A stretch of 64,000 bases of DNA, from NCBI RefSeq assembly GCF_003688855.1, contig NZ_REFW01000002.1, positions 496,001 to 560,000 on the forward strand. The letters are read 5' to 3'. Shown here in pieces: positions 1 to 64,000 of this stretch. The notes under the pieces are model-generated. The model made no database searches, was not told where the DNA came from, and worked only from the letters and a program-made list of their open reading frames with translations. Made by a program: the position numbers and the translations under genes. Source of the DNA: Tessaracoccus antarcticus. Lineage in GTDB: Bacteria > Actinomycetota > Actinomycetes > Propionibacteriales > Propionibacteriaceae. Position 1 is the stretch's first letter; each line of letters opens with the position of its first letter.

Positions 1-18
1 GCTCTGATCAGGTATAAA

Positions 19-38
19 CGCCTGTCAGGGCGGTTTTT
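19..38 (+). terminator. Weak terminator-like hairpin at the window edge
   Basis: A short GC stem (CGCC at 19-22 pairing with GGCG at 29-32, six-base loop) is followed by GG and five T at 34-38. This looks like a small intrinsic terminator for a gene left of the window. The stem is only 4 bp, so it is a weak call. Confidence 0.3.
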
Positions 39-178
39 CATGTCATGCGAAAGCGCTGGAAAGTTCTCGATGCGGAAGGCTCGCCATGACCTGCTCACAC
101 CCATCGCGACCCCGCGGACAGGCGATGCGGGACCTCATGCGACGATGACGCCCATGTGCATGAACAAAGGCGGGGGCC

Positions 179-646
179 ATGTCGACTGACAACGCGAAGA
201 GCAGTTGGTGGAGAAGCAAGGCAGCGGTCGGTGCTGCTGCCGCCCTGGTGGGGTTGACTGCAGGAGTGGGACTCGGCGGTGAACCCAGCGAGGCTGCGCC
301 GCCGCCGGTGGTGTCAACCGTCACAATGACGCCGGCGCCCGTGACGGCCACCGCCACAACGACAGCGACAGCGACTCTCACCGTTACCACCACAGCGACA
401 AAGACTGCGACGGCGATTACCACGGTGAGTGCTCCCGTTGTGACAGCACTGGTGACTGTGACTGCTGCGGCGTTGCCGCCTGCGCAGGTCGCGGCTCAGC
501 CCACACCACAAGCGCAGCCGAAGACCGATGCGTACTACAAGAACTGCACTGCCGCCCGTTCGGCGGGAGTGGCCCCTCTCCATCGAGGGGACCCGGGCTA
601 CAGGGCCGGGCTCGACAGGGACGACGACGGGGTCGCCTGCGAGTAG
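179..646 (+). CDS. Secreted or membrane-anchored excalibur-domain protein
   Basis: 155 residues. Residues about 15-35 are a hydrophobic Ala/Gly/Leu-rich segment, a signal peptide or N-terminal anchor. Residues 45-90 are a low-complexity linker made almost entirely of Thr, Ala and Val. The C-terminal 37 residues (YYKNC ... DRDDDGVACE) match the excalibur domain, a short extracellular module with a DxDxDGxxCE calcium-loop-like motif and two conserved cysteines, common on surface proteins of Gram-positive bacteria. The Thr-rich stretch probably serves as an extended, possibly O-glycosylated spacer (inference). The start at 179 is the first ATG in frame and sits just after a G-rich stretch. It is the only plus-strand gene at this end and lies tail to tail with blh. 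Its function is unknown beyond a cell-surface role. Confidence 0.8.
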   Translation: MSTDNAKSSWWRSKAAVGAAAALVGLTAGVGLGGEPSEAAPPPVVSTVTMTPAPVTATATTTATATLTVTTTATKTATAITTVSAPVVTALVTVTAAALPPAQVAAQPTPQAQPKTDAYYKNCTAARSAGVAPLHRGDPGYRAGLDRDDDGVACE

Positions 647-680
647 TGGGTTCCCGGACGCGGTGACGCCCACCCCTCGC

Positions 681-1769
681 TCAGAGCGCCATCGCGGACC
701 CCGGGCCTGACGCCCGGCTCCACACTCCTTGCCGGAAGTCCATGTACGAAACGACGGCCACATGGGGGACCGTCAGTGCCGAGATGAGCACTAGGTAGGG
801 GGCCAGGACCGTTTCTGGATCACCGCCCTGAGGGGGAATCGCGCAGTAGATGGCGCCGAGGAAGAGGACTGCGATAGTCGTGATGGGGGCTGCATCCATG
901 GCGAACCGGCCCGCCACTTTCACCAACTGGCCGTGGCGCAGAAAGTGAGCACCCCGCGGGTCGAGAAGCTCCAGGCGCACGATGTGGCGAAGCGAATGCC
1001 ACAAACAGAAATAGAGACCGACGGTGAGAACGGGGGGCCCGAGGGCGAAGAACAGCGCCAGGACGACGGTCTCCATCTGATCATGAGCCCACGCACCCCG
1101 CTCGACGTGGGTCCGCGAGGTGCGCCACGTCGCCAGTGCTGTGGCGAGCACCACCAGGGCGTACACGATTCCAACGACGCCGCGACCAGTTGCATCGAGT
1201 CCCATGAAGGTCGACGAAAAGGACTGCTGTCCGAACAGCGCGATGGTGCCCAGGCGCACCCGCTCGTATGTGTCGGGGTGGAACAGGAGCGGCACGAGCA
1301 TTGGCAGCCCGCCACGGACAAGGACCGTGCCGGCGCGCAGCAGGCGTGGTTGCAGCCGACCCCGGTGAGCCTCCGCGAGATCAATCCAGAGATCACCCTG
1401 ACCCCAGTGGAACCAGGTGAGAGCAATGAATCCCACGAACGCGGTGGCAGGGGCGACCCTCCACATCAGGAGGACAACTACAGCAAGGACAAGGTAGACG
1501 ATGGCGACCGTGGCGATCGACGCCACGGTGGGACGCCGACCCGCCAATCGTGCTGGCACGAGGTGATCAAGGGCACCATGAGGCAACCCCAGAACGAGGA
1601 CACTCACCGCGAACGGGGCGATCACCACCCACGCTGGTAGGTCCGGTGTGGTCGAGAAGAACATGGCCAACACCACGAAGGCGATGCTGACCGGCGTGAA
1701 CACACGTCGTCGAAATGATCCCATATCGAAGGTGTGGCTCATGTCTGTCACCGCTCGTGCCGCAGCCAT
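681..1769 (-). CDS. blh: Brp/Blh-family beta-carotene 15,15'-dioxygenase (retinal synthesis)
   Basis: 362-residue multi-pass membrane protein of the Brp/Blh family, which cleaves beta-carotene with O2 into two molecules of retinal, the rhodopsin chromophore. Iron-ligand histidines appear in the expected motifs: PHGALDH (H64, H68), WFHWGQGD (H121) and WHSLRH (H258, H262); H336 is also in a membrane segment. I chose the ATG at 1769 because GGGAGA lies six bases upstream and the family similarity begins after it; an upstream in-frame extension of 57 codons is Arg/Ser-rich and unlike the family. It lies 179 bp downstream of the rhodopsin gene on the same strand, so the two probably form one transcription unit. 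No carotenoid genes (crtE, B, I, Y) are in the window, so beta-carotene must come from elsewhere in the genome. Confidence 0.92.
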   Translation of the reverse strand: MAAARAVTDMSHTFDMGSFRRRVFTPVSIAFVVLAMFFSTTPDLPAWVVIAPFAVSVLVLGLPHGALDHLVPARLAGRRPTVASIATVAIVYLVLAVVVLLMWRVAPATAFVGFIALTWFHWGQGDLWIDLAEAHRGRLQPRLLRAGTVLVRGGLPMLVPLLFHPDTYERVRLGTIALFGQQSFSSTFMGLDATGRGVVGIVYALVVLATALATWRTSRTHVERGAWAHDQMETVVLALFFALGPPVLTVGLYFCLWHSLRHIVRLELLDPRGAHFLRHGQLVKVAGRFAMDAAPITTIAVLFLGAIYCAIPPQGGDPETVLAPYLVLISALTVPHVAVVSYMDFRQGVWSRASGPGSAMAL

Positions 1770-1948
1770 GGATCTCCCTTTGCAGTGACGACGTTGACGT
1801 GCTGCAGACGCAGTGTTCTCGGGGAGTGAGAAGTATTGCCCGCTCCATTGGATTCTCGTCCGGGATACACGTGCCGCTGTGCAGTATTCGGCAAACATTG
1901 AGTGGCGCCCTGCTGCCCTACTCGGGTCGCAGGACGCCACTGTTCTGC

Positions 1949-2737
1949 CTACGACGTAGCAACAACAGGTTGTGCGCTCGGGACGAGTCGCTCGAGTTCA
2001 GACTTGCGCTTGGCGATCAGGAAGATCACCAACCCGTACCCCGCCTTGGCCGTGAGGTCCGCGACGGCATAGCCGATGTTCTCCAACGCCAACGCCAGAC
2101 CGGTGTTGCCCAGCAGGATCGGGAAGAGGTAGGCGATCGGGTAGAACATCCACGTCGCCACCAAGGCCACCCGGACCACCCGGAACAGCGGCTGGACCTC
2201 GATGGGCTGGTCCTGGATGACCTTGCTCACCTCGCCAAAGAGGACGAACAGGATGTAGACGAAGGGGATCATCGCCAGGCCCCACCACAGCCACTGGGTG
2301 GCCACATCTGTTGACAACTCACCGGGATACCCCAGGGCGATCATCGCGAAGGCCGCGGGAACCAGTCGGTAGAGCAGGCTACGTCGCCTCGCGGAGACCA
2401 GGCCCATCACCAGGATCAGTTCGACGACCAGCAGGGGAACTGTGATGATCCAGTCCATGTAGCGGTAGGCCTCGTTGAAGATCTCGCCTGAAGGTGTGGC
2501 AACACCCCCAGCGACCCCGTAGGCACTCTTGAAGGACTCGAAGATGCGGAAGTAGTGATAGGCGGCGATCACCACCACGACGCCACACACGGTGACCGAG
2601 GTGCGGTATGCCCGCGCCACGTCACGACGAGAGACAAGGAAGAAGACCGCAGCACCAAGGAACGAGGCAAAAACCAGAGAGAACGCATTCTCGATCACAG
2701 AAAAAGTGGTCGACGAAATGTCGGGCAAATCAACCAT
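1949..2737 (-). CDS. Proton-pumping microbial rhodopsin (proteorhodopsin/xanthorhodopsin/actinorhodopsin type)
   Basis: 262 residues with seven hydrophobic helices. Helix G carries the retinal Schiff-base lysine K231 in ADLTAK, with its counter-ion partner D227. Helix C reads RYMDWIITVPLLVVE, giving D95-T99-E106: the DTE signature of outward proton pumps, with D95 as acceptor and E106 as donor. H61 in AAYHYF matches the conserved histidine of proteorhodopsins. The spectral-tuning residue eight after D95 is Leu (L103), the green-absorbing state. G153 in WWGLAMIPF may match the glycine that opens the carotenoid-antenna window in xanthorhodopsin, but I could not align it. The start is the ATG at 2737, with GGAAAGG eight bases upstream. 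blh follows on the same strand. The expected role is a light-driven proton motive force in the cytoplasmic membrane. Confidence 0.95.
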   Translation of the reverse strand: MVDLPDISSTTFSVIENAFSLVFASFLGAAVFFLVSRRDVARAYRTSVTVCGVVVVIAAYHYFRIFESFKSAYGVAGGVATPSGEIFNEAYRYMDWIITVPLLVVELILVMGLVSARRRSLLYRLVPAAFAMIALGYPGELSTDVATQWLWWGLAMIPFVYILFVLFGEVSKVIQDQPIEVQPLFRVVRVALVATWMFYPIAYLFPILLGNTGLALALENIGYAVADLTAKAGYGLVIFLIAKRKSELERLVPSAQPVVATS

Positions 2738-2738
2738 T

Positions 2739-2795
2739 TCACAAGCCTTTCCAACAATGGATAGATGGACTGAATACAGCAGGTTTCATCGTCAT
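2739..2795 (-). CDS. Possible 18-codon leader peptide before the rhodopsin gene
   Basis: An 18-codon reading frame (MTM...WKGL) in the rhodopsin 5' leader ends in TGA one base before the rhodopsin ATG, in a position that would suit translational coupling. The rhodopsin ribosome-binding site lies inside its last codons. An unusually strong AGGAGG lies at 2813-2818, but it is 17 bases from this ATG, too far for a normal start. No known family. It may be chance. Confidence 0.25.
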   Translation of the reverse strand: MTMKPAVFSPSIHCWKGL

Positions 2796-3200
2796 GAACT
2801 GTTTTTCGGTCACCTCCTGAGATTGTCTTGGTGCGGACGGTACCAACAGGTACTTCGATGATGGAAATACTTATTGCAGACGATACACCTCCGCACAAGC
2901 GCCACGTCCTCGCTCCCCGGCGGTCACAAGGAGCGGGCGCGAACGACGAGCTGACCGGCGTCCCGGCGCTGTAGTCGGGGGGCCGGATGTCCCGCAGCGG
3001 GTGTGGACATTCCTGGAGCCATCTCAAGGGCCTGGACTTCGCGGGGATCGCCGTCGACCAGACTGGAGGGATGATCGACGTCGAGGACGGGTCCGCGGAG
3101 CGCTGAGCCAAGGGTCAGCGAGAGGTCGAGTTCGTCCGCCGCATCATGGCCGCCGTCAGTGTCGCGGTGCAGGCTCTTCGCCGCCTGTGGTGAACATGAT
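2796..3200. other. Non-coding interval upstream of the rhodopsin gene
   Basis: About 400 bp between the rhodopsin leader and the end of the ANTAR gene. I find no coding region with family resemblance. The interval should hold the rhodopsin-blh promoter on the minus strand; I could not pick a convincing -35/-10 pair. The perfect Shine-Dalgarno-like AGGAGG (minus strand, 2813-2818) is the most distinctive element and is not positioned for any recognised start codon. Confidence 0.4.
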
Positions 3201-4037
3201 TCAGGGCTTGGCTGCCCCGGAACCGTTGGGTGCAACGTGGCCTTCGGCCCGCCGGGCGCGGGCACCGCGGGCCGCTTCGTCCACGAGTCGCTCGGCCACG
3301 ACTGCCATTCTCGTGTTTTCCGACTGGCTGATTTCTCGAAGCCGGGCGAATGCCTCGTCGGTGCTGATGCCGGAGCGGCCCCGCAGCAGGCCAATGGCCT
3401 GATCGATGATGGGGCGTGAGGACAGCGCAGTCTCCAGCTGGAGTGTCAGCGCCTGGGCGCGTGCGAGGACCTGGGCGTTGTGCAGTGACACGGCAGCGGG
3501 TGCCGCGAACTGCTCACCGAGATGCGTTGCGCGGTCGTCGAAGGCATCCTTGTCGCGGGCATAGACGCTGATGGCACCGACCACCTTTCCAGGCACCAGC
3601 AGCGGCAGCGACAGCGCGCTGTGCACGCCGAGCCTCCCGACGCGGGGTCCGAAACGGGGCCACTGCTTTTCTCCACCCAGGGATCCGGACCGGAAGGTGC
3701 GGCCTTCGAGCGCCGCGGAGATGCAGGGCCCCTCGTTGAGCGTGACGTACTGGATCTCGTCGATCTCGGCGACGAACGGATGACTGGCGGCCAGGGCCTC
3801 CACGCGATGCCGTGAAGAATCCACTCGGAGCAGCGTCACTCCGGATCCATCAGCCCCGGGAATGGCGTGGACGGCGTACGTGGCCACCGATGCGAGGACG
3901 TCGTGGAGACCCTGCGCACCCATGACCAGACCAGCCAGATCAGCAAGGCTCGCGTGCAGATCAGCCTCGTCGCTGCTGCCCTCATCGGAAGTCCCAGGAA
4001 TCCGGGGTAACACGTTCTCGGGCGTCGGATGAGTCAT
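3201..4037 (-). CDS. GAF-ANTAR domain transcription antiterminator
   Basis: 278 residues. Residues about 30-180 form a GAF sensor domain, with the motif LNEGPC near 115 and a stretch typical of actinobacterial GAF-ANTAR proteins (LSLPLLVPGKVVGAISVYA). Residues about 190-255 form an ANTAR RNA-binding domain (RPIIDQAIGLLRGRSGISTDEAF...). ANTAR proteins bind paired short hairpins in nascent mRNA and prevent termination. The ATG at 4037 is preceded by GGAG at seven bases. It is transcribed divergently from the phosphoketolase/H+-ATPase operon with 335 bp between, which makes that operon a candidate target. The GAF ligand cannot be deduced. Signal input by ligand binding is an inference from the family. 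Confidence 0.88.
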   Translation of the reverse strand: MTHPTPENVLPRIPGTSDEGSSDEADLHASLADLAGLVMGAQGLHDVLASVATYAVHAIPGADGSGVTLLRVDSSRHRVEALAASHPFVAEIDEIQYVTLNEGPCISAALEGRTFRSGSLGGEKQWPRFGPRVGRLGVHSALSLPLLVPGKVVGAISVYARDKDAFDDRATHLGEQFAAPAAVSLHNAQVLARAQALTLQLETALSSRPIIDQAIGLLRGRSGISTDEAFARLREISQSENTRMAVVAERLVDEAARGARARRAEGHVAPNGSGAAKP

Positions 4038-4278
4038 GGTCGATCTCCGTCTGCACTGCGGCGGGTACGTGATCCCACCGCTGATTGAGTGTAGCGAAGG
4101 GGTAGAATTCAGGCACTGAGAGCATCAGCAAGTTCGGGAAGGGTCCGGCCGTCCGCCGCCGCACCCCAGGGGCATCGGCCTCGAACCCCCACACGTCGGT
4201 CACACCACGCCCGTGCAGGTTTCCCGGTTCGTCCACTGGCAGTTGAGCCAGACGCCCGTTCTTGGACACACCCGTTCA

Positions 4279-4310
4279 CGCCACATCATTCTCCTCTTGA
4301 TCGTGTGGCG
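4279..4310 (+). promoter_or_regulatory. Hairpin in the leader of the phosphoketolase operon; rest of the 4038-4372 gap
   Basis: The 335-bp divergent region 4038-4372 holds no coding sequence that I can support. Within it a stem of CGCCACA (4279-4285) pairs perfectly with TGTGGCG (4304-4310), and ATCA/TGAT inside extend the pairing. It lies 62 bp upstream of the xfp start. Because an ANTAR-type RNA-binding antiterminator is encoded next door, a leader hairpin is of interest, but it does not show the twin hexaloop ANTAR pattern clearly. Confidence 0.35.
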
Positions 4311-4372
4311 GTCGCATCGTGCCTGGTCCACCCACACTGCGCAATTCCCCACCCCACCCCAGGACTGATGCC

Positions 4373-6793
4373 ATGACCACCACCATCGCCCGGAAGTCGG
4401 TCCCGCCGACTCCACACCACACACCGTCGCTGAGCCCAGAAGAGTTGCACTCAATGAATGCCTACTGGCGTGCAGCCAACTATCTCGCGGTCGGCCAGAT
4501 CTACCTGTATGACAACCCCCTGCTGAAGCGACCCTTGGTGCTCTCGGATGTCAAACCCCTGGTGGTCGGCCACTGGGGCACGACGCCCGGCCAGAATTTC
4601 ATCTACGTCCACCTGAACCGGGTCATCAAGAAGCATGACCTTGACATGTTCTACATCGCCGGACCCGGGCACGGTGGGCCAGCGCTGGTGGCCAACACCT
4701 ACCTGGAGGGCAGCTACTCCGAGATCTACCCCGACGTCAGCCAGGACGAAGCCGGTCTGAAGAAGCTGTTCACGCAGTTCTCCTTCCCCGGGGGCATCTC
4801 CAGCCACGTCGCGCCCACCACACCGGGCTCCATCCATGAGGGCGGCGAGCTCGGATACTCACTCAGCCACGCATTCGGTGCCGCCTTCGACAATCCCGAC
4901 CTGATCGTCGCCTGCGTAATCGGTGATGGTGAGGCTGAGACCGGACCGCTGGCCACGGCATGGCAGTCCACGAAGTTCCTCAACCCGGTCACCGACGGTG
5001 CGGTGGTTCCCATCCTCCACCTCAACGGGTACAAGATCAGCAACCCCACCATCCTGTCCCGCATCGAGCACGAAGAGCTGGACCAGTTCCTGCGTGGTTG
5101 CGGTTGGGACCCTCGCTATGTGGAGGGGGACGACCCGGAAACCATGCACGAACTGATGGCGTCGGTGGTCGACGACACCATCGAGGCCGTGCGCGCCATC
5201 CAACTCGACGCGCGCACCAGCGGCGATACGTCCCGACCGCGATGGCCAATGATCGTACTGCGATCACCCAAGGGCTGGACGGGGCCGAAGGTGGTCGACG
5301 GTCTACCGAACGAGGGCACTTTCCGCTCCCACCAGGTGCCGCTGTTGGTGGATGAGGCCCATCCCGGGAACGTTGAACATCTCGAGACCTGGATGCGGAG
5401 CTACAAGCCGGAGGAGTTGTTCGACGCCGACGGGCACCTGCTGCCCGAACTGTCGACGCTCGCCCCGACGGGCCACCGCCGGATGGGCTCCAACCCCCAC
5501 ACCAACGGTGGCTTGTTGCTGCGTGACCTTCGGATGCCCGATTTTCGGGAACACGCAGTGGAGATTCCCGCACCCGGTGCCGTGGAGGCGAGTGACACCT
5601 CCGTGCTGGGGCAATTTCTGCGGGACGTCGTCACCCTGAACCAGCACCGCCACAACTTGCGGATCTTCGGCCCGGACGAGACGTTGTCCAACAAACTCGG
5701 CGCCGTGTTCGAGGTGACCGACCGCCAGTGGGAGGCCCGTACCGTCGACACCGATGAATTTTTGGCCCCCTCCGGGCGGGTGCTGGATTCGATGCTGTCG
5801 GAGCACCAGTCGCAGGGCTGGCTGGAGGGATATCTGCTCACCGGGCGCCACGGTCTGTTCAACTGCTACGAAGCGTTCATCCACATCGTCGACTCCATGT
5901 TCAACCAGCACGCCAAGTGGCTCAAGATCACCAAGGCGCTCCCCTGGCGACGCGACATTTCCTCGCTGAACTACCTGTTGGCCTCCCACGTCTGGCAGCA
6001 GGACCACAACGGCTTCACCCACCAGGACCCGGGCTTCCTGGACCACGTCGTGAACAAGAAGGCCGACATCGTCCGGGTCTACCTCCCGCCGGATGCCAAC
6101 TGCCTGCTCTCGGTTGCGGACCACTGCCTCCGGAGCCGTCACTACGTCAACGTGATCGTCGCCGGCAAGCACGCCATGCCCCAGTGGCTCACCATGGACG
6201 AGGCGGAAGTGCACTGCACCAAGGGCATCGGGATCTGGGAGTGGGCAAGCAACGACCACGGGTCCGAACCCGACATCGTCCTGGCCTGCTGCGGGGACAC
6301 CCCGACCCTGGAAGTGCTGGCCGCCGTGTCGATCCTGCGCGAGCACCTGCCCGAGTTGAAGGTCAGGGTCGTCAATGTCGTGGACCTCATGAAGCTGCAG
6401 TCAGAGAGCGAGCACCCGCACGGCCTGTCCGACAGCGACTACGACTCATTGTTCACCAAGGACAAGCACATCGTGTTCGCGTTCCACGGATATCCCACCC
6501 TGATCCACCGCCTTACCTACCGACGGACCAATCGCAACCTGCACGTGCGCGGCTACAACGAGGAAGGCACCATCACCACTGCCTTCGACATGCGGGTACA
6601 GAACCGGCTGGACCGCTTTCACCTGGTGCAGGACGTCATCGATCGGCTTCCACAGCTCGGCGCCACCGGCGACTACCTCAAACAAGCGATGGCAGACAAG
6701 CTCATCACCCACAACCTCTACATCAACAAGCACGGCAAGGACCTTCCTGAGATCCGTGACTGGATGTGGGAGACCGACAGGGGTCAGAAATGA
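4373..6793 (+). CDS. xfp: Phosphoketolase (xylulose-5-phosphate/fructose-6-phosphate)
   Basis: 806 residues, normal length for bacterial phosphoketolase. It is a thiamine-diphosphate enzyme that splits xylulose-5-P or fructose-6-P with phosphate into acetyl-phosphate plus glyceraldehyde-3-P or erythrose-4-P. Family motifs are clear: [36 protein letters not shown] and the cofactor motif [14 protein letters not shown]. The start is set at the ATG at 4373 (MTTTIARKS) with AGGA upstream; an in-frame GTG at 4319 would add 18 Pro-rich residues with no ribosome-binding site. Its TGA overlaps the ATG of the H+-ATPase (ATGA), so the two are translationally coupled. It begins a four-gene operon. Acetyl-phosphate gives ATP through acetate kinase, which is not encoded here. 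Confidence 0.96.
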
Positions 6794-9312
6794 CACCTCA
6801 CGCCCCGGCCAGCCCGGCCGCCCCTGCGACAACGCACGATGCGGCAGCCAGCCTGACGACGATGCCCCTGGCCGAGGTGGAGAAGCAACTGGAGACCTCG
6901 GCTGACGGCCTGAGCGCGACGGAGGCGGCCAAGCGGCTGGAGCAGTACGGCCCCAATGAGATCGCCGAGCACCACACCAACGCACTGCTCACGTTCTTGT
7001 CCTACTTCTGGGGCCCGATCCCGTGGATGATCGAGGTGGCCGTCATCCTCTCGGGGGTCGTGGGGCACTGGGCCGACTTCTTCATCATTCTGGTGCTGCT
7101 GTTGGCCAATGCACTGGTCGGATTCCTCGAGGAACGCCAGGCCGGTAACGCTATCGAGGCGTTGCGCGGCAAGCTCGCCGTCACGGCCCGGGTGAGACGA
7201 GACGCCGCATGGGTCACCCCCGCTGCCCGCGACCTGGTGCCGGGGGACGTCATCCGCCTCCGGTTGGGCGACATCGTCCCCGCCGATGCCCGACTCCTGG
7301 AGGGCGACGAGATCGAGGTTGACCAGTCCGCTCTCACCGGCGAGTCGTTGCCCATCACGTGTGCTGCCGGGAATCCCGTGTACTCCGGGTCCATCATCCG
7401 CAGGGGCGAGATCGGCGCTCTGGTCTATGCCACGGGCACCCACACCTACTTCGGAAAGACAGCCGAACTCGTGCAGGATGCCCACACCGTCAGCCATTTC
7501 CAGAAGGCCGTGCTGAAGATCGGCAACTACCTCATCATCCTCGCGGCAGGCTTCGTTGCCGTGATCATCGTGGTGTCCCTGCTCCGCGGAAACCCCGTCG
7601 TGACCACCCTGCAGTTCGCGCTCGTCCTGACAGTGGCGGCAATCCCCGTCGCGATGCCGACCGTGCTGTCGGTGACGATGGCTGTGGGCGCTCGTCTGCT
7701 GGCCGCCAAACAGGCCATCGTCTCCAAGCTCGTGGCCATCGAGGAGCTCGCCGGGGTCGACATCCTCTGCGCCGACAAGACAGGCACCCTGACCCGCAAC
7801 ACCCTGACGCTGGGTGAACCGTTCTGCGCCGAAGGAATCACGGCTGCCGAGGTGACCACCGCTGGGGCGCTGGCCTCCCGGGCCGACGACGACGACCCCA
7901 TCGATCTCGCCGTCCTGGGTGGGCTGAGCGACGCAGACGATCTCCAGAGCTACACCGTGACGCACTTCGTGCCCTTTGACCCGGTCCACAAGCGCACCGA
8001 GGCCACCGTCACCGCGGGCGACGAGGCCTCGTTCAAAGTCAGCAAGGGCGCACCCCAGGTGATCCTGGCGTTGGCGGCCGACGCCGCCGCGATCGCCCCC
8101 ACCGTCAACGGGGCCGTCAACGACTTCGCCGCACGTGGTTTCCGCTCCCTCGGTGTGGCGCGAGCAGAGGATGGTGGCAACTGGCATTTCCTGGGTGTGT
8201 TGCCGCTGTTCGACCCACCGCGCGAGGACGCAGCCTCCACCATCGCGACCGCCCAGGCCATGGGCGTGAGGGTGAAGATGGTGACAGGTGACGCCCTGGC
8301 CATCGCCAAGGAGACGGCCACCAAGGTTGGTCTGAACAGCAGCATCCTCGACGCCGCCGGTCTCGGCGACTCGAAAAAAACCGAGGACGAGGCGACAGGA
8401 CAGGCCATCGAGAAGGCCGACGGCTTCGCCCAGGTTTTCCCCGAACACAAGTACCACATCGTCGACGTCCTCCAACAGCGCGGACACATCGTCGGGATGA
8501 CGGGCGACGGCGTCAATGACGCCCCCGCACTCAAGAAGGCGGACTGTGGCATCGCGGTGTCCGGCGCCACGGATGCCGCTCGTGCAGCCGCCTCGATCGT
8601 CCTCCTCACCCCCGGGTTGTCGGTGATCATCGACGCCATCAAGGAGAGCCGCAAGATCTTCCAGCGGATGAACAGCTACGCCACCTATCGCATCGCCGAG
8701 ACGCTGCGGGTTCTGCTGTTCGTGACGCTGGCCATCCTCGTGTTCAACGTTTTTCCGGTCACCGCGATCATGATCGTGATGCTGGCGCTGCTCAACGACG
8801 GCGCGATCCTCTCGATCGCCTACGACAACGTTGTGTACCGAAGCCAACCTGAGGCCTGGAACATGAAGACGGTGCTGGGGATCGCCACCGTGCTGGGCGT
8901 CGTCGGTCCGATCGCGGCCTTCGGGCTTTTCTACCTCGGCGAGAAGGTATTCCACCTCGAGCATCCCCAACTGCAGACGATGATGTACCTCATGCTGTCG
9001 GTCGCCGGGCACCTCACCATCTTCCTCACACGCACCCGGGGGCCCTTCTGGTCCATCCGCCCTGCGCGGATCCTGGTGTTGGCAGTGCTCGGCACCCAGA
9101 TCGTCGCCACCCTCATCGCCGTCTACGGTCTGTTCATGACCCCCCTGGGGTGGGGATGGGCGGCCCTGGTCTGGGGTTACGCGATTGTCTGGGCCCTGCT
9201 CAGCGACCGCATCAAGCTTCTGGCGTACCGGATCCTCGACCCGGTGCCCGCCCCCAAGCCGTCACCTGTGAACAGCGGCACACAGGCCGCCGGAGGAAAG
9301 GACAACGCATGA
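6790..9312 (+). CDS. Plasma-membrane-type P-type H+-transporting ATPase (P3A)
   Basis: 840 residues. It exports protons at the expense of ATP. The landmarks of a P-type ATPase are present: TGES (183-186), the phosphorylated DKTGTLT (D329) and GDGVND (572-577), with two N-terminal helix pairs and six C-terminal helices. The M6 motif LALLNDGAI carries D670, which matches the proton-binding Asp of plant and fungal H+-ATPases and separates this class from K+, Ca2+ or heavy-metal pumps. The fungal and plant C-terminal autoinhibitory tail is missing; the protein ends in a short Pro/Ala tail. The start ATG at 6790 overlaps the xfp stop. Next to a phosphoketolase it suggests pH homeostasis under acid-producing metabolism (inference). 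Confidence 0.93.
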
Positions 9313-9944
9313 CCACTCAGGAGGTTCCCTACATGATCGGGGCCACGATCACTGGAGACGACGGCCCGTGTGGCACCCTGGACAGGGTGGTGCTCGACCC
9401 CGTCGTCAAGGCCGTCACCCACGTCGTGGTGAGGTCACCCCATCACCTCGGGTCACCCCGGCTGGTGCCGGTCGAACTCCTGGAACTCTTCAGCGAGGGA
9501 ACCGACCTTTTGCGGTTCCACGGCACGGTCGGGGACTTCTTCCGGTTGGCCATCGTCGAGGAGACCCATTTCATTGCAGCCCCGCCCGGTTTCAGCGACT
9601 ACGACCAGGCATTGCTGTGGCCCTACTTCGAGGGCAAGTCGGCACCCCCAAGCATGACCGGGATGGTCACTGAGGACCACCTTCCGATGGGCGAGGTGGA
9701 CATCCGACGCGGCGACACCGTCCACGCCACCGACGGCGAGATCGGTCTTGTGCAGGGACTCGTGGTCAATACCGCCAGCCACGTGACGCATCTCCTCCTC
9801 CAGGAAGGACATTTTTTCGGACGCAAGGAGGTCTCCATTCCCATCAGTGCCGTCACGAACATCTCGAACGGGGTCGAGCTGAGTATGTCGAGGGATCAGA
9901 TTCGTGACCTCCCCGCCGTTGAGCACGAGGGATCCGGCACATGA
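9309..9944 (+). CDS. PRC-barrel domain protein
   Basis: 211 residues with two PRC-barrel-like repeats: residues about 5-75 (GATITGDDGPCGTLDRVVLDP...) and about 130-195 (RGDTVHATDGEIGLVQGLVV...). PRC barrels are small beta-barrels of photosynthetic reaction-centre H subunits, RimM and many stress proteins. They bind proteins or RNA and have no known catalysis. The ATG at 9309 overlaps the ATPase TGA and has a strong GGAGGAAAGG upstream. The role is unknown; the operon position suggests it could modulate the pump or respond to the same signal. An in-frame upstream extension inside the ATPase gene was discarded. Confidence 0.8.
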   Translation: MTTQEVPYMIGATITGDDGPCGTLDRVVLDPVVKAVTHVVVRSPHHLGSPRLVPVELLELFSEGTDLLRFHGTVGDFFRLAIVEETHFIAAPPGFSDYDQALLWPYFEGKSAPPSMTGMVTEDHLPMGEVDIRRGDTVHATDGEIGLVQGLVVNTASHVTHLLLQEGHFFGRKEVSIPISAVTNISNGVELSMSRDQIRDLPAVEHEGSGT

Positions 9945-9957
9945 GACACGCAGTCAG

Positions 9958-12339
9958 ATGGCCGCAGGGATGATCACCCACCCGGCGTACACCGTCGAGC
10001 CGTGGTGCCTGCGCGAGACAGGCCTCCATCTTGACCTGCTGGCCCAGAGCGAGTCGCTCTTCGCGCTGGGCAACGGCCACATGGGGTGGCGGGGGAATCT
10101 CGATGAGGGTGACCCGCACGGGGTGCCGGGGAGCTACCTGGCAGGCGTGTACGAGTCCCGGCCGTTGCCCTACGCCGAGATTGGCTTCGGCTATCCCGAG
10201 GCTGGCCAGACCGTGGTCAACGTGACCAACGGCAAGCCGATCCGGCTGTTGGTCAACGACCACCCCTTTGACGTCCGCTACGGCGAGCTCCGCTCCCATG
10301 AGCGGGTACTCGATTTCCGTTCCGGGTTGCTGAGCCGATCCGTCGAATGGGTGAGCCCCGGCGGTCAGGCAATTGCTGTGCGTTCGACGAGGCTGGTCTC
10401 GTTGGTGCAGCGGAGCATGGCGGCCATCCACTTCGAGATCGAGTCGCTCGGCTCCACCATCTCAGTGGTGCTGCAGTCCGAGCTGGTGGCCAACGAGATT
10501 GGCTCATCCGCGTTCGCTCCAGACGCCGGTGACGACCCCCGCAGCACCGCCGACATCGGCTCAGTGCTGGTGGGGGAGCAGCACGAGCACCACGACCTGC
10601 GCGCCTACCTCCTGCACAGCACAGCCGTGAGTGGTCTGCGCGTGGTCGCCGCCATGGACCATGCGGTTGATGCCCCGGATGGCGTCCGCACCATCACCGA
10701 GACCTCACCAGATCTCGCTCGGGTCAGCGTCATGGTGACGCTTGCGCCTGGGCAGCGGCTGCGGCTGGTGAAGTACGTGGCCCACGGATGGTCGGGGGTC
10801 CGGTCCCGACCCGCCCTCCGGGACCAGGCGGCGGCCGCCCTCTCCGCCGCGGTTCACTCGGGGTGGGACGGCCTCGTCTCGGAGCAACGCGCCTACCTGG
10901 ACGACTTCTGGGCACGAGCCGATGTCGAGGTGGACGGGGACGAGGCGGTGCAGCAGGCCGTCCGCTTCGGTCAGTTCCACATCCTGCAAGCAGCATCCCG
11001 CGCCGAGGGCCGGGCCATCGCCGCAAAGGGGCTGACCGGGCCGGGGTACGACGGCCACGCATTCTGGGACACAGAGATCTTCGTGCTTCCCCTCCTCAGC
11101 CACGCGTGTCCGGCGGCGGCTGTGGACGCACTGCGGTGGCGGCGCTCCATCCTCCCTCTGGCCCTGGAGCGGGCCAGTCAACTGGGCCTGGCCGGGGCAG
11201 CCTTCCCCTGGCGGACCATCGCCGGCCACGAGTGTTCGGGGTACTGGCCGGCGGGGACGGCCGCGTTCCACGTCGGCGCAGACGTTGCCGCCGCTGCGAT
11301 CCGTCACGTGGATGCCACGGGCGACCTCGTCTTCGAGCGCGACGTTGCCCTCGAACTGCTGGTGCAGACCGCGCGATTGTGGTGCTCGCTCGGTCATCAC
11401 GACACCCAGGGGCAGTTCAGAATCGACGGTGTCACCGGCCCCGACGAGTACTCGGCGGTCGCCGACAACAACGTCTACACGAATCTGATGGCGCAGCAAA
11501 ACCTTGCCGCAGCGGCGGAGCTGGCCCTGAAGTACCCCGTGCAGGCTGGCCGGTTGCGGGTCACGGCCCCGGAGATCGCAGCCTGGCGGGGGGCCGCAAC
11601 AGCAATGTATGTTCCGTGGGACGAAGCACTTGGCGTCCACCCTCAGGCCGACGGGTTCACCCATCACCAGGTGTGGGACTTCGCGGCCACCGCGCCCGAG
11701 CAGTACCCGCTCCTCCTGCACTTCCACTACTTCGACCTGTACCGCAAGCAAGTCGTGAAACAGGCAGATCTGGTGTTGGCGATGTACCTGCGCCCCGAGG
11801 CTTTCACGGCCGAACAGAAGGCACGGAACTTCGCCTACTACGAGGCCATCACGGTGCGCGACTCCTCGTTGTCCGCCTGCGTCCAATCGGTTCTGGCAGC
11901 GGAGACGGGGCACATCGAACTTGCGCACGACTACCTCGGGGAGGCGGCCCTCCTTGACCTGAATGATCTGGAGCACAACACGCGCAGCGGCCTTCACCTC
12001 GCAGCGCTGGCAGGCACCTGGATCGCTCTGGTGCCGGGCCTCGGGGGGCTTCGCGAGCACGGCACCGTGTCGTTCTCGCCGCGGCTGCCAGAGCGCCTCA
12101 CACGGTTGGCGATCAACCTCGCGGTCCGGGGGCGACTCCTCAGGGTCGAGATTACCCACGAGCAGACCCTGTATCGGCTCGTGAAGGGTGAGCCGCTTGA
12201 AGTGAGCCACGATGGCACCATCATTCAGCTCAACGTCGCCGAACCCGTGAGATGCCCGACGAGTCAGCCCGCCACCATCACGACTCTCCACCAGCCTGCC
12301 GGCCGCGCCCCGACCCGGAGGGGCCGCGACGCGCCGTAG
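9958..12339 (+). CDS. Glycoside hydrolase family 65 disaccharide phosphorylase
   Basis: 793 residues with the GH65 layout: an N-terminal beta-sandwich, the (alpha/alpha)6 catalytic barrel from about residue 340, and a short C-terminal beta domain. The general-acid glutamate is in VTGPDEY (E497); GYDGHAFWDTE and KQADLVLAMYL are family motifs. GH65 enzymes phosphorolyse maltose, trehalose, kojibiose or related alpha-glucosides to beta-glucose-1-P plus sugar. The substrate cannot be assigned, and no beta-phosphoglucomutase is adjacent. The start is uncertain: ATG 9958 is used, ATG 9970 matches the usual family N-terminus (MI-HPAY), and GTG 9904 has the best ribosome-binding site (GAGGG) but overlaps the previous gene. 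Fourth gene of the xfp operon. Phosphorolysis saves an ATP, which fits an energy-economy theme (inference). Confidence 0.9.
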   Translation: MAAGMITHPAYTVEPWCLRETGLHLDLLAQSESLFALGNGHMGWRGNLDEGDPHGVPGSYLAGVYESRPLPYAEIGFGYPEAGQTVVNVTNGKPIRLLVNDHPFDVRYGELRSHERVLDFRSGLLSRSVEWVSPGGQAIAVRSTRLVSLVQRSMAAIHFEIESLGSTISVVLQSELVANEIGSSAFAPDAGDDPRSTADIGSVLVGEQHEHHDLRAYLLHSTAVSGLRVVAAMDHAVDAPDGVRTITETSPDLARVSVMVTLAPGQRLRLVKYVAHGWSGVRSRPALRDQAAAALSAAVHSGWDGLVSEQRAYLDDFWARADVEVDGDEAVQQAVRFGQFHILQAASRAEGRAIAAKGLTGPGYDGHAFWDTEIFVLPLLSHACPAAAVDALRWRRSILPLALERASQLGLAGAAFPWRTIAGHECSGYWPAGTAAFHVGADVAAAAIRHVDATGDLVFERDVALELLVQTARLWCSLGHHDTQGQFRIDGVTGPDEYSAVADNNVYTNLMAQQNLAAAAELALKYPVQAGRLRVTAPEIAAWRGAATAMYVPWDEALGVHPQADGFTHHQVWDFAATAPEQYPLLLHFHYFDLYRKQVVKQADLVLAMYLRPEAFTAEQKARNFAYYEAITVRDSSLSACVQSVLAAETGHIELAHDYLGEAALLDLNDLEHNTRSGLHLAALAGTWIALVPGLGGLREHGTVSFSPRLPERLTRLAINLAVRGRLLRVEITHEQTLYRLVKGEPLEVSHDGTIIQLNVAEPVRCPTSQPATITTLHQPAGRAPTRRGRDAP

Positions 12340-12495
12340 CGCCTGTGCTTTTCTCGCACCTTTCGGCTCCTTGGCATCGTTCACGAACCCGCATGTTCCG
12401 CCGGGGCAGGGACCCTGCGACTTCCACTGGTTCTGCTGGGTTCGTGCGGCGGGCTAACCGACCCCGCTGGCGCAGCGGCCGGTTCAAAAGCGTAC

Positions 12496-12510
12496 GATAC
12501 ACAGTGTATC
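12496..12510. promoter_or_regulatory. Perfect 15-bp palindrome, putative TetR operator of the KS/AOS cluster
   Basis: GATACAC-A-GTGTATC is a perfect 7-1-7 inverted repeat 42 bp before the ketosynthase ATG. It overlaps a -10-like TACGAT (12493-12498) and lies in the short 213-bp gap 12340-12552, which otherwise holds no gene. Size and symmetry suit a dimeric TetR protein, and a TetR gene closes the cluster. No second copy was noticed near the TetR gene itself. Confidence 0.6.
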
Positions 12511-12552
12511 CAGATGAGGATGCCAGTGATTCCAGAAGCGATCGGGGGCCGT

Positions 12553-13929
12553 ATGGCCACGAACCTCATAGCGGTGACGAGTGTTGCGGCGCGCTGCGCC
12601 GGTGCTGAGAATGCAGACGAGTACTGGCGACTTCTTCAGGCTGCGCGTCCGCAGTTCCGCAGCGTCCCCAGCGACAGGTGGGCCGCGCGACCAACAATCA
12701 GGGTGCCCGGCAGCAACAACCGCAGCTACTCCCACGTCATGGCCCCGATGCAGGATCCGTTTGCTTTCGATGCGCAGCGGTTTCGTGTTCCCCGTGCCCG
12801 CGCGATGCGCATGGATCCCCAACAACGACTGGCAGTCTCGCTCACGGACGAACTGTTCGAGCGCTCCCGAGGCGACCCCCGGGAGGCATCGGGGGGGCGC
12901 GTCGCCACAGTGGTAGGTGTCAGTTCCACCGACTACAGGTCGATCAGCGCAGCACCTTTGCTGGCGGAGGCGACTGTTGATGGCTCCCTCGGCGTCGGGA
13001 ATGGCTCCGAACGAGCCGCGGTCACGGCAGCGGCGACACGGGCCGTGAAGCCCATGAGTGGCCACACGATGTCCGGTGTGCTCGCCAACATGGTCGCCGC
13101 AGCGGTCCAATCGGTCTTCGACCTCACCGGCCCGGCCTTCACCGTTGATGCGGCGTGCGCCTCGAGCCTGACGGCACTCGACATTGCCTGTTCACTGCTG
13201 TCGCAGGGGAGAGTGAATGCGTGCATCACGGGTGGGGTCTACACCACGCTGACGTCGGAGGCACACGTGGGGTTCTCCGCCGTTGGCGCGCTCTCGCCCA
13301 GCGGAAAATGCCGACCGTTCACGTCCTGCGCCGACGGTTTCGTCATAGGTGAGGGCGGAGCGCTCCTGCTGTTGAAGCGATTCGAGGACGCGGCCCGATC
13401 CGGTGACCACATCCTTGGGGTGATTGAGGCCATCGGTTCGTCCAACGATGGTCGCGCCCCCGGAGTGATGACCCCCACTGTCAAGGGCCAGGTGTTGGCA
13501 ATCCGGGAGGCGCTGACCGTGCGGGGGCAGGAGTCCCTCAGGGTCGACGCCATCGAGGGGCACGGTACCGGCACGACGGTCGGGGACCAGGCGGAACTCG
13601 AAACCCTCCTCGAAGTGTGTGACCCCGATGCAGGACGTCCCACACTCCTTGGGTCCGCCAAGGCGATCATCGGCCACACCATGGCCGCATCTGGTGCCCT
13701 GGCGCTCGTCAAGGCGCTGCTCGCACTGGAGAACAACTCCTGGCCACCCCAGCCGTCCCTTGACGTCTCCGAGCCTCACCCGTTGCTGGAGGGGGCCCCG
13801 TTCAGGCTCGCTGGAGAGAAGTGCGCCGAGACTCCGTTGAGGAGGGTGGCAGTGAATTCCTTCGGGTTCGGCGGCACGAACTGCCACGTCATCCTCGCCA
13901 CCCCACATGAGGTGGAATCGCATGCATGA
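12553..13929 (+). CDS. Stand-alone type I PKS-like beta-ketoacyl synthase
   Basis: 458 residues, a single ketosynthase domain without an attached carrier protein or acyltransferase. The active site is intact: nucleophile C202 in VDAACASS, H337 in EGHGTGT and H375 in KAIIGHT, so it should catalyse decarboxylative elongation rather than act as a KSQ loading domain. The sequence style (PFTSCADGFVIGEGG, NSFGFGGTNCHV) is that of modular or iterative type I polyketide synthases, not FabF. The ATG at 12553 has GGGGG at the right spacing, and the family similarity begins there; ATG 12514 is an alternative. It overlaps the next gene by eight bases. First gene of a compact cluster in which KS and AT-ACP sit on separate proteins. 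I infer that it elongates the chain carried by the downstream ACP. Confidence 0.9.
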   Translation: MATNLIAVTSVAARCAGAENADEYWRLLQAARPQFRSVPSDRWAARPTIRVPGSNNRSYSHVMAPMQDPFAFDAQRFRVPRARAMRMDPQQRLAVSLTDELFERSRGDPREASGGRVATVVGVSSTDYRSISAAPLLAEATVDGSLGVGNGSERAAVTAAATRAVKPMSGHTMSGVLANMVAAAVQSVFDLTGPAFTVDAACASSLTALDIACSLLSQGRVNACITGGVYTTLTSEAHVGFSAVGALSPSGKCRPFTSCADGFVIGEGGALLLLKRFEDAARSGDHILGVIEAIGSSNDGRAPGVMTPTVKGQVLAIREALTVRGQESLRVDAIEGHGTGTTVGDQAELETLLEVCDPDAGRPTLLGSAKAIIGHTMAASGALALVKALLALENNSWPPQPSLDVSEPHPLLEGAPFRLAGEKCAETPLRRVAVNSFGFGGTNCHVILATPHEVESHA

Positions 13930-16900
13930 CACCGCACTGATCCTCCTGTCCGCAGCGACAGAGAGGGAACTGAGAACCACAGCGGGAGAACTCGCCGGTG
14001 AGGTTGAGCGGTACCGCACGCGCCTTCCGCACCAGGAGGCCTCCGACGCAGCATGGCTGCAGGGACTCTCCGCGCGGACGTCGCTCAAGGCGACGCAACC
14101 ACATCGAGCCGCCGTCCTCGCGGACAGCCTCGAGCAACTCCACACACGGCTGTGTTCCATCCACAGCGGCGAGATCGCGTCGTGCGCGAGACTCCTCACC
14201 GACGGCGCGTCGACAGCCCACGTCAGCCACGATGCACAGGCCGTGTTCCTGTATCCCGGCCAAGGCAGTCAACGAGTCGGCGAGAGCTCAGAACTGGCGG
14301 CTGGAGTGCCGCGATTCGCGGCAGCCGTCCGAGACCTGGAGGAACGGTTCACCAGTCCGTCGCTGGTTCCATTCCTCTCCGGGGCGTGGGGCCACCCGCT
14401 CGACGCCCAGCTCCAGGAAGACGTGAATGACACGACGATCTCGCAGCCCCTGCTGTCGGTCCTGGCCATCGCCACCACGGAGACGCTGGCCGATCTCGGA
14501 GTCCACCCGAGCATCACCCTGGGTCACAGCGTGGGGGAGATCGGCGCCCTCCACGGGGCAGGAGTCATCGACTCCGACACAGCCCTTGGTCTCATCCAGG
14601 ACCGCGTCTTCTGCATGAGGAAGGCGGCCCCCGCCTCCGGGATGATCGCGGTGCGCGCCAGCGCCGGTGCGCTCCACGACGTGCTCGAAGGGGCACCCGG
14701 GGTATTCCTCTCGTGCGACAACGGTCCGCACCAAGTGGTTCTCGGAGGGACGGACACCGCCCTGCACACACTGGAGCGACAGCTCGACTCCGCCGGAGTG
14801 CGCTTCACGCGGTTGCACACGTCCGCTGCTTTCCACACCCCGCTCTTTGCGACAGCCGACGCAGAGTTCCGGCGACGCATCGCAGCACGACCGTGGAGTT
14901 CCACCCCCTGTGAAGGCGCCGTGACCTGCGTGTCCTCGGTCACCGCGCGCAACGTGGTGACGGCCGAACAGGCGAGCCAGGGCCTCGGACATCAGCTTTC
15001 AGGCACCGTCCGGTTCCGCGAGGCCGCCCGGAAAGCCCAGGAAAACAACCCCGATGTCCTCGTCCAGCTCAGCGGCGGGGTCTCGTTGATGCGGATGTAT
15101 CGCCAGACCAATCCCGAGTTCACCGGACGTGAGATCGGCATGGGTGGCAGCCATGACACGCGCGCAGGAATGGCAGCGTGCGTCGGTGAAATGTTCCTGT
15201 CATTCCACAACTTCCAGGCCCACAAGATTCTGAACAGCAAGGGGATTGCCAGCATGACGTCAACACAGGCATGGACCAGCGAGAACAGCGTCGTACGAAC
15301 TCTCATCGACCCTCCACTCGACGACGCGCCCTCGGGAGCGATGCCGCCGGCAGCCCCACCCCTGCCACGGGATGTCGGGGGAGAGGGGATTACCCAGGAC
15401 CTGCTCGGTCTCTTCCGGGAGCAGATCGCCACCCTGTCCTGCGTGCTGTCACCCGCTGCGCACCCATGGCCCCGCGCACGCAACCAGCAGTCAGTGGATG
15501 TCCTCCCGGCAGCGGAGCCCAACGCCCGAGAATCGACGGCGTCCCCTGCGGCACAGCAGGCAGAGGTGTCCGGTCAGGTGACCCGGATCATCGCCGACAT
15601 CGGCGGGTACAACGTCTCGGACATCAACACGGGCGCCAGACTGGGAACCGACCTCGGCTTCGATTCGCTCACCATGACCAACGTGCACGCGGCGCTGACA
15701 CGTCAGTTCCCTGCATGGAAACCCAGCGAGTCGCAACTCGGCTCCATCAGGACAATCGACGATCTTGCACGGACCATCACCGGCACTCCCGTCGACGATG
15801 AACACCCGGCCCGCCCGTCCCTGCCTGCCCGCACCACCGTTTCGACGGTGGCAATGTCGAGCGGCCCCGTCGGGAAGGCGGAGCGGTTCAGTGACGCTGC
15901 CACACCGGAAACCGGGCGGCTCACCACCCTGCCCGACGTCCAGGAGACGGTGGACAAGATCCGTGCGGCCAAAAAATCCCGGGTGCAGCTTCCCTACTAC
16001 GTGGAGCACCAGAGCGTGGCGGCGGCAACGACCACCATCGCTGGTGAGGAGTTCCTCAGCTTCAGCTCCTACAACTACCTCGGCCTTGCCGGCCATCCGC
16101 ACGTCGTGGCCGCGGTGCATGCCGCCGTCGACACGTACGGCACCTCCTGCTCGGCCGCGCGGATACTCTCCGGCAACCGGCCCATCCACAACGAGTTGGA
16201 GCGCTCCATAGCGAGTCTTGTCGGCGCCGAGGATTCCGTGGTCCTTGTCGGCGGCCACGGCACCAATGCGAGCATCATCCCACTCCTCTACGGGAACTCC
16301 GATGTTGTCTTCCATGATGCGCTGTCCCATGACAGCATCCATCAGGGGATCAAGGCATCCGGAGCGGTTCGCCATTCATTCCCGCACAACGACATCGATC
16401 AACTCGACAGGGCACTCGCCGCCCGGCGCAAGCACTTTCGTCGCGCACTGATCGTCACCGAAGGCATCTTCAGTATGGACGGGGACCTCGCAGACCTGCC
16501 CGCCATCGTCCGCGTCGCTCGGAAGCACGGGGCCCACATCATGGTGGACGAAGCGCACAGCATCGGGGTCCTGGGGGCCACCGGCGGTGGCATCTGTGAA
16601 GAACTTGGGGTCGACCCCTCCGAGATTGACATCCTGATGGGGACCCTCTCCAAAAGCATGGCCAGCTGCGGGGGCTACATAGCGGGTGGCGCACCCTTCA
16701 TCCAGCACCTCCGCTACTCCCTCTCCAGCCTCGTGTTCAGCGCTGCCATCACCCCCGCCAACACGGCAGCGGCCCTGGCTGCCATCGAACAGCTGCGCAG
16801 CGAACCCGAGCGCCTGCACCGGCTGCGGGAGAACTCGCTCCACTTCGTGGAGGGTGCCCGCGCCCGCGGCCTCAACATCGGCAACGCCTGCGGCGTCCCC

Positions 16901-17119
16901 GTCGTGCCCGTGATCCTGGGGGACTCGGACGCGGCGATTGGCGTGGCAAACACGCTGTACCGCCAGAGAATCAGCGTGAATCCCATCATTTACCCGGCCG
17001 TGTCCAACGACCTTGCCCGTCTGCGCTTCTTCCTCACGTCCGAGCACACGATCCAACAGCTGGACCGTGCACTCGACCTGACGTCCGAGGCAGTTCACGG
17101 GATCGCTCGTGCAGCGTAG
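13922..17119 (+). CDS. Acyltransferase-ACP-alpha-oxoamine synthase fusion
   Basis: 1065 residues with three domains. Residues about 105-410: malonyl-CoA:ACP acyltransferase, with PGQGSQ, nucleophile S203 in GHSVGE, R228 where FabD has its carboxylate-binding Arg, and H305 in AAFH, the malonyl-type motif. Residues about 550-620: acyl carrier protein, pantetheine site S582 in LGFDSL. Residues about 670-1060: PLP-dependent alpha-oxoamine synthase, with DEAHS (876-880) and Schiff-base K911 in TLSKS. Such domains condense an acyl thioester with an amino acid, losing CO2, as in KAPA synthase, serine palmitoyltransferase, CqsA, SxtA and PigH. The inferred role is to load malonyl, carry the chain built by the partner KS, and release it as an alpha-aminoketone. 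GAGGTGG six bases upstream fixes the ATG at 13922. Amino-acid substrate and chain length are unknown. Confidence 0.93.
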   Translation: MHDTALILLSAATERELRTTAGELAGEVERYRTRLPHQEASDAAWLQGLSARTSLKATQPHRAAVLADSLEQLHTRLCSIHSGEIASCARLLTDGASTAHVSHDAQAVFLYPGQGSQRVGESSELAAGVPRFAAAVRDLEERFTSPSLVPFLSGAWGHPLDAQLQEDVNDTTISQPLLSVLAIATTETLADLGVHPSITLGHSVGEIGALHGAGVIDSDTALGLIQDRVFCMRKAAPASGMIAVRASAGALHDVLEGAPGVFLSCDNGPHQVVLGGTDTALHTLERQLDSAGVRFTRLHTSAAFHTPLFATADAEFRRRIAARPWSSTPCEGAVTCVSSVTARNVVTAEQASQGLGHQLSGTVRFREAARKAQENNPDVLVQLSGGVSLMRMYRQTNPEFTGREIGMGGSHDTRAGMAACVGEMFLSFHNFQAHKILNSKGIASMTSTQAWTSENSVVRTLIDPPLDDAPSGAMPPAAPPLPRDVGGEGITQDLLGLFREQIATLSCVLSPAAHPWPRARNQQSVDVLPAAEPNARESTASPAAQQAEVSGQVTRIIADIGGYNVSDINTGARLGTDLGFDSLTMTNVHAALTRQFPAWKPSESQLGSIRTIDDLARTITGTPVDDEHPARPSLPARTTVSTVAMSSGPVGKAERFSDAATPETGRLTTLPDVQETVDKIRAAKKSRVQLPYYVEHQSVAAATTTIAGEEFLSFSSYNYLGLAGHPHVVAAVHAAVDTYGTSCSAARILSGNRPIHNELERSIASLVGAEDSVVLVGGHGTNASIIPLLYGNSDVVFHDALSHDSIHQGIKASGAVRHSFPHNDIDQLDRALAARRKHFRRALIVTEGIFSMDGDLADLPAIVRVARKHGAHIMVDEAHSIGVLGATGGGICEELGVDPSEIDILMGTLSKSMASCGGYIAGGAPFIQHLRYSLSSLVFSAAITPANTAAALAAIEQLRSEPERLHRLRENSLHFVEGARARGLNIGNACGVPVVPVILGDSDAAIGVANTLYRQRISVNPIIYPAVSNDLARLRFFLTSEHTIQQLDRALDLTSEAVHGIARAA

Positions 17120-17735
17120 TGAAGGCCAGGTCCTCACCCTCCCCGATGGGGTGAGGGTCCTCGTTCTGCGGGACGCGACTGACTGGAGGGCCGAGACGGC
17201 CACCCGCCTGCTCCTGCAGATCACCGCGGCGGCAGCGACACCGGAACACCGCATCCCGGCGGAGCAGCGGGGCCGACTCATCTCGGAGCTGCTCATGCCC
17301 GGGCGCTTCATGGTCGGGGGAGACGTGGGCGGCAGACGCACGGCGCTGGGAGTCTCGGCTTCCCATGAAGGTCGGGACACGTTCGTTGCCTGTTCTGCTG
17401 GCCCGGTGGTCATTGATGCCTGTGCTGTGTACCGGTGGCCGGAGATCCAGGGAGCCGCGACCGTCGCCTTCACATGGGATGAACGGCACGTACTCAGACA
17501 CCCCTGGGACTGGTGCCGTGCTTGGACGGCGTTGGAATGTCGTGCGAAACGTCAGGGGACGAGCCTGCTGGCGAGGACGCCACGAGAACCCCTACTGCAC
17601 CCAACGTCCACCGGCGACCTCCACTTCGGTGACGTCTGGCACGTGAACCACCCTCCATCCGCAACAAGCGTGAGGAACAGAATATGTCTAGGAATAATGT
17701 CCAGCCCGCCACGGCCAACGAGACCACGCGCATGA
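17109..17735 (+). CDS. Divergent 4'-phosphopantetheinyl-transferase-like protein
   Basis: 208 residues with no strong family match by eye, but the order and spacing of motifs resemble Sfp-type phosphopantetheinyl transferases: GVSASH (81-86) for the substrate motif (VS-SH), VVID (100-103) for the GVD metal motif, and WTALECRAK (139-147) for the WxxKExxxK helix. E143 and K147 are conserved; the Lys before the Glu is replaced. Such an enzyme would convert the ACP domain of the preceding protein to its holo form. The GTG at 17109 overlaps the previous stop by 11 bases and has GGGA six bases upstream. Its C-terminus overlaps the next gene by 52 bases. It could also be a degenerate, inactive relative. 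Confidence 0.6.
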   Translation: MQRSEGQVLTLPDGVRVLVLRDATDWRAETATRLLLQITAAAATPEHRIPAEQRGRLISELLMPGRFMVGGDVGGRRTALGVSASHEGRDTFVACSAGPVVIDACAVYRWPEIQGAATVAFTWDERHVLRHPWDWCRAWTALECRAKRQGTSLLARTPREPLLHPTSTGDLHFGDVWHVNHPPSATSVRNRICLGIMSSPPRPTRPRA

Positions 17736-18673
17736 TGTCCGGGAGAGTCGCGGTGATCGGGTCCAGCGGGCAGATCGGCGCCCTTGTCACCGACCAGCTC
17801 GTGGCTCAGGGCATGGCTGTGCGTGCCATCTCCCGATCGACGACACAGACCCGGGACGACGCCGGCGTCGAGCAGAAGACCATCCACGCGTACACACGTG
17901 AGGAGTTGGGCAGGGCCCTGGCCGGGTGCACCCACGTGATTTCAACACTCGGCCTTCCCTACAACGCCCGCATCTGGCAGCGGGAATGGCCCTCCATGAT
18001 GGATGAGCTTCTCAACGCCTGCCACATGAATTCGCTGCCGCTCACCGTCCTCGACAACATGTATGTCTACGGACGGGCAGCCTCCCCCATCACCGAGGAC
18101 TCGAACCTTGCCCCGTGCAGCCGGAAGGGGGAGGCGCGACTCGAGGGCTGGCGTCGAATGCACGCGTTCCAGCAACGCGGCATGGATGTGGTGGTGTGCC
18201 GGGCTGCAGACTTCATCGGTCCCGGTGCAGAGACCACCATCCTCCCCTGGAGCGGCATCGCAGCGGTCCTGCACTCTGGGCACGGTGCGCTGCGGTGGCT
18301 GGGCGACCCCGGGTTCATGCACTCCTTCTCCAACACCGTGGACATCGCCGGGGCGCTTGTCGACGTCTGCGCACGAAGCGAAATGCGCCGTCACGATGTG
18401 ATCCACCTTCCAGCCGTTGACGCGTTCTCGGGCCACGAGTTCCAGGATCGCCTCAGCAGGGTTGCGGGCCGTGGCATCACGCTTCACGCCACCCCTTCCC
18501 GCCTTGTCCGCCTCGCGGGAATCTTCAGCGGACCGGCGCGCGAGCAGAGTGAAATGATGTATCAGGTGGAGCGTGACTACGTTGTGAGCGACGCTCGCTA
18601 CCGGGAACTGACTCCACAGTCTCCCCATCGGAGCATCCTGGGCTGTCTCGAGCAATGGGCGCAGATGGCCTGA
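17684..18673 (+). CDS. NAD(P)-dependent epimerase/reductase (extended SDR type)
   Basis: 329 residues with an N-terminal Rossmann fold: VAVIGSSGQIG (GxxGxxG at residues 26-32), a downstream ISTLG turn and a DNMYVYG motif typical of NAD-dependent epimerase/dehydratase-like extended SDRs. The Tyr of VYG takes the usual catalytic place. The start ATG at 17684 has AGGA at a good distance; ATG 17732 (ATGA overlap with the previous stop) is an alternative that would shorten the N-terminus by 16 residues. As the last plus-strand gene of the KS/AOS cluster it is a likely tailoring enzyme. I infer reduction of the ketone of the released aminoketone, but the substrate is unknown. It ends four bases before the convergent TetR gene. 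Confidence 0.82.
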   Translation: MSRNNVQPATANETTRMMSGRVAVIGSSGQIGALVTDQLVAQGMAVRAISRSTTQTRDDAGVEQKTIHAYTREELGRALAGCTHVISTLGLPYNARIWQREWPSMMDELLNACHMNSLPLTVLDNMYVYGRAASPITEDSNLAPCSRKGEARLEGWRRMHAFQQRGMDVVVCRAADFIGPGAETTILPWSGIAAVLHSGHGALRWLGDPGFMHSFSNTVDIAGALVDVCARSEMRRHDVIHLPAVDAFSGHEFQDRLSRVAGRGITLHATPSRLVRLAGIFSGPAREQSEMMYQVERDYVVSDARYRELTPQSPHRSILGCLEQWAQMA

Positions 18674-18677
18674 TTGA

Positions 18678-19361
18678 TCAGCCTTTTGGCATCGCGATGA
18701 CCTGGAGAAGCCGTTCCAGGGCCTTGGCGGCCCCGTTCTCGCCCTCAGAGAACTGGCCCATCGAGACGGCGCCCAACTCCTGCTCGTACAGCCCCACAGC
18801 AAGGATGACCACGTCCCGAAGGGGGAGCAGCAGGCGGGTGCTGGTCCGCTCGAGGAGCTCACCGAGGACCACTTCCAACTGGCGGTAGAGGTCTTCCTGA
18901 GCCGCCTGCAGTACCCGCCTGGCTTCTGCATGCCTGACGCTTGCGCCCCTCAGCTCGGTGACGAGGCCATACCACCGAGCTTCTTCGGTGCTCCCGAACT
19001 GGAGGCGTCGCAGGGCGCCGGGAATGACCGTCGCGATCTCGACCGGCGAAGAGGGATTGAGTGCGTGGAGTTCGCTCAGCGTCTCAACAACAGCCTTCCG
19101 AATTTCGTGGGATTGTCGCTGGTTCGCCTGGAGGTAGATCGCCTCAATGAGTTCTTCTTTGGAGCGGAAATTTGAATAAAAGGCGCCTCGCGTGAAACCC
19201 GCTTTTTCGCACACCCCCTTGATGGTTGTCTTCAGGTACCCCGCTTCGCGGAACTCGTTGTAGGCGGTGGTGAGGAGTTTTTCGCGGGTGACGTCGCGCC
19301 GTAGCGCTTTGGTGCCCTGCGACGCGGCCAGCGGTGCACTCGCTTTGTCATCCATGGTGCT
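18678..19361 (-). CDS. TetR-family transcriptional regulator
   Basis: 227 residues. An N-terminal TetR DNA-binding domain is clear (TREKLLTTAYNEFREAGY ... CEKAGFTRGAFYSNF, then SKEELI). The C-terminal half is the usual divergent helical ligand-binding domain. The GTG at 19361 is used because GGAGG lies five bases upstream; an in-frame ATG at 19394 would add 11 residues without a good ribosome-binding site. It is convergent with the SDR gene with a four-base gap and sits at the edge of the KS/AOS cluster. By position it is the likely repressor of the cluster, with the palindrome at 12496-12510 as candidate operator (inference). Confidence 0.87.
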   Translation of the reverse strand, partial: STMDDKASAPLAASQGTKALRRDVTREKLLTTAYNEFREAGYLKTTIKGVCEKAGFTRGAFYSNFRSKEELIEAIYLQANQRQSHEIRKAVVETLSELHALNPSSPVEIATVIPGALRRLQFGSTEEARWYGLVTELRGASVRHAEARRVLQAAQEDLYRQLEVVLGELLERTSTRLLLPLRDVVILAVGLYEQELGAVSMGQFSEGENGAAKALERLLQVIAMPKG

Positions 19362-19504
19362 CACAGCTTCCTCCGCGTCTGATCCGTCACTCATTGCCCA
19401 TGCAGGGTACCGGCAGGCGAAACCACCGCCAGCCGTCAGGGTGCCCCTCGTTGGCTACATCACGAGATCCGGTGTGATCGGGGGACCATGGAGAACCTGC
19501 TCCA

Positions 19505-19903
19505 GTGCCGACATGCACGGCCGCATCCGCAGCGTCCCCGCCAAGGCCCGGATGTCGTTCACGGCCAAGCAGCTCAACACCTTCGGTCGTCGTCGGCGGC
19601 ACGCAGGCGACGTCCGCCGTGCTGCTGTTCGCACGCCGCGAATCAGCGTTGCGGTGGTCGGCGGTGGCGGCTTTCGGGATGCTGATCTGGATCATCTCGG
19701 AGATCGCACTCATCCATGCGTTTACGCTCGCACAGACCATCCACGTCGCCTCCGGACTGCTCCAGCTCATGCTGGTGTCGGCGCTGCTGGGCGTTGCACC
19801 CTGGCTCGCCGGGGAACAGCCCCTGGTGCCACGCCCGGTGTCGGATCTTCCTCTGCGGTCAGCCGTTGCCCTCGGCAAAGATGCGCCACGGCTGCGTGGG
19901 TGA
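19505..19903 (+). pseudogene. Possible remnant of a small membrane protein
   Basis: The 464-bp gap 19395-19858 contains a 132-codon frame whose middle (residues about 35-100) reads like a real membrane protein: two or three hydrophobic helices (GMLIWIISEIALIHAF, SGLLQLMLVSALLGVAPWL) separated by short charged turns, similar in style to small actinobacterial membrane proteins. The first 30 residues are Pro/Ser/Arg-rich and out of character, as if a frameshift or truncation removed the true N-terminus. The 3' end overlaps the next gene on the other strand by 45 bp. No ribosome-binding site was recognised. I treat it as a decayed gene. Confidence 0.3.
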
Positions 19904-20323
19904 GCTGCGCACCAGCAGGTAGCCCCAATCGGTGTATCCGGGCGGCATCGAGATGTCGCCGTGGAAGACGCGCCAACCCACGTCGAACGTCACAGGGACG
20001 TTCACCACCTCGTCCGGTGCCGTGCGGCCCGACCAGGCGGGATCCTCCACGTTGTGGTTCGCCACCTGAGCGTTGTCGATGTGGGCGACCGATGCGCACC
20101 ACGTCTCGCCCTTGGGGGCCGTCGTCAATGCCTGCACCGTGTCGCAGTCATGGGCGTCGAGTGCCTGCAGGTAGACCTCCACCACCTGCTCAGGGGAGGC
20201 GTCATCGGTGGGCATGTCGATGTTCTTGGCCTGGTTCATGAGAAGGATGTAGACGATGACCACCACGGCGATCGCGGCGGCCACCCACAGTGGGGCGGTG
20301 GCCCGCCGTGAGCGCTTCTCCAT
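19859..20323 (-). CDS. Small membrane-anchored protein of unknown function
   Basis: 154 residues. Residues about 12-33 are one transmembrane helix after a basic start (MEKRSRR), so the rest is probably outside the membrane. Residues about 45-150 (SPEQVVEVYLQALDAHDCDTVQAL... ending PWRIFAEGNG) follow the pattern of small NTF2/SnoaL-like lipoprotein-type domains common in actinobacteria, with two cysteines. The ATG at 20323 has GGGAAGG eight bases upstream; the longer frame to 20452 is discarded. It lies 85 bp downstream of otsA on the same strand and may be cotranscribed. I cannot give a function. Confidence 0.7.
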   Translation of the reverse strand: MEKRSRRATAPLWVAAAIAVVVIVYILLMNQAKNIDMPTDDASPEQVVEVYLQALDAHDCDTVQALTTAPKGETWCASVAHIDNAQVANHNVEDPAWSGRTAPDEVVNVPVTFDVGWRVFHGDISMPPGYTDWGYLLVRSSPTQPWRIFAEGNG

Positions 20324-20408
20324 GGAACACACCTTCCCTGCGACCGCCGTCAGCGGCGTCGGTTCTCCTGATGATGGGAAGACGTGCCGGTGGAGGGGTT
20401 CGCATGCA

Positions 20409-21857
20409 TCAGTCTTCTCCCTCCTCCGGGGCGGTCTCGCCCTTGGCGTCAAGATCGTTGAGGAAACGTTCAGCCCACTTGTCGATGTTGTTCTCGGACA
20501 CCTGCTTCTTGAGTGCCCTCATGCGCCGCCGCTTGTTCTGCGGGGTGTCGGTGGCTGCCTTCATCACGGCCTCCTTCATGCCGTTGAGGTCGTACGGGTT
20601 GACCATGTAGGCCTGCCGCAACTCGCGCGCGGCGCCCGCGAACTCGCTGAGGACCAGTGCACCGTCGGGGCCCGGGTGGCAGGCCACGTATTCCTTCGCG
20701 ACAAGGTTCATGCCGTCGCGCAGCGGGGTCACGATCATGACGTCGGCGATCCGGTACATGGCGGCCATGGTCGCGCGCGGGAACGAGGCGTGGAGGTAGA
20801 CGATCGCCGGCCGGCCCACACCACCCACCTCGGAGTTGATGCGCCCAACCAGCAGGTCAATGTCGTCGCGCAGTCGGCGGTACTCCTCGACGCGCTCGCG
20901 CGACGGCGTGGCCACCTGCAGGAACACTGCGTCGTGGGGGTCCAGGGTGCCCTCGGCGAACAACTCGCCCATGGCGCGGATGCGTTGGCGCAGACCCTTG
21001 GTGTAGTCCAGACGGTCAATGCCAACGAACACCGTGGACGGATTGCCCAGGTCTGACAGGAGTTGCTCCGCCTCGGCGATCGCCTCGGGTGAGTTGGCCA
21101 GGTCGGAGAAGCCCTGCGTGTCGATGGAGATGGGGTAGGCGCGGGCGATGCACGTGTGCTGGTTCTCGCCGATCAGTTTCGCCCGGTCCCTGTCCACTCG
21201 GTGATCGGTGCGTCGACGCACAAGCCGCAGGAAGTTGCTGGCACCGCCCGGGACCTGGAAGCCCACGAGGTCCGCGCCGAGCAGCCCCTCGAGGATCTCG
21301 CGCCGCCACGGCAGCTGGTCGAACAACTCCATGGGCGGGAAGGGGATGTGCAGGAAGAAGCCGATGTTGAGGTCGGGCCGGAGCTCCCGCAGCATGCTGG
21401 GCACAAGCTGCAGTTGGTAGTCCTGCACCCACACGGTGGCGCCCTCGCCGGCGACCTGTGCGGCCTTCTCGGCGAAGCGCCGGTTGACCCTCTTGTAGGC
21501 GTCGAACCATTCACGGTGGTACTCGGGGTAGGCCACGGAGTCGTGGTAGAGCGGCCAGAGCGTGGCGTTGGAGAATCCCTCGTAGTACTCCTCCACCTCC
21601 TCAGCCGTCAGTGGGACGGGTTCGATCGTGTAGCCGTCATGCTCGAACGACTCCACCTCCTCGTCGGGGGCACCGTGCCATCCCACCCAGGCCCCGCCGC
21701 GTTGCCGCATGACCGGTTCGAGTGCCGTGACAAGCCCACCCGGAGCCGTCTTCCAGTCCACCGCGCCGTTCTCGTCGACGATGCGATCCACGGGGAGTCG
21801 GTTGGCAACAACGACGAAGGTTGCGCCATTCTCCGGTGATTGGCGAGTGGTGTCCAC
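20409..21857 (-). CDS. otsA: Trehalose-6-phosphate synthase
   Basis: 482 residues, a GT20 glycosyltransferase of normal length. It joins UDP- or GDP-glucose to glucose-6-P to make trehalose-6-phosphate, in the cytoplasm. Family motifs: VVVANRLPV and TAPGGLV near the N-terminus, WVQDYQLQLVP, LHIPFPP, GIDRLDYTKGL and LRDGMNLVAKEYVAC. The GTG at 21857 is chosen because AGGAGG lies six bases upstream; the TTG seven codons before it contains that site. It is divergent from otsB with 85 bp between the starts, so both halves of the pathway share one intergenic promoter region. Trehalose is a stress protectant, which fits the betaine transporter nearby. Confidence 0.96.
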   Translation of the reverse strand: MDTTRQSPENGATFVVVANRLPVDRIVDENGAVDWKTAPGGLVTALEPVMRQRGGAWVGWHGAPDEEVESFEHDGYTIEPVPLTAEEVEEYYEGFSNATLWPLYHDSVAYPEYHREWFDAYKRVNRRFAEKAAQVAGEGATVWVQDYQLQLVPSMLRELRPDLNIGFFLHIPFPPMELFDQLPWRREILEGLLGADLVGFQVPGGASNFLRLVRRRTDHRVDRDRAKLIGENQHTCIARAYPISIDTQGFSDLANSPEAIAEAEQLLSDLGNPSTVFVGIDRLDYTKGLRQRIRAMGELFAEGTLDPHDAVFLQVATPSRERVEEYRRLRDDIDLLVGRINSEVGGVGRPAIVYLHASFPRATMAAMYRIADVMIVTPLRDGMNLVAKEYVACHPGPDGALVLSEFAGAARELRQAYMVNPYDLNGMKEAVMKAATDTPQNKRRRMRALKKQVSENNIDKWAERFLNDLDAKGETAPEEGED

Positions 21858-21942
21858 TGGTTCCTCCTGAGGGGTCAATTCTCACCCTATCGAACGGGTT
21901 TGACAACGGGTGGGGACGGTCGGGACATGGCAGGGTGGGGGC

Positions 21943-22791
21943 ATGGACGATTCTCTCTGGCGAACCACCACCTCCCACGGCGAAAGTTTCATGAAGGCCT
22001 TCGTCGAACGCCACGGCGAGGCGCTTCTGGCCTTCGACTTCGACGGGACCCTGGCGCCCATCGTCGACGACCCCGAGGATTCCCGCCTGCACGAGGGGTC
22101 CGCAGCTGCACTGGCGCAGCTGGGTCCCGAAGTGGGGCGCATGGCCATCGTCACCGGTCGCGGCGTCGACGCCGTGCGCAGACTGGGCGGCCTGGATGAC
22201 CGACAGGGACTGGATTGCCTCGTGGTGCTGGGGCAGTACGGCGTTGAGCGCTGGGACGCCGCCACCGGCGAGGTGCGCCACCCGGACGTCCCTTCTGGTG
22301 TTGCGGAGGCGTGGGATGAGCTCCAGTCCCTGGTGGGCGGGCTGGAGTCCTCAGGTGTGGACGTCGAGGGCCTGTACCTGGAGGACAAGCAGCGAGCCTT
22401 CGGTGTGCACACGCGGCGGGCGAAGAATCCGCAAGCCCTCATGGAGCTTCTGGAGGACCCCGTCCGGCGGCTTGCCGAGCGGCACGACCTCCAGGTGGAG
22501 CCCGGCCGTTTCGTGCTGGAGGTGCGGGCCGCCAGTGGGGACAAGGGCGATGCGCTGCGTGAACTCGTGGAGGAGACGCGCCCATCACTTGTGGCCATGG
22601 TCGGCGACGACCTCGGCGACATCCCGGCATTCGAAGTGCTGGAGGAGTTGCAGGGGGCCGGCACCATCTGTGCCCGCGTGGTCAGCGGCTCCACGGAGCA
22701 GTCCGTGTTGCAGGGGCATGCCGACATCAGCTGCGACGGACCGGACGGCGTGGCGCAATGGCTGGAGCATCTCGTCGGACGCATTGCCTGA
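21943..22791 (+). CDS. otsB: Trehalose-6-phosphate phosphatase
   Basis: 282 residues, HAD superfamily. It removes the phosphate from trehalose-6-P to give trehalose. Motif I is FDFDGTLAP with the nucleophile D32 and D34; motif IV is GDDLGDIPAF; GQYGVERW and the cap region fit OtsB. The ATG at 21943 with GGGTGGGG upstream is preferred over an ATG 33 bases earlier. It is divergent from otsA. It ends about 90 bp before a tRNA on the other strand. Confidence 0.94.
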   Translation: MDDSLWRTTTSHGESFMKAFVERHGEALLAFDFDGTLAPIVDDPEDSRLHEGSAAALAQLGPEVGRMAIVTGRGVDAVRRLGGLDDRQGLDCLVVLGQYGVERWDAATGEVRHPDVPSGVAEAWDELQSLVGGLESSGVDVEGLYLEDKQRAFGVHTRRAKNPQALMELLEDPVRRLAERHDLQVEPGRFVLEVRAASGDKGDALRELVEETRPSLVAMVGDDLGDIPAFEVLEELQGAGTICARVVSGSTEQSVLQGHADISCDGPDGVAQWLEHLVGRIA

Positions 22792-22882
22792 GCGGCGTCC
22801 GCGGTGGTGACGGCAGGGGTGTCGTTGTCCACCTCGTCTGCCAAGGAGTACAGAATCGTCAACCAGACACGGATGGGTGTGG

Positions 22883-22956
22883 TGGGGCGGGCGGGGCTCG
22901 AACCCGCGACCGTCAGATTATGAGTCCGATGCACTAACCGGCTGTGCTACCGCCCC
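22883..22956 (-). tRNA. tRNA-Met (anticodon CAT)
   Basis: A complete cloverleaf on the minus strand: acceptor GGGGCGG/CCGCCCC, discriminator A, anticodon loop CTCATAA with anticodon CAT (plus-strand ATG at 22920-22922), and T-arm GCGGG-TTCGAGC-CCCGC. CCA is encoded right after it (22880-22882). The fully paired first base points to elongator Met (or a CAU-type Ile tRNA) rather than the initiator. Confidence 0.93.
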
Positions 22957-23102
22957 TGACACATTGCGGGACCCAGTCAACCATCCCGGCAGCCCCAGTG
23001 CGACCCGGCACGCTGCAGCGCACGCAGCATCATCGCCAGAGCAACGACCCGAAGACCTCGTCCCAGGACCCGTCGACGGGCCCGGCGGGTAGGTTGGCTG
23101 TC

Positions 23103-24770
23103 ATGCGTGAAACAACCCCGATTGATGCCATTGCCGAGGGATATGTCGATGCCCTCGTCCAGTACAGTCCCATGGCCGCCACGTCCCTGGGGATTCCTGG
23201 CCACGACCATCTCATGGACGACTTCTCACCCGCGGCGCGGGCTGGGTGGGCACAGGTGGAACGCGAAACCCTTGCAGAACTGCAGGCGGCCACGCCACGA
23301 GACGACACGGACAGGGTCACCGTCGCAGCGATGCAGGACCGCCTCGGCCTGTCGGTGGAATCCTTCGAGGCGGGTGACCACAAGGCCGAACTGAACAACA
23401 TCGCCTCACCCCTGCAGTCCCTGCACGAGATCTTCGACCTCATGCCCACCGACACCCCCGACCACTGGGCGGCGGTCTCGTCGCGGATGAGCGGCATTCC
23501 TGCCGCCATCGACGGCTACATCGAGACCCTTCGTGAGGGCATTCGCGACGGCATCGTCCCAGCCAGGCGTGCTGTGGCCGACGGCGTGACCCAGGCCAGC
23601 GCACTCGCCGACCCGGCCACGTCCCGATTCCACGCCATCGCCACGTCTTCGGGTGTCGAGGGCAGCGCGGGTGAGGACCTCGCCGAGGCCGCCGGTCTGG
23701 CATCCGCGGCCTACCAGCGGCTTGCCGACTTCCTGGCAGATGACCTGGCGCCGGTGGCGCCGGAGTCGGACGCTGTGGGCCGCGATCGCTACGCGCGCGC
23801 CTCCCGCAAGTTCATCGGCGCGCGTATCGACCTCGACGAGACCTATGACTGGGGCGTCGAGGCGCTGGGCCACATTGCAGCAGAGCAGGAGGCACTGGCA
23901 CGCAAGATTGCCGGACCTGGCGCATCGATTGCCGACGCCGTGCGGACCCTCAATGCGGACCCCGCCACCCAGATCCACGGGACTGCAGCATTGCAGGAGT
24001 GGATGCAGGCCACGTCGCAGCACGCCATGCAGGAACTGGACCGCATCCACTTCGACATCCCCGAGCCCGTCAAAACGCTGGAATGCAGGATCGCCCCATC
24101 CCAGACGGGAGCCATCTACTACACCGGGCCGGCTGAGGACTGGTCGCGTCCGGGGCGGATGTGGTGGAGCGTCCCGGAAGGGGTCACCGAGTTCAACACC
24201 TGGATGGAGAAGACCACCGTCTTCCACGAGGGCGTTCCGGGACACCACCTGCAGATCGGTCAGGCGGTGTGCAACGCCGCCGAACTGAACCGGTGGCGAC
24301 GCCTCGTGTGCTGGAACTCCGGCCACGGCGAGGGCTGGGCGCTGTACGCGGAGCGGCTCATGGAGGAGTTCGGCTTCCTCGAGTCCATGGGGGACCGGTT
24401 CGGCATGCTGGATGCCCAGCGGCTGAGGGCCACACGTGTGGTCGTGGATCTGGGTGTCCACCTCGGCAAGCCGGCATTCGACCGCTACGGCGGCGGCGTC
24501 TGGGACCACGACAAGGCGTGGGCGCTGCTGCGGGACAACGTCCAGGTGGAGGACAACCAGCTCCACTTCGAGCTGAATCGCTACCTTTCGTGGCCGGGGC
24601 AGGCTCCCAGCTACCGGGTGGGTCAGCGGATCTGGGAGCAGATCCGCCGTGATGCGCAGCGCCAGGCCACGGAGCGTGGCGAGGCGTTCTCCCTGAAGCA
24701 CTTCCATACGCGGGCACTGAACCTCGGCTCACTGCCGCTCGACGTGCTCCGGAAGCAGTTGCTCGGCTGA
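23103..24770 (+). CDS. DUF885 family protein (putative metallopeptidase-like)
   Basis: 555 residues, the usual length for DUF885. Family hallmarks are HEGVPGHHLQ at residues 375-384 (a zinc-site-like HExxxxHHLQ motif), the following GHGEGWALYAERLMEEFG, and a C-terminal YLSWPGQAPSYRVGQ stretch. Helical throughout and no signal peptide, so cytoplasmic. The biochemical activity of most DUF885 proteins is not established; some are annotated as peptidases from the HExxH-like motif. The start ATG at 23103 has only a weak ribosome-binding site; a longer in-frame upstream extension is low-complexity and overlaps the tRNA. It is convergent with yceI across a strong terminator. Confidence 0.86.
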   Translation: MRETTPIDAIAEGYVDALVQYSPMAATSLGIPGHDHLMDDFSPAARAGWAQVERETLAELQAATPRDDTDRVTVAAMQDRLGLSVESFEAGDHKAELNNIASPLQSLHEIFDLMPTDTPDHWAAVSSRMSGIPAAIDGYIETLREGIRDGIVPARRAVADGVTQASALADPATSRFHAIATSSGVEGSAGEDLAEAAGLASAAYQRLADFLADDLAPVAPESDAVGRDRYARASRKFIGARIDLDETYDWGVEALGHIAAEQEALARKIAGPGASIADAVRTLNADPATQIHGTAALQEWMQATSQHAMQELDRIHFDIPEPVKTLECRIAPSQTGAIYYTGPAEDWSRPGRMWWSVPEGVTEFNTWMEKTTVFHEGVPGHHLQIGQAVCNAAELNRWRRLVCWNSGHGEGWALYAERLMEEFGFLESMGDRFGMLDAQRLRATRVVVDLGVHLGKPAFDRYGGGVWDHDKAWALLRDNVQVEDNQLHFELNRYLSWPGQAPSYRVGQRIWEQIRRDAQRQATERGEAFSLKHFHTRALNLGSLPLDVLRKQLLG

Positions 24771-24775
24771 TCGGG

Positions 24776-24804
24776 GGCCCACCGGTCAGTGCGACCGGTG
24801 GGCC
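24776..24804. terminator. Bidirectional terminator-like hairpin
   Basis: GGCCCACCGGTC (24776-24787) and GACCGGTGGGCC (24793-24804) form a perfect 12-bp stem with a five-base loop between the convergent DUF885 and YceI genes. There is no long T run, as is usual in high-GC actinobacteria. Confidence 0.8.
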
Positions 24805-24811
24805 GTGGTCG

Positions 24812-25369
24812 TCAGGCCTGCTTGATGGCGGAGATGTCGAACTCCAGCGTGATCTTCTCGCTGACGAGCACGCCGCCGGTCTCCAGCGCTGCGTTCCAGG
24901 TGACGCCGTAGTCCTTGCGGTTGATGGTCACGGCACCTTCAAAGCCGGCGCGAGCGTTGCCGAAGGGGTCGGTGGCGGTGCCCTCGAAGCTGAAGGGGAT
25001 CCTCACCGTGTTGGTGATGCCCTTGATGGTGAGGTCACCCGTCACATCCAGGCCCGACGCGTCGGTGGGCGTCACCGAGGTGGAGACGAAGGTGATCTCG
25101 GGGAACTCGTCCATGGCCAGGAAGTCGTTGCTGCGCAGGTGGCCGTCCCGCTGCTCGTTGCGCGTGTCGATGCTCTTGGCCTGGATGATGACGGTGATCT
25201 GTGTGCTGGCCAGGTCGTCGTCGTTCACGACGACGGTGCCCTCGAAGTCGTTGAACGACCCGCGGACCTTGGTCACCATGGCGTGGCGGGCGGTGAAGCC
25301 CACCTGGCTGTGACTGGGATCAATTTCCCAGGTGCCGGTGGTGTTGGTGGGGGTGGCGGTGGTGCTCAT
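24812..25369 (-). CDS. YceI family lipid-binding-like protein
   Basis: 185 residues. The YceI fold is a lipocalin-like beta-barrel that binds isoprenoid or other amphiphilic ligands. The pattern fits: TWEIDPSHSQVGFTARHAMVTKVRG at the start, DGHLRSNDFLAMDEFPEITF in the middle, DLTIKGITN and RKDYGVTWN later. It has no signal peptide, unlike the periplasmic E. coli protein, so it is probably cytoplasmic. GAGGAG precedes the ATG at 25369. Upstream lies a perfect inverted repeat (25398-25417), suggesting repressor control. Confidence 0.92.
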   Translation of the reverse strand: MSTTATPTNTTGTWEIDPSHSQVGFTARHAMVTKVRGSFNDFEGTVVVNDDDLASTQITVIIQAKSIDTRNEQRDGHLRSNDFLAMDEFPEITFVSTSVTPTDASGLDVTGDLTIKGITNTVRIPFSFEGTATDPFGNARAGFEGAVTINRKDYGVTWNAALETGGVLVSEKITLEFDISAIKQA

Positions 25370-25397
25370 GGGTGCTCCTCAGGTTGCGACGCCAGGG

Positions 25398-25417
25398 GTA
25401 GTTGACGTATCAACTAC
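25398..25417. promoter_or_regulatory. Perfect 8-4-8 inverted repeat upstream of yceI, putative MarR-type operator
   Basis: GTAGTTGA-CGTA-TCAACTAC is a perfect palindrome 28 bp before the yceI start. AGTTGA...TCAACT half-sites are typical of MarR-family operators. It lies in the 183-bp gap between yceI and the glycyl-tRNA synthetase gene and could serve either, but it is close to yceI. No MarR gene is in the window. Confidence 0.65.
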
Positions 25418-25552
25418 TTTACACGAAGGTGGCCCATCCGTGCACTTTCACCGGCACTCTGTGCAACTGCCCTGCCAGTTGCTCCGACAGACGCCGTGCC
25501 GGGGCCACTGCCGGTGGGTACGCTCCCGCGATCCACCGGTAACCTGTGGTGC

Positions 25553-28500
25553 GTGCTGACGATGCAAGAAGCCCTGCGTACCCTGTCCGACTACTGGACC
25601 TCGCGTGGTTGCCTGACCTGGCAGCCCTTCAACACCGAGGTCGGAGCCGGGACGATGAACCCCGCCACCGTGCTGCGCGTGCTGGGACCCGAGCCGTGGG
25701 ACGTGGCGTACGTGGAGCCCAGTGTCCGCCCCGACGACTCACGCTACGGCCTCAACCCCAACCGGCTCCAGACACACACCCAGTTCCAGGTGATCCTGAA
25801 GCCCGAGCCGGGTGACCCCCAGGAGCTCTACCTCGGCAGCCTGGAGGCGCTGGGCATCGACCTGGATGCGCACGACGTGCGCTTCGTCGAGGACAACTGG
25901 GCCCAGCCCGCCATCGGCGCCTGGGGTCTTGGCTGGGAGGTGTGGCTGGACGGCATGGAGATCACCCAGTTCACCTATTTCCAGCAGGTCGGTGGCCAGG
26001 ACCTGGACCCGATCCCCGTCGAACTGACCTACGGCATGGAACGCATCCTCATGGCGCAGCAGGGCGTCACGCACTTCAAGGACATCGTCTACTCCCGCAA
26101 GCCCGACGGCACGATCATCACCTACGGTGAGGCGTTCGGCCAGCAGGAATACGAGATGAGCCGCTACTACCTGGACGACGCCGACGTGTCGGTGAACCAG
26201 ACGCTCTACGAGGCGTTCGTGGCCGAGGCCACGCGCATGGTGGAGGCGCGCCTGCCCGTGCCCGCCCACCAGTTCATCCTGAAGTCCTCCCATGCCTTCA
26301 ATGTGTTGGATGCCCGTGGTGCCATCAGCACCACGGAACGCGCCAAGGCTTTCGGCACCATGCGCCGCCTCATGCGCCAGACCGCCGAGTTGTGGGTGGA
26401 GCGCCGTGAGGAGCTGGGGTTCCCGCTCATGAAGGAGGGCGTGGTGGAGGGTGAAGCCCTCGCCGAGCCCATCTCTGTTGACGTGCCGGCTGATGCCCCG
26501 GCCGCCACGTTCGTCCTCGAGATTGGCGTGGAGGAGCTGCCCCCGCACGTACTGCCTCACACCATCGACGCCGTGCGCGCCGCCGTCACCGCCGGGCTGG
26601 GCGCGTCCAACCTCGACCATGGTGACATCACGGTGGAGGGCACCCCGCGTCGCGTCTTCGTCGTTGTCGACGACGTGGCCGCCCGCGAACCCGACTCCCA
26701 GACCCTGCGCAAGGGCCCCAAGTGGTCCGCTGCCTTCGACGGCGACGGGAACCCCACCAAGCCGCTGCAGGGGTTCATGCGTGGCCAGGGCGTCACCGTG
26801 GACCAGGTCATCAAGGCCGAGGTGGGTGGCAACGAGCACGCCTGCGTCGCCATTGACACCCCCGGCCGGCCCGCCTCGAAGGTCCTGGGGGACCTCATCG
26901 AGAGCACCGTCACCGGTCTGCGTGCCGAGAAGAACATGCGGTGGAACGACCCGGCGCTGTCCTTCAGCCGTGCCGTGCGCTGGCTGCTGGCGTTGTGGGG
27001 CGACACAGTGGTCCCTGCCCGCGTCTCCGACGTCGTGGCGGGCCGCACCACGTACCTGCAGCGTTCGACGGCGTCGTCGCAGGGCGCCGGTGCTCTGGGT
27101 GACGGCACCCCCGTGGGCCATCATGACGTGGCCACCGCCACCGACTACCTGCCGCTGCTCCGCAGCGGACGCATCGAGGCCTTCACGGACCAGCGCCGTG
27201 CCCGCATCGTGGAGCAGGCCGTCGCGCTGGCAGCACGCGCGGGTGGCGTCGTGGACGTCGAGGGCAATGCGGAACTCCTGGACGAGATCACCAACCTCGT
27301 GGAGGATCCTCGCGGCATCCTGGGCGACTTCGACGAGCGCTATCTGGAACTTCCGGACAGGATCCTCGTGTCCGTGATGGCGAAGCACCAGCGCTACCTG
27401 CCGGTTCGCTCCGTCGACGGTGCTCTGATGCCGCACTTCATCACGATGGCCAACGGCGCCTGCGACGACGTCGTCGTCGCAGGCGGCAACGAATCCGTGC
27501 TGCGGGCGCGCTACGAGGATGCCCTGTTCTTCTGGAACCAGGACCTGGAGGCCACCTCGGCCGAGCACTTCATCCCCGGCCTGGAGAAGCTGACCTTCGA
27601 GAACCGCCTCGGCTCTGTGGGGCTGCGCGCCCGTCGCATCGCGGATGTGTCGCAGGCGCTCGCGGATCTGGTGTCGCTCGACGAGACGCAGCGCCAGACC
27701 CTGGTGAGGGCCGGTGTGCTGGCCAAGTTTGACCTGTCCACCAGCCTCGTGAAGGAGATGACGAGCCTCGCAGGCTTCGTGGCGCGTGAGTACGCGAGCC
27801 GGATGGGGGAGACCGCGGAGGTGGCGGACTCGCTCTACGAGATGGAGCAGCCCCACACCACCGCGGACGAGGTGCCCGCCTCCACTCCCGGGGCGCTGCT
27901 GGCACTTGCCGACCGCTATGACCTGTTGGCTGCCATGTTCGGACTCGGTGCCAGGCCCAGCGGCTCCTCCGACCCCTTCGGCCTCCGCCGGGCGGCCCTG
28001 GGTGTTGTCCGGATCCTCCGGGAACGTGCAGAGCTCGCGGGTCTGACGATCCGCGACGGCCTGGAAGCGGCTGCCTCACGGCTGCGTGAGCAGGGTGTGG
28101 ACTGCACGGACAAGACCATGGACGCGGCCGAGGAATTCATCATCGGTCGCTTCGCGCAGCTGCAGCGCGACGAGGGCCGCAGCGCCGAGTTGGTGGCCGC
28201 CGTGAGCCCGTCCGCGGCCCGGCCGGGCATCGCGGATGCCCACGCGCGTTCGCTTCAGGCGGTGGCGGCGGATCCGGGCTTCCGGGCGCTCGTGGAGGGC
28301 ATCGTGCGGATCTCGCGCATCGTGCCCGCGGGGACCCGCCCGGACTACGAGCCGGCGCTGCTCTCCGAGCCCGCCGAGGTTGCCCTCAGCGATGTGGTGT
28401 CCGGGTTCGCGCCGGCCAGCGACGTCGAGGACTTCGCCCGCCGCGGCGAGGCCCTCGTGGCCCCTGTTGCTGCGTTCTTCGACGAGACCCTGGTGATGGC

Positions 28501-28606
28501 GGAGGACCTGGACATTCGAACAGCGCGTTTGGGGCTGCTTGCACGGATTCTTTACTCTGCGCCCTCAGGCCTCGACTGGTCCGCAGTGGATGCCCTAGTC
28601 AGCTGA
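25553..28606 (+). CDS. glyQS: Glycyl-tRNA synthetase, fused alpha and beta chains
   Basis: 1017 residues. Residues about 1-290 are the class II catalytic alpha chain (GlyQ), with CLTWQPFNTEVGAGTMNP, LRVLGPEPW and GLGWEVWLDGMEITQFTYF. From about residue 320 to the end is the beta chain (GlyS), with EIGVEELPPHVLP, RPASKVLGDLI, NMRWNDP and the C-terminal domain SNDPFGLRR-like (SSDPFGLRRAALGV). It charges tRNA-Gly with glycine. Most actinobacteria are known for the unrelated single-chain alpha-2 glycyl-tRNA synthetase; a fused alpha-beta enzyme is known from Chlamydia and plant organelles. GTG 25553 (VLTMQEAL) or ATG 25562 is the start. A hairpin terminator follows. Confidence 0.95.
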   Translation: MLTMQEALRTLSDYWTSRGCLTWQPFNTEVGAGTMNPATVLRVLGPEPWDVAYVEPSVRPDDSRYGLNPNRLQTHTQFQVILKPEPGDPQELYLGSLEALGIDLDAHDVRFVEDNWAQPAIGAWGLGWEVWLDGMEITQFTYFQQVGGQDLDPIPVELTYGMERILMAQQGVTHFKDIVYSRKPDGTIITYGEAFGQQEYEMSRYYLDDADVSVNQTLYEAFVAEATRMVEARLPVPAHQFILKSSHAFNVLDARGAISTTERAKAFGTMRRLMRQTAELWVERREELGFPLMKEGVVEGEALAEPISVDVPADAPAATFVLEIGVEELPPHVLPHTIDAVRAAVTAGLGASNLDHGDITVEGTPRRVFVVVDDVAAREPDSQTLRKGPKWSAAFDGDGNPTKPLQGFMRGQGVTVDQVIKAEVGGNEHACVAIDTPGRPASKVLGDLIESTVTGLRAEKNMRWNDPALSFSRAVRWLLALWGDTVVPARVSDVVAGRTTYLQRSTASSQGAGALGDGTPVGHHDVATATDYLPLLRSGRIEAFTDQRRARIVEQAVALAARAGGVVDVEGNAELLDEITNLVEDPRGILGDFDERYLELPDRILVSVMAKHQRYLPVRSVDGALMPHFITMANGACDDVVVAGGNESVLRARYEDALFFWNQDLEATSAEHFIPGLEKLTFENRLGSVGLRARRIADVSQALADLVSLDETQRQTLVRAGVLAKFDLSTSLVKEMTSLAGFVAREYASRMGETAEVADSLYEMEQPHTTADEVPASTPGALLALADRYDLLAAMFGLGARPSGSSDPFGLRRAALGVVRILRERAELAGLTIRDGLEAAASRLREQGVDCTDKTMDAAEEFIIGRFAQLQRDEGRSAELVAAVSPSAARPGIADAHARSLQAVAADPGFRALVEGIVRISRIVPAGTRPDYEPALLSEPAEVALSDVVSGFAPASDVEDFARRGEALVAPVAAFFDETLVMAEDLDIRTARLGLLARILYSAPSGLDWSAVDALVS

Positions 28607-28621
28607 CGTTTCCGCGTGGTG

Positions 28622-28660
28622 GGTCACAGCTCTCCATGGGCTGTGACCGCCTCCGGAGGC
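28622..28660 (+). terminator. Tandem hairpins after glyQS
   Basis: GGTCACAGC (28622-28630) pairs perfectly with GCTGTGACC (28640-28648), and is followed at once by the 12-bp palindrome GCCTCCGGAGGC (28649-28660). It lies 15 bp after the glyQS stop codon and probably ends that transcript. Confidence 0.7.
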
Positions 28661-28780
28661 GACGTCTCCGTTACCGTTTCGTGACCAGGAAATCGCCCAA
28701 ACCTCACCCCATCGGGTAGGTTTTGTCGCTGTACCCGTCCGCTCGTGGTGGGACTTGCGTGCTTCGCCCGTCGTGGCGTC

Positions 28781-28811
28781 CGCGGTCCCGGGGCCTTCTG
28801 CCCCAACCGCG
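28781..28811 (+). promoter_or_regulatory. Structured leader of the betaine transporter operon; rest of the 28607-28954 gap
   Basis: The 348-bp gap before proV holds no supported gene. Apart from the glyQS hairpins it contains a two-part stem, CGCGGT...GGGGC (28781-28794) against GCCCC-A-ACCGCG (28800-28811), in the probable 5' leader. I do not recognise a riboswitch class. Confidence 0.35.
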
Positions 28812-28954
28812 TCAGTGGGCAACATGCACGTCGCGCTGGTTTGCTGCGACATGTTCCCGGTGCTGTGTGTGGGGCCGACATCCGGCCAGTTCCCGCAGTC
28901 TTGTCGGACAACGAACACGTGCATGCCCAGACGAAACGACCCGCAAGGAGTCAC

Positions 28955-30247
28955 GTGGCCGCGATCAATGCGGAAGGCCTGTACAAGGTCTTCGGAAAAC
29001 GCCCCAAGCGTGGGGTGGCAGAACTGGAACGAGGCAAGACCCGTGAGGACCTGCAGAAGCAGGGCCTGACAGCGGCTGTCATCGATGCATCATTCACCGT
29101 GGATCCGGGTGAAATCTTCGTTGTCATGGGGCTCTCGGGCTCAGGCAAGTCGACGCTGATCCGCATGATCAATGGGCTGTTCGAGCCCACGGCCGGCACG
29201 GTCACCATCGCCGACCAGCTCATCACGGACGTGTCCCCCGAGAAGCTTCGCGCCGTGCGCCGCGAGAAGATCAGCATGGTCTTTCAGCACTTCGCCCTGC
29301 TGCCGCACCGCACGGTCGGCGAGAACGCCGCCTACGGGCTCCAGATCCAGGGTCTCAACAAGGCCGACCGCGAGAAGGCCGCCAACAAGGCACTCGACGA
29401 AGTTGGACTTGGTGGCTGGGGTGGTCACCTCCCCGGCCAGCTTTCCGGTGGCATGCAGCAGCGCGTCGGCCTGGCCCGCGCACTGGCTGCAGGCACCGAC
29501 ATCATGCTCATGGACGAGGCGTTCAGCGCCCTCGACCCCCTCATTCGCCGCGGCATGCAGGACCAGCTCATCGAGCTGCAGCAGCGCCTTGAGAAGACCA
29601 TCTTGTTCATCACGCACGACCTCAACGAGGCCATGCGCCTCGGGGACCGCATCGCCATGATGCGTGACGGCCGGATCGAGCAGATCGGGACCGCCGAGCA
29701 GATCCTCAACGAGCCCAAGAACAACTACGTGGCCAGCTTCATCCAGGACGTCGACCGTACGCGTGTCCTGACTGCTGCCAACGTGATGGAGCCCGCTCAG
29801 GGCGTCATCGGCGCCGGCAGCGGACCGCAAACTGCGCACAAGGTCATGCGCGAGGGCCAGCACAACTGGATCCTCGTCCAGAACCGCGACCGCACCCCTG
29901 CAGGCATCCTCTGGGAACCCGACGTGGCCGAGGCGGTTCGCACCGGACGCAAGGACCTTCCGTGGTCGCCCGTGCACGAGATGCCCACCGTGGCCCAGGA
30001 CACATCACTGGCGGACCTGTTCGCCGTGTCAGCGCAGCACCTGAACCCGATCGTCGTCCTGGATGAGAACGGGCGAACCGTGGGCGTCATTCCCCGGGTG
30101 ACCCTGCTGGCGGCCGCCGCCAACAACGGTCAGGGTGCCGACATGCCGGAGTCCTGGGGTTCACCTGATTCCCCCCTCAACGACGGCGAGTCCATGGCCG
30201 ACTCCGCCACACCCGATGTGCCGCACGTCATGGAAGGCGCGAAGTAA
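28955..30247 (+). CDS. proV: Glycine betaine/proline ABC transporter ATP-binding protein
   Basis: 430 residues, ProV/OpuAA family. ATPase landmarks: Walker A GLSGSGKST, a Q-loop in MVFQHFALLPHR, the signature LSGGMQQRVG and Walker B IMLMDEAFSALDP. The long insertion before Walker A (GKTREDLQKQG) is typical of this subfamily, and the C-terminal part (from about 280) holds CBS-like repeats that sense ionic strength in OpuA. The GTG at 28955 has AAGGAG five bases upstream; the longer in-frame extension is discarded. TAA overlaps the permease ATG (TAATG). It drives osmoprotectant uptake at the membrane. Confidence 0.95.
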   Translation: MAAINAEGLYKVFGKRPKRGVAELERGKTREDLQKQGLTAAVIDASFTVDPGEIFVVMGLSGSGKSTLIRMINGLFEPTAGTVTIADQLITDVSPEKLRAVRREKISMVFQHFALLPHRTVGENAAYGLQIQGLNKADREKAANKALDEVGLGGWGGHLPGQLSGGMQQRVGLARALAAGTDIMLMDEAFSALDPLIRRGMQDQLIELQQRLEKTILFITHDLNEAMRLGDRIAMMRDGRIEQIGTAEQILNEPKNNYVASFIQDVDRTRVLTAANVMEPAQGVIGAGSGPQTAHKVMREGQHNWILVQNRDRTPAGILWEPDVAEAVRTGRKDLPWSPVHEMPTVAQDTSLADLFAVSAQHLNPIVVLDENGRTVGVIPRVTLLAAAANNGQGADMPESWGSPDSPLNDGESMADSATPDVPHVMEGAK

Positions 30248-31143
30248 TGGACTTTCCCCGCATACCCATCGGTGACTGGGTGGCCACCGGCATCGACTGG
30301 CTCACCATCAATGCTGATTTCTTCTTCGACTTCCTCAGCACCATCATGAAGTTCCTCGTCGAGGGCCTCTCCGACGTCCTGATCGCCGTGCCGTGGCCCG
30401 TCATGGTGCTGGTGCTCGCGGCGCTGGGCTGGGTTCTGCGCTCCGTGCGCTTCGCCGCCCTCTCGCTCGTCGGCTTCCTGTTGATCGTCGGGATGAACCA
30501 GTGGGACAACGCCATGCTGACGCTGTCCATGGTGCTCATCGCCACGCTGCTCGCCGTGATCGTGGCCATCCCCCTGGGGATCGCCGCTGCCCAGTCGGAC
30601 AGCGTCAGCGCCGCCGTGAAGCCCATTTTGGACTTCATGCAGACGATGCCCGCCTTCGTGTACCTGATCCCCGCCGTCACCTTCTTCAGCATCGGCGTCG
30701 TCCCGGGTCTGTTCTCCACGATCATCTTCGCGCTGCCTCCGGGCGTCCGCATGACTGAACTCGGTATCCGGGGCGTGGCGGAGGAAACGGTCGAGGCCGG
30801 TCAGGCATTCGGCGCCAAGCGCAGCGAGATCCTGTTCGGGATCCAGCTTCCCCTGGCAGTCCCCACCATCATGGCTGGCATCAACCAGGTCATCATGCTC
30901 GCCCTGTCCATGGCGGTCATCGCCGGCATCGTGGGCGCTGACGGCCTCGGCAAGGAGGTCGTCTCCTCGATCTCCACACTGAATTTGGCAAAGGGTGTCG
31001 AAGCAGGCCTGTCCGTCGTGTTCCTCGCGATCTTCCTGGACCGCTTCACCGGAGCGCTGGGGGACAAGAAAGCACGCGGCAAGTCCTCGCTGCTTGCGCT
31101 CGCCAGGAAGGCCCGCTCGTCGGAGCCGGTCACCGCGGCCTGA
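30247..31143 (+). CDS. proW: Glycine betaine ABC transporter permease
   Basis: 298 residues with six or seven hydrophobic helices. The BPD-transporter inner-membrane motif EAGQAFGAKRSEILFGIQLPLAVPTIMAG, which contacts the ATPase, is clear near residue 180-210. The start ATG overlaps the proV stop by one base. The first 40 residues are an amphipathic or single-helix lead typical of ProW/OpuAB. It forms the pore with ProV. The binding protein follows after 96 bp. Confidence 0.94.
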   Translation: MDFPRIPIGDWVATGIDWLTINADFFFDFLSTIMKFLVEGLSDVLIAVPWPVMVLVLAALGWVLRSVRFAALSLVGFLLIVGMNQWDNAMLTLSMVLIATLLAVIVAIPLGIAAAQSDSVSAAVKPILDFMQTMPAFVYLIPAVTFFSIGVVPGLFSTIIFALPPGVRMTELGIRGVAEETVEAGQAFGAKRSEILFGIQLPLAVPTIMAGINQVIMLALSMAVIAGIVGADGLGKEVVSSISTLNLAKGVEAGLSVVFLAIFLDRFTGALGDKKARGKSSLLALARKARSSEPVTAA

Positions 31144-31239
31144 GCCACACACATCCGACCATCGGCGCGTCCAGCACCACCGGGCGCCGCCACGAAAGAA
31201 AAGCTGCCACACGGGTGGCGACGTAGGAAAGGAATCACC

Positions 31240-32151
31240 ATGAAGATCTCCCACAAGATTGGCGCCGCACTGAGCGCAGCCGTCCTCGGACTCTCCCTGG
31301 CCGCATGCGGTACCGACGACCCCACCACTGGCAACACCGGCGACACCGGTGCCAAGGACATGGGCACCATCACCCTGGGTTTTGTCCCCTCGTGGACCGA
31401 CGGTCTGAGCACCGCGTACCTGCTGGACAACCAGCTCACCGAGATGGGCTACACCGTCAAGATGGAGACCATCAGCGAAGCCGCCCTGATCTACCAGGCT
31501 GTGACCACGGGTGACGTCGACATGTACCCGTCCGCATGGCCCGAGGTCACGCACGCTTCCTACATGGAGAAGTACGGCGAGAAGATCGACGACCTCGGCA
31601 CCTACTACGACAACGCCAAGCTGACCTGGGCGGTGCCGGAGTACATGGACATCAACTCCATCGAGGAGCTGAAGGGCATGGGGGACACGTTCGACGGAAA
31701 GATCATCGGCATCGAGCCGAGCGCCGGTCTGACCGAGGCCAGCCAGGACAGGGTCCTCCCGCAGTACGAGCTGGGCGACGAGTTCGAGGTGGTCACGTCC
31801 TCCACCACCGCGATGCTCGCGGAGCTGAAGAAGGCCACCAGCACCGAGGCCCCCATCGTCGTCACCCTGTGGCGCCCGTTCTGGGCCAACGCAGAGTTCC
31901 CCGTGAAGGACCTCGAGGACCCCAAGGGTGCGCTCGGCGAGGCCGAGGGCCTGCACTTCCTGGGCACCAAGGGCTTTGCGGACGAGTTCCCCGAGGCTGC
32001 CGAGTGGATCGGCCAGCTCAAGCTGGACGACGACCAGTACGGCTCCCTTGAGGACATGGTTGTCAACGAGTACGGCGACGGCAAGGAGAAGGAAGCAGTT
32101 TCCGCATGGATCGAGAAGAACCCTGACGTTCTTCCCGCGCTGACGAGCTGA
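31240..32151 (+). CDS. Glycine betaine-binding lipoprotein
   Basis: 303 residues, OpuAC family. A type II signal peptide ends in the lipobox LSLAAC, so the mature protein begins at Cys near residue 23 and is lipid-anchored outside the membrane. After a short Thr/Gly linker the binding domain begins (GTITLGFVPSWTDGLSTAYLLDNQL). Aromatic residues such as W in SWTDG and WRPFWAN are the sort that cage the quaternary ammonium group. AGGAAAGGA lies upstream. Third gene of the betaine operon; a strong terminator follows. Confidence 0.94.
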   Translation: MKISHKIGAALSAAVLGLSLAACGTDDPTTGNTGDTGAKDMGTITLGFVPSWTDGLSTAYLLDNQLTEMGYTVKMETISEAALIYQAVTTGDVDMYPSAWPEVTHASYMEKYGEKIDDLGTYYDNAKLTWAVPEYMDINSIEELKGMGDTFDGKIIGIEPSAGLTEASQDRVLPQYELGDEFEVVTSSTTAMLAELKKATSTEAPIVVTLWRPFWANAEFPVKDLEDPKGALGEAEGLHFLGTKGFADEFPEAAEWIGQLKLDDDQYGSLEDMVVNEYGDGKEKEAVSAWIEKNPDVLPALTS

Positions 32152-32170
32152 ACCTTCGCTGAACCAGAAG

Positions 32171-32198
32171 CGCCCCGCCGAAATTCGGCGGGGCGTTT
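32171..32198. terminator. Strong intrinsic terminator
   Basis: CGCCCCGCCGAA (32171-32182) and TTCGGCGGGGCG (32184-32195) form a long GC stem followed by TTT. It sits between the betaine operon and the convergent end of the sulfur operon and can act for both. Confidence 0.88.
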
Positions 32199-32213
32199 CG
32201 TCGTCTCTGCCGG

Positions 32214-33548
32214 TCACACCCGACGGCCGGTGCCCGCAGTGAGGGGGCCCATGGTGGTGGTGCGCATCGGATCCGGCACCGTCTCCGCGTGGGCGGTGGC
32301 GCTCGGGTACCCGTTGGGTGCTGTGTGGTCGAGTTCCAGGGCTGCGACCGCCCCGACCACGATGATGGCCGGTGGACGCACTCCTGCTGCGGACGCCTCG
32401 CGGCCGACGCTGGCGAGAGTGGAACGCAGCGACGACTGGCGATCCGTGGTGCCCTCGACGATGACTGCTGCCGGTGTCTGAGGGGAAAGACCGCCCTTCA
32501 TGAGTTCGTCGGCGATCTCCGTGAGGTTCTTGACCCCCATGAGGATGACCAGTGTGAGCCCCGAAGTGGCTAGTGCCTGCCAGTTGACGTCACTGCGTTC
32601 ATGCCCCGGTGGAACGTGGCCACCGACGACGCAGAATCCCTGCGACAGCGTGCGGTGGGTCACGGGGATCCCGGCCAGTGCGGGGACGGCGACGGCCGAC
32701 GTCACGCCGGGGATGACGCGGACCGGCACCCCGGCCTCCGCGCACTCCAGCCACTCCTCGCCGCCCCGACCAAAAACGTAGTTGTCCCCACCCTTGAGAC
32801 GCACGACGCGCAGGTGCTGCCGCGCGCGGTCGATGAGCAGCCGGTTGATCTCCTCCTGCGGGGTGAAGGGGCCGTGGGGGACCTTCCCCACGTTGAGGAT
32901 CTCGGCGCCCTCGCGGGCCTCGGCCAGCAGTTCCACGGGTCCAAGGCGGTCGTGGATGATGACGTCGGCGCCCCGGATTGCTGCAAGCCCGGCGGAGGTC
33001 ATGAGACCGGGGTCGCCGGGCCCGCCGCCCACCAGAACAACCGTGCCGGGAGGGAACTCATCGTCGGACGGGGTGGAGGCGAGGGCCTTGACGACCGCTT
33101 CCCTCACCGTCCTGGAGCGTCGCGGGTCCCGCCTGCCGACGACGGCGACGGTGAGGTCGTCCACGTCCGCGGTGGCGGGGGTCCATGCACTGCCCAGATC
33201 CGCTGCGTCGGCCCGCACGCAGAACGTGCGTCGCACCTCGGAGCCGCTCGCCACCAGGGCGTTGGTGGCGGGGGAGTCGGTGGCGGCGATCACGTACCAG
33301 GCGCCGTCGAGGTCCTGGTCCCTGAACTCCCGTTCCTCCCATCGGAGGTGTCCACGGATGGCATGCTCACGCAGGATGTCGGTGATCTGCGGTGCGACGA
33401 CCCGCACGCGGGCCCCGACGTGGAGGAGCCTGGGGATCCGCCGTTGCGCGACGGCTCCGCCGCCGACGACGAGCACATCCCGGTCCTGCAGCAGCAGTCC
33501 GGACAGGTAGGCAGGGGAACCCTGCAACGACTCAGGTCGTGAGGCCAC
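32214..33548 (-). CDS. cysG: Siroheme synthase: precorrin-2 dehydrogenase and uroporphyrinogen-III methyltransferase
   Basis: 444 residues. Residues about 10-160 form the NAD-binding dehydrogenase (VLVVGGGAVAQRR), which oxidises precorrin-2 to sirohydrochlorin. Residues about 165-415 form the SAM-dependent methyltransferase: VVLVGGGPGDPGLMT, VRLKGGDNYVFGRGGEE, VIPGVTSA and GIPVTHR. It makes the siroheme prosthetic group for sulfite reductase, with the CbiX-type chelatase encoded in the same operon inserting iron. The GTG at 33548 has GAGGAG seven bases upstream and overlaps the end of korB by 17 bases. Last gene of the eight-gene operon. The C-terminal 30 residues are disordered. Confidence 0.94.
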   Translation of the reverse strand: MASRPESLQGSPAYLSGLLLQDRDVLVVGGGAVAQRRIPRLLHVGARVRVVAPQITDILREHAIRGHLRWEEREFRDQDLDGAWYVIAATDSPATNALVASGSEVRRTFCVRADAADLGSAWTPATADVDDLTVAVVGRRDPRRSRTVREAVVKALASTPSDDEFPPGTVVLVGGGPGDPGLMTSAGLAAIRGADVIIHDRLGPVELLAEAREGAEILNVGKVPHGPFTPQEEINRLLIDRARQHLRVVRLKGGDNYVFGRGGEEWLECAEAGVPVRVIPGVTSAVAVPALAGIPVTHRTLSQGFCVVGGHVPPGHERSDVNWQALATSGLTLVILMGVKNLTEIADELMKGGLSPQTPAAVIVEGTTDRQSSLRSTLASVGREASAAGVRPPAIIVVGAVAALELDHTAPNGYPSATAHAETVPDPMRTTTMGPLTAGTGRRV

Positions 33549-34632
33549 GGTGCAACTCCTCGGGATGGGCTGTGGGGGTGGCCGGTGTGCTCCACGTGTC
33601 GTGGCCTGTGACCAAACTCTGCAGGTCGCGGATGCGGTTCTCAGCAGTGGGCATGTGGACCTGCGCCCGGGCCTCGTCGTCGTGGACCGGGCGGTCGACG
33701 GCCCGGAAGATCCCGATGGGTGACTGGGTGAGGCCGTGGGTGTCGGTGAGGGAGGCCACTGCCATGGCTTGGGCCACGTCGTCGGAGGCCTCGTCGTGGA
33801 TCACGACCTGACGCTCGCCCACCGCACCGGCCGCCACCACGCTCAATCGTCCGGAGTCGGGGTCGCGGACGACGGTCCTCGTCCCGCCTGCGAAGACGAT
33901 CGGCTCCCCGTGCCTGAGTGGGATGATGGCCGGTGAGTCGGGCTCCTTGAGGCCGTCGAACACCCCGTCGTTGAAGATGGGGCAGTTCTGGTAGATCTCC
34001 ACGAGCGAGGCGCCGCGGTGTTGTACAGCGCGGGTCATGACGTCGGTGAGGTGCGCCCGGTCCGAGTCCAGGGATCGCGCCACGAACGTGGCTTCGGCGC
34101 CCAGCGCCAGCTTGACGGGGTTGAACGGGTGGTCCACCGATCCAATGGGCGAGGACTTGGTCACCATTCCCGTTTCCGAGGTGGGTGAGGGCTGGCCTTT
34201 CGTCAGGCCGTAGATCCTGTTGTTGAACAGCAGGATGGTGATGTTGGTGTTGCGGCGCAGGGCATGGATGAGGTGGTTGCCGCCGATGGAGAGGGCATCA
34301 CCGTCGCCGGTCACCACCCAGACCGCGAGGTCGGGGCGGGTCAGGGCCAGCCCGGTGGCGATGGACGGCGCCCGACCGTGGATGGAGTGCAGGCCGTAGG
34401 TGTCCATGTAGTACGGGAACCGCGAGCTGCATCCGATGCCGGAGACGATGACGGTGTTCTCACGGCGAATGCCGAGCTTCGGCATGAGTGTCTGGAACGC
34501 AGCCAGCACGGCGTAATCACCGCAACCGGGGCACCAGCGCACCTCCTGGTCGGAGACGAACTCCTTGCGGTTCGTGGGTGTGAGGGACAGCGGCACGCGC
34601 GCCAGTCCGGGGCTGGGGTGGGTGGCGGTCAT
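33532..34632 (-). CDS. korB: 2-oxoacid:ferredoxin oxidoreductase, beta subunit
   Basis: 366 residues. It binds thiamine diphosphate (GDGDALSIGGNHLIHALRRN and the following NNRIYGLT) and has the N-terminal iron-sulfur motif RWCPGCGDY. With KorA it decarboxylates 2-oxoglutarate or another 2-oxoacid to the acyl-CoA, passing electrons to ferredoxin. Its ATG overlaps the korA stop (ATGA). It lies inside the sulfate-reduction operon, between the siroheme genes. Ferredoxin-dependent sulfite reductase needs six electrons, so a supply role is plausible (inference). Substrate specificity cannot be read from the sequence. Confidence 0.92.
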   Translation of the reverse strand: MTATHPSPGLARVPLSLTPTNRKEFVSDQEVRWCPGCGDYAVLAAFQTLMPKLGIRRENTVIVSGIGCSSRFPYYMDTYGLHSIHGRAPSIATGLALTRPDLAVWVVTGDGDALSIGGNHLIHALRRNTNITILLFNNRIYGLTKGQPSPTSETGMVTKSSPIGSVDHPFNPVKLALGAEATFVARSLDSDRAHLTDVMTRAVQHRGASLVEIYQNCPIFNDGVFDGLKEPDSPAIIPLRHGEPIVFAGGTRTVVRDPDSGRLSVVAAGAVGERQVVIHDEASDDVAQAMAVASLTDTHGLTQSPIGIFRAVDRPVHDDEARAQVHMPTAENRIRDLQSLVTGHDTWSTPATPTAHPEELHRGLTT

Positions 34633-36479
34633 GGGGTGTCCTTCCCGTCAATGATGGCTGTGAGGTCGGCTTCGAACTCTGAGGGGGAGATCGGCAGTCC
34701 CCGCACCCGGCTGTAGCTCTCGACGTCGACGAGGTACTTCGCCCGCAGCAGCAACGCCAGCTGGCCCAGATTCATCTCCGGTGCGATGACGCGGTTGTAG
34801 CGGCGCAGGACGTCACCCAGGTTGGAGGGGAACGGGTTGAGGTGGCGCAGGTGAACGGTCGCCACCCTGCGGCCCTGACGTCGGACCCGTCGGGCTGTGG
34901 CACCGATGGGCCCCCACGTGGACCCCCATCCGATGACGAGCACGTCGGCCTCACCGGAGGGGTCGTCCACGACGAGGTCGGGGATGCTGCGGGCGATGCC
35001 GTCCACTTTTGCCTGGCGAAGTTTCACCATGTGTTCGTGGTTGGCCGGGTCGTAGGAGACGTTGCCGGTGCCGTCCGCCTTCTCGATCCCGCCGATGCGG
35101 TTCTCCAGTCCGGGTGTGCCCGGCACGGCGAGAGAGCGTGCGAGGTTTTCGTCCCGCAGGTAGGGCAGGAACCTGCCGTCGGGGGTGTTGGGTGCCGTGG
35201 CGAAGTTCGCGTCGATGGCGGGCAGGGCGGCGATGTCGGGGACGCTCCAGGGTTCGGATCCGTTGGCGAGGTAACCGTCGCTCAGCACGATCACAGGTGT
35301 CCGGTAGGTCAGGGCGATGCGGGTGGCCTCCACTGCGACGTCGAAGCAGTCGCCCGCGGATCTCGCAGCCAGGATCGGTGCGGGTGCCTCGCCGTGGCGG
35401 CCGAAGAAGGACTGCAACAGGTCCGCCTGTTCGGTCTTGGTGGGCATACCCGTGGAGGGTCCGGCGCGCTGCACGTCCACGATCACCAGCGGCTGCTCCA
35501 GCATGAGTGCCAACGAGATGAACTCACTCTTGAGTGCCATGCCCGGCCCCGACGTCACGGTGACGCCCAGGTGTCCGGCGTAGGAGGCGCCCAGGGCGGC
35601 GCCGATGGCGGCGATCTCGTCCTCGGCCTGGAACGTCAGGACACCGTGGTTCTTGTGGCGCGACAGTTCGTGGAGCACGTCCGAGGCCGGCGTGATGGGG
35701 TAGGCGCCGAGGAACAGGGGAAGGTTCGCCGTGGCTGCACCGGCCATGAGTCCGAGGGCCATGGCCCTGTTGCCGGTGATCTGGCGGTAGGTGCCGGGGG
35801 CAAGGGGCGCGGGCTTGACCTCGTAGCGGACGGTGAAGTCCTCCGTGGTCTCCCCGTAGTGGTAGCCGGCGAGGTAGGCGGCACGGTTCGCGTCCCGGAT
35901 GGCGGGCTGGGCCGCGAACTTCTTCTCCAGGAACTCGATGGTGGCTTCGAGGGGGCGTGAGTAGAGCCACGTCAGGACGCCGAGTGCCACCATGTTCTTC
36001 GATCGTGCCGCGTCCTTGCGGCCGAGACCGAACTCGGCGACGGCAGCCACGGACAGACCGGTGAGGTCGACGGCGTGGAGTTCGTGATCCTCCAGCGTCC
36101 CGTCGGTCAGGGGGTCGGAGTCGTAGCCGACCTTGGCGAGGTTGCGCTTCGTGAAGTCGTGGATGTCCACGATGAGCAGCCCGTCGCGCCGCAGGTCGGA
36201 GATGTTGGCCTTCAGCGACGCCGGGTTCATGGCCACCAGAACGTCTGGGCGGTCGCCGGGAGTGAGGATGTCGTCGCCGGCGAAGTGCAGTTGGAAACTT
36301 GACACACCCGCGATGGTGCCCTGTGGGGCGCGGATCTCGGCGGGGAAGTTGGGCAGGGTCGCAAAGTCGTTGCCGATGGCCGCGGCGTCCGCGGTGAACC
36401 GGTCGCCGGTCAACTGCATGCCGTCGCCGGAGTCGCCGGCGAAGCGGATGACGACGCGGTCCAGGGGGGTGGTGCTCAC
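34629..36479 (-). CDS. korA: 2-oxoacid:ferredoxin oxidoreductase, fused gamma-alpha subunit
   Basis: 616 residues. Residues about 1-190 are the gamma domain (RFAGDSGDGMQLTGDRF, PAEIRAPQGT, FQLHFAGDD). From about 215 to the end is the alpha, pyrimidine-binding domain (GNRAMALGLMAGAA, YPITPASDVLHELS, AEDEIAAIGAALGASYAG, TSGPGMALKSEF). This gamma-alpha fusion is the usual actinobacterial KorA. GTG start at 36479 overlaps the cbiX stop (GTGA). It works as a heterotetramer with KorB. Sitting between cbiX and korB in a sulfur operon is not its usual setting. Confidence 0.93.
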   Translation of the reverse strand: MSTTPLDRVVIRFAGDSGDGMQLTGDRFTADAAAIGNDFATLPNFPAEIRAPQGTIAGVSSFQLHFAGDDILTPGDRPDVLVAMNPASLKANISDLRRDGLLIVDIHDFTKRNLAKVGYDSDPLTDGTLEDHELHAVDLTGLSVAAVAEFGLGRKDAARSKNMVALGVLTWLYSRPLEATIEFLEKKFAAQPAIRDANRAAYLAGYHYGETTEDFTVRYEVKPAPLAPGTYRQITGNRAMALGLMAGAATANLPLFLGAYPITPASDVLHELSRHKNHGVLTFQAEDEIAAIGAALGASYAGHLGVTVTSGPGMALKSEFISLALMLEQPLVIVDVQRAGPSTGMPTKTEQADLLQSFFGRHGEAPAPILAARSAGDCFDVAVEATRIALTYRTPVIVLSDGYLANGSEPWSVPDIAALPAIDANFATAPNTPDGRFLPYLRDENLARSLAVPGTPGLENRIGGIEKADGTGNVSYDPANHEHMVKLRQAKVDGIARSIPDLVVDDPSGEADVLVIGWGSTWGPIGATARRVRRQGRRVATVHLRHLNPFPSNLGDVLRRYNRVIAPEMNLGQLALLLRAKYLVDVESYSRVRGLPISPSEFEADLTAIIDGKDTP

Positions 36480-37183
36480 AACGGATCCAATCTGCGTGTG
36501 GTGCGTGCGGCGGTGGCCATCACCCTGTCCCCTGTGGTGCTCCGGTAGCGGCTGGCGATGGCGGAGACGAGGCGGGGGTGGAGCCCTATGGGGTGGGAGG
36601 CGGGCAGTCCCAGCGCAGCGATGTGATGCTGGTAGCGGCCCGGGAGCAGCGCGTGGGTGGCGACGGTGATGCGGGAGTGACCCAGCGCCCGCAGCGTGGT
36701 GGCTGCCTGCTCCAGTGAGGGTTGCGAGGCGAAGATGAAACCGGGGTGGACGGGCTGGCCGATGAGGGTGGACAGGTGGGCGGCGGTGGCGTGCACCTCC
36801 GCGGTGGCACCGGGTCGCTTGGAGCCGATCGCCGCCAGGATCACGGCGTCGCCCGGGGCACCCAGCTCGACGAGCCGGTCGTGGATGGCATCCACAAGAT
36901 CCGGCCCCACGTGGTCGGTGGCCACGGCCCGCCCGTCCGAGAGGCGCACTGCCTCGGCCACGTCGTGGGCGACGTGGTAGCCGGCGGCCAGGAACGTCGG
37001 CACGATGACGCTGGAATCCAGCCGTTGCACCGTCGTGGCCAACAACTCGTCGTGGATGTCCACGAATCCGAGCTGGACGTCCACACCCGGAAGTTCGGCG
37101 GAGACGGCGTCCCGCAGCCCTTCGGCGAAGATCGCGCCGCTGGGGCGGCGGGTTCCGTGGAGGGCGATCACGAGGGTACTCAT
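36476..37183 (-). CDS. CbiX/SirB-type sirohydrochlorin ferrochelatase
   Basis: 235 residues. Two CbiX-like halves: an N-terminal MSTLVIALHGTRRPSG with the metal-binding His9, and FLAAGYHVAHDVAEAV with two further histidines; the second half carries THALLPGRYQHHIAALG. It inserts Fe2+ into sirohydrochlorin to give siroheme. The ATG at 37183 has GGAG upstream and overlaps the preceding stop (ATGA). A longer frame reaching to 37792 is antisense-like, Arg/His-rich and discarded. With cysG it completes the path from uroporphyrinogen III to siroheme. Confidence 0.9.
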   Translation of the reverse strand: MSTLVIALHGTRRPSGAIFAEGLRDAVSAELPGVDVQLGFVDIHDELLATTVQRLDSSVIVPTFLAAGYHVAHDVAEAVRLSDGRAVATDHVGPDLVDAIHDRLVELGAPGDAVILAAIGSKRPGATAEVHATAAHLSTLIGQPVHPGFIFASQPSLEQAATTLRALGHSRITVATHALLPGRYQHHIAALGLPASHPIGLHPRLVSAIASRYRSTTGDRVMATAARTTRRLDPL

Positions 37184-38082
37184 ACGAGCTCCGTCTCTGG
37201 TTCCAACGCCTCGACGTCGGCGGGCCGACGGCGGTGTGCCCTCACGGCATGGGTGACGAGCGCCACCCATGCCAGGGCTACCACGACGAGGACCAGTTGT
37301 TGGGTGGTGGTGCCGGCGCCGAGGACTCCGAGCAGGGTGCGGAGGTTGGTGATCACGATGAGGCCCCCGACCGCGGTGCCGAGCACGCGGGCGGGCAACC
37401 TGCTCACCAGCCACGCGGCGACGGGTGCTGCGATGACGCCACCCAGCAGGAGCACTCCGACGATGCTGAACTGGATGCCGGAGGTTCCCAGTGCGGCGAG
37501 GAAGCCCATGGATGCTGCCAGCGACACCAGGAACTCCGAGGTGTCCACGGACCCGACGACGGTGCGCGGCGCGGTCTTGCCGGCGCTGAGCAATGACGTG
37601 GTCGACACCGGGCCCCAGCCGCCGCCGCCGGTGGCGTCGACGAAACCGCCCACCAGCCCGAGCGGCACCAGGAACCGGTACGTGTGTGGTGTGCGCCGCG
37701 CCGTGGCCACCCGTGGGGGGCGGAACGCGAATCGGATCAGGATGTAGGCGCCCAGCACAGCCAGCAGGCTCGCCATGAGGGGGGAGGCCCATCCGGTGGA
37801 CAGGTTGGACAGGAACGTGGCCCCCGCGAAGGCGCCCACGGCGCCGGGGACACCGAGGCGGAGCACGAGGCGCCAGTCCACATTGCCGAGTTTCCAGTGG
37901 GATACCCCGGAGACCACATTGGTGCCCACCTCTGCGAGGTGCACCGATGCGCTGGCCATGGCCGGGGTGAGTCCCACGAAGAGCAGGAGCGAGCTGGACG
38001 TGACCCCGTAGCCCATGCCGAGTGCGCCGTCGACGAGTTGCGCCAACAGTCCGACGATTCCGATGAGAATGAGTTTTTTCAT
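37180..38082 (-). CDS. TSUP (TauE/SafE) family membrane transporter
   Basis: 300 residues with seven to eight hydrophobic helices. The family repeat appears twice: GLLAQLVDGALGMGYGVTSSSLL at the start and GLVGGFVDATGGGGWGPVSTT in the middle. TSUP proteins move sulfite, sulfate or organosulfur anions; in cys operons such a protein may import sulfate or export excess sulfite (inference from context). The ATG at 38082 (MKKLIL) has GAGGA upstream and lies seven bases after the cysN stop. No other sulfate transporter is in the window. Confidence 0.9.
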   Translation of the reverse strand: MKKLILIGIVGLLAQLVDGALGMGYGVTSSSLLLFVGLTPAMASASVHLAEVGTNVVSGVSHWKLGNVDWRLVLRLGVPGAVGAFAGATFLSNLSTGWASPLMASLLAVLGAYILIRFAFRPPRVATARRTPHTYRFLVPLGLVGGFVDATGGGGWGPVSTTSLLSAGKTAPRTVVGSVDTSEFLVSLAASMGFLAALGTSGIQFSIVGVLLLGGVIAAPVAAWLVSRLPARVLGTAVGGLIVITNLRTLLGVLGAGTTTQQLVLVVVALAWVALVTHAVRAHRRRPADVEALEPETELV

Positions 38083-38089
38083 GGCGTCC

Positions 38090-39400
38090 TCAGATGGACC
38101 AGTCGGGGATGTCCGGGACTGGCACAGCGGCGTTGTCCGAAAACGCCTGGTCACCCCGGATCATGCCGGCGGCCAGGTTGGTGCCGGACTGGGGGTCGAT
38201 GAGCAGGAAGGAGCCGGTCTGCCGGGAGGTGGCGTAGGGCTCGGCCATGATGGGGGCGGCCAGGCGCAGCCGGACGCGCCCCAGGTCGTTGAGTTCCAGT
38301 GTTTCCGCGGCGTGGGGGCGGAGGGTGTCCAGGTCGAGGCGTCCGTCGATGTCGCGCACCACCGCCTGGGTGGTGCGGGTGGTGTGCTTGACGAGTACCT
38401 TCTGGCCCACCCGCAGGGGACTTTCCGAGAGCCACGCCACCATGCCGTCGAGGTCCTGGGTGGGGACGGGTGCACGCTCGGCGCCCGCGATGAGTTCGCC
38501 GCGCGTGACGTCGATCTCGTCGGCCAGGCGGAGCGTCACCGACTGGGGCGCGAAAGCCTCGGCGAGTTCCCCGTCGGCAGTGTCGATGCCCACCACTGTG
38601 GTCCTGCGCCCGGATGGCAGGACGACCACGGGATCCCCGACGCGCACCACCCCGGAGGCCACCTGGCCGGCATGGCCGCGGTACTCGACGTGCGCCGGGT
38701 CCAGGGCGGCTTCCTGGGGGCGGATCGTCAACTGGACAGGGAAGCGGAAGTCCGCGTCAGCATGCGGGTGCAGGGGCAGGTTCTCGAGCAGTTCGAGGAG
38801 CGGAGGGCCCTCGTACCACTCCATCCTGCTGGAACGCTCCACGATGTTGTCACCCACGAGGGCTGAGACCGGGAGCACGGAGACGGTGGCGCCGAGTTCC
38901 TCGGCGATCGCGGCCAACTGGGCCGCCACCTGGTCGTAGCGTTCCTTCGAGTAGCCGACGAGGTCGATCTTGTTGACGGCGACGACGATGTGGGGGACGC
39001 GCAGCAGTTGCCCCACGGCCAGGTGCCGTCGGGTCTGCTCCTGTGCACCCTTGCGGGCATCCACGAGCAGCACCAGGGCGTCGGCCGTGGAGGACCCGGT
39101 GACCGTGTTGCGGGTGTACTGCACGTGGCCGGGGCAGTCGGCGAGGATGAAGGTGCGCCGGGCCGTGGCGAAGTAGCGGTAGGCCACGTCGATGGTGATG
39201 CCCTGTTCACGTTCGGCGCGGAGTCCGTCGGTCAGCAGCGCGAGGTCCACGTGCCCGAGCCCCTTGGCCTGGCTGACACGCTCGACGGCTTCCAGTTGGT
39301 CGGTGAGCACCGACTTGGAGTCGTACAGGAGGCGGCCCACCAAGGTGGACTTGCCGTCGTCGACGCTCCCGGCGGTGGCGATGCGAAGCAGTGTGCTCAT
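38090..39400 (-). CDS. cysN: Sulfate adenylyltransferase, large GTPase subunit
   Basis: 436 residues, an EF-Tu-like GTPase. G1 AGSVDDGKST (10-19), G3 DCPGH, G4 NKID, then two beta-barrel domains. With CysD it makes APS from sulfate and ATP, and GTP hydrolysis drives the reaction. No APS kinase (CysC) domain is fused, in line with direct APS reduction by the neighbouring protein. Its ATG overlaps the stop of the CysH-CysD gene by one base (TGATG). Confidence 0.95.
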   Translation of the reverse strand: MSTLLRIATAGSVDDGKSTLVGRLLYDSKSVLTDQLEAVERVSQAKGLGHVDLALLTDGLRAEREQGITIDVAYRYFATARRTFILADCPGHVQYTRNTVTGSSTADALVLLVDARKGAQEQTRRHLAVGQLLRVPHIVVAVNKIDLVGYSKERYDQVAAQLAAIAEELGATVSVLPVSALVGDNIVERSSRMEWYEGPPLLELLENLPLHPHADADFRFPVQLTIRPQEAALDPAHVEYRGHAGQVASGVVRVGDPVVVLPSGRRTTVVGIDTADGELAEAFAPQSVTLRLADEIDVTRGELIAGAERAPVPTQDLDGMVAWLSESPLRVGQKVLVKHTTRTTQAVVRDIDGRLDLDTLRPHAAETLELNDLGRVRLRLAAPIMAEPYATSRQTGSFLLIDPQSGTNLAAGMIRGDQAFSDNAAVPVPDIPDWSI

Positions 39401-41073
39401 CAGAAGTAGCCTTCCTTCTTGCGGTCTTCCATGGCCGCCTCGGTGACCCGGTCATCGGCTCGGGTGGCGCCCCGCTCCGTGATACGCGTCAGGGCCACCT
39501 CCTCGATGACATCGGCAATGGTGATGGCGGCGGATTCGACCGCACCGGTGCAGCTCATGTCCCCGACGGTGCGGTAGCGCACGACGCGCCGCTCCACCTG
39601 CTCGTGGTCCCGGGGGCGAGACACGTCCCCGACGGCCAACCACATGCCGTCGCGGTGGAAGACGTCACGCTCGTGCGCGTAGTAGAGGTGCGGCAGGTCG
39701 ATCTGCTCGGCGCCGATGTAGCGCCACACGTCGAGTTCGGTCCAGTTGGACAGCGGGAACACGCGAACGTGCTCACCGGGGCGGTGCCGGGGGTTGTAGA
39801 GGTTCCACAGCTCGGGGCGCTGGTTGCGCGGGTCCCACGCCCCGAACTCGTCGCGGAGGCTGACGACCCGTTCCTTGGCCCGGGCCTTCTCCTCGTCGCG
39901 CCGTCCGCCGCCGAAGACGGCGTCGAATCGGCCCTCAGAGATGGCGTCGAGCAACGGTTGGGTTTGCAGCGGGTTGCGGGTGCCGTCGGAGCGATCCAGG
40001 AGACGGCCGTCGTCGATGTAGTCCTGGACCCTGGCCACGATGAGGCGGAGACGCAGGCGCTCCACGGTGGCGTCGCGGTGCGCCAGGACCTCCGGGAAGT
40101 TGTGTCCGGTGTCGACGTGCAAGACCGGGAACGGTAGGGGCGCGGGCCAGAACGCCTTGGCGGCCAGGTGCAGCATGACGATGGAGTCCTTGCCGCCGGA
40201 GAAGAGCAGAACGGGGCGCTCCAGTTCGGAGACCATCTCCCGGAAGATGTGGATCGACTCGGATTCGAGGGCTTCCAGATGTGTGAGTGTCCTGCTGGGC
40301 AGGGCGGTGGGGGTCACTGGGATTGTGTCCTGTCCTTCGGCGACGTGGAGGCCGCATTCGGTCTTGGCGTGTCCGGCCCATCTGCCGGCGCGGGGGTCCT
40401 CGCCGGGGGCGACGGGACGTGTGCAGGGTTCGCAGCCGATCGAGGGGTACCCCTCGTCCAGAAGCAGGTTGACGGGGACGCCATGCGTGCCGGCGTAGGC
40501 CATCACCTCGTCGCTGCTCCATGCGGCGACGGGGTTGATCTTGACCATCTGGTGGGCGGCATCCCACTCGACCACGGGCGTGTTCGCGCGCAGCGAGTTG
40601 TCCTCGCGGCGCACGCCCGTGATCCAGGCCTCGTAGCTGCCGAGCTCCCGGTTGATGGGCTCAACCTTGCGCATGGCGCAGCACTCCTGCGGGTCCCGAT
40701 CGTGCAGTTTCGGGCCGTACTCGGTGTCCTGCTCGGCGACGGTCAGCCGGGGGAGGGCCTCCACGATGCGGACGTCCACCGCGTGGGCCAGTGCTTCGCG
40801 GGTGCCGATGGTCTCGGCAAAGTGGTACCCGGTCTGGAGGAACAGGACGTCCACGCCCGGGATGTGCTGCGCCGCCAGGTGCGGCACCACGGTGTCGGCG
40901 GCCATGGAGCACGCGACGACGACGTTGCGGCCGAACGTTGCGGCGGTCCAGGCCAGGACCTCGCCGGCGTCTGCATCGGCGAGCCGGTGTGCGGCGTCTT
41001 CGGCCAGCGCCCTGAGCTCATCGACGCCTCGCACGCGACCCGGGCCGTGGGCAGGGGGAGCGATGGTGCTCAC
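39400..41073 (-). CDS. cysHD: Fusion of APS reductase (CysH) and sulfate adenylyltransferase small subunit (CysD)
   Basis: 557 residues joining two enzymes that are normally separate. Residues about 15-250 are CysH: FLQTGYHF, the iron-sulfur cysteines C131-C132 and C214/C217 (ECCAMRK, GCEPC) that mark APS-type reductases, and the catalytic C240 in KTECGLH. Residues about 258-557 are CysD: SGGKDS (292-297), LHVDTGHNFPE, GGGRRDEEKARAKER and VFPLSNWTELDVW. The joint is an about 10-residue linker with no stop or frameshift. CysD with CysN makes APS; CysH reduces it to sulfite, so the fusion could pass APS between sites (inference). GTG start overlaps the sulfite reductase stop (GTGA). Confidence 0.94.
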   Translation of the reverse strand: MSTIAPPAHGPGRVRGVDELRALAEDAAHRLADADAGEVLAWTAATFGRNVVVACSMAADTVVPHLAAQHIPGVDVLFLQTGYHFAETIGTREALAHAVDVRIVEALPRLTVAEQDTEYGPKLHDRDPQECCAMRKVEPINRELGSYEAWITGVRREDNSLRANTPVVEWDAAHQMVKINPVAAWSSDEVMAYAGTHGVPVNLLLDEGYPSIGCEPCTRPVAPGEDPRAGRWAGHAKTECGLHVAEGQDTIPVTPTALPSRTLTHLEALESESIHIFREMVSELERPVLLFSGGKDSIVMLHLAAKAFWPAPLPFPVLHVDTGHNFPEVLAHRDATVERLRLRLIVARVQDYIDDGRLLDRSDGTRNPLQTQPLLDAISEGRFDAVFGGGRRDEEKARAKERVVSLRDEFGAWDPRNQRPELWNLYNPRHRPGEHVRVFPLSNWTELDVWRYIGAEQIDLPHLYYAHERDVFHRDGMWLAVGDVSRPRDHEQVERRVVRYRTVGDMSCTGAVESAAITIADVIEEVALTRITERGATRADDRVTEAAMEDRKKEGYF

Positions 41074-42765
41074 TTCAGCACCGCGTCGTCGGCGCGCTTC
41101 ACCCAGGTGGAGAACGTCTCACCGTTGACGCGCTGCTCCAGAAAGGTCCGCACCACGCGCTCGACGTAGTCGGGCAGGTCGGTGGCCGTGACCTTGAGGC
41201 CTCGCACCGTGCGGCCCAGGCCCGGCTCCTCGCGGTCGCTGGAGGCCAGACCCCCGCCAAGATGGACCTGGTAGGCGAACTCGCTGCTGCCGTCGGCGCC
41301 TTTGGCGAGTTGTCCCTTCAGGCCGATGTCGGCCACCTGGATGCGGGCGCAGGAGTTGGGGCAGCCGTTGACGTTGAGGGTGATGGGGGTGTCGAGCTCC
41401 ACCCCCGCCAGGCGTTGTTCGAGTGCGAGGATGGTGTCCCGCGCGGTGTCCTTGGTGTTGACGAAGGACAGCTTGCAGTACTCGATGCCGGTGCAGGCCA
41501 TGGTGTTGCGCCGGAAGGGCGAGGGACGGCCCGTGAAACCCAGCTCCTCCGCGCCGGCCAGTAGATCCTCCACCGCATCGGGGTTCACGTCGAGGACCAC
41601 GATCTTCTGGTGCGGGGTGAGGCGGATGCGACCGGAGCCGGCGGCCTCGACGAGGTCCGCGAGCGCCGTCAGCCGGGTCCCGGAGGCGCGGCCCACCGTG
41701 GGTGCGAGCCCCACGTAGCGTCGACCATCCTTCTGTTCGTGAACGCCCACGTGGTCGCCGGGGGTCTTCGCGGGCTCCGGTGCGGGGCCGTCGGGCAGCG
41801 CCCGGCCCAGGTACTGCGTCTCGAGGACGTCCCTGAACTTCTCTGCCCCCCACTCCGCGAGCAGGAACTTCAGGCGGGCCTTGGCGCGCATGCGGCGGTA
41901 GCCGTAGTCGCGGAAGATCCGGATGACCGCGTACCAGACCTCGGCTGCCTCCTCCTCGCGGACGAACGCCCCGAGCCTCTCCGCAAGGCGGGGGGTGGTG
42001 GACAGTGCACCACCCACCCACAGGTCGTAGCCGGGGCCGAGTTTGGGGGTGGATGACCCCGACGAGGCTGATGTCGTTGATCTCGTGGACCACGTCGAGG
42101 CTGGGGTGCCCCGTGATGGCGGTCTTGAACTTGCGCGGCAGGTTCGCCACCGTTTCGTCGCCGATGTAGCGGTCCACGATCTCGCGGATCACAGGTGTCG
42201 GGTCGATGATCTCGTCGGCGGCGATGCCCGCCACCGGCGAGCCCAGGAAGCCTCGTGGTGTATCACCGCAGGCCATTGTCGTCTGGAGGCCCACGGACTC
42301 CAACCGGCGCCAGATCTCGGGGACCGCCTCGATGGGTACCCAGTGCAGCTGGATGTTCTGCCGGTCGGAGATGTCGGCGGTGTCGCGTGCGAACTCGGTG
42401 GAGAGACCGGCCACCACGCGGAGTTGCGCGAGGGTGAGCGCACCGCCGTCGATGCGGATGCGCATCATGAAGTATCGGTCGGAGAGTTCCTGGTCGCTCA
42501 TCTTGCCCGTGTGGCTGCCGTCGAATCCCTGACGACGTTGGGTGTAGAGACCGAGCCAGCGGAACCTGGCGAAGGCGTCCTCCTCGGGAATCGAGTCGAA
42601 ACCTTCCTTGGAGTAGATTTCCTCGATGCGCCTGCGCACATTCAGGGGGTTCTCCACTTTCTTGACTTCTTCGTTGGGGTTGAGCGGCTCGGTGCCGTCG
42701 ACGAGCCACTGGCCGTTCGACTTTCCGGACGCGGACGGGCGGACACGAGAGGGTGTGGTGGTCAT
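41070..42765 (-). pseudogene. sir: Ferredoxin-dependent sulfite reductase, interrupted by a one-base frameshift
   Basis: Two frames together give a full NirA/Sir protein of about 565 residues. The N-terminal part (from ATG 42765, AAGGA upstream) ends in register at NDISLVGVIHP; the rest (ELGPGYDLWVGG in the family, here ...VGGALSTTP) continues in the next frame. The break is in a run of five G (plus strand 42045-42049; CCCCC then AAA on the coding strand), and removal of one base restores the family sequence. The siroheme-[4Fe-4S] ligands are intact (ACTGIEYC and NGCPNSC). It would reduce sulfite to sulfide using six electrons from ferredoxin. Sequencing error in a homopolymer, real mutation and +1 recoding all fit. 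First gene of the operon. Confidence 0.85.
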
Positions 42766-42900
42766 GGTTCCTTCTGGCGGTGGACATGGAGGGGCACCAG
42801 AACCAGGACGTGGCCGGGCCCACAAGGTGCCCGACGGTCTAAAACAGGACGGGCGTCAGTTGCCCATACACAAAGCCGATGCGACGCGCGCAAAGTCAAC

Positions 42901-42915
42901 GTGAGCTCGGCTCAC
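42901..42915. promoter_or_regulatory. Inverted repeat in the sulfur operon promoter region; rest of the 42766-43110 gap
   Basis: The 345-bp gap upstream of sir holds no gene that I can support. GTGAGC-TCG-GCTCAC (42901-42915) is a 6-3-6 inverted repeat directly upstream of TTGACT (minus strand, 42899-42894), a good -35 match; I found no convincing -10 at 16-18 bases. It may be the operator for sulfur-responsive control. Confidence 0.45.
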
Positions 42916-43110
42916 GAGGCGCCCGTCGCGGTGGATTTCCATGTCGCGGACGCTACGGCAAAAACTTCAGGACGGAATGGGGGGAGTCTCAGGCGGTGGA
43001 CGCCGACGGTGGCTCCACGCGGAGGGTTCTCCCACAGCGAACGCCTATTCCCGAATATTGCCGTGGAATGGCCCTATTTTTGACGAGTTTCGCGTCCTGT
43101 TCCGCCGTTT

Positions 43111-45486
43111 CTACTGACGGATCCACCGTCCCAGGTGCTTGCCCGTGAGTGTGGAGCCGTCGGAGACGATGTCGGAGGGTGTTCCCTCGAAGACCACCCG
43201 GCCGCCGTCATGGCCTGCGCCGGGACCGAGGTCGATGATCCAGTCTGCATGCGCCATCACAGCCTGGTGGTGCTCGATGACGATGACCGACCTGCCATCG
43301 TCCACGAGTCGGTCCAGCAGTGCCAGCAACTGCTCGACGTCGGCCATGTGGAGACCTGAGGTGGGCTCGTCGAGGACATAGACGACCCCCTTCTCGGACA
43401 TGTGGGTGGCCAGCTTCAGCCGCTGGCGCTCGCCCCCGGAGAGCGTGGTCAGCGGCTGGCCCAGTTTCAGGTAGCCGAGACCGACGTCGACGAGGCGTTT
43501 CAGAATGGTGTGGGCTGCGGGTGTGCGGGCGTCACCGGTGCAAAAGAATGCCTCGGCCTCGGTGACCGGCATGGCGAGCACCTCGCTGATGTCGCGGCCG
43601 CCCAGCGTGTAGTCCAGCACTGATGCGTCAAACCGTTTGCCCTCGCACAACTCACAGGTGACCGAGACACCGGCCATCATCGCCAGGTCCGTGTACACGA
43701 CCCCAGCGCCCTTGCACTGCGGGCAGGCGCCTTCCGAGTTCGGGCTGAACAGTGCAGGCTTGACGCCATTGGCCTTGGCGAAGGCCTTGCGGATGGGATC
43801 CAGCAGGCCCGTGTACGTGCCCGGGTTGCTGCGCCGGGACCCCCGGATGCCCTCCTGCCCGATGGACACGACACCCGCGGTGGTCGGCATGGATCCGTGG
43901 AGCAGCGAACTCTTGCCCGACCCGGCCACGCCCGTGACGACCACCAGCACCCCGAGGGGGACGTCGACATCGACGTCGCGGAGGTTGTTGGCGTTGGCGC
44001 CCCGGATCTCGAGCGCTCCCGTGGCCGTTCGTACGCTCTGCTTCAGTGAGGACCGGTCCTCGAGGTGGCGGCCCGTGAGCGTGTCGCTGGCACGCAACCC
44101 GTCGACGGTGCCCTCGAAGCAGATTCGCCCCCCGGCGGTGCCGGCGCCGGGGCCGAGGTCGATGACATGGTCGGCGATGACGATGGTCTCGGGTTCGTGC
44201 TCCACGACGAGGACGGTGTTGCCCTTGTCACGCAGCAGGAGCAGGAGGTCGTTCATGCGCTGGATGTCGTGGGGGTGGAGGCCGGCGGTGGGTTCGTCGA
44301 AGACGTAGGTGACGTCCGTGAGGGGGGACCCCAGGTGGCGGATCATCTTGGTGCGTTGCGCCTCGCCGCCGGACAGCGTGCCGGAGGACCTGTCCAGGGA
44401 CAGGTACCCCAGCCCAATCTCCACGAACGAGTCGAGTGTCTGCTGCAGCTTGTTCAGCAGCGGGGCCACGGACGGGGCGTCGAGCCCACGAACCCATGCG
44501 GCCAGATCACTGATCTGCATGGCGCAGGCATCCGCAATGTTGATGCCATCGATCCGGGACGAGCGCGCCCCCTCGTTGAGCCGCGTGCCACCGCAGTCGG
44601 GGCAGGCCGTGAACGTGACGGCGCGCTCCACGAACGCGCGGATGTGTGGCTGCAGGGCCTCGGTGTCCTTCGCCAGGAACGATTTCCGGATCTTGGGGAT
44701 GAGGCCCTCGTAGGTGAGGTTGATGCCGTCGACCTTGATCTTCGTGGGCTCCTTGTACAGGAGGGCATCCAGTTCCTTCACCGTGTAGTCACGAATGGCT
44801 TTGGTGGGGTCCACGAATCCGGAGCCACCGTAGATGCGCCCGTACCAGCCGTCCATGCTGTAACCGGGGATGCTCAGGGCGCCCTCCTCCAACGATTTGG
44901 AGTCGTCGTACAGCGCCGTCAGGTCGAAGTCGGTGACCGATCCGCGGCCGTCGCACCTGGAGCACATGCCCCCGGTGATGGTGAAGCTTCGCCGCTCCTT
45001 GACGGTCCTGCCACCCTTGTCCACGGTGACGGCGCCGGCGCCGCTGATGGAGGCGACGTTGAACGAGAAGGCCTGCGATGACCCGATGTGGGGTTCCCCC
45101 AGCCTGCTGAACACGATCCGCAGCATCGCGTTGGCGTCGGTGGCGGTGCCGACGGTGGAGCGGGGGTCACCGCCCATGCGTTCCTGGTCGACGATGATGG
45201 CGGTGGTCAGGCCCTCCAGGAGGTCAACCTCTGGCCGATCCATCGTGGGCATGAATCCCTGGATGAAGGTGCTGTAGCTCTCATTGATCAGGCGGCGGGA
45301 CTCGGCTGCGATGGTGTTGAACACCAACGAGCTCTTCCCGGAGCCGGACACACCGGTGAAGACGGTCAAGCGGCGCTTGGGGATCTCGACGGTGATGTCC
45401 TGCAGATTGTTCTCGCGCGCCCCCTGCACCCGGATCCACTCATGGCTGTCGGCGCTGGCCGTGACTGCTGTGCGCGTGCTGGTCAT
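43111..45486 (-). CDS. UvrA-like ABC ATPase (short, drug-resistance type)
   Basis: 791 residues with two UvrA-type ABC halves. First half: GVSGSGKSSL, later GTLSGGEAQRTKM and VFDEPTAGLHPHD. Second half: GVAGSGKSSLL, LSGGERQRLKL and LDEPTSGLHMAD. The Cys pairs CSRC, CPDC, CPQC and CELC form zinc modules. It is about 150 residues shorter than repair UvrA (about 950), as in the UvrA-like self-resistance proteins such as DrrC. It may displace DNA-binding drugs or act in repair; the window gives no substrate. ATG 45486 is chosen; ATG 45516 is possible. It precedes the HAD gene on the transcribed strand order (HAD upstream, 43-bp gap). Confidence 0.87.
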   Translation of the reverse strand: MTSTRTAVTASADSHEWIRVQGARENNLQDITVEIPKRRLTVFTGVSGSGKSSLVFNTIAAESRRLINESYSTFIQGFMPTMDRPEVDLLEGLTTAIIVDQERMGGDPRSTVGTATDANAMLRIVFSRLGEPHIGSSQAFSFNVASISGAGAVTVDKGGRTVKERRSFTITGGMCSRCDGRGSVTDFDLTALYDDSKSLEEGALSIPGYSMDGWYGRIYGGSGFVDPTKAIRDYTVKELDALLYKEPTKIKVDGINLTYEGLIPKIRKSFLAKDTEALQPHIRAFVERAVTFTACPDCGGTRLNEGARSSRIDGINIADACAMQISDLAAWVRGLDAPSVAPLLNKLQQTLDSFVEIGLGYLSLDRSSGTLSGGEAQRTKMIRHLGSPLTDVTYVFDEPTAGLHPHDIQRMNDLLLLLRDKGNTVLVVEHEPETIVIADHVIDLGPGAGTAGGRICFEGTVDGLRASDTLTGRHLEDRSSLKQSVRTATGALEIRGANANNLRDVDVDVPLGVLVVVTGVAGSGKSSLLHGSMPTTAGVVSIGQEGIRGSRRSNPGTYTGLLDPIRKAFAKANGVKPALFSPNSEGACPQCKGAGVVYTDLAMMAGVSVTCELCEGKRFDASVLDYTLGGRDISEVLAMPVTEAEAFFCTGDARTPAAHTILKRLVDVGLGYLKLGQPLTTLSGGERQRLKLATHMSEKGVVYVLDEPTSGLHMADVEQLLALLDRLVDDGRSVIVIEHHQAVMAHADWIIDLGPGAGHDGGRVVFEGTPSDIVSDGSTLTGKHLGRWIRQ

Positions 45487-45529
45487 GGTCGATCCAACCA
45501 CTTTCCGGGGTTGCATCCAGCAACCGCGC

Positions 45530-46324
45530 TCAGACGAGGTAGGTGCGCATCTGCGCGCCGACGGCACCCTCGTGGTGGTTGCCGATGGTGGTGAATCCGT
45601 GGTCGAACATGCTCTTGTGGGATCCGGCCATGACGAAGGGTGCCCCGACGAGTTGCAGCATCTCGAGGTCGTTGGGCATGTCACCGAACGCGGCGCAGTC
45701 CGCCGGGTCGATGCCGAGTGTGGCGAGGATCTCCGAGAGGGCCGTTCCCTTGCTGACGCCTGTGGCGCTGAGTTCGACGGTGCCGTGGGGGTCGAACCAG
45801 GAGAAAGTGCAGGTCAGATCGGAGCCGGCCGCGTCCATGGTGATGGGCGCCCAGTCGTCGGTGTTGAGGTGCTCGGTGCGGGCCAGTACCTTGATGATCT
45901 CGCCGCGGGTCACGAGTGCGGCCAAATCCTCGATGTGCGCCGCCTCGTCGTCGTGGGCGAACGACGGGTACCGCTCCTCGCGCCCCCAGTCCACGGCGTA
46001 CTCCACGGCGAACGTGGGCTCCAGCTCCGGGGGCAGGGCGGCGGCGAAGGATGTGATGGCCGAGGGCGGTATGGGGTGAATCCGGTCCGGCTCCGACGCG
46101 CACAACGGACCCACGGAGGCTCCGTTGCTGGCGATGACGAGCGGGTTCAGTTCGCGCAACCCGTCGATCTGCTGCAACCAGCGGCGTGGCCGGCCGGTGG
46201 CGATCACCAGCGTGATGCCCGCCTCGACGATGTCCCTGGCGGCCGCGATGTTGCCCGGGTGCGCCACGCTTCCGGCCCCGAGGAACGTTCCGTCAAGGTC
46301 AGTGGCTACAAGGGTGGGTCTCAT
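45530..46324 (-). CDS. HAD superfamily hydrolase (Cof/sugar-phosphatase type)
   Basis: 264 residues. Motif I VATDLDGTFLG with the nucleophile Asp near residue 9, motif II IATGRP, motif III lysine in GVSKGTAL, and motif IV FGDMPNDLEML are those of the Cof-type HAD IIB phosphatases, which act on sugar phosphates or flavin-related phosphates. The substrate is unknown. The start ATG at 46324 has GGGT upstream. It probably shares a transcript with the UvrA-like gene downstream. Confidence 0.88.
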   Translation of the reverse strand: MRPTLVATDLDGTFLGAGSVAHPGNIAAARDIVEAGITLVIATGRPRRWLQQIDGLRELNPLVIASNGASVGPLCASEPDRIHPIPPSAITSFAAALPPELEPTFAVEYAVDWGREERYPSFAHDDEAAHIEDLAALVTRGEIIKVLARTEHLNTDDWAPITMDAAGSDLTCTFSWFDPHGTVELSATGVSKGTALSEILATLGIDPADCAAFGDMPNDLEMLQLVGAPFVMAGSHKSMFDHGFTTIGNHHEGAVGAQMRTYLV

Positions 46325-46445
46325 GACCCAACCCTATCGAGGCCGGCAAGCTCTGAAGAGCCAGGAGTGTCGCCCCCCGAACCGGCACGAACCGTCCTCG
46401 GGAGGCTCCGACGAGGTCACGTCGGTGGTGGCGCGGCCCGTCAGG

Positions 46446-47327
46446 TCAGAGCCGCTTGTTGGGCGTCGGGTCGCCGGGCCCGGATTCGTTGCCGGAGGGC
46501 TGCTGCATCGACGGGGAGTCGGATCGGCTGGGCTCGTTGCCGGCCGAGTCGGAAGGGGAGGCGGAACCGGACGGGGAACCGCTCGTTGGCTCACCGGACC
46601 CGCTGGCCTGGGACGGGACGGGCGGCGGGGGGCTCACCGGCGGCTGGTTCTGGAACACCAGGATGGCCAGGAGTATGGCCACGGCCGCGATGAGCAGCAT
46701 GAGCAGCCACGACACCAGCATGGTGATCCAGCCAGCTCGGTCGGTGCGGCCGGGCCATGGCAACGGCCACAGGCGGGTGGTCCCGTGACCGGTTTCCTCG
46801 GACCAGTGGAGCCGGTAGTTGGGGCCGCTGGGCGCGCCCAGCGGGGGCGTGTGCTCGAGGTCGACGGCGTGCAGCACGCGCTCTGACTCCAGCACCGCCT
46901 GGCGGGTGCCGTCGAAGCCGAGGGCCACCCAGGGTGCCAGCGGCTTGTGGTCGGCCACCACGGGGTCGTCGTCCTCGCTGCGGAAGCGGACGCCCATGAG
47001 CCCGTCGTCCTGGCCCTGGCCGCCGCGCGCCACGACCGTGTCGATGTGCATGGCGTTGACCTCGCCGGAGAACCGTGCGCGGGCGGCATGGTCGGCGGCC
47101 GCACCCTCGGCGAGGAGGATGACCATGACCGAGTCGCCGTCGTCCTCGTGGGCGGTGAACACCATGCCGGCGCGGGTGGCGGTGAGGCGGGAGTCCAGCC
47201 AGTAGTCGCCGATACGGACCGGGTCCTCCGGCGACAGGGGATAGTGCTGCGCCATTTCTGGCCCGGGATTGACGGGAGGGCCGGCCGCCTCAGGCGTCGG
47301 CTCGTGGTGTCCCGGGAACTCGTTCAT
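46446..47327 (-). CDS. Membrane protein with N-terminal kinase-like region and Ser/Pro-rich tail
   Basis: 293 residues. Residues about 30-110 (RIGDYWLDSRLTATRAGMVFTAHEDDGDSVMVILLAEG...) resemble the N-lobe opening of an actinobacterial protein-kinase-like domain, without the catalytic lysine or loop, so a pseudokinase fragment at most. A single helix (ITMLVSWLLMLLIAAVAILLAILVF) lies near residue 205-230. The last 65 residues are Pro, Ser and Gly only, an outside tail. It is divergent from the moxR operon with a 150-bp gap, a setting in which companion proteins of MoxR/VWA systems occur. Start ATG 47327 has a weak ribosome-binding site. Function unknown. Confidence 0.68.
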   Translation of the reverse strand: MNEFPGHHEPTPEAAGPPVNPGPEMAQHYPLSPEDPVRIGDYWLDSRLTATRAGMVFTAHEDDGDSVMVILLAEGAAADHAARARFSGEVNAMHIDTVVARGGQGQDDGLMGVRFRSEDDDPVVADHKPLAPWVALGFDGTRQAVLESERVLHAVDLEHTPPLGAPSGPNYRLHWSEETGHGTTRLWPLPWPGRTDRAGWITMLVSWLLMLLIAAVAILLAILVFQNQPPVSPPPPVPSQASGSGEPTSGSPSGSASPSDSAGNEPSRSDSPSMQQPSGNESGPGDPTPNKRL

Positions 47328-47477
47328 CACCACATATGACACCACATCCACGACGCAGGTGACGAGCCGCGAAGGTCGGCACCGGGCGTCGCCGTGGTCC
47401 CGCTGCGGGAATCGATTGGGAAACGTGGGTATCGTTGGCCCCGAAATCAGTGTCGGCGAAATTTCAGGAGCACGCGA

Positions 47478-48539
47478 GTGAGCACGGAAGCAGCGCAGCC
47501 ACAGCTGCCCAACAATGTCGCGGAGGCCGCGCGCCTCCTGGGCACCGCCATCAGCCAGGTCCAACGGGTGATCGTCGGCCAGGAGCACATGGTGCAGCAG
47601 TTGATGGTGGCGCTGTTGGCCAAGGGCCACTGTCTGCTGGAGGGTGTGCCGGGAACGGCCAAGACGCTTGCGGTGCGGTCGTTCGCGATCGTGGTGGGTG
47701 GAGAGTTCGCGCGCATCCAGTTCACCCCCGACCTGGTGCCTTCCGACATCGTCGGAACCCGCATCTACTCGTCGCAGACGGAGCAGTTCAAGATCGAACT
47801 GGGCCCCGTCTTCGTGAACTTCGTCCTGGCCGACGAGATCAACCGCGCACCCGCCAAGGTGCAGTCGGCCATGCTGGAGTTGATGGCCGAGAAGCAGGTG
47901 TCCATCGGCGGCTCCACCTACCCGGCGCCCAGCCCGTTCATCGTCATCGCCACCCAGAACCCCATCGAGTCCGAAGGCGTGTACCCACTCCCCGAGGCCC
48001 AGCGTGACCGGTTCCTCGTGAAGGTGGACGTGCCCTACCCGCGCGGCAACGAGGAATTCGAGATCCTGCGTCGGATGAGTGTTCGGCCCCCCGAGGCCGA
48101 GCCCGTTCTGACCGCGGCCGCGGTGCGCCACCTGCAGGACATGGCCAGCAACGTGTTCGTCCACAACTTGGTCAGTGAGTACGTCGTGCGTCTCGTCCTG
48201 GCATCCCGCACACCCGCCGAGTTCGGCATGCCGGACCTGGAGTCGGTGATCCAGATCGGCTGCTCCCCGCGAGCCACCCTCGGCCTGGTCGCCGCATCCC
48301 GCGCCCTGGCGCTCATCAATGGCCGCGACTACGTCCTTCCCACCGACGTGCAGGCCGTGGCCAAGGACGTCATGGCGCACCGCATCGTCCTGGGCTTCGA
48401 TGCCGTGGCTGACAGCATCAGCACCGGCGACGTCGTGGACCGCATCCTCGCCATGGTCCCCGCCCCCACCCCTGTGTGGAACACCGAACAGCGCCAGGCC
48501 TCGCACCAGCAGCACGCCCACCAGCCCGGCCGTGCGTGA
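47478..48539 (+). CDS. MoxR-type AAA+ ATPase
   Basis: 353 residues. Walker A GVPGTAKT, Walker B FVLADEINRAP, sensor 1 IATQNPIE and the arginine motif AQRDRF place it in the MoxR group of AAA+ chaperone-like ATPases, which act with VWA proteins to mature enzymes or cope with envelope stress. GTG 47478 has AGGAG seven bases upstream. It begins the operon with DUF58 and two VWA genes. The C-terminal 20 residues are Gln/His-rich. Confidence 0.94.
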   Translation: MSTEAAQPQLPNNVAEAARLLGTAISQVQRVIVGQEHMVQQLMVALLAKGHCLLEGVPGTAKTLAVRSFAIVVGGEFARIQFTPDLVPSDIVGTRIYSSQTEQFKIELGPVFVNFVLADEINRAPAKVQSAMLELMAEKQVSIGGSTYPAPSPFIVIATQNPIESEGVYPLPEAQRDRFLVKVDVPYPRGNEEFEILRRMSVRPPEAEPVLTAAAVRHLQDMASNVFVHNLVSEYVVRLVLASRTPAEFGMPDLESVIQIGCSPRATLGLVAASRALALINGRDYVLPTDVQAVAKDVMAHRIVLGFDAVADSISTGDVVDRILAMVPAPTPVWNTEQRQASHQQHAHQPGRA

Positions 48540-48550
48540 GGGACGCTGCA

Positions 48551-49636
48551 TTGCCTTCTGACGCCCTCTCCTTCCAGCCGCCACCACCCCACGGTCCGCC
48601 GCTGGGTCTGGTGCCTTCGAAGGATCCGGGGGCCGCGACGTCGGTCCTGAGGGCCCCCACCGGCCCCACTGTGCCGCTCAGCAAACTCGCACCCGAGGCC
48701 GCTCTGCGGCGCCTGGAGCTGACCATCGTGCGTCGCCTTGAGGGGTTCCTCCACGGCGACCACCTGGGCCTGCTGCCCGGGCCCGGCTCCGACACCAACG
48801 ACGCCCGGATCTACCAGCCCGGCCAGGACGACGTCCGCAAGATGGACTGGGCCGTCACTGCCCGCACCACCGTCCCGCACGTCAGGGACACCATGGCGGA
48901 CCGTGAGCTGGAGGTGTGGGCGCTGCTGGACGTGACCCCCTCCATGAACTGGGGTACCGAGGGAATCACCAAGCGCGACCTCGGGATCGCGGCCATCGCC
49001 ACCATCGGGTTCCTGAGCCAGAAGATGGGCGACCGCTTCGGTGGCATGCTCATGAAGCCCGACGAGATGAAGCGACTCCAGGCCCGCTCCGGGCGCACAG
49101 CCCTCTACGGGCTGCTGCGCAAAATGCTGACGGAGCCGATCGTGCCGGACAACGGCCCCGGCAATTTCGAACTGGCCGACGGCATCGAACAGTTGAGCCG
49201 CTCCTACCGTCGCCGCGGGATGCGGGTGGTGGTCTCCGACTTCCTCACCGCTGGTGATCGCGAACTCGACCCCGACGTGCCGCCCCCGTGGGAGAGGGCA
49301 CTGCGTCGCCTGTCCGTGCGGAACCAGGTGCTGTGCATCGAGGTGGTCGACCGCCACGAACTCGAGTTTCCCGACGTCGGCGAGATGCTGATCCGGGACC
49401 CGGAAACCTCGTTCATGCGCTACATCAACACCTCCGACACCGCTGCCCGCCACCGCATGGACGCGGCGTCGAAGGCTCAGCGGGAACGCATCAAGACGTC
49501 ACTGCGGCGTGCCGGTGCCGGACACATCCAGCTCCGCACCGACCGCGACTGGGTGGCCGACATCGCACGATTCGTCTTGAACTACCGCCGCGTGGCGGGC
49601 ATGCTGCACCAGCCTCCGCAGGGGGTGAGCAAGTGA
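48551..49636 (+). CDS. DUF58 domain protein
   Basis: 361 residues. The DUF58 core with its GxxRxxD-type signature is here as GSDTNDARIYQPGQDDVRKMDWAVTARTTVPHVRD, followed by a VWA-like domain (LEVWALLDVTPSMNWG). These proteins pair with MoxR ATPases. TTG 48551 is favoured because GAGGGA lies seven bases upstream; GTG 48536 overlapping the moxR stop is possible. The first 35 residues are Pro-rich and poorly conserved. It overlaps the next gene by four bases (GTGA). Confidence 0.88.
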   Translation: MPSDALSFQPPPPHGPPLGLVPSKDPGAATSVLRAPTGPTVPLSKLAPEAALRRLELTIVRRLEGFLHGDHLGLLPGPGSDTNDARIYQPGQDDVRKMDWAVTARTTVPHVRDTMADRELEVWALLDVTPSMNWGTEGITKRDLGIAAIATIGFLSQKMGDRFGGMLMKPDEMKRLQARSGRTALYGLLRKMLTEPIVPDNGPGNFELADGIEQLSRSYRRRGMRVVVSDFLTAGDRELDPDVPPPWERALRRLSVRNQVLCIEVVDRHELEFPDVGEMLIRDPETSFMRYINTSDTAARHRMDAASKAQRERIKTSLRRAGAGHIQLRTDRDWVADIARFVLNYRRVAGMLHQPPQGVSK

Positions 49637-50604
49637 TTGACCTCCTGGCCTGGCCCGAATTCAAATCGCCCGTACGCCTGTGGGTGCTCGTCATCCTTCC
49701 CGTGCTGGTCCTCGCGTACCTGGTGCTCATGCGGTTGCGTGGACGGGTGTCGTTGCGGTTCACCAACACGGGTGTGCTGGGTGCGGTCATGGGGTCGCAG
49801 CGCCGCTGGACACGACACCTCGCCGTGGCCATGTCCCTGTGCTCACTCGTGGCGCTGGGGTTGGCATGGGCGCAGCCACTGGGAACCGAGAAGGTCCCGC
49901 GGCAGCGCGCCACCGTCGTTATGGTGGTGGACACGTCCCTGTCCATGCAGGCCAAGGACGTTGAACCTGATCGGCTCACCGCCGCCAAGCAGGGGGCCAA
50001 GACCTTCATCGAGGGCCTGCCCGACTCCTACAACGTGGCGCTCGTCGCCCTGAACGGGCAGCCATCCATCAAGATGCCTCCCTCCACGGACCGCGGTGCG
50101 CTGGAACGGGCTCTCATGGGGCTTGAACTGGAGGACGGCACGGCCATCGGTGACTCATTGACGCTCGCCCTCAAAGCCGTCGAGCAGGCACCCGTGGGGA
50201 AGGACGAGGAGCCCGCACCCGCGCTCATCGTCATGCTCTCCGACGGTGCCAACACCGTCGGCGAGGGTCCCGATGCGGCAGCACGGACCGCGAAGCAGGC
50301 CAAGATTCCGGTGTTCACCATTGCCTACGGGACGCAGAATGGCTACGTGGACATCGACGGCACCCGCGAGAACGTGGCCCCCGACGTCGCCACCATGAAA
50401 GAGGTGGCCAAGACCACCGGCGGACGCTCCGTGACAGCGGACACGGCCGACTCGCTGGTCGACGCCTACAAGGAGATCGGCTCCTCCGTGGGGTATGAGG
50501 AGATCCGCAAACCCATCACGGCCCAGTACGCCTTCGGCGCGCTCGGGTTCGCCATCGTCGCGGCGCTCGGCGCGGTCATGATGGCTGCGAGGTGGCCGCG
50601 ATGA
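49633..50604 (+). CDS. VWA-domain membrane protein (BatA-like), first copy
   Basis: 323 residues. An N-terminal membrane helix pair (about 12-75), then a von Willebrand A domain with a complete MIDAS (VVDTSLSM, DxSxS; VMLSDGANT), and a C-terminal helix (YAFGALGFAIVAALGAVMMAA). The domain faces the cytoplasm or the surface depending on topology, and is the usual client or adaptor of MoxR. GTG 49633 overlaps the DUF58 stop (GTGA) with GGGGG upstream. It is clearly a paralog of the following gene. Confidence 0.9.
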   Translation: MIDLLAWPEFKSPVRLWVLVILPVLVLAYLVLMRLRGRVSLRFTNTGVLGAVMGSQRRWTRHLAVAMSLCSLVALGLAWAQPLGTEKVPRQRATVVMVVDTSLSMQAKDVEPDRLTAAKQGAKTFIEGLPDSYNVALVALNGQPSIKMPPSTDRGALERALMGLELEDGTAIGDSLTLALKAVEQAPVGKDEEPAPALIVMLSDGANTVGEGPDAAARTAKQAKIPVFTIAYGTQNGYVDIDGTRENVAPDVATMKEVAKTTGGRSVTADTADSLVDAYKEIGSSVGYEEIRKPITAQYAFGALGFAIVAALGAVMMAARWPR

Positions 50605-51557
50605 TCCCTCTTGCCCTGGAGTTCCTCCGTCCCGAACGGCTGTGGGGACTGGCGGTCATCCCGCTCATCGGTGCCCTGTACCTGCTGCTCGCCGGCAAAC
50701 AGGTGCGCACCACCCTGTCCAACCGTTTGCGCCTCGTCATCCCCAAGGACGCCGCCTGGAAGCGTCACGGCGCCGTGCTGCTGGCCCTCATGAGCCTGGC
50801 GTCCCTCGTGATCGCCTGGGCCATGCCCACGGATTTCACGAATCAGCCGCGCGACCGTGCATCCATCGTCGTGGCCATCGACGTGTCCTGGTCCATGGAG
50901 GCCACGGACATCGAGCCCAACCGGCTGGAGGCCGCCAAGGACTCGGCGCAGCAGTTCGTCAAGTCGCTGCCGGAGCGTTTCAACGTCGCGCTCGTCACCT
51001 TCGCGGGCACCGCCAACGTGGTGGTCCCACCGACGGTGGACCGCGGCGTCGTCGACCGTGCACTCGAGGCTCTGGAGTTGGCCCCCTCGACCGCCACGGG
51101 CGAGGGCATCTACACCAGCCTCGAGGCACTGAAGCTGGTCCCGCCGGACCCCAAGAACCCCGACTCCGTGGCGCCCGCTGCCATCGTGCTGTTGGCTGAC
51201 GGGGCCACCAACCTCGGCAGGTCCTCCTCCGGTGCTGCGGAGGTGGCCAAGGAGAAAGGCGTGCCCATCTACACCATCGCCTATGGCACGCAGAACGGCT
51301 ACGTGGAGTCCAACGGTCAGCGCCAACGCGTGGCGGTGGACCACTACGAACTCTCCGAGATCGCGCGACGCTCCGGCGGCAAGAAGTTCTCGGCGGAGAG
51401 CGCCAGCGAGTTGAGCGAGATCTACAAAGCCATCCGCTCCGACATCGGGTACGAGAAGGTCCCCGCTGAGGTCACCGACCGGTACGCCGGTCTGGCCCTC
51501 ATCTTCGCCGTGCTGGCAGCGCTGGGAGTCATTTCGCTCGGTGCTCGCTGGCCGTGA
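50601..51557 (+). CDS. VWA-domain membrane protein (BatA-like), second copy
   Basis: 318 residues with the same plan as the preceding protein: N-terminal helices, VWA domain with MIDAS VAIDVSWSM, a shared stretch TIAYGTQNGYV, and a C-terminal helix. The pair probably arose by tandem duplication and may form a heteromer (inference). ATG 50601 overlaps the previous stop (ATGA), with GAGGTGG six bases upstream. Last gene of the moxR operon. The next 182 bp hold no gene that I can support. Confidence 0.9.
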   Translation: MIPLALEFLRPERLWGLAVIPLIGALYLLLAGKQVRTTLSNRLRLVIPKDAAWKRHGAVLLALMSLASLVIAWAMPTDFTNQPRDRASIVVAIDVSWSMEATDIEPNRLEAAKDSAQQFVKSLPERFNVALVTFAGTANVVVPPTVDRGVVDRALEALELAPSTATGEGIYTSLEALKLVPPDPKNPDSVAPAAIVLLADGATNLGRSSSGAAEVAKEKGVPIYTIAYGTQNGYVESNGQRQRVAVDHYELSEIARRSGGKKFSAESASELSEIYKAIRSDIGYEKVPAEVTDRYAGLALIFAVLAALGVISLGARWP

Positions 51558-51739
51558 GCTGCCACCAGGTCTGAGGCCCACACAACGCGCCACCCGATCG
51601 TCGGAGGGATCGCACGACGTGGGTGAGTACCAACCTTGGCGCGGCCGCCACGATCACAGCAACCCCCGGGGATTGTCCCGAGAACCTGCAGCGACCCGTC
51701 GCAGTTCGTTTCACGCGCCGGATCGTCAATCATGCGTCG

Positions 51740-52384
51740 TCAGGGAAGGCTGAGGGCTTCGCGACACTCGGCAACTCCGTGCAGGTGGATGTCGCCGCGG
51801 CGGTGTCGGAGCCACTCCTCCCGCGTGAGTCGCCACCGCTGCAACTGCCCGGGCTCACCTCTGCGCGTGGCCCAGTCCGTGCCGTTTTGTTGGTAGCCGA
51901 GTGCCCGTGAAACCCCGTTGGATCCGTCGTTGTCGAGGAACGCGTCGGTTGTTGCTGCAACGGCTCCGAAACCGTCGAAGGCAAGGTGGAGGATGGCGTG
52001 CCGCATCTCGGTTCCCAGACCCCGACCACGGACGTCCCTGGAGAGCCAGGAGAAGGTGGTGACGCTCCCGAAAGTGGCGAAGCCATCTCCGACGAGGTCC
52101 TGCATACCCACGGGCTCCCCGTCGAGCATGACAACAAAATACAGCCGCCAGAAGCTGGATGTGACTGATCCTCGGCCACGCCAGATGCCGAGCAGCCACT
52201 GGCGTACCCGCGCATCGGGGTCGCTCTCGTACAGCGACATGGGGTCGTCGTAGGGAGCCGGCTCCGCATCTGCCTTCCCGGCACGGACAACACCCTGCAA
52301 CTGTTCAAGCAGCGAGTCCGTTGCGCCGACGAGTTCGATGCGTGGCGTACTCACACGGACATGCAGTGGGGCATAGTTCAACAC
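51740..52384 (-). CDS. GNAT-family N-acetyltransferase
   Basis: 214 residues. The acetyl-CoA binding motif is SRDVRGRGLGTEMRHAIL (R-x-x-G-x-G/A), preceded by GEPVGMQDLVGD and followed by TDAFLDNDGSNGVSRALGY, typical of RimJ/RimL-like transferases acting on amines or protein N-termini. The start is uncertain: GTG 52384 (VLNYAPLHVRV) has GGG upstream, and the longer frame to 52450 begins with an Arg-rich stretch. No substrate is evident. Monocistronic on the minus strand. Confidence 0.83.
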   Translation of the reverse strand: MLNYAPLHVRVSTPRIELVGATDSLLEQLQGVVRAGKADAEPAPYDDPMSLYESDPDARVRQWLLGIWRGRGSVTSSFWRLYFVVMLDGEPVGMQDLVGDGFATFGSVTTFSWLSRDVRGRGLGTEMRHAILHLAFDGFGAVAATTDAFLDNDGSNGVSRALGYQQNGTDWATRRGEPGQLQRWRLTREEWLRHRRGDIHLHGVAECREALSLP

Positions 52385-52474
52385 GTCCCGGAGCCTAGTG
52401 CCTCCACGCCTGCCCCATGAACGAGCCAGACCCCTTCGTCGAGGTTTCACTGAGACACCCGGGGTCAGTGTGGT

Positions 52475-52795
52475 CTACTCGATTTTCAGTTCACCCATCT
52501 CACCCCAACCGCTGGAGGCGATCTGTTCGCTGATGATGCGGGGCGTCTCGACGAGGGCCTGCGGCATGTCCCGCATCGCCTGGGCGAAGTGGTCACTGTT
52601 GACGTGATCGCCGGCGGCGTCGTCCTGGAAGGCCTCGACGAGGACGAACTCAGTCGGGTCCTCCACGCTGCGTGACCAGTCGAACCACAGGTTCCCCGGC
52701 TCGCGGCGGGTGGCCTCGGTGAAGTCCCGCGTCAGGTCGATCCACCGCTCGCACCACTCCGGCTTGACCTTGAATTTCACGACGATGAAGATCAT
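52475..52795 (-). CDS. Antibiotic biosynthesis monooxygenase (ABM) domain protein, YgiN-like
   Basis: 106 residues, one ABM ferredoxin-like domain: MIFIVVKFKVKPEW, then TREPGNLWFDWSRS-like and FVLVEAFQDDAAGDHVNSDHF, which is the quinol-monooxygenase YgiN pattern. Such small dimeric proteins oxidise quinols or polyketide-like aromatics without a cofactor, or serve as stress proteins. ATG 52795 has GGGAGG seven bases upstream. The C-terminus is extended by about ten residues. Role here unknown. Confidence 0.87.
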   Translation of the reverse strand: MIFIVVKFKVKPEWCERWIDLTRDFTEATRREPGNLWFDWSRSVEDPTEFVLVEAFQDDAAGDHVNSDHFAQAMRDMPQALVETPRIISEQIASSGWGEMGELKIE

Positions 52796-52896
52796 TGTGG
52801 CTGCCTCCCGGCTCGATGTCAGTACCTGCACCAGTCTGCCGTGGAACGGCGGCCGGGGCCAGTGAATCCACCGGTTGCCCTGCCGTCCGCCTGCCC

Positions 52897-54741
52897 TCAG
52901 ACGGGGAGGTTCTCGATGGCCAGCACCGGGACGTCGGTGCTGTGCTCCATCCCGAATACCTGCTGCAGGAACGACACCTTGGACTCCAACGCGCTCCGAC
53001 GGGCGTCCATGCCACGGAAGCCATGACCCTCGCCCTCGAACGTGACCAGTGCCAACGGCTTCCCGGCGGCCCGCACGGCCTCAGCCATGGCATAGGCCTG
53101 GTTGGGGGGCACCACCGTGTCCTGAAGCCCCTGCAGGATCAGCATGGGGGTCTTCAGGTTCTCCAGTTGCGTGACAGGGGAGCGGTCCAGGTAGACCTGC
53201 TGCGCCTCCGGCCAGGGACCGATGAGGCTGTCGGGATAGCGCGACTCAGCCTTGTGGGTGTCCTGGAGGAGGGCGCGCAGGTCACCGATGCCGTAGGAGG
53301 AGATGCCCGCGGCGAACACGTCGGTGGTGACGAGCGCCTGGAGGGTGGTGTAGCCGCCTGCGCTGCCGCCGGTGATTGCGACGCGATCCGGGTCTGCCAG
53401 ACCGGCGTTGGTGACATCCTGGACGGCCGCCACCACGTCAGCGACGTCGAGGATGCCCCACTGGCCCTTCAACCGGTCCCGGTAGGCGCGTCCGAAGCCG
53501 GTGGAGCCGGAGTAGTTCACGTCGAGGACGGCGAACCCCCGGGAGACCCAGAACTGGATCTGCCTGTCGTAGGCGGCGTCGCGCGCCGACGTCGGTCCGC
53601 CATGCGTCATGACCACCAGCGGCGGTGTCCGCAGGTCGGGGCGGGTGTAGAACCATGACTGGACAGGGCCAGCCACGGAGTCGGTCCACCGGGACGTGGG
53701 TGCCACGGCGCCGTCGACGGGGGTGCTTCCCACGATCTCGCGCCGCTCGCCCGTAGGGCTGAGACGCACCAGCGAAGCAGCCCTGTTCGGCCAGGACGCC
53801 ACGACGAAGATGTCATCCCCGAGGGAAGCGATCGATTCGATGAATGACGTGCCGGGCAGCGGATAGGTGACGCCGCCGGAGCTCGGCTGCCACAGCGCGA
53901 GCACGCCGGTGCCGTTGACGATTTCGACGGTGGCGAGCATGTCGTCGCCCACCGCCGCCACCGGCGCCTTGTCCAGCACCCAGGTGGGGATGTCGCAATC
54001 GTGATTCACGTTCCAGGCGACGGTGTTGATGCCGTCGGTGGAGTACCAGTTCCAGAATCCTGTCTCGTCCGAGCTCCAGGCGAGCTGTCCGTGGCAGCAC
54101 CAGAGGGGGTGCTGCGCGCTGATGCCCTGCCCGCCGGCGACGACGCGCGCATCCGAGGGGTCCTCCAGGGTGCAGAGGACCACCTCCGCGCTGTCCCACG
54201 ACATGTTGGGATGCGCCCACTGGAACCATGCGAGGCGTCCCTCGTGGACGCGGGGTCCGGCGTAGAAGTCCGCCCCCGTGACAATGATGCGGCCACCGTC
54301 AACGTTGTCACCGTCGAGGCTCAACGCGACCACTTCGGTGCGCGCCTCCGGGGTGGCCTCGTGGTCCTCCCGCACCGCCACGAGGATGCGCAGCTCGGGG
54401 ACCAGGTGCAGGTCACCCCAACGGTACCGGTCCTGTACAGGGGTCAGGGGGGTGTGGTTGTCGTGCTCGAGGAGGAACACACGAGCGGTGACATCGTCGC
54501 AATAGGCCAGCAGGTCACCGGACACGTCGTAGGCCCCGCCCCCGTACTCCATAACCCTGGAACGGACGTTGGCCTGTGGGGTGAGCTCGACGATGTCGGC
54601 GCCGTCCCAGCGCCGGATCGTGACCCGGCCGTTCTGTTCGGCGATGCTGGCCAACCAGTGGACGCCCTGACCGGAGGTGCGTACCTGGGAGAGGGAGTCC
54701 TCGCCCGTGAGGGCGGCGTCGATCGAAATACCAGTACTCAT
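52897..54741 (-). CDS. S9 family prolyl oligopeptidase-like serine peptidase
   Basis: 614 residues. An N-terminal seven-bladed beta-propeller (residues about 15-350) is followed by an alpha/beta-hydrolase domain. The nucleophile Ser is in TGGSAGGYTTL (GxSxGG), the acid in LQGLQDTVVPPNQ and the base His in GEGHGF. MTHGGPTSARDAAYD forms the oxyanion side. These are the marks of S9C acylaminoacyl-type peptidases. It has no signal peptide, so cytoplasmic. ATG 54741 has GGGGA close upstream. It probably cleaves short peptides. Confidence 0.93.
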   Translation of the reverse strand: MSTGISIDAALTGEDSLSQVRTSGQGVHWLASIAEQNGRVTIRRWDGADIVELTPQANVRSRVMEYGGGAYDVSGDLLAYCDDVTARVFLLEHDNHTPLTPVQDRYRWGDLHLVPELRILVAVREDHEATPEARTEVVALSLDGDNVDGGRIIVTGADFYAGPRVHEGRLAWFQWAHPNMSWDSAEVVLCTLEDPSDARVVAGGQGISAQHPLWCCHGQLAWSSDETGFWNWYSTDGINTVAWNVNHDCDIPTWVLDKAPVAAVGDDMLATVEIVNGTGVLALWQPSSGGVTYPLPGTSFIESIASLGDDIFVVASWPNRAASLVRLSPTGERREIVGSTPVDGAVAPTSRWTDSVAGPVQSWFYTRPDLRTPPLVVMTHGGPTSARDAAYDRQIQFWVSRGFAVLDVNYSGSTGFGRAYRDRLKGQWGILDVADVVAAVQDVTNAGLADPDRVAITGGSAGGYTTLQALVTTDVFAAGISSYGIGDLRALLQDTHKAESRYPDSLIGPWPEAQQVYLDRSPVTQLENLKTPMLILQGLQDTVVPPNQAYAMAEAVRAAGKPLALVTFEGEGHGFRGMDARRSALESKVSFLQQVFGMEHSTDVPVLAIENLPV

Positions 54742-54789
54742 GGTCCCCTGTATACCGGATCCTCGACGATTGGTCCCCACCGGGGACTC

Positions 54790-55617
54790 TCAGCCAATGG
54801 TGACGCCCACGAGGCCGTGGAACACCCAGAGCGCGACCCCGAGGGCGGCCACCACCACTGCCAACCACAGGGGCCCCGGGTCCCTGTCCAGGCCCCGGAA
54901 AGTGCATCTGCCCCAGAAGATCGAGCACATCAGCGCCGCCACGTACACCGACACCATGGACATCACCATGACGAAGACGACGTCTGCGTCGTAGCCGCCG
55001 AGCACGGCCAGCACCAGGGAAACCGCCACCAGGATGCTGGTGGCCCACAGCACGGGCCACATGACTGCCATCCGCAGACCGCGCACGCTCTGGAAACGCG
55101 CACGCACATCCACAGCCACCATCGCCGCGAGACCGAACATCATGGCCGCCCCGATCACCGGCATGACCATCTGCACCCAGGTGGGCCAACCCCAACGTTC
55201 GACCATCGTGGCGGTGTCGCCGACCCCGAACGGTGTGATGACCAGATACCCGGCGGCGTTCTGGATGGCGGCAATGTAGAACCAGAACGCCATCTGGAAT
55301 GCGGCGCCCCGGAGTCGTCGGGCCACCCCCCAGACGATGAGACCCGCCACCAGCGAGAACGACGGGCCGGCAGCGGCGGTCCAGCCCTGCGCCGTGGTGG
55401 AGAGTGAACCGGTGGGATCAGCGCTCATGGCCCGGATGGTGCTGGAGTCCGCACCCGCCATGAGGTGGGCCAGCGCGTGCGCGTACTCGTGGAGGATGAC
55501 GGCGAGACAGGACACGCCGACGGCGATGAGGGTGACCACCAGGATGTGGCGTCGTCGTGTCTCCTCGGGCCATTCCGGAGAGTTGACGCCCGACGTTGTC
55601 CCGCTGTTGTCATCCAT
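54790..55617 (-). CDS. Membrane protein with HExxH motif (M50-like)
   Basis: 275 residues with about seven hydrophobic helices. HEYAHALAHLMAG near residue 42 is a zinc HExxH motif within a helix, as in M50 site-2-type proteases. A second metal-ligand motif (NPDG-like) is not visible, so it may be a non-canonical or inactive relative. ATG 55617 is used; ATG 55626 adds three residues. It lies 48 bp before the S9 peptidase gene and is likely cotranscribed. Substrate unknown. Confidence 0.72.
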   Translation of the reverse strand: MDDNSGTTSGVNSPEWPEETRRRHILVVTLIAVGVSCLAVILHEYAHALAHLMAGADSSTIRAMSADPTGSLSTTAQGWTAAAGPSFSLVAGLIVWGVARRLRGAAFQMAFWFYIAAIQNAAGYLVITPFGVGDTATMVERWGWPTWVQMVMPVIGAAMMFGLAAMVAVDVRARFQSVRGLRMAVMWPVLWATSILVAVSLVLAVLGGYDADVVFVMVMSMVSVYVAALMCSIFWGRCTFRGLDRDPGPLWLAVVVAALGVALWVFHGLVGVTIG

Positions 55618-55773
55618 GCCGATCATTCTGCGGTACCACATACGTCCTCGTGACTGGGAGGCAAACCTCGTCGCCGGTTGTCCCGGGGCGCGTGTGTGCT
55701 GCACAATGGCTCGTACCTGGTGCGGTCGTATCGCAGGGGAAGGCAATCCGGCCTGGACCAGGAGGAACTGAAC

Positions 55774-56298
55774 ATGACTGCACGCATGGCTGCGGTGAGT
55801 CAGCCAAAGGCGCGGGGGATGTTGTTCATCCACTCGGCGCCAGCAGCGCTGTGCCCTCACCTGGAGTGGGCGGTCGGCAGTGTGCTCGGCGACAACGCCG
55901 ACCTCGACTGGACCGATCAGCCCGCCGAACCCCGCAGCCGACGTGCCGAACTCTCCTGGACCGGTGACGCCGGCAAGGGTGCGGCGCTGGCCAGCAAGCT
56001 GGCCGCCTACGAGCGGGTACGGTTCGAAGTCACCGAGGACGCCACCCCCGGTTCCGACGGTCAGAGATTCTGCTTCACCCCAAGCCTCGGTGCGTTCTCC
56101 ACCACCGTGGGTGTGCACGGGGACATCCTCATCAGCGAGGATCGTATCAAGAACGCCATCGTCGCCGAGGCAGCGGGCGGCGACCCCATCCACCTGTCGC
56201 TGGAGCGACTTCTCGGCACCCCATGGGATGACGAACTCGACACCTTCCGCTACGCCAGCGAGGACGCCCCCATCCGGTGGCTCCACCAGGTGGTGTGA
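55774..56298 (+). CDS. DUF3145 domain protein
   Basis: 174 residues, matching the conserved actinobacterial DUF3145 family in length and pattern (GMLFIHSAPAALCPHLEWAVGSVLG, RFEVTEDATPGSDGQRFCFTPSLG, GDPIHLSLERLLGTPWDDELDTFRYASE). AGGAGG lies eight bases before the ATG at 55774. Function unknown; the family is a marker of actinobacteria. It overlaps the next gene by four bases (GTGA). Confidence 0.93.
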   Translation: MTARMAAVSQPKARGMLFIHSAPAALCPHLEWAVGSVLGDNADLDWTDQPAEPRSRRAELSWTGDAGKGAALASKLAAYERVRFEVTEDATPGSDGQRFCFTPSLGAFSTTVGVHGDILISEDRIKNAIVAEAAGGDPIHLSLERLLGTPWDDELDTFRYASEDAPIRWLHQVV

Positions 56299-57227
56299 GC
56301 ACCGACTGGCACGATCGGGCGCGCCTCTGGCTCCGCGAACTCTTTCCCGGGTCGCGCACCTTCGATGTCCGCGTGTACCGCGAACGGGCCTGGGCCACCA
56401 ACTGGGTGCTCACTGTCGATGAAGGCGTGTTCTGGTTCAAGCGGGGCCATGAGTCGCTGCGGCAGGAGGTGGCGCTCCTGGCGGTGCTCCAGCGGGTGGC
56501 TCCGGAGCATGTCCTGGCGCCTCGTGCCGTCGACGGCGAACAGGGATGGATCCTGACACGCGACCAGGGGCCGACGCTGGCGGCGATCGCACGCCAGGAG
56601 GGCCCACAGCATTACTGCGCAACGTCGGTGGCGCTCGCTGCCACGCAACAGGCTGCCGCCACATCGTTTGGGGAACTGCAACTGGTGGGTCTACCCCGGT
56701 TCGATCCCGTGCGGGCCGTCACGCTCCTCGACGAGATGTTGGCATGGTTTCACGCGCTGCCGTCGACCAACCCCGCCAACGTGACCGTCTCAGTGCGCCG
56801 CACGGCAACGGCCGCTGCATCGGCGCTGGTCGAACGTTGGGTGGCAGTCGCGAAGCGCGACCCGGGAATGGGTCTGGACCACAATGACCTCCATCTGGGA
56901 AACGTCTTTCGTGGGCCTCTCATCAGCGACTGGGGCGACGCGGTGGTGGGGCATCCCTTCTCCAGCCTCCGGCCCGTCGTGTTTGCCACGGGAAAGGTGT
57001 TCGGCGACGAGGCTGCGACCCTGGTGCGGACCACGTACCTGAAGCAGTGGGGTGACCCTGTCGAGCTCCGGGAGACCCTGGAAGTTGCCATGCAACTCGC
57101 GGCGGTGCAGCGACTGTACGCCTGGTGCCGGCTCGGTTCGGCGGACCTGGTGGCCGAATACGCCGAGTATGTCCTGCCGTTGGTCATGGAACTGGGGCGC
57201 GACATCGCCGACCTGACGTCGCCCTGA
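56295..57227 (+). CDS. Aminoglycoside phosphotransferase (APH)-like kinase
   Basis: 310 residues with a kinase-like fold. The catalytic loop is LDHNDLHLGNVF (HNDxxxxN), the metal site is ISDWGDA (DxD-type), and the ATP lysine is in FWFKRGH. This is the pattern of APH/choline-kinase-like small-molecule kinases; most members phosphorylate sugars, choline or unknown metabolites rather than drugs, so resistance is not implied. GTG 56295 overlaps the DUF3145 stop. It ends before a strong terminator. Confidence 0.86.
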   Translation: MSTDWHDRARLWLRELFPGSRTFDVRVYRERAWATNWVLTVDEGVFWFKRGHESLRQEVALLAVLQRVAPEHVLAPRAVDGEQGWILTRDQGPTLAAIARQEGPQHYCATSVALAATQQAAATSFGELQLVGLPRFDPVRAVTLLDEMLAWFHALPSTNPANVTVSVRRTATAAASALVERWVAVAKRDPGMGLDHNDLHLGNVFRGPLISDWGDAVVGHPFSSLRPVVFATGKVFGDEAATLVRTTYLKQWGDPVELRETLEVAMQLAAVQRLYAWCRLGSADLVAEYAEYVLPLVMELGRDIADLTSP

Positions 57228-57244
57228 CCATCCAGGACAACCCC

Positions 57245-57279
57245 GCAGGGGCCCTCGCCGTGACGGCGAGGGCCCCTGC
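57245..57279. terminator. Strong bidirectional terminator hairpin
   Basis: A perfect 16-bp stem, 57245-57260 with 57264-57279 (GCAGGGGCCC... and its complement), has a three-base loop. It separates the APH-like gene from the convergent fabF. Confidence 0.88.
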
Positions 57280-57311
57280 GCAACGTCGGGACATGTGTCC
57301 CGAGAGCTGGA

Positions 57312-58568
57312 TCAGGCCTTGCCCGGGGTGATGTTCTGGTTCGTCACGACGACGGCAACGTTGTGGCCGCCGAAGCCGAACGAGTTGTTGATGGCCGCCA
57401 GGTCGCCGGCCGGCAGGTCGCGGACGGTGGTGGCGATGTCGATGCCGAGGTCTGGCTCCAGGGACTCCACGTTGATGGTGGCCGGCACCTTGCGATCATG
57501 AAGTGCCATGACGGTGGCGAAGGTCTCCAGCGCACCGGCGCCGCCCAGCAGGTGGCCCGTCATCGACTTGGTGCCGGTGACCACCACGGAATCCGACTGA
57601 CCCCCCAGGGCAGCGCGGATGGAGGAGGCCTCGGTGATGTCGCCCTGCGGCGTCGACGTGGCGTGGGCGTTGACGTGGTTGATGTCACGGGGGGAGAGGC
57701 CGGCCTCCGCGAGCGCCCTCTTCATCGCGAGGGTCTGGCCGTAGCCGACGGGGTCCGGCTGCACCATGTCGTGGGAGTCGGCAGAGATGCCGGCGCCTGC
57801 GATGGTGCCGTAGATCCGGGCGCCGCGTGCCAGTGCGTGCTCCAGTGTCTCGATGACCATGAGGACGGCGCCCTCACCGAGCACGAAGCCGTCGCGGCCA
57901 GTGTCCCAGGGGCGGGAGGCGCGCTCGGGTTCATCGTTGCGTCGGGACAGGGCCTGCATGTTGCTGAACGCCGCCAGGGGCAGCGGGTGGATGACGGCCT
58001 CGCTACCACCGACGACGGCGATGTCGGCCCGCCCCAGGTGGAGCATGTCCACGCCGAGCGAGATCGCCTCGTTCGAGGATGCGCAGGCCGATACCGGCGT
58101 GTGGATGCCCGCACGGGCACCGATCTTCAGACCGATGTTGGCGGCCGGGGCATTGGCCATGAGCATCGGGATGGTGAAGGGGGACACGCGGCGTGGGCCC
58201 TTGTCCTTCTGGACGTCCCAGTTGCCCAGCAGGGAGTGCAGGCCACCGATCCCGGTGCCGCACACCACTCCCAGGCGGTCGCGATCCACTGAGTTCTCCT
58301 CGCCGGGCTCGAAGCCGGCGTCACGCCACGCCTCCATGGCGGCCACGAGGGCCAACTGGGAGGAACGGTCCAGGCGGCGGGCCTCGACGCGGTCAATGTT
58401 CGGCTCGACGGCCACGTGGGCGGCGATGCGTACGGTGAGGTCGGCGGCCCAGTCCTCCTCCAGGAGGCGGACGCCTGAACGGCCGGCCATGAGGCCTTCC
58501 CACGTGCTGGGGGCGTCGCCCCCCAACGGGGTGGTGGCGCCGAAACCGGTGATGACGACGGTGGTCAT
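57312..58568 (-). CDS. fabF: 3-oxoacyl-ACP synthase II
   Basis: 418 residues, KAS II. The Cys-His-His triad sits in SACASSNEA, NAHATSTPQGD and KSMTGHLLGGAGA. It elongates acyl-ACP with malonyl-ACP in fatty-acid synthesis. AAGGAG five bases before the ATG. Last gene of the fasR-fabD-fabH-acpP-fabF order known from Streptomyces and relatives. The other fatty-acid enzymes (FabG, FabI, FabZ) are elsewhere. Compare the PKS-like ketosynthase at 12553, which is a different clade. Confidence 0.96.
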   Translation of the reverse strand: MTTVVITGFGATTPLGGDAPSTWEGLMAGRSGVRLLEEDWAADLTVRIAAHVAVEPNIDRVEARRLDRSSQLALVAAMEAWRDAGFEPGEENSVDRDRLGVVCGTGIGGLHSLLGNWDVQKDKGPRRVSPFTIPMLMANAPAANIGLKIGARAGIHTPVSACASSNEAISLGVDMLHLGRADIAVVGGSEAVIHPLPLAAFSNMQALSRRNDEPERASRPWDTGRDGFVLGEGAVLMVIETLEHALARGARIYGTIAGAGISADSHDMVQPDPVGYGQTLAMKRALAEAGLSPRDINHVNAHATSTPQGDITEASSIRAALGGQSDSVVVTGTKSMTGHLLGGAGALETFATVMALHDRKVPATINVESLEPDLGIDIATTVRDLPAGDLAAINNSFGFGGHNVAVVVTNQNITPGKA

Positions 58569-58668
58569 GGGGCTCCTTGGAGACGGTGTGCGGTCAAGTC
58601 GTGGGCTGGGGGTGACGGAGCGGGCAGGTGCTCGCTTCCACGTCGACCGGTCAGGCGGGGCGGTGCGC

Positions 58669-58694
58669 GGGCGGGCCCGGTGAGGGGCCCGCCC
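58669..58694 (-). promoter_or_regulatory. GC-rich hairpin between acpP and fabF
   Basis: GGGCGGGCCC (58669-58678) and GGGCCCGCCC (58685-58694) form a 10-bp perfect stem eight bases after the acpP stop. No T run follows on the minus strand, so it may cut or protect the transcript, keeping acpP mRNA more abundant than fabF (inference). Confidence 0.55.
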
Positions 58695-58701
58695 CGGGGC
58701 C

Positions 58702-58947
58702 TCAGTTGGAGGCGCGCTCGATGTAGGCGACGGCGTCGCCGACGGTCTTCAGGTTCTTGGAGTCCTCATCGGGGATGGAGACGCCGAACTTGTCCTCGCA
58801 GGCGTAGATGATCTCGACCATCGACAGCGAGTCGACGCCGAGGTCGTCGATGAAGGACTTGTCCAGCTGGACGTCCGCGACGGCGACACCGGCCACGTCG
58901 TTGACGATCTCGGCCAGGTCGGAACGGATTTCTTCAGTGCTTGCCAT
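58702..58947 (-). CDS. acpP: Acyl carrier protein
   Basis: 81 residues, acidic and helical. The pantetheine serine is S40 in DLGVDSLSMVE. It carries the growing chain in fatty-acid synthesis. AAGGAG five bases before the ATG. The (CCA)6 repeat lies just upstream in the fabH-acpP spacer. Confidence 0.97.
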   Translation of the reverse strand: MASTEEIRSDLAEIVNDVAGVAVADVQLDKSFIDDLGVDSLSMVEIIYACEDKFGVSIPDEDSKNLKTVGDAVAYIERASN

Positions 58948-58960
58948 GTCGGCTCCTTGA

Positions 58961-58978
58961 TGGTGGTGGTGGTGGTGG
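58961..58978. repeat. Six copies of TGG/CCA between fabH and acpP
   Basis: A perfect trinucleotide run (TGG)6 on the plus strand, (CCA)6 on the coding strand, ends three bases before the acpP ribosome-binding region. Length change there could alter the leader spacing; I see no direct sign that it does. Confidence 0.8.
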
Positions 58979-58989
58979 AAGTTGAACGA

Positions 58990-59982
58990 TCAGGGGAGGA
59001 CGACGGTTTGGCCCGCGTAGACCAGTCCGGCGCCGAAGCCGATCATGAGGGCTGTCTGCCCGCTGGTGGCGTCGCCCGAGTCGAGCAGCGCCTCCATCGC
59101 CAGCGGAACCGATGCCGCCGACGAGTTGCCCATGCCGACGATGTCGCGTGCAACCACGACGTCGGCCGGGAGCTTCAGGTGACGCAACATGGAATCAGTG
59201 ATCCGGTTGTTGGCCTGGTGGGGGATGAACACGTCGAGCTCATCAGGCGAGATGCCGGCGAGGTCGAGGGCCTCGCGGGCCTTCCCGGCGATGAAGGTGG
59301 TGGCCCACTTGAAGACCTGGCGACCCTCCATGTGGATGTAGGGCCCGCCCTCCTCGGGGCTGCGCTCCTCGCGCCAGTCGTCAATGGTGATGACCTCGTG
59401 CTGCGACGGGTCCGAGCCCCACAGGGTGGGCCCGATGGCGGGGGTGTCGCTGGGGCCGACGACCACGGCACCTGCGCCGTCGCCGAAGAGGAACGCCGTG
59501 CTGCGGTCCGTGAAGTCGGTGTACTTCGACAGCACCTCGACTCCCAGGACCAGGACGTGCTTGGCGGATCCGGCTCGCACCATGCCGTCGGCCATGCCGA
59601 CGCCGTAGCAGAAACCGGCGCAGGCGGCCGAGAGGTCGACGGCGGCCGGCTCGGGCATCCCGAGCTTGTCGGCGATGATGCACGCCAGCGACGGCGTCTG
59701 CATGAAGTGCGAGACCGTCGAGACCAGGATGGCGTCGATGTCGCTGGGCTGCAGCCCGGCGCGTTCGATGGCCTTGGCGGCGGCGGCGGTGCCGAGAGTG
59801 ATGGCATCCTCACCGTCGGCGGCCCATCGGCGCTCCTTGATGCCGGTGCGCTGCTGGATCCACTCGTCCGAGGACTCGATCATGGTGCACATCTCGGCGT
59901 TGTCGACGACGCGACTACCGCGGGCACCTCCCACCGACATGATGCGGGCAAACTTTGCTCCCTGTGAGGGCTTGATGCTCAA
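58990..59982 (-). CDS. fabH: 3-oxoacyl-ACP synthase III
   Basis: 330 residues. KAS III with active-site Cys in DLSAACAGFCYG, His in FIPHQANNRI and Asn in GNSSAAS. It starts fatty acids by condensing an acyl-CoA with malonyl-ACP; in actinobacteria often branched starters. TTG 59982 is the start, with GAGGAG eight bases upstream. Follows fabD after 12 bp. Confidence 0.95.
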   Translation of the reverse strand: MSIKPSQGAKFARIMSVGGARGSRVVDNAEMCTMIESSDEWIQQRTGIKERRWAADGEDAITLGTAAAAKAIERAGLQPSDIDAILVSTVSHFMQTPSLACIIADKLGMPEPAAVDLSAACAGFCYGVGMADGMVRAGSAKHVLVLGVEVLSKYTDFTDRSTAFLFGDGAGAVVVGPSDTPAIGPTLWGSDPSQHEVITIDDWREERSPEEGGPYIHMEGRQVFKWATTFIAGKAREALDLAGISPDELDVFIPHQANNRITDSMLRHLKLPADVVVARDIVGMGNSSAASVPLAMEALLDSGDATSGQTALMIGFGAGLVYAGQTVVLP

Positions 59983-59994
59983 CGTGGGTTCTCC

Positions 59995-60933
59995 TCAGTC
60001 GGATTCTGGTGCGTGATTGTCGCAGAACGTGCGGGCATCATCGAGTTGGTCGGGCGTGTTGAGACTGAAGAGCTCGACGCCCTTCAGGTTGCGCTTGGCG
60101 ATGCCGGTGAGCGTGCCGGACGGCGGCAGCTCCAGCAGACCTGTGACACCAAGGGCGGCCATGGTTTCCATGCAGAGGTCCCATCGCACCGGGTTCGCCA
60201 CCTGCGTGACCATGCGATTGAGGAACTCGCGGCCATCGGACACGACGGCGCCGTCGGCGTTGCTGAGCAGCTTGGTGCGCGGATCCCCGGTGGAGACCCC
60301 CCGGGTCAGCCGGGCCAGGTGGGCCACGGCGGGTTCCATGTGGTGGGTGTGGAAGGCGCCGGCCACGCTCAGCGGGACCAGGCGGGTGCGGCGGGGCGGG
60401 TCGGCGGCCAACGCGGCCAACTGCTCGACGGTGCCGGCGGCTGCCACCTGGCCGCTGCCATTGTTGTTGGCGGGCGTCAATCCGTGCGTCTTGAGCGCGG
60501 CGAGGACCTCGTCCCGGTCACCGCCCACCACGGCGGTCATGGAGGTGGGGGTGACGGCGGAGGCTGCTGCCATCGCGTTGCCACGCTCCCGCACCAGGAT
60601 CATCGCGGCTTCGGCGGAGATGACACCCGTGCCCGCCGCGGCGGTGAGTTCACCCACGGAGTGGCCGGCGACGACGCCCGCCCTGCTGAAGGCATCGGAG
60701 GATGAGGGGAACAGGGCCAGCGCCGCCACGAGTCCCGCGGCCACCAGCAGCGGTTGAGCCACGGCAGTGTCGCGGATGGTCTCTGCGTCCGCCTCGGTGC
60801 CGTAGTGCACGAGGTCGATACCGGCGGCTGCGCTGAGCCAGTTGAACCGGTCGGCAAGGACGGGCTCCGCCAACCACGGCGCCAGGAATCCTGGGGTCTG
60901 GGCTCCCTGTCCGGGCGCAACGATTGCAAGCAT
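59995..60933 (-). CDS. fabD: Malonyl-CoA:ACP transacylase
   Basis: 312 residues. MLAIVAPGQGAQTPGF at the start, GHSVGELTAAAG with the nucleophile Ser, and FHTHHMEPA with the partner His. It loads malonyl on the ACP. ATG 60933; an upstream in-frame extension is not family-like. The ribosome-binding site is weak. Second gene of the fas set, 164 bp after fasR. Confidence 0.94.
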   Translation of the reverse strand: MLAIVAPGQGAQTPGFLAPWLAEPVLADRFNWLSAAAGIDLVHYGTEADAETIRDTAVAQPLLVAAGLVAALALFPSSSDAFSRAGVVAGHSVGELTAAAGTGVISAEAAMILVRERGNAMAAASAVTPTSMTAVVGGDRDEVLAALKTHGLTPANNNGSGQVAAAGTVEQLAALAADPPRRTRLVPLSVAGAFHTHHMEPAVAHLARLTRGVSTGDPRTKLLSNADGAVVSDGREFLNRMVTQVANPVRWDLCMETMAALGVTGLLELPPSGTLTGIAKRNLKGVELFSLNTPDQLDDARTFCDNHAPESD

Positions 60934-61097
60934 GTGACAACTCTGCCCCCTCAGGTCCGCCTGCGTGGGATCGAATGCCACGAAATTCCCACGGGTCTCG
61001 TTGTGGGGTTCCCACAACTCTGGGCCGTATCTCCTCGCTGTTCGCGGCGTCCGGCTTGTGCAGGTCCGTGAACAACACCCATGTGATTTGTCGTGGA

Positions 61098-62291
61098 TCA
61101 GCTGTTTTGGAGCCGCCCCAGCGTGATGGCCATGCGCAGCACGTAGGCCTCCCGGGCATCGGTGGGGTTGTACCCCGTGGCCTCCTGGATGCGCTTGATG
61201 CGGTACCTCACCGTGTTGGGATGGATGAACAGGGCCCGCGACGTCGCCTCCATGGAGGAGCCGCTGTCGAGGAATCCGACGCAGGTTTCCAGGAGTTCCT
61301 TGGAGGCTGCCAGCGACTGGTAAATGGCCCCGCCGAGGGTGCGTCGGGCATGTCCGTCGCCGGACAGTGCACGCTCCGGCAGTAGGTCGTCGGAGAGCAT
61401 GGTGCGCGGTCCCTCAGGCCACGCGGCTGCAGCGCGGTAGCCGGAGGCCGCGGCGCGTGCCGACTGGGGTGCGCCTGCGAGACCGTCGGCGGCGGGGCCC
61501 ACCACGATGGGCCCCTCGGCGAAGTACGGTTCCAACCGGGCCACGAGCTGGCAGGCTTCGTGCGAGTCGGTAATGGCCTCACCACCGAAGATGCACACGA
61601 GCCGGTCGCCGTGGGGTGAGGTCAGCAGGTCCAGGCCGAGCTTGGTGGAGGCGCGACGCAGGTTGTCGAGGTTGGCCTCACGCGGGGTGGCGGCAATGGC
61701 CACGACCACCCTCGATGCGGTGTTCCAGCCCAGGGTCGACGCGCGCGACAGCACCGACTCGTCCGTCTCGGCCCTGACGACGGCGTCAATGACGGTTGCC
61801 TCGATCCGGGAGTCCCACGCTCCGCGGGCCTCGGCGGCGCTGGCGTAGATGTTGGCGGCGCCGAAGGCAATCTCGCGGGAGTAGTGCACGATCCCCAGTT
61901 GCAGCGCCTGGCGGTCACCTCGGGGCAACAGGAGATGGATCTGTTCTTCCACGACGTCGGTGGTGGTGCGCACCAGATCCACCGTCTGCTGAAGAGTGAT
62001 GCGCCCGGCCATCGCGCGCGGTGCGGCGTCGAAGACGGTCTCGGGCGAGAAGTCCTCGCCGGCGAGCCAGTTGACGAACCCGTCGATGCCGCTGCGGGCC
62101 AGCACATTGATCCAGGAGCGTGACTCCGCGTCGAGCTGCCCGAACCATTCGTGCCGGGACTCCATTGCCGCCAGTGTGGCGGTGTTCATGGCACCGGTGA
62201 CGGCCCGCAGTCGCTTCAGGATCGCGACCCGGGTGCGTTGCGAGCTGACCTGGGCGGGCAACGTTCCATGGCGCGGCGGGGGTGGGTTCAT
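61098..62291 (-). CDS. FasR-like PucR-family regulator of fatty-acid synthesis
   Basis: 397 residues. A C-terminal PucR/CdaR helix-turn-helix (SMEATSRALFIHPNTVRYRIKRIQEATGYNP) follows a GGDEF-like or sensor middle region. Location directly before fabD matches FasR of Streptomyces, which activates the fab operon. ATG 62291 has AGGG upstream at a loose spacing. Activation of the operon here is inferred from position. Confidence 0.85.
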   Translation of the reverse strand: MNPPPPRHGTLPAQVSSQRTRVAILKRLRAVTGAMNTATLAAMESRHEWFGQLDAESRSWINVLARSGIDGFVNWLAGEDFSPETVFDAAPRAMAGRITLQQTVDLVRTTTDVVEEQIHLLLPRGDRQALQLGIVHYSREIAFGAANIYASAAEARGAWDSRIEATVIDAVVRAETDESVLSRASTLGWNTASRVVVAIAATPREANLDNLRRASTKLGLDLLTSPHGDRLVCIFGGEAITDSHEACQLVARLEPYFAEGPIVVGPAADGLAGAPQSARAAASGYRAAAAWPEGPRTMLSDDLLPERALSGDGHARRTLGGAIYQSLAASKELLETCVGFLDSGSSMEATSRALFIHPNTVRYRIKRIQEATGYNPTDAREAYVLRMAITLGRLQNS

Positions 62292-62363
62292 GGAGGACAC
62301 CCTATGCCGAGGTGGTCGCACAGGGATGGCGCACGCCGGCGGTCATGGCCGACCCGTTGGCCG

Positions 62364-63815
62364 TCACGGCCGGTCCATCAGACCGTGGAGTGTTGCGTCG
62401 CCGTCGCGGACGATGAGGTGCCGCCCCATGCGGTGGAGCTCCTGACCGGGGTTCAGCTCGAGGGTCCACACGGTCCTGGCGTCGGAGGGGTCGATTGCCA
62501 CGATGCGAGGCTCGTCCTCCCTGTCGCCTGACTCGTACATGTTCTCCCCGATGTAGAGCGACTCCGTGCCGTGGAGGGTGACGGCGTAGGGGTCCGCCGG
62601 CATGGTGCCCACCTCGTGAAGGTGGCGATCGAGGAACGTCAGCGTCTGGTGGTGAAGGACTCCGAGATTGCCCTGGGGCAGCGGGTAGACCCACCCAGGG
62701 GGGCTTTCGAACACGTCTGTTGTCAGGGGGGACCCGGTTCTCGGATCGACCTCGCGAAGTTCCTGGACACCGGAGTCCGGCGACGAGGTGGGCGGGGCCC
62801 ACCGGTAGAGGTGGGCTCCCAGCGGGGTGAGGCTCCCCACCTCCGTCTTCCACAGTTCCCGGCCCCGCAGATCAAGGACGGTCGTTCCCTCCTCCTCGTC
62901 ATGGCGGTCCCAGACGACCACGTCGCCCACCCGGGTGTAGAAGTGGAGGTCGGTTGCGGTTCCCCGGACCCAGGACGGGGTGCGCCCGTCCGCCATCGAG
63001 AAGAACGAGGTGTACAGGAGGGGGTAGCCGTCTCCCGTCGAATAATGGATCTGGAGCGTCGCGTCATCGATCTGCCGGACGGAAAGCGTGTCGGCCTCGG
63101 CGGGGGAGCCGGGGAGCTGACGGCTCCAGATGGGTGTGGCGAGATCGTCGGGCTCCACTGCCGTCAGCACGTTGTCGTCGTCCACGAGGCCGATCATCGC
63201 CCCGATCGGGACGACGTGCCGCAGTGTGGTGTCAGACAGTTCCGCACGCTGTGCCCCCGTCGCGGCGTCGAAGAACGTGGCCCGCAGGACCGGACCGGGA
63301 TCCTTGTCCACGTACTCCAGGGCGGCCACCAGGTGTGCGCCGGGTAGGCAGGTGACACCCCAGTGGCCGGGCAGATCCACGTCCCAGAGAGTGTCGCCCG
63401 TCTGCAGATCGAGCGACCACACCCGGCCAACCTCCGACAGGATGGCGTGGTCCTCAGACGACGAGTACTGGCACTCGTGCCCGCCGTCGGCGGCCCAGGC
63501 GATCTCCGGCGCGGTGGCGAAGTCGACCACCGATGGCGCGGGCGCGGCCAACCCCGGGGCGTGTGGCTGCAGGAGCACCAGGGTGAGGACCAGGGCCACC
63601 ACCACCGCGAGGAGCCCCACGATCAGGGCGGAAAGACGTCCCGGACGTTGTGCATGCCCCGGCCGGTCGACCTCCGGTTCCGCATCCGTCGGGGCGCCGT
63701 GGTGCTCGGGCAGACCGGGTGGGGGTGTCGACGGCGGGGCGGCGAACGTCGGGTCTCCCGGTCGTGGCCGGCGGAAGGGGCGGTGGGGATCCTCGCCGCG
63801 GGCCCGGGGAGTCAA
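62364..63815 (-). CDS. Membrane-anchored PQQ-like beta-propeller protein
   Basis: 483 residues. A Pro-rich cytoplasmic start (about 1-58), one helix (SALIVGLLAVVVALVLTLVLLQ, 60-82), then an outside domain of repeated blades with W-D-x-TG turns (VWSLDLQTGDTLWDVDLPG, RIVAIDPSDARTVWTLELNPG), a PQQ-like propeller with unknown ligand. TTG 63815 overlaps the stop of the upstream paralog (TTGA) and has no clear ribosome-binding site. Function unknown; may be a surface sensor. Confidence 0.75.
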   Translation of the reverse strand: MTPRARGEDPHRPFRRPRPGDPTFAAPPSTPPPGLPEHHGAPTDAEPEVDRPGHAQRPGRLSALIVGLLAVVVALVLTLVLLQPHAPGLAAPAPSVVDFATAPEIAWAADGGHECQYSSSEDHAILSEVGRVWSLDLQTGDTLWDVDLPGHWGVTCLPGAHLVAALEYVDKDPGPVLRATFFDAATGAQRAELSDTTLRHVVPIGAMIGLVDDDNVLTAVEPDDLATPIWSRQLPGSPAEADTLSVRQIDDATLQIHYSTGDGYPLLYTSFFSMADGRTPSWVRGTATDLHFYTRVGDVVVWDRHDEEEGTTVLDLRGRELWKTEVGSLTPLGAHLYRWAPPTSSPDSGVQELREVDPRTGSPLTTDVFESPPGWVYPLPQGNLGVLHHQTLTFLDRHLHEVGTMPADPYAVTLHGTESLYIGENMYESGDREDEPRIVAIDPSDARTVWTLELNPGQELHRMGRHLIVRDGDATLHGLMDRP

Positions 63816-64000
63816 CGCGTGCTCTGGAGCCCGTGCAGCGTGCCGTCACCGTCGACGACGAGGAGGTGGCTTCCCAGTCGTTCCAGATGTTGCACGGGCT
63901 CGAGGTCGAAGGTCCACAGGATGCGGGCGCCGCCGGGATCCACGGCCGAGAGCCGGGTCTGCTGGGACTCGCCCGGCTGGGCGATGTTGGATTCCGCGTA
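63812..64000 (-). CDS. C-terminal end of a second beta-propeller protein (cut by the window)
   Basis: The last 62 codons of a gene that runs off the right edge. The visible end (ARILWTFDLEP...LERLGSHLLVVDGDGTLHGL) lines up with the C-terminus of the downstream gene (ARTVWTLELNP...LHRMGRHLIVRDGDATLHGL). So it is a tandem paralog, coupled by a four-base overlap. The N-terminal part is outside the window. Confidence 0.8.
   Translation of the reverse strand, partial: YAESNIAQPGESQQTRLSAVDPGGARILWTFDLEPVQHLERLGSHLLVVDGDGTLHGLQSTR

Follow-up and report, generated by a model that had tools for sequence, protein, structure and literature searches.

RedL, which acts with RedK and RedU in undecylprodigiosin biosynthesis in Streptomyces, joins a dodecanoyl chain, a malonyl unit and glycine into 4-keto-2-undecylpyrroline, and RedK leads from there to 2-undecylpyrrole, as described in the relevant passages of PMC11188435 and PMC12654105. 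In the first of these passages, condensation of the PigH/RedN type uses serine (PMC11188435). Seven rows for alpha-oxoamine synthase (AOS)-type PLP domains in PKS/NRPS proteins appear in the pertinent part of PMC3870968; they include the A-CP-KS-AT-PLP2 protein of S. griseoviridis, none of them has the order AT-CP-PLP2, and PigH is given there without an acyltransferase (AT). A third group is represented by sphinganines derived from a polyketide synthase (PKS), for which an excerpt of PMC12134224 reports that PfSgaB is an AOS with serine palmitoyltransferase activity.

Here we describe an operon that carries an AT, an acyl carrier protein (ACP) and an AOS in one protein, next to a separate ketosynthase (KS). 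The operon is real and conserved, and the searches made turned up no characterised counterpart; it is an orphan variant of PKS-AOS chemistry of the RedL kind.

Organization of the operon and catalytic motifs

Four genes of the + strand (KS, AT-ACP-AOS, a phosphopantetheinyl transferase (PPTase)-like third gene, SDR) lie head to tail over 6 kb, with overlaps of 8, 11 and 52 bases between consecutive frames, and a TetR gene converges on them. The frames and Pfam searches agree with the first-pass annotation, which had listed five genes, the first four overlapping and the fifth a convergent TetR regulator. The window is the whole stretch of 64,000 nucleotides that was analysed. Its features of interest are as follows.

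12496-12510, no strand: perfect 7+7 palindrome GATACACAGTGTATC, immediately before the operon; putative TetR operator, weak when taken alone
12553-13929, + strand: KS gene, 458 aa; a longer frame runs from 12514
13922-17119, + strand: AT-ACP-AOS gene, 1065 aa; a longer start lies at 13907
14243-15112, + strand: acyltransferase domain (PF00698, 113.3 bits), with GHSVGE and AFH (AFHTP) motifs
15575-15778, + strand: acyl carrier protein domain (PF00550, 27.7 bits), with the phosphopantetheine Ser in LGFDSL
16052-17077, + strand: alpha-oxoamine synthase domain (PF00155, 150.1 bits), with the PLP lysine in GTLSK, codon about 16652-16654
17109-17735, + strand: third gene, 208 aa, probable divergent Sfp-type phosphopantetheinyl transferase
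17684-18673, + strand: SDR gene, an atypical SDR of the extended (epimerase/NmrA) type that lacks YxxxK but retains Lys148
18678-19394, - strand: convergent TetR-family regulator gene (PF00440, TetR_N, 48.2 bits; ScbR-type model 54.4 bits, cut-off 150)

The KS scored 198.9 bits with PF00109 and 99.7 bits with PF02801, and contains the motifs ACASS, EGHGTGT and IGHT, with the active Cys codon at about 13156-13158. DEAHS and LSK are present in the AOS. In an alignment of 22 proteins, the operon's own included, the AT, ACP (DSL) and AOS motifs are invariant. The presence of the catalytic motifs of all four domains, noted at first reading, is confirmed. The AFH motif makes the AT likely to be of the malonyl type; in an excerpt of PMC3908369, IAFH is read as indicating malonyl-CoA.

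No KR, DH, ER or other reductive domain was found by Pfam in the operon proteins, and the five proteins contain neither a loading ligase nor a thioesterase. An AMP-ligase/ACP loading part is likewise absent from them; the flanking frames, as partly scanned, gave a family 65 glycosyl hydrolase/phosphorylase (GH65; 9904-12339) and a frame with no family (19859-20332). This domain content bears out a split PKS without reductive domains in which the AOS is the likely releasing domain. The AOS remained below the curated NCBIfam cut-offs of the bioF, ALAS, SPT and KBL equivalogs.

The third gene had no match in Pfam even at E 10, ACPS and 4PPT_N included. Aligned with three PPTases, it nevertheless keeps the SxSH, D and W..xExxxK residues invariant; we take these to be the catalytic residues of Sfp-type PPTases. 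The protein is thus a probable divergent Sfp-type PPTase, in line with the type first assigned to it. BLAST similarity to the PPTases of two related loci described below was weak (E 0.07 for L039, 0.58 for L045). Microcompartment shell and uncharacterised proteins were discarded as candidates, their PDB sequence matches being at E 0.055 or worse. Pfam recognises a single PPTase in the genome and one other PF00109 ketosynthase. The latter is encoded in this window too, on the - strand at 57312-60981, as part of a type II fatty acid synthase set (KS, KAS III, AT/malonyltransferase). These counts fit an operon that needs a PPTase and a KS of its own.

The SDR matches the Pfam families NmrA, NAD_binding_10 and Epimerase. 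It lacks the tyrosine of YxxxK, which in the RedK of one Streptomyces-type genome (G457) stands in YNRSK, and it scores only 28 bits against RedK. The Epimerase match is nevertheless common to both, whereas two Rkp-type SDRs and the SDR of one Pseudomonas Sga-type locus are classical adh_short proteins. Since the YxxxK tyrosine is missing, reduction of the ketone by this SDR, as initially proposed, is unproven. Among loci L037-L045, only L041 (genome G194) contains a relative of the operon SDR. It lies at 13378-14328 (- strand), scores 111 bits and adjoins a TetR gene and a frame with KS, ACP and AOS but no AT detected.

Distribution of the operon and its relatives

The AT-ACP-AOS protein gave 695 matches at E <= 1e-20, its own included, from 8000 scored candidates. 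Among the 120 matches listed, 25 are shorter than 1350 aa, with Auritidibacter, Cellulomonas, Rothia and Raineyella among the named sources, and 95 are longer and have both KS (PF00109) and AOS (PF00155). The long proteins (about 1500 aa; Streptomyces, Actinoplanes, others) have the operon's domains in the operon's order with the KS fused, and those of Streptomyces and Actinoplanes are by identity the nearest kin of the split AT-ACP-AOS proteins. We found no characterised member of this one-piece KS-AT-ACP-AOS group. The same domain set occurs in many actinobacteria under the names 'type I polyketide synthase' and '8-amino-7-oxononanoate synthase'.

The same four genes in the same order, with a small third gene, are present in three genomes (G597, G648 and G634) of one genus, very probably Raineyella. 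In G648 (L063) no more than 274 residues of the KS could be recovered, and its frame looks broken. The gene order may also exist in Cellulomonas, judging from two proteins of Cellulomonas sp. Sa3CUA2 (P0006 and P0130) whose contigs are equally long. With 695 protein matches and a gene order that recurs in another genus, the operon is more than a chance assembly. Its description as undescribed is not contradicted: titles and abstract openings of the open-access literature yielded no paper on it. Overall, the reading made at first pass is partly supported: its domain assignments stand, but the RedL analogue, the one-piece relatives and the operon in another genus had been missed.

A search of 35 genomes of the host genus, some of them incomplete, did not find the AT-ACP-AOS protein; the strongest match, in G002, belongs to a different cluster. 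At E <= 1e-80, matches were obtained in 6 of the 197 genomes of the family: the operon's own, the three of Raineyella type, and two (G002 and G728) in which the matching proteins are RedL-like. In a sample of the class, matches at E <= 1e-120 occurred in 6 of 296 genomes, own included. A P0003 search of 394 class genomes returned the own genome only, and a single-sequence scan of genome contigs gave one distant locus.

The surroundings of the one-piece genes vary. In L039 and L045, the gene immediately after the KS-AT-ACP-AOS gene encodes a PPTase, and other genes lie next to the PKS in L042, L043 and L067. The PPTase was thus seen in 2 of the six loci looked at, five of which were scored (all but L044). 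In L042 (genome G160), the neighbour at 10946-12628 (- strand) encodes an AMP-binding enzyme, possibly a separate loading ligase; the KS of this one-piece protein groups in the tree with the KS of RedL and Sga/Rkp proteins. On a Streptomyces anthocyanicus plasmid (L067), an MMPL-family transporter gene (6247-8544) adjoins the one-piece gene.

Position of the AOS and KS in trees

In the AOS tree, the operon protein and 22 short relatives, which are the best-matching AT-ACP-AOS proteins, form one clade (100/98). A second tree with 16 of these 23 recovered the clade at 100/99. Rows were dropped from both trees: 12 KBL-like ones from the first and, from the second, 8 one-piece proteins, 7 split proteins and 14 non-PKS AOS (KBL-like and others, including L011 and L013). 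A branch supported at 100/98 separates the split clade, the one-piece proteins, RedL, the AOS of Sga/Rkp type and four unlabelled rows from one SPT, four KBL-like rows and five PigH/RedN rows. We assigned the labels Sga and Rkp from gene neighbourhood. Within the operon's side, the tree does not rank RedL against Sga/Rkp. The operon AOS is 50-56% identical to those of one-piece proteins, 46.6-47.4% to five RedL domains and 45-49% to the Sga/Rkp type, as compared to 37-40% to PigH/RedN, 32-37% to KBL-like proteins and 40% to a single SPT.

In the KS tree, the operon KS and the Raineyella-type KS form a clade (100/97). The KS of RedL and Sga/Rkp fall in another one (100/100), which also takes in a Planktothrix PKS and three one-piece proteins. 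The missing KS is not confined to the operon's clade, because P0097, a protein of 1100 aa with no KS listed, groups among the one-piece rows in the first AOS tree; its contig of 7275 bases may cut the protein.

Comparison with the Red, Pig, Sga and Rkp systems

Red clusters were sought in 246 genomes of genus g28, taken as Streptomyces, with the ligase-like protein of G002, which itself reaches 922 bits against the NCBIfam RedH model, under the cut-off of 1350. Twelve of the 246 genomes matched, and three clusters were examined (those of G457, G577 and G353). The Red names used here rest on similarity to G002 and on what we take to be the Red gene order; a RedK was read in two of the three clusters, those of G457 and G577. 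In G457, the RedL-like protein consists of AMP-binding, ACP, KS, AT, a second ACP stretch and Aminotran_1_2.

Like RedL, RedK and RedU, the operon combines the order KS-AT-ACP-AOS, the lack of reductive domains, an adjoining SDR and a PPTase-like gene. It departs from RedL in its separate KS, which lies outside the RedL clade, in lacking the AMP-ligase/ACP loading part, and in having Ala in place of Thr at the site discussed below. As compared to the RedK system, its SDR has no YxxxK, and the bipyrrole half of the pathway is absent from the five genes. PigJ/PigH and RedX/RedN, which serve that half in prodiginines, pair a separate KS with an ACP-AOS protein and carry out the same kind of condensation; the operon differs from them by its AT and by the placement of its AOS on the opposite side of the tree. 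SgaAB(C) of Pseudomonas fluorescens MYb115 and the rhizobial Rkp system (sphinganine/capsule lipid) have an AOS on the operon's side and an SDR nearby. The Rkp-type PKS that was scanned (L072 only, those of L070 and L071 being left out) is KS-AT-DH-ER-KR-ACP with a separate AOS, whereas the operon is non-reducing with the AOS fused to AT-ACP.

Two species of the host genus carry prodiginine-like clusters, in G002 (L037 and L038) and G728 (L065 and L066). They contain RedW, RedX, RedH, RedJ, RedL, RedM, RedN and RedU-like genes, all with NCBIfam scores below the curated cut-offs. No RedK-like gene lies next to RedL in them; an NmrA-type SDR is found in the cluster instead.

One AOS position discriminates between these groups. 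It is Thr in RedL (5 of 5 rows), Val in KBL-like proteins, Ser in Sga/Rkp and SPT, Cys in PigH, Cys or Ser in RedN, and Ala in the operon. In ALAS, the matching residue selects glycine. All 23 split proteins have Ala, and the other 97 matches listed comprise 48 with Ala, 48 with Ser and 1 outside the search pattern.

Proposed chemistry and competing explanations

On balance, we lean towards a self-contained pathway that acts in the manner of RedL's KS-AT-ACP-AOS part. The RedL-like later domains and the absence of reductive domains make one extension, release of an amino diketone and closure of a five-membered ring the best-supported reading. An iterative PKS, as first suggested, finds no support: without KR, DH or ER, and with the same domain order as RedL, a single extension is simpler. 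The RedL-like reading also has on its side the closeness of the RedL AOS, the host type II fatty acid synthase set, the PPTase genes after the one-piece genes of L039 and L045, and the Epimerase match shared with RedK. Counting against it are the equally close Sga/Rkp AOS, the KS outside the RedL clade, Ala in place of Thr, the lack of a loading ligase or thioesterase, the distant SDR without YxxxK, and a PPTase beside the PKS in only two of six one-piece loci.

In such a pathway, the PPTase-like protein would charge the ACP and the AT, to judge from its motif, would load malonyl. The free KS would draw a fatty acyl group from acyl-CoA or the host's type II fatty acid synthase, and would condense it once with malonyl-ACP. 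There being no reductive domain, the chain would stay a beta-ketoacyl-ACP, provided that no reduction occurs in trans. By analogy with RedL, the AOS would then join it to an amino acid with loss of CO2, and the released alpha-amino diketone would close to a pyrrolin-3-one or 3-hydroxypyrrole. The atypical SDR may modify the ring or the ketone, possibly giving a 2-alkyl- or 2,5-dialkylpyrrole, and this is the weakest step. More tentatively, we propose that the operon could be a minimal free-standing monopyrrole pathway, in which an acyl chain, one malonate and a non-glycine amino acid are built into pyrrolinones or 2,5-disubstituted 3-hydroxypyrroles with the help of a private PPTase and an SDR that has lost its catalytic tyrosine.

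A sphinganine-like lipid is a rather unlikely but serious alternative. Following Sga/Rkp logic, the split PKS would act iteratively with host KR, DH and ER in trans, the saturated chain would be released on serine, and the SDR would reduce the 3-ketone. The Sga/Rkp AOS are as close to the operon AOS as those of RedL, PfSgaB has the serine palmitoyltransferase activity reported in the excerpt of PMC12134224, Ala at the discriminating site is compatible with serine, and the host type II fatty acid synthase genes are present. Against this, the fully reducing architecture of L072 with its separate AOS is unlike the operon's, and the three scanned SDRs of Sga/Rkp type are classical. The Sga/Rkp KS also sits in a different well-supported clade from the operon's, though this holds for the RedL KS too.

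An improbable explanation is an aminoketone signal of the CqsA type, formed with short or no extension and sensed by the TetR protein. The regulator does adjoin the genes, and the AOS reaches 167.7 bits with the NCBIfam CqsA-like model (cut-off 428). However, the KS, AT and ACP motifs are intact, so that extension is expected, and the search for a similar TetR gene next to the Raineyella-type operons detected none. To our knowledge, CqsA-type enzymes are free-standing. A role of the AOS in making biotin or haem precursors (AONS, ALAS), or as a plain glycine acetyltransferase, is hardly credible, since its scores with the bioF (337 bits) and ALAS (223 bits) models are under the curated cut-offs of 426 and 339, it is fused to AT-ACP beside a KS, and it groups with PKS-linked AOS in the tree.

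If the monopyrrole reading is correct, the operon and its one-piece relatives would represent a large unexplored actinobacterial family of alkylpyrrole-type metabolites, perhaps signals. The operon has a predictable first product and is easy to express. It would also permit a direct test of the amino acid preference of each PKS-linked AOS, and of whether this preference depends on one active-site residue.

Regulation and genomic setting

The palindrome may be the site at which the TetR protein represses the operon. When 1 mismatch to the GATACACNGTGTATC pattern is allowed, 12496-12510 is the only site in the genome (3.65 Mb, 13 contigs); by our own estimate, about 0.1 palindromes of that kind are expected in the scanned stretch. 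No second copy is present in the window at up to three mismatches, and hence none precedes the TetR gene, nor was a convincing motif common to the operon start and the TetR promoter found. No gene similar to this TetR gene was detected beside the operon in Raineyella-type loci.

Composition gave no island signal: GC is 0.60-0.71 in 1-kb windows over positions 1-30000 and 0.62-0.68 across the operon. In three sibling genomes, the stretches around a trehalose-phosphate-synthase-like gene, as read, had no match to the operon or to the GH65 gene. In the window, this GH65 gene lies directly upstream of the operon. A phosphoketolase (XFP) gene is present at 4319-6793, and the next frame, by reading, resembles a P-type ATPase.
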